Shown one piece after another: positions 1 through 35,686 of a stretch of DNA of 35,686 nt. Under the pieces are notes generated by a model. The model ran no database searches. It was not told where the DNA came from and was given only the letters and a program-made list of their open reading frames with translations. The first letter of the stretch is position 1. Each line of letters begins with the position of its first letter. Both the position numbers and the translations under genes were made by a program. Origin of the DNA: Gemmatimonadaceae bacterium (GTDB lineage Bacteria > Gemmatimonadota > Gemmatimonadetes > Gemmatimonadales > Gemmatimonadaceae); the NCBI GenBank assembly GCA_036496605.1, contig DASXKV010000027.1, positions 1 through 35,686 of the forward strand, read 5' to 3'.

Positions 1-99
1 CCCCATATGCTCCGAACGAAGGGTTAGGGCTGAGTCGTACTTGCGTCAAATGCAATTTTGGAAATATCATGTTGCTCGCCTAGCAACTGGGAGTCTGTC

Positions 100-1008
100 G
101 TGCTCGATGAGATGCGGACGTTCGTCGTCCTGGCCGAGTCAGGTTCGTTGCAGCGGGCAGCAGAACGGCTCTTCCTGACGCCGTCGGCGGTCACACGGCA
201 GATCCAGCGCCTCGAAGCGGCATTGAAGACGCCGCTGCTCGATCGTCGCGTGAAACCGGGGCGGATTACCCGTGAAGGCCGCGCGGTGCTCGACGGCGGG
301 CGACATATGCTGCGCATCATGGACGATCTCAAGGCGAGCGGCGCGAAGGACGCCGAGCCAAGCGGAATCTTCCGCATCGGATTGTCGCATGCGCTCGCGC
401 AACCGAGCCTCGTCGCGTCGATCCAGCGCTTGACGAGTCGCTTCCCCCGGCTTCAACCGGTGCTGAGCACCGATCTCAGGCAACAGCTCATCGAGCAGGT
501 GCGGACCGGCGGACTCGATGTGGCACTGGCGTTCCTCTCGGCTGACGATACGCCGCCCGGCGATGTGGCCAGCAGTGTTTTGGCTCCAGAACGTCTGGTA
601 TTGGTCAGGGCGAGAGGACCGCAACCTCGCGCGCGGCGCAGCAGCAAGTCGAAAGATCGCGATCTCGACGCACGCTGGGTGCTCAACCCGCCGGGGTGCT
701 TTATTCGTCAGGCACTCGAGGCGAGGTTGCGCGAACTCGGCTCTCCGTTCGAAGTCGCCGCCGCGATCAACAATATCGACATGCAAGTGTCTCTCGTGGC
801 GAGCGGGATCGGGCTCGGGCTTATCCCCGCGCGGTTTCTGACCTCGCATCCCAAGCGCCGGCGGCTGGAGCGAATCACGCGGTCCGGCGTCAGCATCGAG
901 GCTTCAATCGTGTTCATGCAAGGCGGCCATTTGGGCCGGCTCGAAAGCGCGGCGACATTTCTCCAAGGAGAGCTTCGAGACCATTTCGCCGAGCGCGAGA
1001 TTCGTTGA
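100..1008 (+). CDS. LysR-family transcriptional regulator
   Basis: This is a LysR-type DNA-binding regulator of about 302 residues, the usual family length. The N-terminal winged helix-turn-helix (about residues 5-62) carries the typical pattern FVVLAESGSLQRAAERL, then SAVTRQIQRLE. The rest is the two-lobed effector-binding domain (about 90-295), including the common GIGLGLIPARF stretch. The open frame extends upstream to a TTG at 58, but LysR proteins normally begin just before the DEMRTF segment, and the GTG at 100 has GGGAG about 7 bases ahead, so it is preferred. No divergently transcribed target gene lies inside the window, because the gene starts at its left edge. Its effector and targets cannot be read from the sequence. 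The neighbour on the right is convergent. Confidence 0.9.
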   Translation: MLDEMRTFVVLAESGSLQRAAERLFLTPSAVTRQIQRLEAALKTPLLDRRVKPGRITREGRAVLDGGRHMLRIMDDLKASGAKDAEPSGIFRIGLSHALAQPSLVASIQRLTSRFPRLQPVLSTDLRQQLIEQVRTGGLDVALAFLSADDTPPGDVASSVLAPERLVLVRARGPQPRARRSSKSKDRDLDARWVLNPPGCFIRQALEARLRELGSPFEVAAAINNIDMQVSLVASGIGLGLIPARFLTSHPKRRRLERITRSGVSIEASIVFMQGGHLGRLESAATFLQGELRDHFAEREIR

Positions 1009-1036
1009 TACGATCGTCGCCTGCGATACGCTCCCG

Positions 1037-1567
1037 TCAGAGGCGCAGCTCCATGAAGACCGCGCTGGAGCGATACCTGTCCATCGTGCCGAGTGGCTGA
1101 TACTTCGTCATGCTGTTGTCGGCATACGGAGTGATTTCAGCGAAACCAACCGACTTGTAGAGCGCGTGCGCTGCGGACAGGAATTTCAGACTTTCCAGCC
1201 GCACGGCTTCGTAGCCGATGGCTCGCGCGTCTGACAGAAGCTGCTGCAGCAGGAGGCGACCGGCGCCGGCTCCTCGGACGTGCGGCTGCACATACATCCT
1301 CTGAATTTCGGCGACAGACGGTGTGATGCGTTTGAGACATCCGACTCCGACGTTCGCGTCCTCGCGGCGGATTACGTAGAACCGGCCGCTCGGAGGATAG
1401 AACTTCGCCCGATCCTCGATATCCGACGTGATCATCGCATCGATATCGAACGACAGGCCGTAGCTCGCGGCAGCAACGCTCGCGATCCATCGCAAATACT
1501 CGGCAATCAGGTCCCGCGCGGCGTCTCGCGTTGCGGCATCATCGACGGCAACCAGCTCGATCGTCAT
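1037..1567 (-). CDS. GNAT-family N-acetyltransferase
   Basis: A 176-residue acetyltransferase of the GCN5-related (GNAT) fold, which transfers acetyl from acetyl-CoA to an amine. The acetyl-CoA pyrophosphate-binding motif A is visible near residues 92-108 (MYVQPHVRGAGAGRLLLQQL). It is followed by the C-terminal motif ALYKSVGFAEITPY, typical of small-molecule or antibiotic acetyltransferases. The start, MTIELVAVDD, fits family length. The gene is convergent with the LysR gene, 28 bases apart. The substrate is not predictable, and nothing nearby suggests a resistance cassette. Confidence 0.9.
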   Translation of the reverse strand: MTIELVAVDDAATRDAARDLIAEYLRWIASVAAASYGLSFDIDAMITSDIEDRAKFYPPSGRFYVIRREDANVGVGCLKRITPSVAEIQRMYVQPHVRGAGAGRLLLQQLLSDARAIGYEAVRLESLKFLSAAHALYKSVGFAEITPYADNSMTKYQPLGTMDRYRSSAVFMELRL

Positions 1568-1721
1568 TTTATCGGTCCACGATGGGCAAGCACGCGCGCC
1601 ACGGCCCGATAGCGTCGCGGTGCTGTTTCGCCATCACACGGGCGGTTTGTGCGATATGTCCCAAGTCGTGCACAACCCAAGAACGGAATGTCTATGACTA
1701 CAGTCACGTGCGTCAACTGCA

Positions 1722-1812
1722 CTCTCCTTGACAGATGAGGAGAGCGATCCTATGCTTTCCTCAGCAGTTGAGGAGAGAAGCCCGATGCTCTCCTAAGCCC
1801 CTCAGGAGAGCA
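1722..1812 (+). promoter_or_regulatory. padR promoter with three phased inverted-repeat operators
   Basis: A near-consensus housekeeping promoter lies here: TTGACA at 1728-1733, a 17-base spacer, and TATGCT at 1751-1756. Laid over it are three copies of CTCTCCT-N9-AGGAGAG at 1722-1744, 1755-1777 (first half CTTTCCT) and 1788-1810. They start exactly 33 bases apart, about three helical turns. The first copy covers the -35, the second begins at the end of the -10 and runs into the transcription start, and the third lies in the leader just before padR. Autoregulation by the adjacent PadR protein is the obvious inference. The last half-site may also act as a ribosome-binding site. Confidence 0.8.
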
Positions 1813-1819
1813 CCGATAT

Positions 1820-2161
1820 ATGTCCCCATCCGCGCAACTCCTCCCTGGCACGCTCGACCTCCTCATTCTCAAAGCGGTCTCGCTCGGGCCCCTCCATGGC
1901 TACGGCATCCTGCTCCGCATCAGCCAGATCTCGCACGGCGCGCTGCTCGTGGGACAAGGAGCCCTCTACCCGGCGTTGTTCCGGCTCGTCCGTCAGGGAA
2001 TGCTCAAGACGAAGTGGGGCACCTCCGAGAACAATCGACGCGCCAAGTTCTACGAGCTCACTGTGATGGGGCGGAAACGGCTTGGCGAGGAAGCGGAGAG
2101 CTGGAACAGCCTCGTGGCCGCGATTGCGCTCGCGCTGCGCGCACAACCCGAGGGCGCATGA
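1820..2161 (+). CDS. PadR-family transcriptional repressor
   Basis: A 113-residue PadR-type winged helix-turn-helix protein. The N-terminal signature LPGTLDLLILKAVSLGPLHG is followed by the recognition region (GALYPALFRLVRQGMLKTKW) and the wing (RRAKFYELTVMGRKRL), with a short C-terminal dimerisation helix. Proteins of this subgroup often sit directly before ADOP-type permeases and repress them. Here the stop codon overlaps the start of the permease gene (ATGA), implying co-translation. The start at 1820 follows AGGAG at 1804-1808, slightly distant. The three upstream inverted repeats are its probable operators. The ligand is unknown. Confidence 0.92.
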   Translation: MSPSAQLLPGTLDLLILKAVSLGPLHGYGILLRISQISHGALLVGQGALYPALFRLVRQGMLKTKWGTSENNRRAKFYELTVMGRKRLGEEAESWNSLVAAIALALRAQPEGA

Positions 2162-4830
2162 AGATGCTCATGAGCATGCTCGCGTATCTCCGCTCGTTGA
2201 TCCTCCGCTTTCTTCACCGGGACGCGCTCGAGCGCGAGCTCGAGGACGAGCTGCGCTCGCACGTCTTGCACCGCGCCGACGACCTCGAGCGCTCTGGGCT
2301 CGATCGCGACGTGGCCGAACGCCAGGCGCGCATCGAATTCGGCGGCCACGCGCGTTTCAAAGAAGAGGCGCGCGATGTCCTCGCCGGCGGTTTGCTCGAG
2401 ACCCTCGTCCGCGATCTCCGCTTCAGCGTACGCCAGCTTCGGAAATCGCCGAGCTTCACCGTCGCAGCGATCATCACGCTTGCTGTCGCCATTGGTGCGA
2501 ATGCAGTCGTGTTCAGCGCCATCAACGGCTTCATTCTTCGCCCGCTCGGTCTGCCGAACGAACAGACGCTCTTCACGATCGAGCGCGCCAGCGACCGACT
2601 AGCGGGCGAGTCCTATCCGAACTATCTCGATCTTCGCGATCGCGCCCGCGGCTTTGACGGACTCGCCGCCTTCATCGCCAATCAAGCGTGGGTCGATGCA
2701 GGCGGCGGGAGTCCGACGCGATCCTGGGTCTACGAGACGAGCGGTAACTACTTCGACGTGCTCGGCCTTCAGCCTTATCTCGGCCGCTTCTTCCATGCGT
2801 CGGACGAGCGCGGACTGGGTAGCGCTCCGTACGTCGTGCTCACGTACGCGAACTGGCGCTCGCACTTCCTCGGCGATCCGGGTGTCATCGGCCGCACCGT
2901 CGAGCTGAGTCGTCACCCGTTCACGATCATCGGTGTTGCGCCGCCGGGCTTTCACGGCACGGTGCTCGTCTACACGACGGATTTCTTCGTCCCCCTCGTC
3001 GAACAGCCGCAAGTGGACGGCACGAGCCTGTTGGACGTGCGCGGCAATCGGTGGCTCGCCGTGTTCGGCCGACGCAAAGCAAGCGTCAGCAACTCACAGG
3101 CGCTCGCTGATCTCAACGCGATCGGCGCCCAACTCGAGACGAGCTATCCGAAGGACAACGACAAGATGAGCTTCGCGCTGTCGCGGTCGACGCTCGGCGG
3201 CGACGCATTCGAGCAGCCCGTGCACGCCTTTGTCATCGGGCTGATGGCGTTGTCCGCGCTCATTCTCCTCGCGGTGTGCGCCAATCTCGGAAGCCTCTTT
3301 GCGGCTCGCACTGCCGATCGCTCGCGTGAGGTGGCGCTGCGGCTGGCGTTGGGTGCCGGAAGTGGTCGTATTCTTCGGCAGCTATTCTCCGAGGCCGTGC
3401 TCGTCTCGCTCGTCGGCGGCGCGATCGGACTCCTCGGCAGCGTGCTGCTTCTCGACTGGCTCGCGGCGTGGCGGCCGTTCCCGCAATTCGCGGTGATCAT
3501 GCCGATCGAGCCCGAGGCACGCGTGTACATCGTTGCGCTCCTCTTCAGCGTCGCGAGCGGATTTCTCTTCGGCGCGGTGCCGGTGCGGCAGGTGCTGCGC
3601 ACGGACCCATATCAGATCCTGAAATCCGGCGCGGTGAGTCGCGTGAGCCGACGCCTCGCAATGCGCGACGTGCTGCTCGCGGTCCAGATCGCGATCTGTG
3701 CGGTGCTCGTGACGTCGTCGCTCGTCGCGGTGCGCGGACTCGAACGGTCGCTGCGCGGCAACTTCGGAATTGACGCGCACCACGTTCTGCTCGTCGACAC
3801 GGACCTCGCGACGTCGGGATACACCCCCGATCAGATGATGGCGATGCAACAACGCATGGCTGACGCGATGCGAACGATACCGGGTGTCGCGACCGTCGGT
3901 ACAGTGGCGCGCACGCCGCCCATGCACCTCGGCTGGAGCGCGTCGAAGGTCTTCGACGACCATGTTGCCGATCTTCGTCCGAGCAACGCCGCCGCCAATG
4001 CGATTCGGTACAGTGTGTCGCCCGACTACTTCCAGGCCGCGGGCACGCCACTCACCGCCGGTCGCCCGTTCACGCTCCACGACGATCAACGCGCGCCTCG
4101 CGTCGCCATCGTCAATGAGACGTTCGCGCGCAAACTATTCGGGTCGGCGGACCGCGCGCTCGATCAATTCTTCAAGTTGGCCGATGGAAGCCGGATTCAA
4201 GTGGTCGGTCTCGTGCGGGACGGGAAGTACACCGCGAACCTCGCGGAGGCGCCGCAGCCGGCGATGTTCTTTCCTTTGCGGCAGGTGCCGTCGAGCGAGA
4301 CGTGGCTCGTCCTTCGCTCGCCGCGGGATCCCGAGGAACTGTCGGCGGCGGTGCGCGCCACGCTTCGCACGCTCGATCCGGGGCTGCCGGCAGCCATCGA
4401 AACGTGGACCAACGACATGAGCGGCGCTCTCTTCCCCGCGCGCGCCGCGGCCGCCGCGTTGGGCATTCTCGGAGTCATGGGCGCGATCGTCGCCATCACG
4501 GGAATCTTCGGCACCGCGGCGTATTCGCTCAGCAAGCGTCTCAAGGACCTCGGGATTCGAATGGCGTTAGGCGCGCGCGCGCTCGACGTCATCCAGACGG
4601 CGATCGGCCGCGCGTTGCGCCTGCTCGCGGTGGGCTCGCTGGCGGGCCTCATCCTCGGAATCCTCGCGAGCCGGGTGCTCGGATCGATCGTGTATGAAGC
4701 CACACCGCGCGATCCGGTCGTGCTGATCGCGGCAGTCTTCGCGATGTTCCTCGTGGGCCTCGTCGCAACGTGGATTCCAGCGCGGCGTGCGCTCTCGGTC
4801 GATCCCTCGATGCTAATGCGCGAACAATGA
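2158..4830 (+). CDS. ADOP-family (MacB/FtsX-like) ABC transporter permease
   Basis: An 890-residue membrane protein of the duplicated orphan permease family, common in Acidobacteria and Gemmatimonadota. An N-terminal segment with a charged helix (about 1-75) precedes the first MacB periplasmic core domain (about 90-300, starting KSPSFTVAAIITLAVAIGAN). FtsX-type helices follow (about 350-500), then a second periplasmic domain and a final three-helix FtsX block (about 760-890, including LSKRLKDLGIRMALGAR and WIPARRALSVDPSMLMR). No ATPase gene is adjacent, as is usual for this family. The in-frame ATG at 2158 overlaps the padR stop. The open frame continues further upstream, but only across the padR region, so the longer start is not credible. 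Role: probably export or envelope stress; substrate unknown. Confidence 0.9.
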   Translation: MKMLMSMLAYLRSLILRFLHRDALERELEDELRSHVLHRADDLERSGLDRDVAERQARIEFGGHARFKEEARDVLAGGLLETLVRDLRFSVRQLRKSPSFTVAAIITLAVAIGANAVVFSAINGFILRPLGLPNEQTLFTIERASDRLAGESYPNYLDLRDRARGFDGLAAFIANQAWVDAGGGSPTRSWVYETSGNYFDVLGLQPYLGRFFHASDERGLGSAPYVVLTYANWRSHFLGDPGVIGRTVELSRHPFTIIGVAPPGFHGTVLVYTTDFFVPLVEQPQVDGTSLLDVRGNRWLAVFGRRKASVSNSQALADLNAIGAQLETSYPKDNDKMSFALSRSTLGGDAFEQPVHAFVIGLMALSALILLAVCANLGSLFAARTADRSREVALRLALGAGSGRILRQLFSEAVLVSLVGGAIGLLGSVLLLDWLAAWRPFPQFAVIMPIEPEARVYIVALLFSVASGFLFGAVPVRQVLRTDPYQILKSGAVSRVSRRLAMRDVLLAVQIAICAVLVTSSLVAVRGLERSLRGNFGIDAHHVLLVDTDLATSGYTPDQMMAMQQRMADAMRTIPGVATVGTVARTPPMHLGWSASKVFDDHVADLRPSNAAANAIRYSVSPDYFQAAGTPLTAGRPFTLHDDQRAPRVAIVNETFARKLFGSADRALDQFFKLADGSRIQVVGLVRDGKYTANLAEAPQPAMFFPLRQVPSSETWLVLRSPRDPEELSAAVRATLRTLDPGLPAAIETWTNDMSGALFPARAAAAALGILGVMGAIVAITGIFGTAAYSLSKRLKDLGIRMALGARALDVIQTAIGRALRLLAVGSLAGLILGILASRVLGSIVYEATPRDPVVLIAAVFAMFLVGLVATWIPARRALSVDPSMLMREQ

Positions 4831-5258
4831 GCGAATCCAAGCCTGTTGACGCGACCGAAATGAAACGGCATGCGCTGTTGAAGGCCACGTCCTTGCTTTC
4901 GATTTTCCTCATGACGCTTCACTTTGCGTCCGATACCGTCCGCGCCAGGATCGGGACGGCGGAGGCCGGGGGCTTGACGATCGTCGCGGTGCCGATCCTC
5001 GCCATCTGGCTTTATGGAGCGCTGGTGGTCGACGAGACGCGTTCCGGACATGTGATGATGCTGATTGGGTCGCTCTTGGCGATCCTGATGCCGGCGTTCC
5101 ACGTGATGGGCCCGGCCGGCCTGTTCACCGGAACGCTCACCAGAGCCGGCGATCCGTACCTGTTCGTGTGGACGCTTCACGCGATTGGCCTGACGGGGAT
5201 CTTTTCCTTGATTCTGGCAGCGCAGGGGCTGTGGAACCTGCGCCGGCGGCCCCAGTAG
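4827..5258 (+). CDS. small integral membrane protein of the PadR-ADOP operon
   Basis: A 143-residue protein with four predicted hydrophobic helices (about 13-32, 48-66, 74-98 and 112-135) and an Arg-rich C-terminus. It does not match a family I can name with confidence. The start at 4827 overlaps the ADOP stop as ATGA, so it is the third gene of the operon. An internal ATG at 4860 (MKRHALLKAT) is a possible alternative. Its position suggests a function linked to the permease or to the same membrane stress, but this is inference from context. Confidence 0.75.
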   Translation: MSESKPVDATEMKRHALLKATSLLSIFLMTLHFASDTVRARIGTAEAGGLTIVAVPILAIWLYGALVVDETRSGHVMMLIGSLLAILMPAFHVMGPAGLFTGTLTRAGDPYLFVWTLHAIGLTGIFSLILAAQGLWNLRRRPQ

Positions 5259-5366
5259 TTGTGGTCGTCGATACGCTGCAATGCAAATGCGCCGGCACGT
5301 TGTAGGAGGCGGGCAGCGCGCCGCCGGCCCCTGTATCCTCACGCGGGGCGAAGCTGAAAGCGATCA

Positions 5367-5409
5367 TTGACAGGACCGACGCCGCCGCTATATGTGTGAG
5401 TCACATATA
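5367..5409 (+). promoter_or_regulatory. promoter and PadR-type operator of the second padR gene
   Basis: TTGACA at 5367-5372 is followed after 16-18 bases by an AT-rich -10 region (TATATG/TATGTG). The -10 lies inside a perfect inverted repeat, TATATGTG-N5-CACATATA (5389-5409). This matches the ATGT-N8-ACAT style of operator known for PadR proteins. Overlap with the -10 implies repression by steric block, probably by the product of the gene that starts 13 bases downstream. Confidence 0.75.
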
Positions 5410-5421
5410 TCGGTCAGCTGC

Positions 5422-5754
5422 ATGCTCACTGACGAATTGAAGAAGGGGAGCGCCGAGTTTCTCGTCCTCTCGCTGCTCGAGGCTGAGCCGCGGCATGGCT
5501 ACGAGCTTCAGAAGCTCATCGAGGCGCGCTCCCATGGCGTGCTCGTGTTCCACGTCGCCTCGCTCTATCCGCTGCTCTATCGGATGGAGGACCGGGGCTG
5601 GATCGCCGGCCGATGGATAGAGAAGGCGGGCGAGCGGCGGCGCCGATTCTACAAGCTCACGGCCGCCGGTCGTGAGGCCCTCCAGACGCAGCGGGCGAGC
5701 TGGCGCGAGTTCGTGACCGCCATCAACCGCGTCGCGGGGGTGCGCTATGCGTGA
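5422..5754 (+). CDS. PadR-family transcriptional repressor (second copy)
   Basis: A 110-residue PadR protein with the signature EFLVLSLLEAEPRHGYELQKLIE, then the HTH/wing segment VASLYPLLYRMEDRGWI and RRRFYKLTAAGREAL. The frame is open to an ATG at 5392, but that codon lies within the palindromic operator, so the ATG at 5422 (MLTDELKKG) is preferred. Its stop overlaps an ATG at 5747 (start MRDRREQKMSKSS) that runs only 40 codons to a TAG at 5867-5869. PadR genes of this kind normally overlap a membrane-protein partner, so that partner seems lost or truncated here. Confidence 0.9.
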   Translation: MLTDELKKGSAEFLVLSLLEAEPRHGYELQKLIEARSHGVLVFHVASLYPLLYRMEDRGWIAGRWIEKAGERRRRFYKLTAAGREALQTQRASWREFVTAINRVAGVRYA

Positions 5755-5782
5755 CCGTCGTGAACAAAAAATGAGCAAGTCC

Positions 5783-5989
5783 TCATTGATTGGCGCGTGG
5801 CCGTGCGCGCACGCCTGGCCTCCGGCCAGCTCGATGCGGGCGACGAAGCCGACGTCGTCGAGGAGGTAGGTCGGCGCGCCAGGCGTAACGTTTCGCCGGA
5901 TCGACGACCCGATTGTCGATGTAGATGCTCAACACCTTCAGATGCGCCAGATCGCGCGCCAGCGTAAACAGCTCGGACGATTGCATCAT
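5783..5989 (-). pseudogene. truncated baeRF-like (bacterial release-factor-fold) gene start
   Basis: A strong Shine-Dalgarno (AAGGAGGG) precedes the ATG at 5989. The first 35 or so residues, MMQSSELFTLARDLAHLKVLS then IYIDNRVVDPAKRYAWRADL, look like the N-terminus of the bacterial eRF1-like (baeRF) proteins, which are normally around 350 residues. After that the frame turns into an Arg/Pro-rich stretch and stops, giving only 68 residues. A neighbouring frame on the same strand reads more sensibly (LLDDVGFVARIELAGGQ), so a frame break followed by a truncation against the padR locus is likely. The family assignment rests on a short segment and is tentative. Confidence 0.5.
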
Positions 5990-6508
5990 GTTACGTCCCT
6001 CCTTGGCGTTAGGTGTTCTGGCCTTGGGCACCGTGAGGCTCTCGGCTTCGCTTCGCCCGTTCGCCACCGTCTTCCTACGTTCGCCACGTGTCGCGTGCGG
6101 CCACGCATCGTGCATTGTCGTTTGCATCGCGTCGACAATCCGTGACGCTGCGCGAGCCGCCGCGACCGTGTGAACACGCGGCGGTAGCGTGAATTCGACG
6201 ACGAAGCCCTCGTCCTCGGCAGGCCGGATGATGCGCGCGAGCACCTTGCCATTCGGGCCGATCCATTCCGACATGTCGTCCTCGCCGATAGCGACATGCA
6301 GCGCCATTTCGTCTTCGCCGGTCGTGTCGCTGCGGCTTGCCAACCATTCGAGCAATGCGATGTATCCCGCATCGCCCGCTCTCTCGGCCTCTGCGAGAGA
6401 ATCGAAGCCGGCGAAGACGAGTGAATCTCCAGCCAACCACGCGACATCGAGGTCAGCATGGACGAGCCGGTACATCGAGGATCCACCGAACAACAGCGAG
6501 AGCGTCAT
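5783..6508 (-). CDS. hypothetical protein, in frame with the baeRF fragment
   Basis: The ATG at 6508 has a good ribosome-binding site (GGAGGA, about 7 bases away). The first 150 residues look like an ordinary soluble protein that I do not recognise (for example MYRLVHADLDVAWLAGDSLV, and later MALHVAIGEDDMSEWIGPNG). No stop separates this gene from the downstream baeRF start, so formally one 241-residue frame covers both. Because the second start has its own perfect ribosome-binding site, the original first gene probably ended near 5990 and lost its stop. A 13-bp hairpin lies 48 bases upstream. Function unknown. Confidence 0.5.
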   Translation of the reverse strand: MTLSLLFGGSSMYRLVHADLDVAWLAGDSLVFAGFDSLAEAERAGDAGYIALLEWLASRSDTTGEDEMALHVAIGEDDMSEWIGPNGKVLARIIRPAEDEGFVVEFTLPPRVHTVAAARAASRIVDAMQTTMHDAWPHATRGERRKTVANGRSEAESLTVPKARTPNAKEGRNMMQSSELFTLARDLAHLKVLSIYIDNRVVDPAKRYAWRADLPPRRRRLRRPHRAGRRPGVRARPRANQ

Positions 6509-6555
6509 GATCCGATTTCCTCCGGTGAGTTGTGAATCGAAGTGCCCTGTGCAGG

Positions 6556-6589
6556 ACGCCCCGCCTGCGGTGGAGTGCAGGCGGGGCGT
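6556..6589 (-). promoter_or_regulatory. perfect 13-bp hairpin in the leader of the 6508 gene
   Basis: ACGCCCCGCCTGC (6556-6568) pairs perfectly with 6577-6589 across an 8-base loop. No T-run follows on either strand, so it is not a classical intrinsic terminator. It lies 48 bases before the start codon of the minus-strand hypothetical gene, and could be a leader structure, an mRNA stabiliser or an attenuator. Confidence 0.5.
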
Positions 6590-6972
6590 TGCTGGCCCTC
6601 GTCGATGTGGCGGGTGTGGTTAGGCGCTATTGGGGGCTCGAGCGAAACCAAGCGTCCGATGCGTCGTCGTCTTACCTGCCGCGTGCACTCCGTGTGTTCG
6701 TGTTCCCCGGGCGAGTCCACCGGTCGCGAAGAAGCGTTCGGTGACACACCCAGCCTGGACGCGCTTGGCCGAAACCCGGGTCTGATAACCCGCCTCACGA
6801 ATCACGACACTACAGTCGACGACAGAGCCCGATGTCCGACGCGCATTGTGCCGCGACACCATGCCCGCACACGGAAGGCTCGTGAGGATCGTCCAATGGA
6901 TCGACATTGCTCTTGCTCGTGTGCGCGTAGTAGTAGGTGATCGCCAGTTGATTTCCGCTTTCCGTAACTCGA

Positions 6973-7011
6973 TGAAGAAGCTAGCCGTGCCAGTATGAAG
7001 AAAGCGTGAAG
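6973..7011 (+). promoter_or_regulatory. TGAAG direct-repeat box (orphan copy)
   Basis: TGAAG occurs at 6996-7000 and 7007-7011, an 11-base period as for OmpR/PhoB-type regulators. A further TGAAG lies at 6973-6977, two periods (23 bases) upstream. The surrounding 45 bases resemble the sequence before the GAF histidine kinase at 14155. No credible gene begins just downstream on the plus strand. Confidence 0.55.
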
Positions 7012-7059
7012 AAACGGAGAGGCCTTCTTCAGTCATGAGCGGCGACGCCAGCGCGGGCG

Positions 7060-8073
7060 TTAGCGCGTCTTCAGGTCATGGAGATGAAAGGCGGCTCGGA
7101 CTTCAGAGAGTACTGAACTCACAACGTCGCGGGCCCGTTGGCTCCCGCGGCGGATGGTCTCAAAGACCTCTGCCGGATCGCGCGCGATCTCCGCACGGCG
7201 TGTCCGGATCGGTGCAAGGAGCTCCTGCAGTGTGTCATCGAGACGACGCTTTAGAGCTACATCCCCGAGTCCGCCCTTCCGATACTGCGCCTCGAGGTCA
7301 GCAATCGCGTCGCGATCCGAGTCAAAGGCCTCGAGGTAGGCAAAGACGACATTTCCCTCGACACGGCCTGGATCGCTGACGCGAAGGTGTTCAGGGTCCG
7401 TGAACATCGCATTGATTTTCGCGCGAATCTCGTCGGGCGGAGCGGAGAGCCGGATCGCGTTTCCGAGTGACTTGCTGGCCTTGCGCCCATCGACTCCGGG
7501 CAGGCGCGGTGTATCAGAGAGGAGCGCTCGGCATTCTTGGAGTATCGGACGACCGGCGAGGTGAGCGAGTCGGCGCACGATCTCGTTCGTCTGCTCGATC
7601 ATCGGAAGCTGGTCCTCGCCAACTGGTACGAGAGTGGCTCGAAAACCTGTAATGTCGGCCGCCTGACTCACAGGATAAGCGAGAAAACCCGCGGGCAGAG
7701 CGCGCGCCAGCTCGCGAAGCTCGATCTCGGTCCGGACGGTTGGGTTCCTCTCGAGGCGCGCGACGGTGACCAGGTTCAGATAGAGGATCGTAAGCTCGGC
7801 AAGCTCCGGGATCGCAGACTGGAGCGCGATGGTCGTGACGGAAGGATCGATTCCGACAGCCAGATAATCGAGTGCGACGTCGAACACGTGCTGCCTAACG
7901 TCCCAGGCCCGACCGGATTGATCAGTGAGCGCTTGTAGATCTGCGATCAACACCGTTTGCTCATGATCCCACTGGAGCGACACGCGAGTGCGAAGCGATC
8001 CGGCATAATGGCCGAGATGCAAAGGCCCGGTCGGACGGTCGCCGGTCAGGACGACACCTCTTTGCTGACTAAT
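7060..8073 (-). CDS. trpS: tryptophanyl-tRNA synthetase without a canonical start
   Basis: A class I aminoacyl-tRNA synthetase that charges tRNA-Trp. The N-terminal Rossmann signature [17 protein letters not shown] includes the HIGH-type motif HLGHY. The KMSKS-type loop appears as [12 protein letters not shown]. The C-terminus carries the usual helical anticodon-binding end, and the total (about 335 residues) matches the family. The start is a problem: in this frame there is no ATG, GTG or TTG between an in-frame TAG at 8092-8094 and the HLGHY motif (a TTG immediately precedes it at 8022). An ATT at 8073 is the only near-cognate choice upstream of the conserved region. The gene lies 38-90 bases after a histidine kinase gene on the same strand. 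It may be an accessory, stress-type TrpS rather than the housekeeping copy. Confidence 0.8.
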
Positions 8074-8111
8074 AACGTCCCGCTCGTGTCGCTAGGCGAC
8101 AATCGTATGAT

Positions 8112-9623
8112 TCACGACAACACCGTGAGTCCTTCGCGAGGTTCGTCGACTGCCGCGCTCGGATGGCCTGCTGACGCCAAAGCCGGGTCTAAGTCCTCCG
8201 ATACCCGTATGGGAATCCGGAGCGTGAACGTCGAACCATGACCGAACTCGCTTTCAACCGAGATGCATCCGCCGAGCGCCTCGGCCAAGCGTTTGCTGAT
8301 TGCGAGCCCGAGACCGGCACCGGGTTTGTCGCTCGTGCCAAGCCGACTGAATTCCTCGAAGATCACGTCCCGTTTATCCGCGGGTATGCCGGGGCCGGTG
8401 TCAACCACATCGAACTCTGCCCAATCGTCGCCGCCTCCGGGCGAAAGTGATAGGCCCGCTCGAACGCGGAGATTGACCGAACCGGACTTCGTGTACTTGA
8501 TCGCATTTGACAGCAAGTTCCCGACGATCTGTCGCAGACGCATTGGATCGGTTTCGATAGTCGTGAGGTCCGCAGCCACTTCGACGTCGAGCGACAACCC
8601 GCTTGCGTTTGCCGCGCCTCGGTACTCCTCACCGATGGCGCACGCGAGTTCTCCGAGATTCACGGTCTGCCGACGGAGCACGATGTTGCCAGTCTCGGCG
8701 CGAGCCAACTCGTGCAGATCCTCGATTAGGGAGAGCGCACCGTGGATCGAGCGGCGAATACGCTCGATGGTCGCGCCCTGTGCGGAGGTCACCTCGCCGT
8801 AGATACCGTGCCCCAATAGCTCGGCATACCCATCGGCGGCACCAAGCGGGTTCTTCACGTCATGACTGAAGCCCCGCATCAGACGTTGGCGGCTTCGCAT
8901 CACTCGTTCCAACTCGCGCCGGAGAGCGGATTCTTCCTCGAGGCGATTCTGAAGTATGGCGGCGAGGTGTCGCTCGCGAAGCGTAAGCGCGGCGACGCCG
9001 AGCATCGCGGCGAGCGCGACGAACACCAACGCGGCATTGACGAACAGACCGCTCCATTCGTGCCCGCGAACTTCCTCGAGCCGTGTCGCTGCCTCGACCG
9101 ATAGTCGCGCTGGGAATCTGTCGATCTCGTCGATGATCGAATCACGAGCTAGTCGCTGCATACGGGCTGCGGCCGCAAAATCCGCTCGCGCGAGGTGATC
9201 TTCCAACAGCACACGATTGAGATCCTGCCACTTGATGATTCGGCGACGCACGGCCGCCGCATCGACGACCGCCTCGGGACCAAGCTTGGGCGCCAGTTGC
9301 TCTAGGCTCGTTAGGCGACGCGCGTCCGCGTTTGCGATCGTGCGATACCGATAAAGCAGTGTTGTGTCGCCGGAGAGCGCATATCCCTGCAGCGCCGAAT
9401 ACTCCATCGCCAGTCCGGACTCGAGCCTCCACGACAAGACTCGCGCGGGCTCGATGACGGTCGTGATCGCGACCAAGTCTCGCATGATGCCTCGCGTCTC
9501 GAGCGCTGGCCCAAGAACGGAGCCCAAGAGAGTCGCGAGCAGGAACACCGCGAGCGTCCCCGCCACGACGCTCCATGCCTTCTTAGTTACAGGCAGACCT
9601 CGAAGAAACATTGGACAAACCAC
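8112..9623 (-). CDS. membrane sensor histidine kinase
   Basis: A 503-residue sensor kinase. Two transmembrane helices (about 17-40 and 192-214) bracket a roughly 150-residue, mainly helical, CHASE3-like extracytoplasmic sensor. A coiled linker (220-248) leads to the HisKA domain with the phospho-acceptor in GFSHDVKNPLG (His about 254). The HATPase domain shows the N box (LLSNAIKYTKSG), G1 (DTGPGIP), F (FEEFSRLG) and G2 (GAGLGLAIS) motifs. The start is GTG at 9623; ATG at 9611 is possible. No response regulator is adjacent on this strand. The nearest is at 15453, so the partner is unknown. The trpS-like gene follows on the same strand. Confidence 0.93.
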   Translation of the reverse strand: MVCPMFLRGLPVTKKAWSVVAGTLAVFLLATLLGSVLGPALETRGIMRDLVAITTVIEPARVLSWRLESGLAMEYSALQGYALSGDTTLLYRYRTIANADARRLTSLEQLAPKLGPEAVVDAAAVRRRIIKWQDLNRVLLEDHLARADFAAAARMQRLARDSIIDEIDRFPARLSVEAATRLEEVRGHEWSGLFVNAALVFVALAAMLGVAALTLRERHLAAILQNRLEEESALRRELERVMRSRQRLMRGFSHDVKNPLGAADGYAELLGHGIYGEVTSAQGATIERIRRSIHGALSLIEDLHELARAETGNIVLRRQTVNLGELACAIGEEYRGAANASGLSLDVEVAADLTTIETDPMRLRQIVGNLLSNAIKYTKSGSVNLRVRAGLSLSPGGGDDWAEFDVVDTGPGIPADKRDVIFEEFSRLGTSDKPGAGLGLAISKRLAEALGGCISVESEFGHGSTFTLRIPIRVSEDLDPALASAGHPSAAVDEPREGLTVLS

Positions 9624-9937
9624 TATCGCATTCGAAGAAGGCGATCTAGGACAAGATTAGATGTCTCTAACATACCTCCGACCCAAATCTGCAACGAGGC
9701 GCCGCGCTACCTCAGGCCCGACCGGGGACGTCAATCCCAATGTAATAACGCATGAACGAGCCGGGCGCTGCATACCCTGTGTCCAGTACGTCAAGCGGCA
9801 CTGTACGCGTGTTTGAGGGCGGCGCTGGTCAGGCACGATGACTTCCGTACAGAAGTCGCAGGCAATGGTACACGCGTCTCATTGTCGCGCTAGAGGCGCG
9901 TCGTTCATCTTTTGCTGACACCGAGAGGCGCGTAACG
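9624..9937. other. divergent intergenic region, 314 bases
   Basis: This gap separates the minus-strand histidine kinase from the plus-strand alkA. Apart from the GTAC-type promoter at 9847-9887 I see no gene or RNA in it. Confidence 0.6.
9847..9887 (+). promoter_or_regulatory. GTAC-type promoter, copy 1 (before alkA)
   Basis: GTAC (9847-9850), a 17-base spacer, GTAC (9868-9871), a 7-base spacer, then TCATTGTCG (9879-9887). The same three blocks with identical spacing occur before three other units in this window. The 17-base spacer and the position of the last block suggest -35, -10 and start-site elements. The alkA ATG is 51 bases downstream. Confidence 0.75.
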
Positions 9938-10887
9938 ATGGCTTCGATAGTCGCACAATCCATCTCGCGTTCGGAATACGTATGTCCGCTCGCGTTGCCG
10001 TACCGGCTCGACCTCACCGTGAGCGCGCTTCGGCGTTTGTCGTCCAATCTCGTCGATGTGCTCACGCCGGAAGGGGAGTATCTCCGCGCGCTGGGCGGGT
10101 TGCGCAAAATCGTAGTCGCCCGCGTTACTCAGCGGGGTCCGACGACTCTCGCGATCACACTCGTAGAAAATGAAAGTGAACACGCGCGAGCGCGGGACAT
10201 TGTGCGGCGGGTGTTGGGTGTGGATCGCGACCTCGGGTACTTCGACCGAGCTGCCGCACGGATACCATGGCTGAAGTCGCTCGCGGAACGGATGCACGGC
10301 GTCAGACCGCCACGATACCCAACACTCTGGGAGGCGTGCGTCAACGCCGTCGTTTTCCAACAGATCAGCCTCATCGCCGCCACGGCCATCATGCGCCGCG
10401 TAATCGTTGCTCTGGGTCAATCGCTCGTCAGCGGGGGCTTTCAGCACTATACGTTTCCGACCCTAACGAGCTTCCTCGCCGCGGAGGACGAACTCTGCGC
10501 GCGGCCGGCCTGAGCGTCGGCAAGCTCATGACGCTCCGGCGCGTCGCCGAAACGCTTGCGGCGGGCACGCTCGATGAGACAATGCTGGAGCAGCAAGCGA
10601 GTCCCGACGCTGCGGCGACTCTGTGCCGAATCAAAGGCATTGGTCCGTGGACCGCCGCAGTCATCCTGCTCCGAGGGCTTGCCCGCCTCGACGTGTTCCC
10701 GATGAACGACACCAGCGTGAGGCGCAACCTTGCCCTCGTCTCCGGCTCGGGTGAGGTCGACGTGGGAAAGACGCTCCACGCATTGAGTCCTCAACAAGGC
10801 ATGTTGTACTACCATCTGTTGCTTGCGCGTCTGGAAGCCCAACGGGATTTGGGTCGGCCTTCCGCGCCAGCATGGGCCGGAAGGTGA
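9938..10887 (+). pseudogene. alkA: AlkA-type DNA-3-methyladenine glycosylase, frameshifted
   Basis: A base-excision repair glycosylase of the HhH-GPD superfamily that removes alkylated bases. The first frame (9938-10513) supplies the N-terminal domain and the start of the helical domain (YPTLWEACVNAVVFQQISL). The second frame (to 10887) supplies LRAAGLSVGKLMTLRRVAE and the hairpin LCRIKGIGPWTAAVILLRG, followed by the loop with the catalytic aspartate (DVFPMNDTSVRR). The two halves join properly only with a one-base shift backwards near 10495 (around ctctgcg), after which the first frame stops at once. Both halves are otherwise well conserved, so the break is recent or a sequencing indel. It has a GTAC-type promoter, and the Rieske/FAD gene follows 4 bases after its stop. 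Confidence 0.8.
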
Positions 10888-10891
10888 CCGA

Positions 10892-12532
10892 ATGAACGAC
10901 ACACCTAGCCCCCTCCCCGGACCGGATCTCACCAGGGGCGTTTCGCTATCGAGAATCCCCGACGGTTCGATCCTTCAAGGGCACGCACACGGCGAACCGG
11001 TCGTCCTTGCACGGCGCGGTGAGGAGTTTTTCGCGATCGGTGCTTTTTGCTCTCACTACGGCGCTCCACTCGCGGACGGCCTGGTCGTCGGTGACACCAT
11101 TCGTTGTCCTTGGCACCATGCGTGCTTCAACTTGCACACGGGCGAGGCCCTTCGCGCTCCAGCACTCAATGCCATCTCGTGCTGGTACGTCGAGCAGCGG
11201 GACGGCATTGTCTATGTAGGCGAGAGCCTGCCTCTTGCGGGACCACCACTGTCACCAGCCGCGTCTGGAACACCGGAATCAGTCGTGATCGTCGGTGGTG
11301 GTGCAGCGGGTAACGCGGCGGCGGAGATGCTCCGCAGGGAGGGCTACTCTGGCCGCATAACGATGCTGAGCGCGGACGCGTCTATACCTTGCGACCGACC
11401 GAATCTTTCCAAGGGGTATCTCGCCGGCGCAGCTCCGGCGGAATCAAATTCTCTTCGATCGCTCGAATTCTATCGAGAGCAACACATCGACTTGCGGTTG
11501 AATGCGCGTGTGGGGAGGATCGACACGGCGACCCACGAGGTCATTCTCACGGACGGCTCTCGCCATCCGTATGATGCGCTGCTTCTCGCGACCGGCGCTG
11601 AGCCCGTGCGCCTCGATGTCCCAGGCAGCGATCTACCGCATGTGCACTACCTGCGCACGCTCGCCGAGGGCGAGGCTCTGCTCTCCAAGGCCTTGGTCTC
11701 GCAGCAAGCAGTGGTGATCGGCGCGAGCTTCATCGGCCTCGAGGTAACGGCATCGCTTCGGGCCCGGAATATCGCCGTCCATGTGGTCGCTCCGGGCACC
11801 GTGCCGATGGAAAGGATTCTCGGAGCGGACGTCGGGAAATTCATCCGCCGACTGCATGAACGGAACGGCGTGACATTCCATTTCGGCACCGCAGTTGCCT
11901 CGATTGACGAGCGAGGCGTCACGTTGAAGACGGGAGAACGTCTCGCAGCCGATTTGGTCGTCGTGGGCATCGGCGTCCGGCCGTCGATTTCCCTGGCCGA
12001 AGAGGCCGGACTCGCCATCGATCGGGGCATCGTCGTGGACGAGCACCTGGAGACCAGCACACCAGGGATTTTCGCGGCCGGTGACATCGCACGCTGGCCG
12101 GATCCGCTCACCGGCGAACGGATCCGAGTGGAGCATTGGGTGGTGGCCGAGCGCCAAGGACAAACTGCAGCCCGTAACATCGTTGGGCGACCAGAGCAGT
12201 TCGACGCCGTGCCGTTCTTCTGGACAGAGCAGTATGACTTCAGTCTTGCGTACGTTGGTCACGCCGAACGCTTTGACGAGGCCAAGCTCGACGGTCAACT
12301 CAACGCTGTCGCACAGGACTGCACGATTACCTATCGTCTCGGTGGCAGGAAGTTAGCTGTGGCCTTCGTTCACAGAGATCTGGAAGGCCTACGTGCCGAA
12401 GTCGAGTTCGAAATGGCAACGCGAGGCGAACATCATGAAGAAAAGATTCAAGGTCGGAGATCACGTGACGTGGAACTCAGAAGCGGGAGACGTCCGAGGG
12501 ACGATCATCAAAGTGCACATCAAGGATGTTGA
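10892..12532 (+). CDS. Rieske-domain FAD-dependent NAD(P)H oxidoreductase
   Basis: A fusion of a Rieske [2Fe-2S] domain (residues 1-115; ligands C53-x-H55 and C72-x2-H75 in CSHYGAPL and CPWHHACF) with a ferredoxin-reductase-like flavoprotein. The FAD-binding glycine motif is at about 133-140 (VIVGGGAAG), and a second NAD(P)H Rossmann motif is near 290 (VVIGASFIGLEV). The GIFAAGDIARW motif and a reductase C-terminal domain follow. It resembles AIF-like/rubredoxin-reductase proteins that pass electrons from NAD(P)H. The ATG at 10892 follows AAGGTG. The last 35 or so residues read out of frame across the downstream DUF2945 gene and are Arg-rich, so the natural stop near FEMATRG has probably been lost. 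The electron acceptor is unknown. Confidence 0.88.
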   Translation: MNDTPSPLPGPDLTRGVSLSRIPDGSILQGHAHGEPVVLARRGEEFFAIGAFCSHYGAPLADGLVVGDTIRCPWHHACFNLHTGEALRAPALNAISCWYVEQRDGIVYVGESLPLAGPPLSPAASGTPESVVIVGGGAAGNAAAEMLRREGYSGRITMLSADASIPCDRPNLSKGYLAGAAPAESNSLRSLEFYREQHIDLRLNARVGRIDTATHEVILTDGSRHPYDALLLATGAEPVRLDVPGSDLPHVHYLRTLAEGEALLSKALVSQQAVVIGASFIGLEVTASLRARNIAVHVVAPGTVPMERILGADVGKFIRRLHERNGVTFHFGTAVASIDERGVTLKTGERLAADLVVVGIGVRPSISLAEEAGLAIDRGIVVDEHLETSTPGIFAAGDIARWPDPLTGERIRVEHWVVAERQGQTAARNIVGRPEQFDAVPFFWTEQYDFSLAYVGHAERFDEAKLDGQLNAVAQDCTITYRLGGRKLAVAFVHRDLEGLRAEVEFEMATRGEHHEEKIQGRRSRDVELRSGRRPRDDHQSAHQGC

Positions 12533-12650
12533 CTACAAAGGCCACACGCACCATGCAAGCAACGATGAACCGCAGTATGAGATCAAGAGCGACACGACTG
12601 ACCACATCGCCATGCACAAAGGCGCGGCTCTCAAAAGGACAAAAGGCTGA
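12435..12650 (+). CDS. DUF2945 (HVA1/Tudor-like) small protein
   Basis: A 71-residue protein beginning MKKRFKVGDHVTWNSEAGDV, the signature of the DUF2945 / hypervirulence-associated Tudor-like family. The conserved core (VRGTIIKVHIKDVDYKGHT, then YEIKSDTTDHIAMHKGAAL) is complete. These small basic beta-barrel proteins often accompany stress and DNA-repair genes; their biochemical role is not established. The start overlaps the end of the Rieske/FAD reading frame by 98 bases, which suggests the upstream gene has lost its proper stop rather than true nesting. It converges with gapA, with 6 bases between the stops. Confidence 0.88.
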   Translation: MKKRFKVGDHVTWNSEAGDVRGTIIKVHIKDVDYKGHTHHASNDEPQYEIKSDTTDHIAMHKGAALKRTKG

Positions 12651-12656
12651 GACTCG

Positions 12657-13673
12657 TTATGTGCTTCGTGCGGCAAGGTGCTGAGTCAGAGAGACCGCCT
12701 CGCGAACCATCTGATTTGCGTATCCCCACTCGTTGTCGTACCAGCTCATGACCTTCACCAAGTCTCCGTCGACGACCTTGGTGAGATCGAGATCGACCAC
12801 GGATGCGCGCGGATCACCGATGATGTCCGACGAGACAAGCGGGTCACGGGCGACGCCAAGGACGCCGACATAGCGCTCGGTTTCGGCTTCCTCGGAAAGG
12901 ATCCCGTTCACCTCGTCGACCGTCGTCGTTCGCGAAGTGACAAACGTGATGTCGGCGATTGATCCTACAGGAATCGGTGCCCGGATCGCGATTCCGTCGA
13001 AGCGTCCCGCGTACGCTGGCAGCGCACGCGTCGTCGCCTCTGCGGCTCCCGTCGTGGCTGGCACGAGGTTCGCCGCCGCAGCCCGGCCGCGACGGAACCG
13101 CTTGTTCGGTCCGTCGACCACTGACTGGGAAGCGGTGTAGGCGTGAACCGTCGTCATCATTGCTTTGGCAAAGCCAATGCGCCGGCCGATGATCTCGACG
13201 ATTGGCGTTATGCAGTTGGTCGTGCAGCTCGCGCAAGAGATGATGGCGGAGCTCTCACTGGCCTTGTTCGCACCATGGACAACCGTCTCCACGTCTGCGC
13301 CTTTGGACGGAGCTGATAGGAGGACAACGCGTGCCCCAGCGTGGACGTGCTTCTCGAGATCCTCACGTCGCGTCAACGCCCCAGTACACTCGAATACGAC
13401 CTCGACGTCCTCGTCTTTCCAGGGCAGCCGCGCTGGGTCGCGCTGAGTCAGTGTCCTCACCTCGCGCCCTCCGACCACCAGCTTATCGCCGTCGACCTCC
13501 ACAGACTTCGAATAGCGTCCATAGACCGTGTCGAAGCGAAGCAGATAAGCCAGATTCTCGACTTCGACAAGGTCGTTGATTGCTACAAGGTCGAACGATG
13601 GCTCGTCGATTACCAACTTTAGAATCGCACGTCCGATGCGTCCGAGGCCGTTGATGGCGACTTTGGTAGTCAA
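12657..13673 (-). CDS. gapA: glyceraldehyde-3-phosphate dehydrogenase
   Basis: Phosphorylating GAPDH of glycolysis/gluconeogenesis, 338 residues. The N-terminal NAD-binding motif is INGLGRIGRAIL. The catalytic cysteine is in SCASCTTNC (C150). The sugar-phosphate loop is RRGRAAAANLVPATTGAA, and the C-terminal signature is SWYDNEWGYANQMV. The start is a TTG at 13673 with GGAAGG about 9 bases upstream. Its first bases overlap the TGA stop of the preceding gene (TTGA), implying translational coupling. The open frame continues upstream but there covers the AhpD-like gene out of frame. Core substitutions such as RAPIPVGSIAD for the usual RVPVP segment mark it as a divergent copy, perhaps not the only GAPDH. 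Confidence 0.93.
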   Translation of the reverse strand: MTTKVAINGLGRIGRAILKLVIDEPSFDLVAINDLVEVENLAYLLRFDTVYGRYSKSVEVDGDKLVVGGREVRTLTQRDPARLPWKDEDVEVVFECTGALTRREDLEKHVHAGARVVLLSAPSKGADVETVVHGANKASESSAIISCASCTTNCITPIVEIIGRRIGFAKAMMTTVHAYTASQSVVDGPNKRFRRGRAAAANLVPATTGAAEATTRALPAYAGRFDGIAIRAPIPVGSIADITFVTSRTTTVDEVNGILSEEAETERYVGVLGVARDPLVSSDIIGDPRASVVDLDLTKVVDGDLVKVMSWYDNEWGYANQMVREAVSLTQHLAARST

Positions 13674-14006
13674 TGTGCACTTCCTTCCGTTGCCCTGGCG
13701 GCATCGATGGCTCCGTTCTCGGGCTTCCTGGACTTTCCTACCTCGTCGTGCGCGATCACATCCAGTGCCAAGACCGAATGAGCGTACGCGCCGCCCGCGC
13801 GCATCTCGGCCGCGACCCAGATGGCTTCCATTATCTCCTCGGACGTCGCTCCCTTGCGCAAAGCGGCAGCCGTGTGGCTGCGGATACAGCCATTCGCGTT
13901 CCGACATCTCCCACTCGCAGATGTGGTCACGATCGCTGATGGGCCACGTCCTTTGAGTGGCTCGCCTTGCCCGACGAGTTGCCGCGATGATTTCCACCGT
14001 GCGTCA
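13670..14006 (-). pseudogene. AhpD/carboxymuconolactone decarboxylase-like gene, frame broken
   Basis: The C-terminal half is clearly of the AhpD-like family: GCIRSHTAAALRKGATSEEI, then MEAIWVAAEMRAGGAYAHSV. These proteins are thiol peroxidase partners or gamma-carboxymuconolactone decarboxylases. A good ribosome-binding site (AGGAG) precedes an ATG at 14006, but that frame stops after 26 codons, and the conserved frame has no well-placed start. One indel between about 13925 and 14000 would join them. The first cysteine of the usual CxxC is replaced in the context CRNANGC, so redox activity is doubtful. It overlaps the gapA start. Confidence 0.65.
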
Positions 14007-14081
14007 TGACGATCTCCTGATCCGTCGAAGTGAAAGCCAAGCATGTTCCAGTGTTCGGTGTAGAGCCTAACCGCTACACTA

Positions 14082-14097
14082 TGAAGAAAGGGTGAAG
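14082..14097 (+). promoter_or_regulatory. TGAAG direct-repeat box before the GAF histidine kinase
   Basis: TGAAG at 14082-14086 and 14093-14097, an 11-base period typical of OmpR/PhoB-family binding. It lies in the divergent region between the AhpD-like gene and the GAF kinase, 58 bases before the kinase start. The same box occurs near 7.0 kb and, reversed, before the response regulator at 15453. Confidence 0.6.
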
Positions 14098-14154
14098 ATG
14101 CCGAGAGGCTTCGTTCAGGAATGACCGCAGGTTTTTTGAGGTATATTTTTTGGC

Positions 14155-15396
14155 ATGTCGTTGCCAATCGTCGTGCAGCTTCCATCCACACAGGAGCGCC
14201 TCAAGCAGCTCGTGACAGCCACCTCGGCGCTCATCACAGAGGTGTCCCTCCACGGTGTGCTTCAGCGCGCGGTGCAAGTCTCGGCACAAGTCATCGGGAC
14301 ACGCTACGCGGCCATCGGTGTTCTCGCGTCTGATGGGCGGACGCTGGAGCACTTCACGACCTACGGCGTCGACTCCGAGCTGGCGGCTAGGATCGGTGCG
14401 CCGCCGCGTGGCCACGGCATCCTCGGTCTCGTGATTCGAGACGGGAAACCGATCCGGCTGCCGGATCTGACCAAACATCCCGATTCCCTTGGATTTCCCC
14501 CACACCACCCACCGATGCGTTCGTTCCTCGGCGTTCCGATTCTCGGAAACCGTGGTGTGTTAGGGAACCTTTACCTTGCCGAGAAGACCGACGGTGAGAC
14601 GTTCACCGAGGAGGATGAGGACATCGCGACTCTGCTGGCGGCAAATACAGCTGCGGCAGTCGAGAATGCCCGCCATCACGAGGAGAGTGCTCGCCTGCTC
14701 GCGGAAGTGCAGCAGCTTCACCGCACACGTGAACGGTTCTTCGCCATGGTGAATCACGAGCTCCGAAACGCATTGGCTGCGGTCTACGGTTGGTCCGAGA
14801 GGCTCGTACGCAAAAAGGATCCGGCGACGGTTCCTCGCGCGGCTCTCGAGGTGCTGGACTCGGCACAACAGGCGGTGGCCCTCATCAATGATCTGCTGGA
14901 CCTGAGTCGGTTGGATGAGGATCGCCTAAAGCCAATCATTCGGGCGGAAGAGCCGACATCCCTTGCCGATCGGTCCTTGCGTCGTGTGACTCCCGCTGCT
15001 GAGCTAAAGCACGTCACGCTCCAACTTGTTTCCGCCCCCAACCTTCCAAGTTGCGCGACCGACGCCAGCCGCGTTGAGCAAATTCTCATCAATTTGCTCG
15101 CCAATGCTATTAGGTATGCGCCTGAGGAGAGCGTGGTCCGTGTTAGTGTCTCCGCAGGTGACCGTCGCATTGTCTACCGAGTCGAGGATGAAGGCCCCGG
15201 CGTGCCCTCTGATGATGTGGAACGAATCTTTGATATCTATGTGACGAAACCGGGCGAGGAGAGCCGCGGACTTGGCTTAGGTCTGCCGCTCTCCCGGCGA
15301 CTCGCCCAATTACTCGGCGGCGAACTCTACGCTGTGTCGCGGTCCGGGAAGGGAGGCTGCTTCGTTCTGGAGGTTCCTGCGGCCACGGTAAAATGA
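14155..15396 (+). CDS. GAF-domain sensor histidine kinase
   Basis: A 413-residue soluble sensor kinase. The GAF domain (about 20-175) includes GILGLVIRDGKPIRLPDL and the FLGVPI motif. HisKA follows with the phospho-acceptor in FFAMVNHELRNALA (His about 201). HATPase motifs are present: N box LLANAIRYAP, G1 DEGPGVP, G2 RGLGLGLPLS. GAF kinases of this type (compare DosS/NreB-like sensors) can bind haem, iron-sulphur or small molecules, but I see no diagnostic ligand residues. The OmpR-type regulator begins 57 bases downstream, so the pair is a likely two-component system. Both have TGAAG boxes. Confidence 0.92.
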   Translation: MSLPIVVQLPSTQERLKQLVTATSALITEVSLHGVLQRAVQVSAQVIGTRYAAIGVLASDGRTLEHFTTYGVDSELAARIGAPPRGHGILGLVIRDGKPIRLPDLTKHPDSLGFPPHHPPMRSFLGVPILGNRGVLGNLYLAEKTDGETFTEEDEDIATLLAANTAAAVENARHHEESARLLAEVQQLHRTRERFFAMVNHELRNALAAVYGWSERLVRKKDPATVPRAALEVLDSAQQAVALINDLLDLSRLDEDRLKPIIRAEEPTSLADRSLRRVTPAAELKHVTLQLVSAPNLPSCATDASRVEQILINLLANAIRYAPEESVVRVSVSAGDRRIVYRVEDEGPGVPSDDVERIFDIYVTKPGEESRGLGLGLPLSRRLAQLLGGELYAVSRSGKGGCFVLEVPAATVK

Positions 15397-15402
15397 AGAA
15401 AT

Positions 15403-15418
15403 CTTCACATAAACTTCA
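15403..15418 (-). promoter_or_regulatory. TGAAG direct-repeat box before the response regulator
   Basis: CTTCA at 15403-15407 and 15414-15418 is TGAAG-N6-TGAAG read on the minus strand, again with an 11-base period. A further TGAAG (15394-15398) makes a short inverted repeat with it. The box lies 35 bases before the regulator start, as expected for autoregulation. Confidence 0.6.
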
Positions 15419-15452
15419 GATCGGACTGAACCACACACGATAACGTTCAGCT

Positions 15453-16154
15453 ATGAGAGTCCTTGTTGTCGAAGACGACCGGAAAGTTGCCGGGTTTATC
15501 GAGCAGGGGCTGCGCGAAGAGGGATACGCCGTGGACGTCGCTCGAGACGGCGAGGAGGCGACGATGTTCGCGCACGTCAATGAATACGACGTCATCCTCC
15601 TCGATGTCGTGCTTCCGAAGAAGAACGGCTTTCAAGTCGCAATGGAGCTCAGGTCCGAAGGGAGGAACACCCCAATCCTGATGCTCACATCGCGCGATGC
15701 CGTCGAGGATATCGTGCGCGGGCTAGACGCGGGCGCTGATGATTACCTGGCGAAGCCGTTTCCGTTCGACGAGCTGCTCGCTCGTATCAGGGCGCTTGTC
15801 CGGCGCGGTGGTGCCGAGCGCCTTGATGTGCTGCGCTATGACGTGGTCGCCCTGGATCGGCTGCGCCACGTCGCGACAGCGAATGATCGGCCACTCGATC
15901 TCACGCCGAAGGAGTTTCAGCTCCTCGAGTATTTCCTCCAGCACCCCGAGGAAGTGGTGCGTCGTACGACGCTTCTCGAGAAAGTATGGGACATGCGGTT
16001 CGATCCCGAGAGCAACGTGATCGATGTCCATATCAAGAACCTGCGCCGGAAGCTCGCTGAAGCGACGGGCGAGCCCTTGCTCGCGAATATTCGGGGCGTG
16101 GGGTTCAGCCTCCGTCGCCGCCGCGACTCGAAGGAGGTCCGAGTAACGCCATGA
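15453..16154 (+). CDS. OmpR-family response regulator
   Basis: A 233-residue two-domain regulator. The receiver domain (1-118) has the acidic pocket EDD (8-10), the phospho-acceptor in ILLDVVLPKKNG (Asp 51), the conserved Thr/Ser (MLTSRD) and the lysine in DDYLAKPF. The OmpR winged helix (about 130-225) shows LTPKEFQLLEYFLQHPEEVV and SNVIDVHIKNLRRKL. It belongs to the CusR/CopR/QseB-like group by overall sequence. It is encoded between its probable kinase and the PAS-LuxR gene, whose start overlaps its stop (ATGA). Candidate binding sites are the TGAAG-N6-TGAAG boxes, one just upstream. Confidence 0.95.
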   Translation: MRVLVVEDDRKVAGFIEQGLREEGYAVDVARDGEEATMFAHVNEYDVILLDVVLPKKNGFQVAMELRSEGRNTPILMLTSRDAVEDIVRGLDAGADDYLAKPFPFDELLARIRALVRRGGAERLDVLRYDVVALDRLRHVATANDRPLDLTPKEFQLLEYFLQHPEEVVRRTTLLEKVWDMRFDPESNVIDVHIKNLRRKLAEATGEPLLANIRGVGFSLRRRRDSKEVRVTP

Positions 16155-16825
16155 CTACGTCAATCCTCGAAGCAGAGCTGTTCGCCCTGCTCGAGCAGAC
16201 CGCCGATGCCGCCTACACCGTCACCGACGGCGGCGAGATCTGCTCCTGGAACGGGGCAGCTGAGGAGTTGTTCGGTTACTCCGCGAGCGAGGTAGCACGC
16301 CGTAACGTCGACGAGGTGCTCGAAGCACGCGACGCGTTAGGTACCCGGGCGCTCGCCGGGGGCTTCGACGCACCGACTCGTCGTACCAATGGAACGTCCC
16401 CTGGTATCGAGAACTTCGACCTCGAAGTACGTGTGCGCGATGGCCGCCGAATCTGGGTGAACGTTTCGACGATCGTCTTCGACAACCATCGAACGGGCCG
16501 CAGGCTCTTTGTGCGTTTGGCGCACGACATCAGCCAGCGCCGCCGCAAGGAGGAGTTGCTCAACCAGGTGATGGAGATCGCCCAGAGCCTCGTTAGGCTC
16601 ACCGACGATCCCTCCGAGCACGCACCAGTCGAGCCGCTTTCCGAGCAGGAGCGGCGCATTCTCAAGCTCTTCTCGGACGGCGGCAACCCCGCGGCCATTG
16701 CGGACCGACTGAGTATCTCCGCCCAAACGCTCCGCAACCATCTTCATCATATCAACCGCAAGCTCCGAACACACAACCGCCTCGAGGCAGTGACCCACGC
16801 GCAAAAGCGGGGGCTTATCGAATAG
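16151..16825 (+). CDS. PAS-domain LuxR-type transcriptional regulator
   Basis: A 224-residue protein with an N-terminal PAS domain (about 8-130, with CSWNGAAEELFGYSASEV and a terminal FVRLAHDISQRRRKE). The C-terminal LuxR/GerE helix-turn-helix (about 160-224) shows LSEQERRILKLFSDGGNPAAIADRL in two parts and QTLRNHLHHINRKL. There is no receiver domain, so it probably responds directly to a signal or ligand through PAS. It overlaps the response regulator stop by four bases, so the two are co-translated. It is a candidate controller of the GTAC-marked genes downstream, but that is only inference from proximity. Confidence 0.9.
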   Translation: MTTSILEAELFALLEQTADAAYTVTDGGEICSWNGAAEELFGYSASEVARRNVDEVLEARDALGTRALAGGFDAPTRRTNGTSPGIENFDLEVRVRDGRRIWVNVSTIVFDNHRTGRRLFVRLAHDISQRRRKEELLNQVMEIAQSLVRLTDDPSEHAPVEPLSEQERRILKLFSDGGNPAAIADRLSISAQTLRNHLHHINRKLRTHNRLEAVTHAQKRGLIE

Positions 16826-16986
16826 TGACGTGCCCTCGGGCGAAAGATTCCGGTGCGACAGGCGAGGTGGTGAAGTGATTGCTCCCTTTCCGCGCGGCCG
16901 CGGAGATCCCGAGTCAACACGACCACGTGGCGGAGCATGAGACCAACGGCGATCAACAGCGCGAGTAGCACGAACCAGAGCGTCAT
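16747..16986 (-). CDS. possible small single-helix membrane protein
   Basis: A 79-residue frame starting MTLWFVLLALLIAVGLMLRH with one clear N-terminal transmembrane helix, then a basic segment. It overlaps the decayed DUF2090 stop by four bases (ATGA) on the same strand, which favours a real downstream gene. The C-terminal third overlaps the PAS-LuxR gene on the other strand and is unlikely to be conserved. No family recognised. Confidence 0.35.
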   Translation of the reverse strand: MTLWFVLLALLIAVGLMLRHVVVLTRDLRGRAEREQSLHHLACRTGIFRPRARHYSISPRFCAWVTASRRLCVRSLRLI

Positions 16987-17889
16987 GCCGCGCTGGAGTG
17001 CGAATGCCGTGCTCCCTCAAAGACCGTTACCCAGTTGTGGTAGCGTTGAGCAATGCGAGCCGCGGCATCGCTGCGTGTCGTTCGTTTCTTCACATAATCG
17101 CTAATGGCCTCCCAGAATGTCGTGCGGCCTACCGCGAAGCCAATGGACCCGGGAACCGAAGCAGCGGTGCGTAGCCAGCTGGCTACCTTCTCGTCATCGG
17201 CGTGCCGGCCCAGAACGATGCAGCCGACTTCGTCCCTGCCTTCGCGCCGCGCCACGGCGACGACTCGCTCACAGTCTTCGCGCCGATCGAGCCCTTCGAT
17301 CTTCCAGATATCCGGTTCGACGCCCGCATCCTGTAGGGCGCCGATGGCCTGCAGCATGAGAGTGGGCCGCATGGATCGCCGCTGCGAACCATTTGAGCCT
17401 CTGTAGCCGGCACCAATAGCTCGAACATGAATCGCTGCTCCGCCGTGCGACAGTAATCGGAAAGCTGTTTCAACCGGTCGGTCTGCCGCGCATTGAGGGC
17501 GACGTCGCCTTCCGGGTTGTAGCGCACCAACGCCTTGGCGAACGTGGGTTGAAACGCTTCGATGTGTGCCGCGAATGCCGAGCCATACTCGAACTCGAAC
17601 TCGGCCGAGCCACTTCGCTCGGTCGAGAGCGCAGTGACGTATCCGCTGCGATTCGCGTCGCGTAGAATGGCGCGCCGAATTCCTCGTCGACGAGAAGGCC
17701 AGCGGCGTCGACTGTCAGGTCGCCACCGAGCGCGCACCTGAATCCATCGTAGATCACTTGCTTGCTCTCGATGACGGCGCGGCGCTGACTTGCCATCAAC
17801 GGCACGTCGAGCTGAAACATGCCACTGACGTACGAGTGGCGACGATCGAAGGGCAGAAGATACAGCGGGTAGTTGTAGCCGAAGCTCAT
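16983..17889 (-). pseudogene. DUF2090 (IolC/aldolase-like) gene broken by two frameshifts
   Basis: Three consecutive frames together spell a DUF2090 protein (the sugar-phosphate aldolase-like domain also found fused to 5-dehydro-2-deoxygluconokinase). Frame one, from the ATG at 17889, gives MSFGYNYPLYLLPFDRRHSY. A shift near 17650-17690 leads to ALSTERSGSAEFEFEYGSAF and AEQRFMFELLVPATEAQM. A second shift near 17370 leads to LQDAGVEPDIWKIEGLDRRE and FAVGRTTFWEAISDYV. All three pieces are well conserved, so the breaks are recent or technical. The gene follows a truncated transaldolase on the same strand, consistent with a former sugar-phosphate operon. Confidence 0.75.
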
Positions 17890-17949
17890 TGTGCTCTGAA
17901 GAAACTGGCGGCAGCGTTAGGCGGCGCCGGTGAGTGTGTGCGTTTGAGG

Positions 17950-18454
17950 TGACTGTACGGCCTCCCAATGCCAGCACCTCGGCATCGAGGTGATGTGTCT
18001 TGACGATCGCGACCAGCTCCCGGACGACTTTCATTCCGCTCTCATTGATGTCGTCGAGGCGCCCCACGAAAGGTGACAGCAGCGAAGCCCCCGCCTTTGC
18101 CGCGAGCAAGCCCTGATTCGAGCTGAAGATGAGAGTGCAGTTCGTCTTGATTCCTTCCTCGGTGAACCGCGCGATCGGCTCGAGACCCTGTTCGCTCATC
18201 GCAACCTTGACGACGATGTTGGGCGCCAGCGTCGCGAAGTGTCGGCCCTGTTGGAGCATACCATCGAGCTCCTCGGCGACCACCTCGGCGCTCACGGGGC
18301 CCGTCGTGATCTGACAGATCTGTCGGAGAACATCGTCGTAGCTGCCGCCGACTTTAGCAAAGAGCGTTGGGTTGGTCGTGACCCCGTCCAACACTCCCCA
18401 GCGCGCGGCAATGCGAATCTCGTCGATCTCGGCGGTGTCCAGAAAGATCTTCAT
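17950..18454 (-). pseudogene. transaldolase (TalC-type), C-terminus lost
   Basis: The ATG at 18454 begins MKIFLDTAEIDEIRIAARWG, the start of the short (about 215-residue) transaldolase/fructose-6-phosphate aldolase family. The substrate pocket (GVTTNPTLFAK) and the Schiff-base lysine segment (APNIVVKVAMS) are present. The match runs to about residue 165 (HHLDAEVLALGG), then the frame reads unrelated Ser/Arg/His-rich sequence without stopping until deep inside the DUF2090 gene. The last 50 or so residues are missing. The pentose-phosphate reaction would therefore be lost unless another copy exists. Confidence 0.75.
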
Positions 18455-18586
18455 CGTTCGTCTCAAGAGGCGAGGCAGAATGCTAGAACAGGGTTGGCGG
18501 ACGGGAATGATCTCGACCAGCTCGAGCAAATACTGTTGTCCGCCATCACTTCTGAGTTCTACCACTACCGCCTGAAGGCCGCGATG

Positions 18587-18627
18587 GGACGCATGTACTT
18601 CTGTACCTAACGAACGCTTCATTGCCG
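18587..18627 (+). promoter_or_regulatory. GTAC-type promoter, degenerate copy (before cupredoxin unit)
   Basis: GGAC (18587-18590), 17 bases, TAAC (18608-18611), 7 bases, TCATTGCCG (18619-18627). The spacing equals that of the four good copies, and the 3' part (GAACGCTTCATTGCCG) closely resembles copy 4, but each core block has a mismatch. It lies 77 bases before the secreted-protein gene at 18705. Confidence 0.45.
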
Positions 18628-18704
18628 GAGACACGCTGCCGGCGCATCCCTTCGCCCGTAACGCACAGAGTCAAACGAACCCACGATCCAGGAAAGGTCG
18701 AGCC

Positions 18705-19124
18705 ATGAAACGTCTCGCACTCATTGCCCTCACCGTCGGCGCCGGGCTAATGCTCGCGCGACCAAGCACGGCGGCAGCACAGAGCAGCGCCCCGCCCGGC
18801 GGCGCGTACAAGCTGGTCAGCTCGCTCGTCGCGCTTCCGGATTTCGTGCCGGGACTTGGAACTCTGTACGTAGATCCCGCCACGCTGCCCGCCGGACCCT
18901 TTCTCGCCTATGACCACCAAGGGAGGCTAGTGAGCTCGATCTACATGATCCCGCTCAAGGACATGAACAGCCACAAGGCGTTCAGTGGTCTGAAGGTCGC
19001 GCACGAGCGCGTCGACCATGTCGACATGCTCTATAACGCCGGCCATCCGGGCGTCGCGGAGCCGCACTACCACGTGATCCTGTGGTATGTGTCGCCGCAG
19101 CGCGCGTCCCAGCTCGCGAAGTGA
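18705..19124 (+). CDS. secreted TTHB210-like (DUF5602-type) protein
   Basis: A 139-residue protein with a standard Sec signal peptide (MKRLALIALTVGAGLMLARP, cleavage near AAAQS). The mature part has a conserved histidine cluster, NSHKAFSGLKVAHERVDHVD and HPGVAEPHYHVILWYV, suggesting metal binding in the periplasm. I associate this with the TTHB210/DUF5602 family from memory; the match is tentative. The gene ends one base before the start of a Tat-exported cupredoxin, so the two form an operon, probably in copper or redox chemistry. Confidence 0.75.
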   Translation: MKRLALIALTVGAGLMLARPSTAAAQSSAPPGGAYKLVSSLVALPDFVPGLGTLYVDPATLPAGPFLAYDHQGRLVSSIYMIPLKDMNSHKAFSGLKVAHERVDHVDMLYNAGHPGVAEPHYHVILWYVSPQRASQLAK

Positions 19125-19125
19125 C

Positions 19126-19692
19126 ATGCAGTCACGTCGCGACTTCCTGAAAGCCGGCGGGATGGCTCTCGCCGGCTTTCAGCTCCTGCCTAACGACTTG
19201 TTTCGCTTGCCGAGCGCTGTCGAAATAGTCGAGATGCGCAGCGACATCGCTGGCGCTCACGTCTGGTTCGAGCCGATCGGACTGTACGTGGATCCTGGTA
19301 CGACCGTGCGTTGGATCGCGCGGGAGAATGTGCACACGGCGACGGCGTATCACCCGCGGAACAACCATCACTCGCTCCGAATCCCCGAGCGTGCGGTGCC
19401 CTGGGACTCCGGATTCCTGGTGCATACCGGCGATCACTTCGAGGTGACGCTCACGGTACCCGGCGTCTACGACTACTTCTGCGCGCCGCATGAAGCGGCT
19501 GGAATGATAGGCCGGATCGTCGTGGGCAGATCGGAAGGGCCGGGTGCCCGGCCCTTCGACTACTGGGTTGGCAGGCCGGGAACCGACGGCTGGCTCCATG
19601 TCCCCGACGCCGCGCGCAAGAACTTTCCGAGCGTCGCCCGCATCCGCGCCGAGCGCCGCGTACATCCAGCCAGGGGAGCGACGGCTCGTTAG
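19126..19692 (+). CDS. Tat-exported cupredoxin (plastocyanin-like)
   Basis: A 188-residue blue copper protein. The N-terminus MQSRRDFLKAGGMALAG is a Tat signal. The type 1 copper ligands are visible as H70 (NVHTATAYH), C119, H122 and M127 (FCAPHEAAGM), the plastocyanin/halocyanin arrangement. It would carry single electrons in the periplasm and could feed the copper nitrite reductase encoded at 28.3 kb, though that link is inference. The ATG at 19126 overlaps the upstream TGA. The stop (TAG) lies inside a CGTTAGGC word that also supplies the stop of the convergent DUF488 gene. Confidence 0.88.
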   Translation: MQSRRDFLKAGGMALAGFQLLPNDLFRLPSAVEIVEMRSDIAGAHVWFEPIGLYVDPGTTVRWIARENVHTATAYHPRNNHHSLRIPERAVPWDSGFLVHTGDHFEVTLTVPGVYDYFCAPHEAAGMIGRIVVGRSEGPGARPFDYWVGRPGTDGWLHVPDAARKNFPSVARIRAERRVHPARGATAR

Positions 19693-19694
19693 GC
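19687..19694. repeat. CGTTAGGC word acting as stop for two convergent genes
   Basis: One copy of the dispersed 8-base word provides TAG (19690-19692) for the plus-strand cupredoxin and TAA (19691-19689) for the minus-strand DUF488 gene, so the two genes overlap by four bases. Other copies are listed in the findings. Confidence 0.85.
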
Positions 19695-20111
19695 CGCTGA
19701 TGACGGTCGTCGCCGCGCGGCATGCGGCCGGTGGCGTCGAGCCGCGCGCGTCCCGCTCGCGCGGTTCATGCGCGCACGCAGAACAGCCGCTAGCACAACC
19801 GCATCGTTATGCACCTCGTCACGCGCACCGAAGACCAGAGTGACGCGCCGGCGCGACGCCAGCGCGGCGATCTTTCGCAACAGGTCGCCTCGCTCACGCA
19901 GCTCCCGTTTGTAGCGCCGCTGGAACTCGGGCCACTTTTTCGCATCGTGTCCGAACCATCGCCGCAGCGGCGTGGATGGCGCGATCTCTTTCATCCATTC
20001 GTCGATCGCCAAACGTCGCTTACTCAGCCCACGGGGCCAGAGCCGGTCGACCAGGATGCGACGGCCATCCGCGCTCGATGCCGGCTCGTACGCGCGCTTC
20101 AGCTTCAGCAT
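19689..20111 (-). CDS. DUF488 family protein
   Basis: A 140-residue DUF488 protein with the typical start LKRAYEPASSADGRRILVDR and LWPRGLSKRRLAIDEWMKEI. The middle motif LRRWFGHDAKKWPEFQRRY is conserved, as is GARDEVHNDAVVL near the end. The family is widespread and poorly characterised, often listed near stress genes. The last 25 residues are Arg/Ala-rich and less conserved. It faces the cupredoxin gene and is divergent from glgA, with the GTAC-type promoter in the gap. Confidence 0.9.
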   Translation of the reverse strand: MLKLKRAYEPASSADGRRILVDRLWPRGLSKRRLAIDEWMKEIAPSTPLRRWFGHDAKKWPEFQRRYKRELRERGDLLRKIAALASRRRVTLVFGARDEVHNDAVVLAAVLRARMNRASGTRAARRHRPHAARRRPSSAA

Positions 20112-20225
20112 GTCGCATCTCCGCGCATGTGGTTGTTGCTCCTTCGTGTGTTAGTCGCATTGGTGAATATCTGATCGGGGTCTGCATGTGCACGAGTTTA
20201 GCAGTCGAATGGCAGAGTGTCGTTG

Positions 20226-20266
20226 GTACGGACGTCGCGGCCGCCAGTACAGTCGCCTCATTGTCG
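20226..20266 (+). promoter_or_regulatory. GTAC-type promoter, copy 2 (before glgA)
   Basis: GTAC (20226-20229), 17 bases, GTAC (20247-20250), 7 bases, TCATTGTCG (20258-20266). It lies 88 bases before the glycogen synthase start, in the divergent region with DUF488. Confidence 0.75.
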
Positions 20267-20353
20267 TGTGAGGCGCCAATCAGTGAGCTTGTGATCCCGA
20301 ACCGATTGCCGGCTCGGAAGCATTGTCACCATGTTGCCGAGGATTAGAAAGTT

Positions 20354-21937
20354 ATGACTACCGCAGATCTCAAGTCTGCGTTGCCACGGCTCGGGTTCCG
20401 CGCGACACCGCGACGCGTCCGCAGTGTGCGACCGAACCACTTCTCGAGCGCCGATCGCCTCGAAGTCATCCACGTCGCCGCGGAGTGCTGGCCGTTCGCT
20501 CGCACGGGTGGACTGGGCGAGGCGGTCGCCGGTCTCGCGGCATTTCAAGCAAGGCGTGGCGTCGACGTATCTGTAGTCATGCCGCTTTACCGCACGATCA
20601 GGGAAGCAGCGATCGAGATGCAGACTGTGGGAGCGCCGTTCATTGTCCCAGTTGGCGCCCGCCTCGAGGAGGTACAGCTCTACCGGACGCCACTGCAGTT
20701 GGGCAAGCCACGGATGTTCTTCATTGATCACACGTCCTACTTCGATCGCGATGGCATCTACGGCGAAGGAGGCGCTGACTACCCGGACAACGCCCGGCGG
20801 TTCGCGGTGTTCAGTCTCGCGGCGCTGTACGCCATACCACGCATCGCTCCTGGCGCGAACATCGTGCACGCGCACGACTGGCACACGGCGCTCGCCATTC
20901 CCGCCTTACGAGCGATCCCCACGTCGGCCGAGGATGGCCGTCACCCACTGAGGGTGTTCTCAGTGCACAACGCGGGCTTTCAAGGAAGCTTTCCCCTGGA
21001 AACGATCACCGACGTGGGATTCGACGGCGAATTGTACGACTCCCGACTATTCGAATCGAATGGCCGTATGAATTTCCTCAAGAGCGCATTGACGCACTGT
21101 GATCTTGCGGTGGCGGTGAGTCCGACTCATGCCCACGAGCTTCGCACAGCAGAAGGCGGGTTTGGGCTGCACGAGACGTTCGCGGCGCTTAGCGACCGTC
21201 TGGCCGGCGTGACCAACGGTATCGATTCCGACGTTTGGAATCCGGCGACTGATAAGTCGCTCCCCGCGCGATACACTCGTGGGGATTTCGCGGGCAAAGC
21301 AGCGTGCAAGGCAGCATTGCAGCGATCGTGCGGCCTGAAAGAACGGCCCTCCTCCCTGCTTTTCGCGATGTGCACTCGTCTCGCGCAGCAGAAGGGCTTC
21401 GACCTCGTTCTCGGAGCCGACCTCTTGAGTCGTACTGATGCACAGTTCGTGTTTCTTGGCCAGGGCGAGGCAAGATACGAGAAGGCGCTCGCGCATCTCG
21501 CAGCTGCCGCTCCTGAACGTGTGGCCCTGCGGCTGGACTTCAGCGATGATCTGGAGCACCGAGTGCTCGCCGGCGCGGATGCTCTGCTCATGCCGTCGTT
21601 CTACGAGCCCTGTGGGCTCACCCAGATGCGCGCGCAGCGCTACGGCACGATTCCGATCGCGCGTCGAGTCGGTGGCCTCGCGGACACCATCGAGGATGGT
21701 GCGAGCGGGTTCCTGTTTAACGACTACTCCTGCGAGGCGTTCCTGGCGAGCCTGCACCGAACTGCCGAGCGGTTCGCCGACGCCGGCGGCTGGAGAGAGA
21801 TGATGCAGCGAGCAATGAGCCGGGACTTCGGCTGGCCCCGGGTGGCGGAAGAGTACATCGCGCTGTACAGGAGCGCTGACGGGACGTTGACGCAAGCGCG
21901 ATCGGAAAACTGCGGGAGCTCACGTGTTGAAGCCTGA
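20354..21937 (+). CDS. glgA: glycogen synthase (GT5 family)
   Basis: Glycogen/starch synthase that extends alpha-1,4-glucan from ADP- or UDP-glucose, 527 residues. A 35-residue N-terminal extension precedes the GT5 catalytic domain (HVAAECWPFARTGGLGEAV, a variant of the usual KTGGLGD nucleotide-binding loop). Other conserved parts are ANIVHAHDWHTAL, VFSVHNAGFQG, GVTNGIDSDVWNP and the GT1-like C-terminal segment MPSFYEPCGLTQMRAQRYGT. It starts behind the GTAC-type promoter, and the GH15 glucoamylase gene follows after 6 bases, so storage-glucan synthesis and breakdown share a transcript. No glgC or glgB is in the window. Confidence 0.95.
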   Translation: MTTADLKSALPRLGFRATPRRVRSVRPNHFSSADRLEVIHVAAECWPFARTGGLGEAVAGLAAFQARRGVDVSVVMPLYRTIREAAIEMQTVGAPFIVPVGARLEEVQLYRTPLQLGKPRMFFIDHTSYFDRDGIYGEGGADYPDNARRFAVFSLAALYAIPRIAPGANIVHAHDWHTALAIPALRAIPTSAEDGRHPLRVFSVHNAGFQGSFPLETITDVGFDGELYDSRLFESNGRMNFLKSALTHCDLAVAVSPTHAHELRTAEGGFGLHETFAALSDRLAGVTNGIDSDVWNPATDKSLPARYTRGDFAGKAACKAALQRSCGLKERPSSLLFAMCTRLAQQKGFDLVLGADLLSRTDAQFVFLGQGEARYEKALAHLAAAAPERVALRLDFSDDLEHRVLAGADALLMPSFYEPCGLTQMRAQRYGTIPIARRVGGLADTIEDGASGFLFNDYSCEAFLASLHRTAERFADAGGWREMMQRAMSRDFGWPRVAEEYIALYRSADGTLTQARSENCGSSRVEA

Positions 21938-21943
21938 CTTATC

Positions 21944-24355
21944 GTGACAATTCTGCTTTCCCAGCGAAAAGCATTCGGCCACCCCGGTATCGCGCCCCGC
22001 TGGACACGCAGTGCGAAGGACGCCGTCGGGACAGCTTATGCCGATTCGAGCCGTGTGTGGTTCACCGTCGCGCGCGGCATTCTGAACGAGGTGTATTTCC
22101 CAACGGTCGATCGACCGCAGATCCGCGATCTTCAATATCTGATCACGGACGGCACAACGTTCTTCCATGACGAACGACGGCACTTAACGAGCAAGGTCGA
22201 GTATCTCGACCCTCATGGCCTGGGCGTGCAAATCACCAGCATGGATCCCGATAGTCGTTATCAGCTCCAGAAGCAGATCATCACCGACCCGCATCAGCCG
22301 TGCGTCCTGATTCATACGCGGCTGGAGACTCAACCGCGTTTTGCAGGGAAGCTCAGGATGTTCGCGCTTCTCGCGCCGCATCTCGAAGGCGGCGGAGCGG
22401 CGAACAGCGGGTACGTTGCCGTGCGGGCGGGGCGTGAGACGCTCGTCGCCAATAAGGGCCGGACATGGCTCGCGCTGGGCGCGTCTCTTCCGTTCCTTCA
22501 TCGATCGTGCGGCTACGTCGGTCGCTCGGATGGGTGGACCGATCTTGCGGATAACTATCAATTCGACTGGGAGTTCGACGCCGCCGAGGATGGTAACATC
22601 GCTTTGACGGGGGAACTGGATCTCACGAAAGGCCACGAATTCGTGCTTGGACTCGCCTTCGGCGAGACGCTCCATCACGCCGTAGCCACGCTGTCCCAAT
22701 CGCTTGGCTTTGCCTTCGCCGACCACAAGCGGCGGTTCGTACGACAGTGGACTCGCGCCTTCCGAGGGCTGGCGCCACTCGCGGAAGTATCCGAGGACGG
22801 CGGCCGGCTCTATCGCGCGAGTCATAACTTGCTACTCGCCCACGAGGACAAGACGTATCCCGGCGCAACCATCGCGTCGCTCTCGATTCCGTGGGGCGAA
22901 GTGAGGGGGGACGAGGATCTCGGCGGCTACCATCTCGTCTGGACGCGCGACATGGTGAAGAGTGCAATCGGTCTTCTCGCCGCGGGAAACACCGAGCAAC
23001 CGTTGCAGGCGCTCATCTATCTGGTCTGCGCGCAGCGCTCCGACGGAGGGTTCTATCAGAACTTCTGGATCGACGGAGAACCTTACTGGCAGGGCATTCA
23101 GCTCGACGCCGTCGCGCTTCCCATCATCCTGGCGTGGCGACTGCATCAGCTGCGGGCACTTCGGAACTTTGACCCCTATGCGATGGTGCTACGCGCGTCA
23201 GGCTATCTCATTCGCGAGGGCCCCGTGACGCCCCAGGAGCGTTGGGAGGAGAACAGCGGGTATTCGCCGTCCACCCTCGCGGCCAACATCGCCGCTCTGA
23301 CGTGCGCGGCGTGGTTCGCGAGCGACCGCGGCGATGATACGACTGCGCAGTTCATTCAAGCGTACGCCGACTTTCTCGAGCGGCATGTCGAGGCATGGAC
23401 GGTCACCACAGAGGGCTCGCTGCTCCCGGGCGTCAGCCGGCACTATATCCGTATCCATCCGGTTGATCCGGGTGACTCGGAGCCTAACGAGAACCCAAAC
23501 GCCGGGCTGCTTGCGCTGCGCAACCGGCCACCCGGCGCCACTTTCGCATTTCCGGCGAAAGATATTGTGGATGCCGGCTTTCTCGACCTGGTGCGCTACG
23601 GGATCCGCGCGGCGGATGACCCACTCATCGAGGATTCGCTGCGCGTGATTGACGCCGTCCTCAAGATCGACACGCCGCTTGGTCCGTGTTGGCATCGGTA
23701 CAACAATGACGGATACGGCGAGCGTCAAGACGGAGCACCGTTCAGCGGTTTTGGGAAAGGCCGCGCCTGGCCGTTGCTCACGGCCGAGCGAGGACACTAC
23801 GAGCTCGCCGCTGGACGCGATGTACGACCTTTCATCAGAACGATGGAGGCCTTCGCAGGAGACACAGGCTTGCTTCCCGAACAAGTCTGGGACGAACCGA
23901 ACCGACCGGAGTTCTACATGAACCTCGGACGGCCGACCGGCTCCGCGATGCCTCTGGTATGGGCGCACGCCGAGTACATCAAGCTATTGCGTTCCACAAA
24001 AGACGGTGCGGTCTACGACCGAATTCCCTCCGTGGTCGCACGATATCAGGAAGCAGATCCGGTGGGGCGAGCACGGTACGAAATGTGGAAGTTCAATCGA
24101 CGCCCTCGCACAATCCAACCTGGCGGTACACTGCGCGTTCTCGCCGGCGCCGCATTCAAATTGCGCTGGACCGCCAACGAGTGGCGAGACATGTGCGACT
24201 CGCCATCCGTGGCGATCGGCGTCGGCGTCGATTTTGTCGACATCCCGGTTCCGACGAACCAGACGGCCCCAGTCAGGTTCACCTTCTTCTGGACGGGGCC
24301 GGGGCGTTGGGAAGGCAAGGATTTCTCAGTCGCGATCGACACGGCGTCGGCCTAA
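21944..24355 (+). CDS. GH15 glucoamylase / glucodextranase-like glucan hydrolase
   Basis: An 803-residue glycoside hydrolase of family 15, releasing glucose from alpha-glucans. An N-terminal beta-sandwich (about 1-270) precedes the (alpha/alpha)6 barrel (about 290-690), with LVWTRDMVKSAIGLLAAGNT and the catalytic-acid segment ERWEENSGYSPSTLAANIAA; the C-terminal part is a short beta domain. The start is GTG at 21944, six bases after the glgA stop. No signal peptide is visible, so the enzyme is probably cytoplasmic and acts on internal glycogen. The TAA stop lies within a GCCTAACG word. Confidence 0.92.
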   Translation: MTILLSQRKAFGHPGIAPRWTRSAKDAVGTAYADSSRVWFTVARGILNEVYFPTVDRPQIRDLQYLITDGTTFFHDERRHLTSKVEYLDPHGLGVQITSMDPDSRYQLQKQIITDPHQPCVLIHTRLETQPRFAGKLRMFALLAPHLEGGGAANSGYVAVRAGRETLVANKGRTWLALGASLPFLHRSCGYVGRSDGWTDLADNYQFDWEFDAAEDGNIALTGELDLTKGHEFVLGLAFGETLHHAVATLSQSLGFAFADHKRRFVRQWTRAFRGLAPLAEVSEDGGRLYRASHNLLLAHEDKTYPGATIASLSIPWGEVRGDEDLGGYHLVWTRDMVKSAIGLLAAGNTEQPLQALIYLVCAQRSDGGFYQNFWIDGEPYWQGIQLDAVALPIILAWRLHQLRALRNFDPYAMVLRASGYLIREGPVTPQERWEENSGYSPSTLAANIAALTCAAWFASDRGDDTTAQFIQAYADFLERHVEAWTVTTEGSLLPGVSRHYIRIHPVDPGDSEPNENPNAGLLALRNRPPGATFAFPAKDIVDAGFLDLVRYGIRAADDPLIEDSLRVIDAVLKIDTPLGPCWHRYNNDGYGERQDGAPFSGFGKGRAWPLLTAERGHYELAAGRDVRPFIRTMEAFAGDTGLLPEQVWDEPNRPEFYMNLGRPTGSAMPLVWAHAEYIKLLRSTKDGAVYDRIPSVVARYQEADPVGRARYEMWKFNRRPRTIQPGGTLRVLAGAAFKLRWTANEWRDMCDSPSVAIGVGVDFVDIPVPTNQTAPVRFTFFWTGPGRWEGKDFSVAIDTASA

Positions 24356-24523
24356 CGACGCGGCGTCATCACGCTGCGGATGGCCCGACCGTTGAATCGT
24401 CGCGCGCGCGGTGGCCGGAAAAAGGGTGACCCAGTGAACCGACTTCTCGCGGTTGCGCCGGGTCGTGAAAGCTTTCGTAATCATCGCGGCAAGGGCGGCA
24501 AATGGCGTTAGGTAACCGATCAT
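24326..24523 (-). CDS. possible small protein with perfect Shine-Dalgarno
   Basis: A 65-codon frame beginning MIGYLTPFAALAAMITKAFT, preceded by AGGAGG six bases before the ATG. The N-terminal 20 residues could form one short membrane helix; the remainder is basic. The 3' end overlaps the GH15 gene on the other strand. No family recognised. The ribosome-binding site is the main argument for it. Confidence 0.35.
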   Translation of the reverse strand: MIGYLTPFAALAAMITKAFTTRRNREKSVHWVTLFPATARATIQRSGHPQRDDAASLGRRRVDRD

Positions 24524-24647
24524 GACGCATCCTCCTGGGTGTTTGGCGAGTCTATCGACTCGTGGCGCGTGACGGCCGATCGGCGAAATGCTCTGCGACT
24601 GGCCACCATGTTCCGCACTCCATCGACCGCGCGAGGTTCTGTCGCTG

Positions 24648-24688
24648 GTACCGCCGTCGACGGCGATGGTACATGCGTTTCATTGTCG
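24648..24688 (+). promoter_or_regulatory. GTAC-type promoter, copy 3 (before mmgE/prpD)
   Basis: GTAC (24648-24651), 17 bases, GTAC (24669-24672), 7 bases, TCATTGTCG (24680-24688). It lies 55 bases before the ATG at 24743. The gap between the GH15 stop and this gene (24356-24742) otherwise holds only the possible small minus-strand gene. Confidence 0.75.
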
Positions 24689-24742
24689 GCGTGCGTGCCA
24701 AGGGAGCACCTTCCCTCATCGATACAACACGAGGTAGCGCGC

Positions 24743-26137
24743 ATGACGGTTCTCGAGGAGATGGCGGAATTCATCGTTCGCTCGACTCCGGAGAGTGTGT
24801 TGCCGGCGCGCCGCGTGGACCTCAAGATCCGGATCCTCGACTCGTTAGGCTGTGCCATCGGCGCGCTCGGTTGCGATCCGGTGCGCCATGTTCGCCAGTT
24901 CGTCACGGACTTTGCGAGCGATGGTTCCTGTACGCTCGTTGGCGGTGGCCGGAGTGCCCCGGATCGAGCGACGCTCTTGAACGGCGCTCTCGTCCGGTAC
25001 CTCGATTTCAATGACAGCTATCTCGCCTCGCGCGAGACCTGTCACCCATCCGACAACTTGGCCGCCGTACTCGCGGCTGCGGAATTGGCGAAGACGGACG
25101 GCGGCACCCTGCTCACCGCGCTGGCGGTCGCGTATCAGGTGCAGTGCCGGTTGAGCGACTTGGCGCCGGTGCGTGACCGCGGCTTCGACCATACCACGCA
25201 TCTGGCGTACTCCGTCGCCGCCGGTGTCTCGCGCGCGTTGTCGCTCGACGTCCGCCATACAGCAAACGCAGTCGCCATCAGCGGTACCGCGCTCAACGCA
25301 TTGCGAGTGACGCGCACCGGAACGCTTTCACATTGGAAGGGACTGGCGGCGCCCTTTGCAGCATCAGCTGCCATGCAGGCCGCGCTCCTCGCGCAACGGG
25401 GCGTCACCGGTCCTGCCGAGGTATTTGAAGGCAACAAGGGCTTCATGCAGTCCGTTACCGGACCATTCGCTATCGACTGGGGCCGGGAGGGTCTCGATCG
25501 CGTTGAACGCACGATAATCAAGCGTTACAACGCCGAGGTCCACTCGCAGACCGCCATCGAAGCGGCTCTCGAGCTTCAACAAGCTCACGGATTCGAAGCG
25601 ACCGATATCGAAAAAGTCGAGGTCGACGTCTTCGACGTTGCTCACCGCATCATTGGTGGCGGAGAAGAGGGCGACAAGACGCTCGTGTTCAGCAAGGAGG
25701 ACGCGGACCATAGCCTTCCCTACTTGATCGCCGTTGCCCTCCTCGATCACATGGTGATGCCCGCGCAGTTCGCGCCTCGGCGCTTGCAGCGCGCTGACGT
25801 GCAGTCGCTCCTCTGTCGCGTCGTCGTGCAGCCTCTCGCCGAGTTCTCCGCCCGCTTTCCGGAGGAGATGCCGTCGCGCGTGACGGTGACGCTGACCGAC
25901 GGGCGCCTCCTCACACGCACGTTGTCCGACTACCCCGGCTTCCGCACGCGACCGCAGTCCTGGGAGGATGCTGTCTCGAAGTTCACGGCACTTGCCGAAC
26001 CTAATGCTTCGCAAACTGTGCGCGCCGACATCGTTGCCGCGGTGCATCACCTGGATCACATCACGGTCGGCGAGCTCACCAGCCCACTGAGCCATCTGAA
26101 GATGCCGACGCGTCGGACGGCGCTCCAGTCGGCTTGA
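24743..26137 (+). CDS. MmgE/PrpD family protein
   Basis: A 464-residue member of the MmgE/PrpD family (2-methylcitrate dehydratase, cis-aconitate decarboxylase and relatives). Conserved parts are LDSLGCAIGALG, RATLLNGALVRYLDFNDSYL, SHWKGLAAPFAASAAMQAAL and RYNAEVHSQTAIEAA. The ATG at 24743 (MTVLEEMAEF) with GAGG upstream fits family length; the longer open frame from 24539 would run through the promoter. Without prpC or prpB nearby, the propionate 2-methylcitrate cycle is not supported. The ComA-like gene follows after 26 bases. The substrate is probably a small tricarboxylate or sulphonated acid, which is inference. Confidence 0.9.
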   Translation: MTVLEEMAEFIVRSTPESVLPARRVDLKIRILDSLGCAIGALGCDPVRHVRQFVTDFASDGSCTLVGGGRSAPDRATLLNGALVRYLDFNDSYLASRETCHPSDNLAAVLAAAELAKTDGGTLLTALAVAYQVQCRLSDLAPVRDRGFDHTTHLAYSVAAGVSRALSLDVRHTANAVAISGTALNALRVTRTGTLSHWKGLAAPFAASAAMQAALLAQRGVTGPAEVFEGNKGFMQSVTGPFAIDWGREGLDRVERTIIKRYNAEVHSQTAIEAALELQQAHGFEATDIEKVEVDVFDVAHRIIGGGEEGDKTLVFSKEDADHSLPYLIAVALLDHMVMPAQFAPRRLQRADVQSLLCRVVVQPLAEFSARFPEEMPSRVTVTLTDGRLLTRTLSDYPGFRTRPQSWEDAVSKFTALAEPNASQTVRADIVAAVHHLDHITVGELTSPLSHLKMPTRRTALQSA

Positions 26138-26163
26138 GGTGAGCACACTGAGGAGGACGCAAC

Positions 26164-27006
26164 ATGGACACGATCACTCAAGCTCGGCGAACCGAGGCCT
26201 TCGAGTTCTTGCAGCGGAACGACCGGCAACCGAAACCTCGCACTCGCGGGATCACGGAGATCCGGGGTCCGTATTATACGCCGTTAGGCAAGCGCGCACT
26301 GCAGGACATTCTCGAAACGATGGGCACGTGGGTGGATACGTTGAAATTCGCTGGCGGCTCATTCACGCTGATGCCCAAATCGGCGCTCGAGGAGCTGATT
26401 GCGCTGTGCCACGAACATGGAGTTCTCGTGTCGACCGGCGGCTTCATCGAGCGTGTCCTCACCCAGGGCAGTGGCGCCGTTGCGCAGTACATCGACATCT
26501 GTCGCGCAATCGGGTTCGACATCATCGAGCTCTCGAGCGGCTTCATCACCATTCCAGTTGATGACTGGCTTCGACTGATGGACCGCGTACAGAAAGCTGG
26601 GCTCAAAGCGAAGCCGGAGGTTGGAATTCAATTTGGTGCCGGAGGTGCGACGGCAGCTGATGAGCTGGTGGCCGAAGGAACGCACGACGTGGGCTGGATG
26701 ATCCAACTCGCGCGTCGCTTCCTGGAGGCTGGTGCTCACCAGATCATGATCGAATCAGAGGGGATCACCGAGAATGTTCGGTCATGGCGGACCGACGTGC
26801 CGGCACGGCTCATCGAGGCACTCGGGCTCGAGCGGATCATGTTCGAGGCGGCAGACCCGGAAGTCTTTGCCTGGTACGTCAAACACTACGGTCCGGAAGT
26901 GAATCTGTTCGTCGATCACAGCCAGATCGTGCAGCTCGAGGCGTTGCGTCAGGGAATCTGGGGCACGGCCAGCCTGTGGGGACGTGTGGTGACGTACCAG
27001 GGCTGA
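26164..27006 (+). CDS. ComA-like phosphosulfolactate synthase
   Basis: A 280-residue TIM-barrel protein of the ComA family, whose known member joins sulphite to phosphoenolpyruvate to give (2R)-phospho-3-sulfolactate (coenzyme M and sulfolactate routes). Recognisable parts are RGITEIRGPYYTPLGK, VDTLKFAGGSFTLMPKSAL, IIELSSGFITIP and HQIMIESEGITENV. GAGGAGG precedes the ATG. No comB or comC is nearby and the organism is unlikely to make coenzyme M, so the product may enter a sulfolactate or other C3-sulphonate pathway, or the protein may have a different activity. It shares the GTAC-promoter unit with MmgE/PrpD. Confidence 0.88.
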   Translation: MDTITQARRTEAFEFLQRNDRQPKPRTRGITEIRGPYYTPLGKRALQDILETMGTWVDTLKFAGGSFTLMPKSALEELIALCHEHGVLVSTGGFIERVLTQGSGAVAQYIDICRAIGFDIIELSSGFITIPVDDWLRLMDRVQKAGLKAKPEVGIQFGAGGATAADELVAEGTHDVGWMIQLARRFLEAGAHQIMIESEGITENVRSWRTDVPARLIEALGLERIMFEAADPEVFAWYVKHYGPEVNLFVDHSQIVQLEALRQGIWGTASLWGRVVTYQG

Positions 27007-27037
27007 GCAGCGTGAACTAGCCGCGGCACAGAGCGAG

Positions 27038-27078
27038 GTACGCGCGTTTCTTCGCTCGGTACGAATGCTTCATTGTCG
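27038..27078 (+). promoter_or_regulatory. GTAC-type promoter, copy 4 (before the nitrite reductase unit)
   Basis: GTAC (27038-27041), 17 bases, GTAC (27059-27062), 7 bases, TCATTGTCG (27070-27078). It lies 74 bases before the membrane-protein gene that leads to the nitrite reductase. Confidence 0.75.
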
Positions 27079-27152
27079 CCGCTGTCCGCCCCGCCTAACC
27101 ATGCTCTTGTGGCGCGTACGCACCGAAACGCCACATGCATGAGGAGGCTCAG

Positions 27153-27668
27153 ATGACACATGTCAACGCAACAGATGATCTAACTCGCCGGCCTCGCGAC
27201 ACAGCCGAGGCGCAGCCATTGGCCACAATTACCCTGACTCACAAGCACAACTCATTGCTGGAGGGAACCGTTCTTGGGTTAGTTGTAGCAACCTGTATAT
27301 GGGTGTGGCTCGCCGCGATCGATGGGATCGCTGGCGAACCGTTTCTCACGTTCAACGTCCTGGGCGGCATCGCTGGCTTTACGGTGATGCATTACTTGCT
27401 CAACGTGGCATATGGCGTGGCCATACTGTCGATCATCCACACCGCGGGGCGTACGCCGAGTGCAATCTTTGCGGTGGGCTTCGGATTTCTCATGCTGGAA
27501 TTCGCCTTCGCGCTCGTGACGGCCGCATTCTCGAGTGGCCGGCTCGGTGAGCTCGCCTGGGTCCGTCTGTTCGGCGGAAGTGTGATCGGCGCGGTGATCG
27601 CGATCGTCATTGTCACGCGACGGCATTCCCTCGTGGCGCTCCTCCATCAAGCCGAAGAGGAAACATGA
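27153..27668 (+). CDS. four-helix membrane protein, nitrite reductase unit
   Basis: A 171-residue protein with a soluble N-terminal 40 residues and four hydrophobic helices (about 43-62, 72-93, 103-127 and 138-157). The ATG at 27153 is preferred over 27135 because GAGGAGG (27139-27145) precedes it at the right distance. I do not recognise the family. It heads a cluster with a NorB-like helix bundle and a copper nitrite reductase, so a role in their assembly or electron supply is plausible. Confidence 0.75.
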   Translation: MTHVNATDDLTRRPRDTAEAQPLATITLTHKHNSLLEGTVLGLVVATCIWVWLAAIDGIAGEPFLTFNVLGGIAGFTVMHYLLNVAYGVAILSIIHTAGRTPSAIFAVGFGFLMLEFAFALVTAAFSSGRLGELAWVRLFGGSVIGAVIAIVIVTRRHSLVALLHQAEEET

Positions 27669-27732
27669 CGATCGCAACAACGCTCGATCGGGCTACGATC
27701 AACACTCGTTCGTACTTACTGCGCACTCTCGC

Positions 27733-28188
27733 ATGCATACGCTCGTTAGGCGCTATATCAAGACTGGCATAGGCTTTCTCGGCGTCGGTCTTGGCATTGG
27801 CGTTTGGCTGCTCGTCAGGCGAGAGTTGTATGGCGTGTATGCCAGTCCCTTCGAGACGAGCGCGCACACGCACGCGCTTCTTGTCGGCTTCGTCATGGAA
27901 ATGATCCTTGGCGTAGCCCTTTGGCTCTTCCCGCGACCCGAAAAGGGCGATCTGCGTTACAAGCCACGACTCGCCGACGCAGCCTACTGGCTACTCACCA
28001 TTGGTACAGCCGCACGAGTCATCGGTGAGCTCACGCGACCTTTCTTTACGGCGATTTGGCTTCGGTGGCTGATTGTGATTTGCGGAGTCGCGCAGACAGC
28101 GGGGCTGCTGCTTTTCTTTTTCACGATGTGGCCACGCATCCGACCGCTAGGCAGCGCCGTACGCGAGCGGGCGGGTGAGCGCTTTTGA
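27733..28188 (+). CDS. short haem-copper-oxidase-like (NorB/CcoN N-terminal type) membrane protein
   Basis: About 151 residues, four helices. The segment FETSAHTHALLVGFVMEMIL then GVALWLFPRP resembles the second-helix region of NorB/cbb3 subunit I, where a histidine binds haem, but the protein is a quarter of full subunit length. The start is uncertain. The ATG at 27733 (MHTLVRRYIKTG) lacks a good ribosome-binding site, while an ATG at 27665 with GAGG upstream opens another frame that stops after 35 codons; a one-base shift near 27745 would fuse them. The next gene is the nitrite reductase. Confidence 0.65.
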   Translation: MHTLVRRYIKTGIGFLGVGLGIGVWLLVRRELYGVYASPFETSAHTHALLVGFVMEMILGVALWLFPRPEKGDLRYKPRLADAAYWLLTIGTAARVIGELTRPFFTAIWLRWLIVICGVAQTAGLLLFFFTMWPRIRPLGSAVRERAGERF

Positions 28189-28303
28189 GCGGTCGCGGTG
28201 CTCAATGTGTGTATGGCGTCGCGATTGCCATCAGCGAGTTGCGATCGCGCTCGCGGGACCATTTTCTGCACTACAAGCCGGAACAATCGAGGAAAACACT
28301 CTC

Positions 28304-29503
28304 ATGCTCTCTGTTCCCGAATCTCCGCAGCACGCGCAATTCCCATCGGCCAAAGCAGGGCACGCAACAAGTAGCGAGCGTACTGATGGCGACGCCACGG
28401 ATACACCAACGAGCCGCCGTGGATTTCTCGCCCGACTTTCCGCGCTCGGGCTCGTGATACCCGGAGTCGGTGCCGCCCTCACTAGTTGCTCGCGCGGCGC
28501 GCCTAACGCCTCCGACACTGAGCAGTACGGCAGTGGGCGTGGTCAGTCTGCGGCGACTCATCAGCTGCCCGTGCGCGGGGTCCGCAATCCCGATAGCCGG
28601 CTCGACACGGTGCACGGCGCGGAGCACCGCACGACGACGACAGCGCCGAGTGCAACCAACGCGACGTACCAGCGATACGATCCGACACTTCCGCCGCTGC
28701 CAAAGGAGCGCACGCAGCACATTCACTGGCGAGCGCAGGAACAACCCGTACGGATCTCGTCGGATGTCGTCGTTGCGGCGTGGACATTCGAGCGAAGTCT
28801 GCCAGGACCGATCGTGCGATGCCGCGTCGGCGATACGATCGAGTTCACGCTCACGAACGACCACGACGTACCGCACTCGATGGACTTTCATGCGGCGCAG
28901 ATCGACCCGAAGACGGCGTTCCGGTCTGTGCTCAAAGGACAGTCGGTGTCGTACACGTTCCAACCTCGTTATGCGGGCGCCTTCTGCTATCACTGCGGCA
29001 GCTCACCGGTCCTGATGCACATCGGGTCGGGAATGGTGGGGGCGATCATCGTCGATCCGCCTGCGCGGTTGCCGCCGGCGAAAGAGTTCGTGCTCGTGCA
29101 GAACGAGTTCTATCTCGGAGCGGCCACGAACGGTGTGCATCCATTCGACTACACAAAGATGCTCAGCGCACTGCCCGACTATGTCGCCTTCAACGGCCGT
29201 CCCGGACAGTATCAGTCCGAACCAATCCGCGTGAAGCGGGGCGATCGAGTGCGCTTCTATATCGTCGATGCCGGTCCGACGGTACCATGCGCCTTTCACG
29301 TCGTCGGCGCGCAGTTCGACACCGTCTACCTTGGTGCACCACCGTCGAACGCCATTCGCGGTGTGCAAACCTTCAATGTTCCGGCCGGCGGTGGGATGAT
29401 CTTCGAGCTGGTCGCGAACGTGGCCGGGGAATTTCCGTTCGTGAACCACCAGTTTGGCCACGGCCAAAAAGGAGCAATCGGGGTGCTCGTCGTGGACGAG
29501 TAA
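28304..29503 (+). CDS. nirK: copper-containing nitrite reductase (NirK-like), lipoprotein
   Basis: A 399-residue two-cupredoxin-domain enzyme reducing nitrite to NO in the periplasm. The N-terminus combines a Tat-like motif (SRRGFLARL, 38-46) with a lipobox (LTSC, Cys 62), so it is probably membrane-anchored. Type 1 copper ligands: H191, C231, H239, M244. Type 2 copper ligands: H196, H230 and H382. Catalytic pair: D194 (HSMDFH) and H332 (CAFHVVG). All expected residues are present. The open frame extends to an ATG at 28175 overlapping the previous gene, but the ATG at 28304 with GAGG upstream gives a sensible export signal. A related two-domain multicopper oxidase is the main alternative. Confidence 0.85.
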   Translation: MLSVPESPQHAQFPSAKAGHATSSERTDGDATDTPTSRRGFLARLSALGLVIPGVGAALTSCSRGAPNASDTEQYGSGRGQSAATHQLPVRGVRNPDSRLDTVHGAEHRTTTTAPSATNATYQRYDPTLPPLPKERTQHIHWRAQEQPVRISSDVVVAAWTFERSLPGPIVRCRVGDTIEFTLTNDHDVPHSMDFHAAQIDPKTAFRSVLKGQSVSYTFQPRYAGAFCYHCGSSPVLMHIGSGMVGAIIVDPPARLPPAKEFVLVQNEFYLGAATNGVHPFDYTKMLSALPDYVAFNGRPGQYQSEPIRVKRGDRVRFYIVDAGPTVPCAFHVVGAQFDTVYLGAPPSNAIRGVQTFNVPAGGGMIFELVANVAGEFPFVNHQFGHGQKGAIGVLVVDE

Positions 29504-29844
29504 CGCGCTGGATGCGTACGTCTCCGCATGTACGCAGCTCTGCGGTTCTGAGCGCGATCATTCCGTGCCGCCCATTTCTGCGCCGTAACATCACCATGAG
29601 ACCGGTCAGAGCGCGAATGACAATTGCGCCGTACCCCAGAAGGCCTAACGAGAGCATCGGACGCAGAGCCTCTGCGAACCGCACGCCCACCAATGATATC
29701 GCAGCAGCATCTTGACCACCCTTCTCTCAACGGTGACCCAAGCGCGAAAGGTGGTCACCATTGTGGTCACCGTTTGAGGCAGCGAAAAGGCCTGCCGAGA
29801 TCGGCAGGCCAGTTCTGTAAGTGCTTATCTGAGAGCTTACAAAG
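29504..29844. other. intergenic, about 340 bases
   Basis: A minus-strand frame here (TTG at 29693, MVGVRFAEALRPMLSLGLLG) has a hydrophobic start but no ribosome-binding site, and runs into the antisense of nirK; I do not accept it. Also present are a GCCTAACG word at 29643-29650, repeated GGTGACC/GGTCACC words at about 29731-29770, and the tRNA terminator. Confidence 0.5.
29785..29810 (-). terminator. intrinsic terminator downstream of tRNA-Gly
   Basis: A perfect 10-bp stem, GGCCTGCCGA (29789-29798) with TCGGCAGGCC (29801-29810), is followed on the minus strand by TTTT. It lies 35 bases past the tRNA 3' end. Confidence 0.85.
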
Positions 29845-29917
<73 letters not shown>

Positions 29918-30045
29918 GTTGTCCTCTAATCTACCGCCGCTCAGCCAATCCGAAAACCCGCTCGCCCCAAACGCTTCGGCCACGAGCGCGAACCACGCTA
30001 CCCTCGGCGATCATCGAGCTCACATCCCACTTCGCCGAGGTACGA

Positions 30046-30459
30046 GTGGAAACCACGTCCTCCTCTGCCGCCCCGCCAACCTGGCGAACCGTGATCCTGT
30101 GGATTGCAACCGCGCTCGCCGCTCTCCCGATCTTCGCCGCGGGCCTCCCCAAACTCCTTGGTCAAGGAGGCTGGGTGCACTCGTTCGCTCACTGGGGACT
30201 TCCGTCGTGGCTCGTGCCGGTCGTTGGCGCCGCAGAGGTACTTGGCGTGGCGGCTCTGCTGATCCCGCGCACTGCTACAGCCGGCGCCGCGCTGATCGCG
30301 GTCATCATGATCGGCGCCGCGACCACTCACGCGGTGCACGGTGAAACGCCGCGCGTCGTCTTCACGAGTATTCTTTGCATTGTGTCTCTTTCCATCGGCT
30401 GGGCGCGACGCGAGAGCTTGCGTCGCTCACTGCCGAGTGGACGCCAGCCTAACGAGTAA
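30046..30459 (+). CDS. DoxX family membrane protein
   Basis: A 137-residue, four-helix DoxX-like protein. Helix one contains the typical ALAALPIFAAGLPKLLGQGG, followed by WVHSFAHWGLPSWLVPVVG and AAEVLGVAALLIPRTAT. The start is GTG at 30046 with GAGG upstream. DoxX proteins are linked to membrane redox or detoxification, but the precise role is unsettled. It converges with the TPR gene, stop to stop with 2 bases between. Confidence 0.9.
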   Translation: METTSSSAAPPTWRTVILWIATALAALPIFAAGLPKLLGQGGWVHSFAHWGLPSWLVPVVGAAEVLGVAALLIPRTATAGAALIAVIMIGAATTHAVHGETPRVVFTSILCIVSLSIGWARRESLRRSLPSGRQPNE

Positions 30460-30461
30460 GC

Positions 30462-31388
30462 TCAGGACGTCGCCTGTTGCGCGGGTGGCGGTTCCGTCCG
30501 CGGCCGTTGCCGCCGCGCACGGCTCTCGATACGCGCGAGGCAGTCTCGCGCGATAGCGACCTCCTGCTGAGCGCCGATCTCCTCGGCGATAGCGAGCGCG
30601 CGCCGGTAGCACCGTTCCGCATTCGGATAATCACCGAGTCGGTCGTTGATCGCACCGATCAGCCGAAGACACTCGATCTCGCGCCACCGGTTGCCACTCG
30701 TCGCGAAGTAGCCGAGCGCGACGCTCGCCTGTTCCTCGGCCTTGTCGTGCAACCCGCGAGCGTCGAGCGCCTCGGCGAGATTCACCGTCGCGAGTGCGAT
30801 CAGGTCAGCGTACTCCTCCTCGCGGGCGACGACGAGCGCCTGCTCCAGCAGCTGTTCCGCGAGTTGAGCATTTCCTCGATCGAGGGCGACGCGCGCATGG
30901 TTGTTGAGCGCCATCGCTTCCCCGAGCCGGTATCCGGCATGACGAAACCACCCAAAGGATTCCGTGAACGCGCGTTCTGCGGTCCCCAGCTGACCTTGTT
31001 GCGCCATCACGGTTCCAATGTTTTGTAACGCAATGCCTCGCTGACGCGGCTCGTCGGTCGTGTCGAGAATACGATTGAACAGTCTTAGTGCCTCGGCGAA
31101 CTGGCCCTGGCACAGGAGCACCAGCGCCTCCGCGTTCAGCGCGTCGCTCAAGAGCATCGCAAGGTTGCCCTTTTCAGCAGTCGCCTGAGCTCGTCGCGCC
31201 GCGTCGATGGCGCAGTCCCACTCACATCGGAGCCGATGTACCCGCGATTGATGCGTCAGAGCCTCGGCGACAGTCGCGGGATCGTTCGATGACTCCGCCG
31301 CCGCAGAGTAGCTCTCGAGCGCACGGTCGAGCACACCGTGGCTCTCGCAGCGCCTGCCCTCATCGATGAGCTCAATAGGCTCGGGCAT
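30462..31388 (-). CDS. tetratricopeptide-repeat protein
   Basis: About 308 residues made almost entirely of TPR helices. Repeats recur about every 40 residues, e.g. GQFAEALRLFNRILDTTDEP, GQLGTAERAFTESFGWFRHA, NAQLAEQLLEQALVVAREEE and GDYPNAERCYRRALAIAEEI. No other domain is visible. The ATG at 31388 (MPEPIELIDEG) is preferred; the frame extends to 31541 but the extra segment is basic and lies in the promoter region shared with the divergent lipoprotein gene. TPR proteins are scaffolds; the partner is unknown. Confidence 0.88.
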   Translation of the reverse strand: MPEPIELIDEGRRCESHGVLDRALESYSAAAESSNDPATVAEALTHQSRVHRLRCEWDCAIDAARRAQATAEKGNLAMLLSDALNAEALVLLCQGQFAEALRLFNRILDTTDEPRQRGIALQNIGTVMAQQGQLGTAERAFTESFGWFRHAGYRLGEAMALNNHARVALDRGNAQLAEQLLEQALVVAREEEYADLIALATVNLAEALDARGLHDKAEEQASVALGYFATSGNRWREIECLRLIGAINDRLGDYPNAERCYRRALAIAEEIGAQQEVAIARDCLARIESRARRQRPRTEPPPAQQATS

Positions 31389-31473
31389 GTCGTTTGCCGA
31401 ACGAAGTGTTCTTGCTTCCCTTCCCCGCACCACCGTACCGCAAAAGCTGGGCGAACCTCCAGGGGCCACAACG

Positions 31474-31977
31474 ATGGGTATCTCGCGGAAGTTGAGAATG
31501 AAACTCGCCGCAATCCTTGCGACGGGCCTCTTGGCCTTCACCTCTTCCTGCGATTGGCATCTCGGGCCGCCGCCGGCGCAAGCGACTCTTGCCGTCTGCC
31601 CAAGCGGTCAGACGCAGAGCACCTCGAGCCTGCTCGGCGTTCTTGGGGGTACTGTCTCGATCGGAGGGACTTCGGTTCTGGTCCCGGCTGGAGCGCTGCT
31701 CTCATCGACGAACATCGCCCTCACGATACCTGCCTCCTCGTTCATGGAGATCGGTGTCACCGCGAACGGTGGCCATTTTCTCTTCCAGCAGCAGATCGCG
31801 ATAACGATCGACTACTCGCGGTGTAGCTCGACCGTTCAGCAGAAGACGCTGAGCGTCTGGAACATCGATCCCAACACGCACCAGTTGCTCAAGAACATGG
31901 GCGGGATCGATAACAAGCTGTTGCATCAGATCACATTCACCACGATCCACCTTTCCGGGTACGCGTTGGCGTTTTGA
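31474..31977 (+). CDS. lipoprotein with ZU5-like domain
   Basis: About 167 residues from the ATG at 31474 (an ATG at 31498, MKLAAILATGLLAFTSSCD, is equally possible). The signal peptide ends in a lipobox (TSSC), so it is an exported lipoprotein. The mature part begins with the ZU5-type stretch LGGTVSIGGTSVLVPAGALL then TNIALTIPAS, a beta fold common in surface proteins of related phyla. It ends ALAF just before a strong terminator. It is monocistronic and divergent from the TPR gene. Confidence 0.82.
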   Translation: MGISRKLRMKLAAILATGLLAFTSSCDWHLGPPPAQATLAVCPSGQTQSTSSLLGVLGGTVSIGGTSVLVPAGALLSSTNIALTIPASSFMEIGVTANGGHFLFQQQIAITIDYSRCSSTVQQKTLSVWNIDPNTHQLLKNMGGIDNKLLHQITFTTIHLSGYALAF

Positions 31978-31996
31978 TCGTGGTTGCCGTAGCGAG

Positions 31997-32028
31997 GCGC
32001 CGCCGGATTGCTCCGGCGGCGCTTTTTT
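31997..32028 (+). terminator. intrinsic terminator after the lipoprotein gene
   Basis: A perfect 11-bp GC stem (31997-32007 with 32012-32022), a four-base loop, and TTTTTT on the plus strand. The T-run touches the stop codon of the convergent rtcB gene. Confidence 0.93.
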
Positions 32029-33217
32029 AGTCCTTGTACGGATCGAGCTCGTTCTCGCCCGCCATGACGACGATGATCGGGCGGAGCGTGTGTAATAACT
32101 CGACACTGGGTCCCTGCGCCGCGAGGACATCGGGGAGCCGGCGATAAGCGTGCGGGCTCTCGTCGAGGCCGCCGCCGCGCAGAATGACACCTTTTCCGCC
32201 GACCCACTCACGCAGCATCTCCCAGGAAACCTTCCCAGGCGATTTCACCTCGCCGGTCTTGCGATTGACCTTGCCGCGCGCTTCGGTGCGACTCATGACG
32301 CGGCCGGCACCGTGCACCGTCGAGTACAGCGCGCCGCGCTGCTCGTCGCTATCGCCGGCCGCACCGGCGAGAATCACCGCGTCGTCGCCCATCGAGCCGC
32401 CGACGAAGCCCTTCTGACCAGGAAACGCCGGCGTCGCGCCTTTGCGGACGACAATGTACTCCTCACCGTCGTGCTTCTCGGTCCACGCAAAGTTGTGATG
32501 ATTGTGAACCAGCTCCATCTCGCGACCGCCAAGGATCGAGACGACTTTGCGCGCGACCCACTCCCGGCCAGCGTACGCGTACTCGCCGGCGAGATTCATG
32601 AGGTGCCAGTAGTCGTGGCCTAACGGGTCGTCGATCGCGAGCAGCGCTTCCTTCTCGGGCACGCGCTCGCCCCACTTCTTGCCTTGCGAAAGCGCGAGAA
32701 ATCCCGAGGCGACTCCGTGACCGAAACCGCGCGACCCGAAGTGGACGCCGATCCAGATGCGACCCTGCTCGTCGGCGAAGATGTCGACGTAGTGGTTTCC
32801 GCTCCCGACAGTGCCGAGCTGATTGCGCGCTTTCGCGTTGAGCGAGGCGCGGTCCGGCTTCGCCGGGATTGCGCCCCACACGTCCGACTCGAAGAGAGGA
32901 TGATCAGTCGGCGCGTCGTCGGCGAGATTGTTGCGCCCCATGCCGAAGCTGATCGTGCCTTGAATCTCGTCGGCGATGTGTTCGAGCTCGTTAGGCGTGA
33001 ACTGCTCGAGGGTGAGGTTCGTGCGGATCGCCGCGTTGCCGCAGGCGATGTCGAACCCGACGCCGACGACGGACACCTTGCGCCGATACGCCGCGACGCC
33101 ACCGATCGGCATGACGTAGCCAAGGTGGCCGTCGGCCATCAGCGCGACGCGCTCGGCCCGACTCGCGACGTCGGCAAGCTGCGCCAGCGTTTTCTCGTCG
33201 TGTGTTCCGAAGATCAT
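32027..33217 (-). CDS. rtcB: RtcB-type RNA ligase
   Basis: A 396-residue RtcB, the GTP- and Mn-dependent ligase joining 2',3'-cyclic phosphate/3'-phosphate RNA ends to 5'-OH ends. Metal- and GMP-binding motifs are present: DGHLGYVMPIGGV, GFDIACGNAA, LGTVGSGNHYVDIF, VHFGSRGFGH, HNHHNFAW, RKGATPA, GSMGDDAVILAG and the catalytic-histidine segment STVHGAGRVMSR. The size is on the short side, as in RtcB2-like bacterial forms. No rtcA, rtcR or archease gene is next to it. A tRNA fragment marking an integration site lies 320 bases upstream, so rtcB is the last host gene before the inserted element. Confidence 0.93.
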   Translation of the reverse strand: MIFGTHDEKTLAQLADVASRAERVALMADGHLGYVMPIGGVAAYRRKVSVVGVGFDIACGNAAIRTNLTLEQFTPNELEHIADEIQGTISFGMGRNNLADDAPTDHPLFESDVWGAIPAKPDRASLNAKARNQLGTVGSGNHYVDIFADEQGRIWIGVHFGSRGFGHGVASGFLALSQGKKWGERVPEKEALLAIDDPLGHDYWHLMNLAGEYAYAGREWVARKVVSILGGREMELVHNHHNFAWTEKHDGEEYIVVRKGATPAFPGQKGFVGGSMGDDAVILAGAAGDSDEQRGALYSTVHGAGRVMSRTEARGKVNRKTGEVKSPGKVSWEMLREWVGGKGVILRGGGLDESPHAYRRLPDVLAAQGPSVELLHTLRPIIVVMAGENELDPYKD

Positions 33218-33499
33218 GTCCGAGAATGTAGGCTTTTTGGTTCATCGCAGAATTCCGGGAACGGTTTCCGCGACCTCCCACGGCTCGCCGCGTCGAAGGC
33301 CGAGCTCCAGAAGCGAGACGTCAGTAATGAGCTCCGGCCTTTTCGAGGTGGCACTCCGGCATCTCACCCACCATCGGCGAGCCCAGCTCCGAGCCACGAG
33401 AAGGCAGCAACGAGCTGCGAGATTGAGCTCGAGCCGTGAGCCATCTCGCACCTGAACCTCGATCTCGAAACCAGTCCTTGGCGTCTCGTGGCCGACAAC
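33218..33499. other. intergenic, about 280 bases upstream of rtcB
   Basis: No credible gene. A minus-strand frame reads through the tRNA fragment into this stretch (VVGSIPTAGS is simply translated tRNA 3' end) and has no start signal. Confidence 0.5.
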
Positions 33500-33522
33500 A
33501 AAAACGCGCCCCTCGGGGCGCG
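33500..33522 (-). terminator. tRNA-type intrinsic terminator
   Basis: Stem CGCGCCCC (33505-33512) with GGGGCGCG (33515-33522), followed by TTTTT on the minus strand. It sits just beyond the tRNA 3' fragment and was probably the terminator of the original full-length tRNA gene. Confidence 0.85.
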
Positions 33523-33540
33523 CATGATTTTTCAAGAGAG

Positions 33541-33576
33541 AGCCAGCGGTCGGGATTGAACCGACGACCGCCTGGC
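33541..33576 (-). repeat. tRNA 3'-end fragment, probable attachment site
   Basis: On the minus strand this reads as the 3' part of a tRNA: variable region, T-arm GTCGG-TTCAATC-CCGAC, 3' acceptor strand CGCTGGC and discriminator T. No matching 5' acceptor strand (GCCAGCG), D-arm or anticodon arm precedes it, so it is not a functional gene. Tyrosine-recombinase elements leave exactly such a 3' fragment at the far end of the insertion. Its orientation puts the element at higher coordinates, where phage-like genes lie. Confidence 0.75.
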
Positions 33577-33810
33577 AACTGACTCGTTGCATCGGGCCAA
33601 GTTAGCACAGTCCTCACTCTCGCTTCAGAGAGACGAAACCAAGGCACTAGGCGCGACATGGCCCGTGGAGGGCCCGAATCGGCCGCAGAGAGTGCTACCA
33701 AATGCAAACGTGGCCACAAGCGACCACCGAGATGACAGGCTCATCGCTTTTGATGCGCCACGCTCCAGTTCCATTTGGCACACGAATAGGCACGCGCCGA
33801 GGTGGCTCGT

Positions 33811-34398
33811 ATGAGTCGCCGCACCTCGGCTCGCGCTGTCTGCTTCGGTGATCTGAGTGTTGACGAGGTTGTCAATCGCTGGCGACTCTACGGCGGCGAG
33901 CCGATGGCGTTGCGGGAGGCGGCACGCTCTCGCTCATTCGGCGGCTCGGTGGCTGCCGCGAAAGAGTATTTCGCTCGCACCGGACTCTTTCTCGCATCCA
34001 TCGAGCACCCGACCTGCGACTCGGATCACCAACGACATCGGCTGATCGCCCGCGCGATTCGACGGGCGCGCGAGGACCTCTTGGCGGGCTACGGACCACC
34101 TTCGGCGCGGTTTGTCTCGCTCGACTGTATCGCCAACCGCGGCGCGCCAGACCCGGAACTTGAGAAGCTTCTAACGATCGCTGAGCGACCGTTCGCGCCG
34201 ACCGATCGCGAAAGTGAAATGCGTGAGCTCGTGCGTATCGCGACGGCACCTCAGGAGAGGCAACTCATCGAAGCCTTTCGGGAGAAGCAATGTCGATCGC
34301 TCGCTCACGTCGAGCGCTTGTACGGCTGGAGTCGCGGGCAGGCATCGGTGATCGCGTCTCGCCTCCGCGAGAAGGTGCTCCGCAAGCTCGCTGCCTAA
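33811..34398 (+). CDS. phage-type protein with C-terminal helix-turn-helix
   Basis: About 195 residues, no named family recognised. The C-terminal 45 residues (AFREKQCRSLAHVERLYGWS then RGQASVIASRLREKVLRKLA) resemble a sigma-70 region 4-like helix-turn-helix, as in small phage regulators. The ATG at 33811 has GAGG about 9 bases upstream; GTG at 33802 is an alternative. The TAA stop lies in a GCCTAACG word. It is the first gene inside the putative inserted element. Confidence 0.6.
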   Translation: MSRRTSARAVCFGDLSVDEVVNRWRLYGGEPMALREAARSRSFGGSVAAAKEYFARTGLFLASIEHPTCDSDHQRHRLIARAIRRAREDLLAGYGPPSARFVSLDCIANRGAPDPELEKLLTIAERPFAPTDRESEMRELVRIATAPQERQLIEAFREKQCRSLAHVERLYGWSRGQASVIASRLREKVLRKLAA

Positions 34399-34464
34399 CG
34401 CGGCTTTGTTAGGGGTCGAACGCCTATAGAGAGAAGGGCCGCACATCACCCGACTCCTTGGGAT

Positions 34465-34962
34465 ATGACCTGCTTCCTGACAATCTCCATCGGCAAATCA
34501 GCCGATAGCGCCAGGCCACTCCTCGCGAGTACGAACCAAGCACTCGTGCGCCACGCGATTCGTGGATTTTTCCACCTCGTGGACCGCGACGATCGTGGCG
34601 AGACCCAGCTCCCCGATCTCCCCCACGCCGACGGTGCAGGCGAATACCAGTGGAGTCAGTGTGACATCGACTTTGAGTTGGAGAGGGCGGATGCGATCGA
34701 GAATGTTGCTCTCGCTGACGGCGAAAGTGGGACTTGGGACGACGAGACCCGCGCGCTTGCTGCCTGGCACCGCGAGCGAGCGCGCGCGATCGCGCTCCTC
34801 GTGCAGCAGCGCGACCTCGCGGTAAAGGTTGATCCCGACGGCGTCCCTTTTCTCGCGGACTCGAATTCCGACGGAGCGCCTCTCTCGGTGAGGGTGAGTT
34901 CTGACGGCGTGCCCTATCTCGCGGAGTCCTCGAAATCGACTCCCGTGGCCGCGGAGGGCTGA
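34465..34962 (+). CDS. hypothetical protein of the inserted element
   Basis: A 165-residue acidic protein. The N-terminal 110 residues look like an ordinary globular domain (IGKSADSARPLLASTNQALV). The C-terminus carries a short imperfect repeat, DPDGVPFLADSNSDGAPL and SSDGVPYLAES. It lies 4 bases before the tailspike-like gene, so it probably belongs to the tail module, perhaps as a fibre chaperone or adaptor. No family recognised. Confidence 0.6.
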   Translation: MTCFLTISIGKSADSARPLLASTNQALVRHAIRGFFHLVDRDDRGETQLPDLPHADGAGEYQWSQCDIDFELERADAIENVALADGESGTWDDETRALAAWHRERARAIALLVQQRDLAVKVDPDGVPFLADSNSDGAPLSVRVSSDGVPYLAESSKSTPVAAEG

Positions 34963-34966
34963 CGTC

Positions 34967-35686
34967 ATGCCACCCACCTACCTCGGCCAAAGCGCGACGC
35001 CTGCGAACGCGCAACTCGACACGCTGCCGCAACTCGGTGGCCTGTTAGGCGCCCTGCCAGCGACGGTCGTCGCGGCGCTCGCCGCGTTCAACGTGATTCC
35101 GGTTGTTGCGAGTGCGGCGGCGCGCGACGCGCTGATTCCGGCGCCGATCGTCAACATGCGTGTCGAGCGCAGCGATACGGGCTCGCGCGAGCGCTATGAC
35201 GGCACGGATTGGCGAGCCGAGGGCGTGTTGCGATCGGCCGGCCCCTTCATCGCGACCACGTCGAAAGCGGGATTCGTGGGCGATGGTGTCAATGACGATT
35301 CGGTCGCCCTCGCTGCTGCCGATGTGAGTGCTGTGGCCTCGGGCGGGCTCCACGAGCTCGATCTCAGCGCAGCACCCACGCGTGTGTTCGTCAACTCGAA
35401 CCTGGTACTGAACGCGCGGTTCCGACCGAACAGCGCTGCCACGGCGCGCATCTATGTGGGAGCAGGAAAAACGCTCACCATCGCCGACATGGAGGCAGGC
35501 GATTACGGGGTGTTCGATCCCACGGCGCCGGGAACGGTTGTACTCCCAAATCGGCAAGTGGTCAACCCGATGTGGGGCGGCGTCATCGGCGATAATGCGC
35601 ATAACGAGATTCCCGCGCTCAACTTTGTCGTCGCGTCGATTGCCGACAACAGCACGGTCGAGTTTCCTGGCCATCTGACGATGCGG
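34967..35686 (+). CDS. phage tailspike/fibre-like protein, 5' part
   Basis: The frame is open from the ATG at 34967 to the window edge (240 codons, no stop), so the gene is incomplete. After a head region (1-95), residues about 96-120 read TSKAGFVGDGVNDDSVALAA. That matches the GDGVxDD...A motif that opens pectate-lyase-like beta-helix domains in phage tailspikes and depolymerases. The rest (AGKTLTIADMEAGDYG, NSTVEFPGHLTMR) fits a beta-solenoid. It probably binds or degrades a surface polysaccharide. Together with the tRNA fragment it indicates a prophage or tail-derived element. Confidence 0.7.
   Translation, partial: MPPTYLGQSATPANAQLDTLPQLGGLLGALPATVVAALAAFNVIPVVASAAARDALIPAPIVNMRVERSDTGSRERYDGTDWRAEGVLRSAGPFIATTSKAGFVGDGVNDDSVALAAADVSAVASGGLHELDLSAAPTRVFVNSNLVLNARFRPNSAATARIYVGAGKTLTIADMEAGDYGVFDPTAPGTVVLPNRQVVNPMWGGVIGDNAHNEIPALNFVVASIADNSTVEFPGHLTMR

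Follow-up and report, generated by a model that had tools for sequence, protein, structure and literature searches.

The stretch analysed here, a 35,686-nucleotide window of DNA from a soil bacterium of the Gemmatimonadaceae, carries regulatory and metabolic genes around a promoter mark that occurs five times on the forward strand, four times in full and once in degraded form. The regulatory genes, on the same strand, form an apparent operon that begins with a GAF histidine kinase (14155 to 15396; Pfam GAF, HisKA, and HATPase), continues with an OmpR-type response regulator (15453 to 16154; Pfam Response_reg and Trans_reg_C), and includes a one-component regulator, PAS-LuxR (16151 to 16825; Pfam PAS and GerE, a LuxR helix-turn-helix [HTH]), the proposed activator of the marked promoters.

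The first box (9847 to 9887) precedes three forward-strand genes, for an AlkA-like DNA glycosylase (9938 to 10887), a fusion of a Rieske ferredoxin with an FAD reductase whose start is uncertain (10823 to 12532; Pfam Rieske and Pyr_redox_2; homolog in L071), and a small Hva1-tudor protein (12435 to 12650; PF11160, 69 bits; homologs in L063, L074, and L184). A first-pass annotation of positions 18587 to 29503 had counted a repair glycosylase among the marked genes; box and gene do go together, over 9847 to 10887, but they lie outside that region and the gene is frameshifted near 10490. Three-frame translation places it in two frames where its homolog in L185 has one (another is in L186), neither half reaches a Pfam family, and the putative AlkA identity comes from sequence inspection and the earlier call.

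The second box (18587 to 18627) is still recognizable, at 14 of 18 positions and 24.8 bits, but its second half is degraded: CCTAACGA replaces GGTACGA, so that the second GTAC has become TAAC, while in relatives the box before this gene is intact. Two forward-strand genes behind it had been read as a cupredoxin pair. The second is indeed a plastocyanin-like cupredoxin with a Tat-like signal (19126 to 19692; PF00127), but the first encodes a TTHB210-like exported protein (18705 to 19124) whose Pfam match falls below the cut-off; it is the first gene after a box in 9 loci, and the literature searched had nothing on TTHB210. A DUF488 gene on the reverse strand (19689 to 20111) has no box before it here and is often a neighbor of PAS-LuxR, as in 8 relative loci.

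The remaining marked genes are all on the forward strand. Behind the third box (20226 to 20266) are glycogen synthase (GlgA; 20354 to 21937; PF08323) and a GH15 glucoamylase/glucodextranase (21944 to 24355; PF09137 and PF00723), and behind the fourth (24648 to 24688) are an MmgE/PrpD family protein (24743 to 26137; PF03972 and PF19305) and a ComA-like member of the phosphosulfolactate synthase family (26164 to 27006; PF02679, with the NCBIfam archaeal ComA model below cut-off). The MmgE start was corrected from 24539 to 24743, since the box falls between these positions. The fifth box (27038 to 27078) precedes two membrane proteins and a copper nitrite reductase of the two-domain NirK type (28175 to 29503). 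The best PDB matches of the latter are nitrite reductases of the 3wi9/3wkq kind (E = 1e-59), and the residues that would bind type 1 and type 2 copper, like the catalytic Asp and His, align with those of 3wi9 (motifs PHSMDFH, YHC, MHIGSGM, FHVVG, and NHQF); against TIGR02376 it scores 165.5 bits, below the 296.3 cut-off. Of its supposed membrane partners, the first (27135 to 27668) matches no family and is likewise preceded by a box in both L065 and L079, and the second (27610 to 28188) resembles COX1 weakly, with a PF00115 match below cut-off. The identities first assigned to glycogen synthase, the GH15 glucoamylase, MmgE/PrpD, the ComA-like protein, the copper nitrite reductase-like protein, the GAF kinase, OmpR, and PAS-LuxR were confirmed.

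The mark itself is a 41-bp composite in which two boxes of about 10 bp, 21 bp apart, are followed by YYATTG and a sigma70-like spacing. The full motif, GTAC-N17-GTAC-N6-YTCATTGTCG, matched at 18 of 18 positions at 9847, 20226, 24648, and 27038, and the best score reached by chance in 20 simulations of the window was 15. In pattern searches of the 5.97-Mb genome the strict box occurred nowhere else, leaving the four window sites as the sole exact matches (reversed control, 0), and the shared GTAC promoter noticed at first pass was thereby borne out. A generalized motif with one mismatch allowed returned the same four sites and one weak site outside the window (C3:95859), for which there was no matrix support. 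A GTAC-N15-GTAC spacing was dropped as meaningless (29 genome matches versus 40 in the control).

An information profile of 107 sites resolved two elements repeating at 21 bp, then ATTG, then a rise 17 bp further on. The elements, KACRNNYGT and GTACRAAYG, are each about 10 bp and roughly palindromic, the second in part only. This second, proximal element abuts the sigma70 -35 element (the TTG of YYATTG), and a weak -10, poorly conserved in the window, lies at about 17 bp. Fixed spacing, a conserved ATTG, and the small number of sites might instead describe a promoter for an alternative (ECF or sigma54) sigma factor, a reading we consider very improbable, since two elements repeated 21 bp apart and the TTG-N17 spacing fit an activator working with sigma70, and the presence of sites tracks PAS-LuxR. 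Inspection by eye spoke against the sigma54 version, which was rejected: all five window sites have TC where the -12 GC would be.

That tracking points to PAS-LuxR as the probable regulator. Among 296 Gemmatimonadota genomes, 15 have both box and PAS-LuxR, one has the box only, one has PAS-LuxR only, and 279 have neither (Fisher p = 4e-23). The original proposal of one regulon, clustered locally around its regulator, was supported. In the box-only genome (G282), the boxes lie amid the usual target genes on a 110-kb contig that ends about 3 kb away, and the PAS-LuxR-only genome (G144) has a box that the strict pattern missed (27.2 bits, L069). Where target genes occur in genomes lacking PAS-LuxR (L188 to L193), no box was found at them. 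Most of the orthologs in the 15 other matching genomes are 67 to 76% identical to PAS-LuxR, with one at 43%. A matrix built from the four window sites only found sites in 14 of 18 further Gemmatimonadota loci, 22 in all (reversed control, 0), and 18 sites in Acidobacteriota versus 2 in the control, and a matrix built from Gemmatimonadota sites only found about 95 sites of at least 13 bits in 70 loci (0.99 Mb) versus 0 in controls.

The pair of box and PAS-LuxR is also found in Acidobacteriota, where the strict box occurs in 16 of 20 PAS-LuxR carrier genomes versus 1 of 198 others, the latter drawn from the phylum irrespective of PAS-LuxR status. Among the 64 loci whose gene was usable, 41 have a box at most 500 bp from PAS-LuxR, and the arrangement is stereotyped (33 upstream and divergent, 26 downstream and codirectional); 11 of the 64, mostly Acidobacteriota paralogs, had no site of at least 16 bits. 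The suggested check on whether the cluster stays together in related genomes was run, and it is conserved there. Across genomes of both phyla the box signature accompanies PAS-LuxR, and this makes PAS-LuxR the probable switch.

Two other accounts of the locus bear on the same comparisons. The first-pass annotation had noted the GAF kinase and OmpR regulator alongside PAS-LuxR, as candidates for control of the marked genes, and OmpR, with its GAF kinase, could be the protein that binds the boxes, with PAS-LuxR a passenger: the OmpR and PAS-LuxR genes share an apparent operon and a 4-bp overlap, tandem direct repeats are common binding sites of OmpR proteins, and orthologs of OmpR (78% identical) and the GAF kinase (71%) lie beside cluster genes in G200 (L188). 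Yet G200 has both genes with neither a box nor PAS-LuxR, so those two genes do not explain the box, and no ortholog of either was found beside PAS-LuxR in other box-bearing loci. By this comparison neither predicts box presence; OmpR was rejected as the box binder on G200, and we regard this account as exceedingly unlikely. Since all three genes share an apparent operon, the two-component system may instead act upstream of PAS-LuxR here, controlling its transcription. The other account, which treats the entire region as a mobile block in which box and PAS-LuxR merely travel together while the box has another role, would suit the patchy distribution (13 of 119 genera) and the variable cargo. 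It seems to us highly improbable, as the cargo varies around a constant PAS-LuxR (of 16 box genomes, 10 have a TTHB210-like gene, which also occurs in 4 genomes without strict box or PAS-LuxR, and 3 have ComA, which also occurs in 2 others), and as carrier genomes G105 and G228 have distant boxes on other contigs. Plasmid carriage of PAS-LuxR was also set aside: the matches listed from PLSDB reached about 31% identity at most, none of them close.

The PAS-LuxR model (mean pLDDT, 81; pTM, 0.57) predicts an N-terminal PAS fold and a C-terminal LuxR HTH in one chain. Its profile matches the DosR DNA-binding domain (1zlj/1zlk), and the recognition helix QTLRNHLH, one of the peptide patterns used in the two-phylum search, is nearly or fully invariant among aligned Gemmatimonadota proteins. 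Pfam finds PAS and no Response_reg, with no receiver domain bearing a phosphorylatable Asp. In layout the closest comparison is with DosR/DevR of Mycobacterium tuberculosis and OsdR of Streptomyces, which share the GerE-type HTH, and the DosR-type layout proposed at first pass held up. DosR/DevR binds closely packed tandem sites whose proximal member falls at the -35 element (PMC3029386), a placement that the tandem boxes share, and the OsdR regulator clusters with stress genes, including universal stress protein (USP), nitrate-respiration, and Crp-like genes (PMC5069765), as PAS-LuxR clusters with its own. DosR contacts DNA through Lys179, Lys182, and Asn183 (PMC4082495), the last of which aligns by eye with an Asn of PAS-LuxR. 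The first box element takes the form GAC-N4-GT in 22 of 107 sites, resembling the Dev box core, GAC-N4-GTC. However, the second box and the gene set differ, there is no conserved DosS/DosT-like kinase partner, and PAS-LuxR has a PAS domain in place of the receiver. Judged by its domains, it is therefore not one of the DosR/DevR response regulators.

One-component relatives share the domain plan. VqmA (Vibrio) and EL222 (Erythrobacter), with a PAS or LOV domain and a LuxR HTH, are among the best full-length structural matches (Foldseek), but sequence identity is low, DNA site and targets differ, and the photoactive LOV Cys (NCRFLQ motif) is absent from the PAS-LuxR alignment, which has RNIDEVL-like residues there. 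PimM-type regulators of Streptomyces have the same domain order and name, and a different DNA site. They control antibiotic clusters (PMC9774167). The closest PAS sequences and folds are those of the heme-PAS oxygen sensors DosP and FixL, but in PAS-LuxR the domain is joined to neither a kinase nor a phosphodiesterase, no axial heme-ligand His of the F-helix region is conserved at residues 55 to 80 of the family, and the alignment with DosP has a gap there. With these key residues absent, identity as a heme-PAS or LOV sensor was rejected.

From the boxes, their layout, co-occurrence, and conserved targets, which the sequence shows, we infer binding, activation rather than repression, and a signal. 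The five boxes very likely serve a single activator, PAS-LuxR, as its binding sites and promoters; we judge PAS-LuxR to be a one-component, DosR-like regulator with a local regulon. A LuxR-type dimer would sit on each element, two helical turns (21 bp) apart, and, in the manner of DosR/DevR, would bring in RNA polymerase from positions near -64 and -43. The known PAS/LOV-LuxR proteins VqmA, EL222, and PimM are activators, but as the LuxR class also contains repressors, PAS-LuxR might instead repress the marked genes. This strikes us as quite unlikely: the boxes are upstream of the -35 and abut it, leaving -10/+1 uncovered, and the -10 is weak, features that suit activation.

Lacking a receiver, an activating PAS-LuxR would sense its signal directly through the PAS domain. 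The low-oxygen theme put forward at first pass fits the conserved targets, which include copper nitrite reductase, NorB, hemerythrin, cupredoxin, glucoamylase, DNA glycosylases, USP, and CRP/FNR, although the signal itself is deduced from them; low oxygen or nitrogen oxides would suit this set. Falling oxygen or rising nitrogen oxides would lead PAS-LuxR to turn on nitrite and NO reduction, copper electron carriers, glycogen turnover, and repair. More tentatively, the regulator and box may be a cassette of Gemmatimonadota and Acidobacteriota in which a PAS-LuxR with no kinase partner detects NO, nitrite, or redox state by means other than heme-His chemistry and drives a DosR-like anaerobic survival program in dominant soil bacteria. 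In the literature searched, we found no description of this regulon, and regulators of nitrite and NO reduction in these two abundant soil phyla were essentially unstudied. The result is a named candidate regulator with a precise predicted binding site and a target list over tens of genomes; metagenomes could be scored for its response from DNA alone, and the regulon offers an independent comparison for the DosR dormancy switch.

Targets in relatives were called from each box, and some singletons may be wrong open reading frames. MmgE, ComA, Hva1-tudor, and DUF488 are targets or neighbors that do not point to oxygen or NO. MmgE follows a box in other loci too, including that of an Acidobacteriota genome (L169), as GH15 does in another Acidobacteriota locus (L124).

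The first-pass annotation read the GTAC-marked genes as one dormancy or low-oxygen regulon beside genes for a GAF kinase and for regulators of the OmpR and PAS-LuxR types. Comparative genomics strongly supports a regulon with a local regulator. A low-oxygen/nitrogen-oxide physiology is plausible, at about even chances. The shared promoter itself was confirmed. The motif GTAC-N17-GTAC-N6-YTCATTGTCG is matched at 18/18 positions at 9847, 20226, 24648 and 27038, each time on the + strand with a gene directly downstream; the fifth copy, at 18587, reaches a score of 14. Exact matches in the whole genome are confined to those four sites (reversed control, 0), so the box marks this cluster specifically and is no general promoter of the genome. 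Allowing one mismatch in a generalised motif returned the same four sites and one weak match elsewhere.

A profile built from 107 distinct sites resolves the box into two related, roughly palindromic elements 21 bp apart, K-A-C-R-N-N-Y-G-T and G-T-A-C-R-A-A-Y-G, with a centre-to-centre distance of two helical turns. These are followed on the 3' side by YYATTG and then by a rise at A-A-N-N-T, 17 bp past the -35 hexamer. As the proposed -10 is weak and poorly conserved in the window, we infer the promoter layout: the box would hold two dimer sites, centred at about -64 and -43 from that -10, the second abutting the -35, together with a poor sigma70 -10. One acidobacterial locus (L119:4551) carries a tandem duplication of GTACAAACGGTTCATTGC, the second element together with ATTG.

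The distribution of the box points to PAS-LuxR (16151-16825, +) as its quite probable regulator. In a sample of 296 Gemmatimonadota genomes, the protein is present in 15 others, mostly with 67-76% identity, although one copy reaches 43% and another is a contig-end fragment; carriers span 13 genera overall. When all PAS-LuxR neighbourhoods were scanned, a box adjoined the gene in nearly all, its first half mostly GGAC or TGAT, not GTAC. A strict pattern derived from relatives' boxes found boxes in 16 genomes, 15 of which carry PAS-LuxR (control, 0; Fisher p=4e-23). Each of the two exceptions can be explained: in G144 the strict pattern overlooks a box of 27 bits, and in G282 two boxes lie amid the usual target genes, about 3 kb short of the end of a contig. 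A matrix of the four window sites only, blind to relatives, hit 14 of the 18 other Gemmatimonadota loci, with 22 sites in total (reversed control, 0).

Scanning GTDB genomes with the PAS-LuxR alignment gave 70 loci, about 20 from Gemmatimonadota and the rest mostly from Acidobacteriota (46-52% identical, some genomes with several paralogs), with one labelled Thermoanaerobaculia. The Gemmatimonadota-only matrix recovers boxes in Acidobacteriota, and the reversed control gives no hit across 0.99 Mb; strict boxes occur in 16/20 acidobacterial carrier genomes versus 1/198 others drawn from the phylum. PAS-LuxR flanks are stereotyped, with an upstream box pointing away from the gene (33 cases) and a downstream box reading onward (26).

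A role at the boxes for the GAF kinase (14155-15396) and OmpR regulator (15453-16154) is not supported. Together with PAS-LuxR they form an apparent operon, the OmpR and PAS-LuxR genes overlapping by 4 bp, and the pair may control PAS-LuxR expression in this genome. No orthologs of the pair were found beside PAS-LuxR in relatives' loci. One genome, G200, retains the kinase (71%) and OmpR (78% identical), adjoining TTHB210-like, PQQ, cupredoxin and DUF488 genes, but has neither PAS-LuxR nor any site, even at 5 bits. Nor is there a box at the TTHB210-like or ComA genes of four genomes without PAS-LuxR (G178, G204, G209, G052). A further histidine kinase (8112-9623, -) has no adjoining regulator; its homolog in L069, a relative's locus (54% identical in the kinase part), adjoins a box and PAS-LuxR.

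The target units in the window comprise an AlkA-like glycosylase with a Rieske reductase and an Hva1-tudor protein; a TTHB210-like protein with a cupredoxin; glycogen synthase with a GH15 glucoamylase; MmgE with a ComA-like protein; and two membrane proteins with a two-domain copper nitrite reductase. In an alignment of this reductase with solved enzymes the motifs for copper binding and catalysis match, though its NCBIfam score is below cut-off. Behind boxes elsewhere, nitrite reductase-cupredoxin fusions are the largest target group (n=17), along with hemerythrins, NorB, universal stress protein, a CRP/FNR regulator, UDG glycosylase, peroxiredoxin, COX2-like, cytochrome b561/molybdopterin, GH15, MmgE and CMD proteins and M50-CBS proteases. 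The set is one of electron-acceptor, nitrogen-oxide, reserve and repair functions, and would suit low oxygen or NO/nitrite as the signal. The AlkA-like gene is frameshifted at 10480-10500, its L185 homolog lying in one frame; the frameshift may be either true decay or an assembly error.

In both sequence and predicted fold (mean pLDDT 81, pTM 0.57 for the PAS-LuxR model), the PAS domain comes closest to the heme sensors DosP and FixL; the heme His is absent throughout the family alignment, and a LOV cysteine is likewise lacking. Compared over its full length, the predicted structure has VqmA and EL222, two PAS/LOV-LuxR proteins, as relatives. The system would work much like DevR/DosR, whose promoters carry tightly spaced sites, the proximal of which overlaps the -35 (PMC3029386), and Streptomyces OsdR, with a comparable clustered regulon including USP, nitrate reductase and Crp-like genes (PMC5069765). 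Unlike these, PAS-LuxR has no receiver domain and no conserved kinase, and therefore is not a member of the DosR/OsdR kind. Among the open-access papers searched on PAS-LuxR, Acidobacteria, Gemmatimonadota and DosR, we found no description of the system.

The window contains 18 copies of the octamer GCCTAACG (often GCCTAACGA) versus 0.5 expected (e.g., at 4565, 7893, 9309, 16591, 19188, 24350, 28501, 32618 and 34393), and the genome 3411 versus 408 in the reversed control, equally on both strands, in genic and intergenic DNA. Its 7-base core, CCTAACG, was absent from five relatives' loci checked. The octamer resembles an iterated word peculiar to this genome, for example an uptake sequence. 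At 18605-18615, within the degraded 18587 box, CCTAACGA replaces the lost GGTACGA, the iterated word occupying the place of the second GTAC. The transaldolase ORF at 17183-18634 (-) matches its profile over only the first 205 of 285 positions, then DUF2090, and is possibly frameshifted or rearranged. Close to the cluster, at 7060-8022 (-), is a gene for tryptophanyl-tRNA synthetase, and homologs of about 35% identity are likewise close to it in three relatives' loci (L072, L074, L184).
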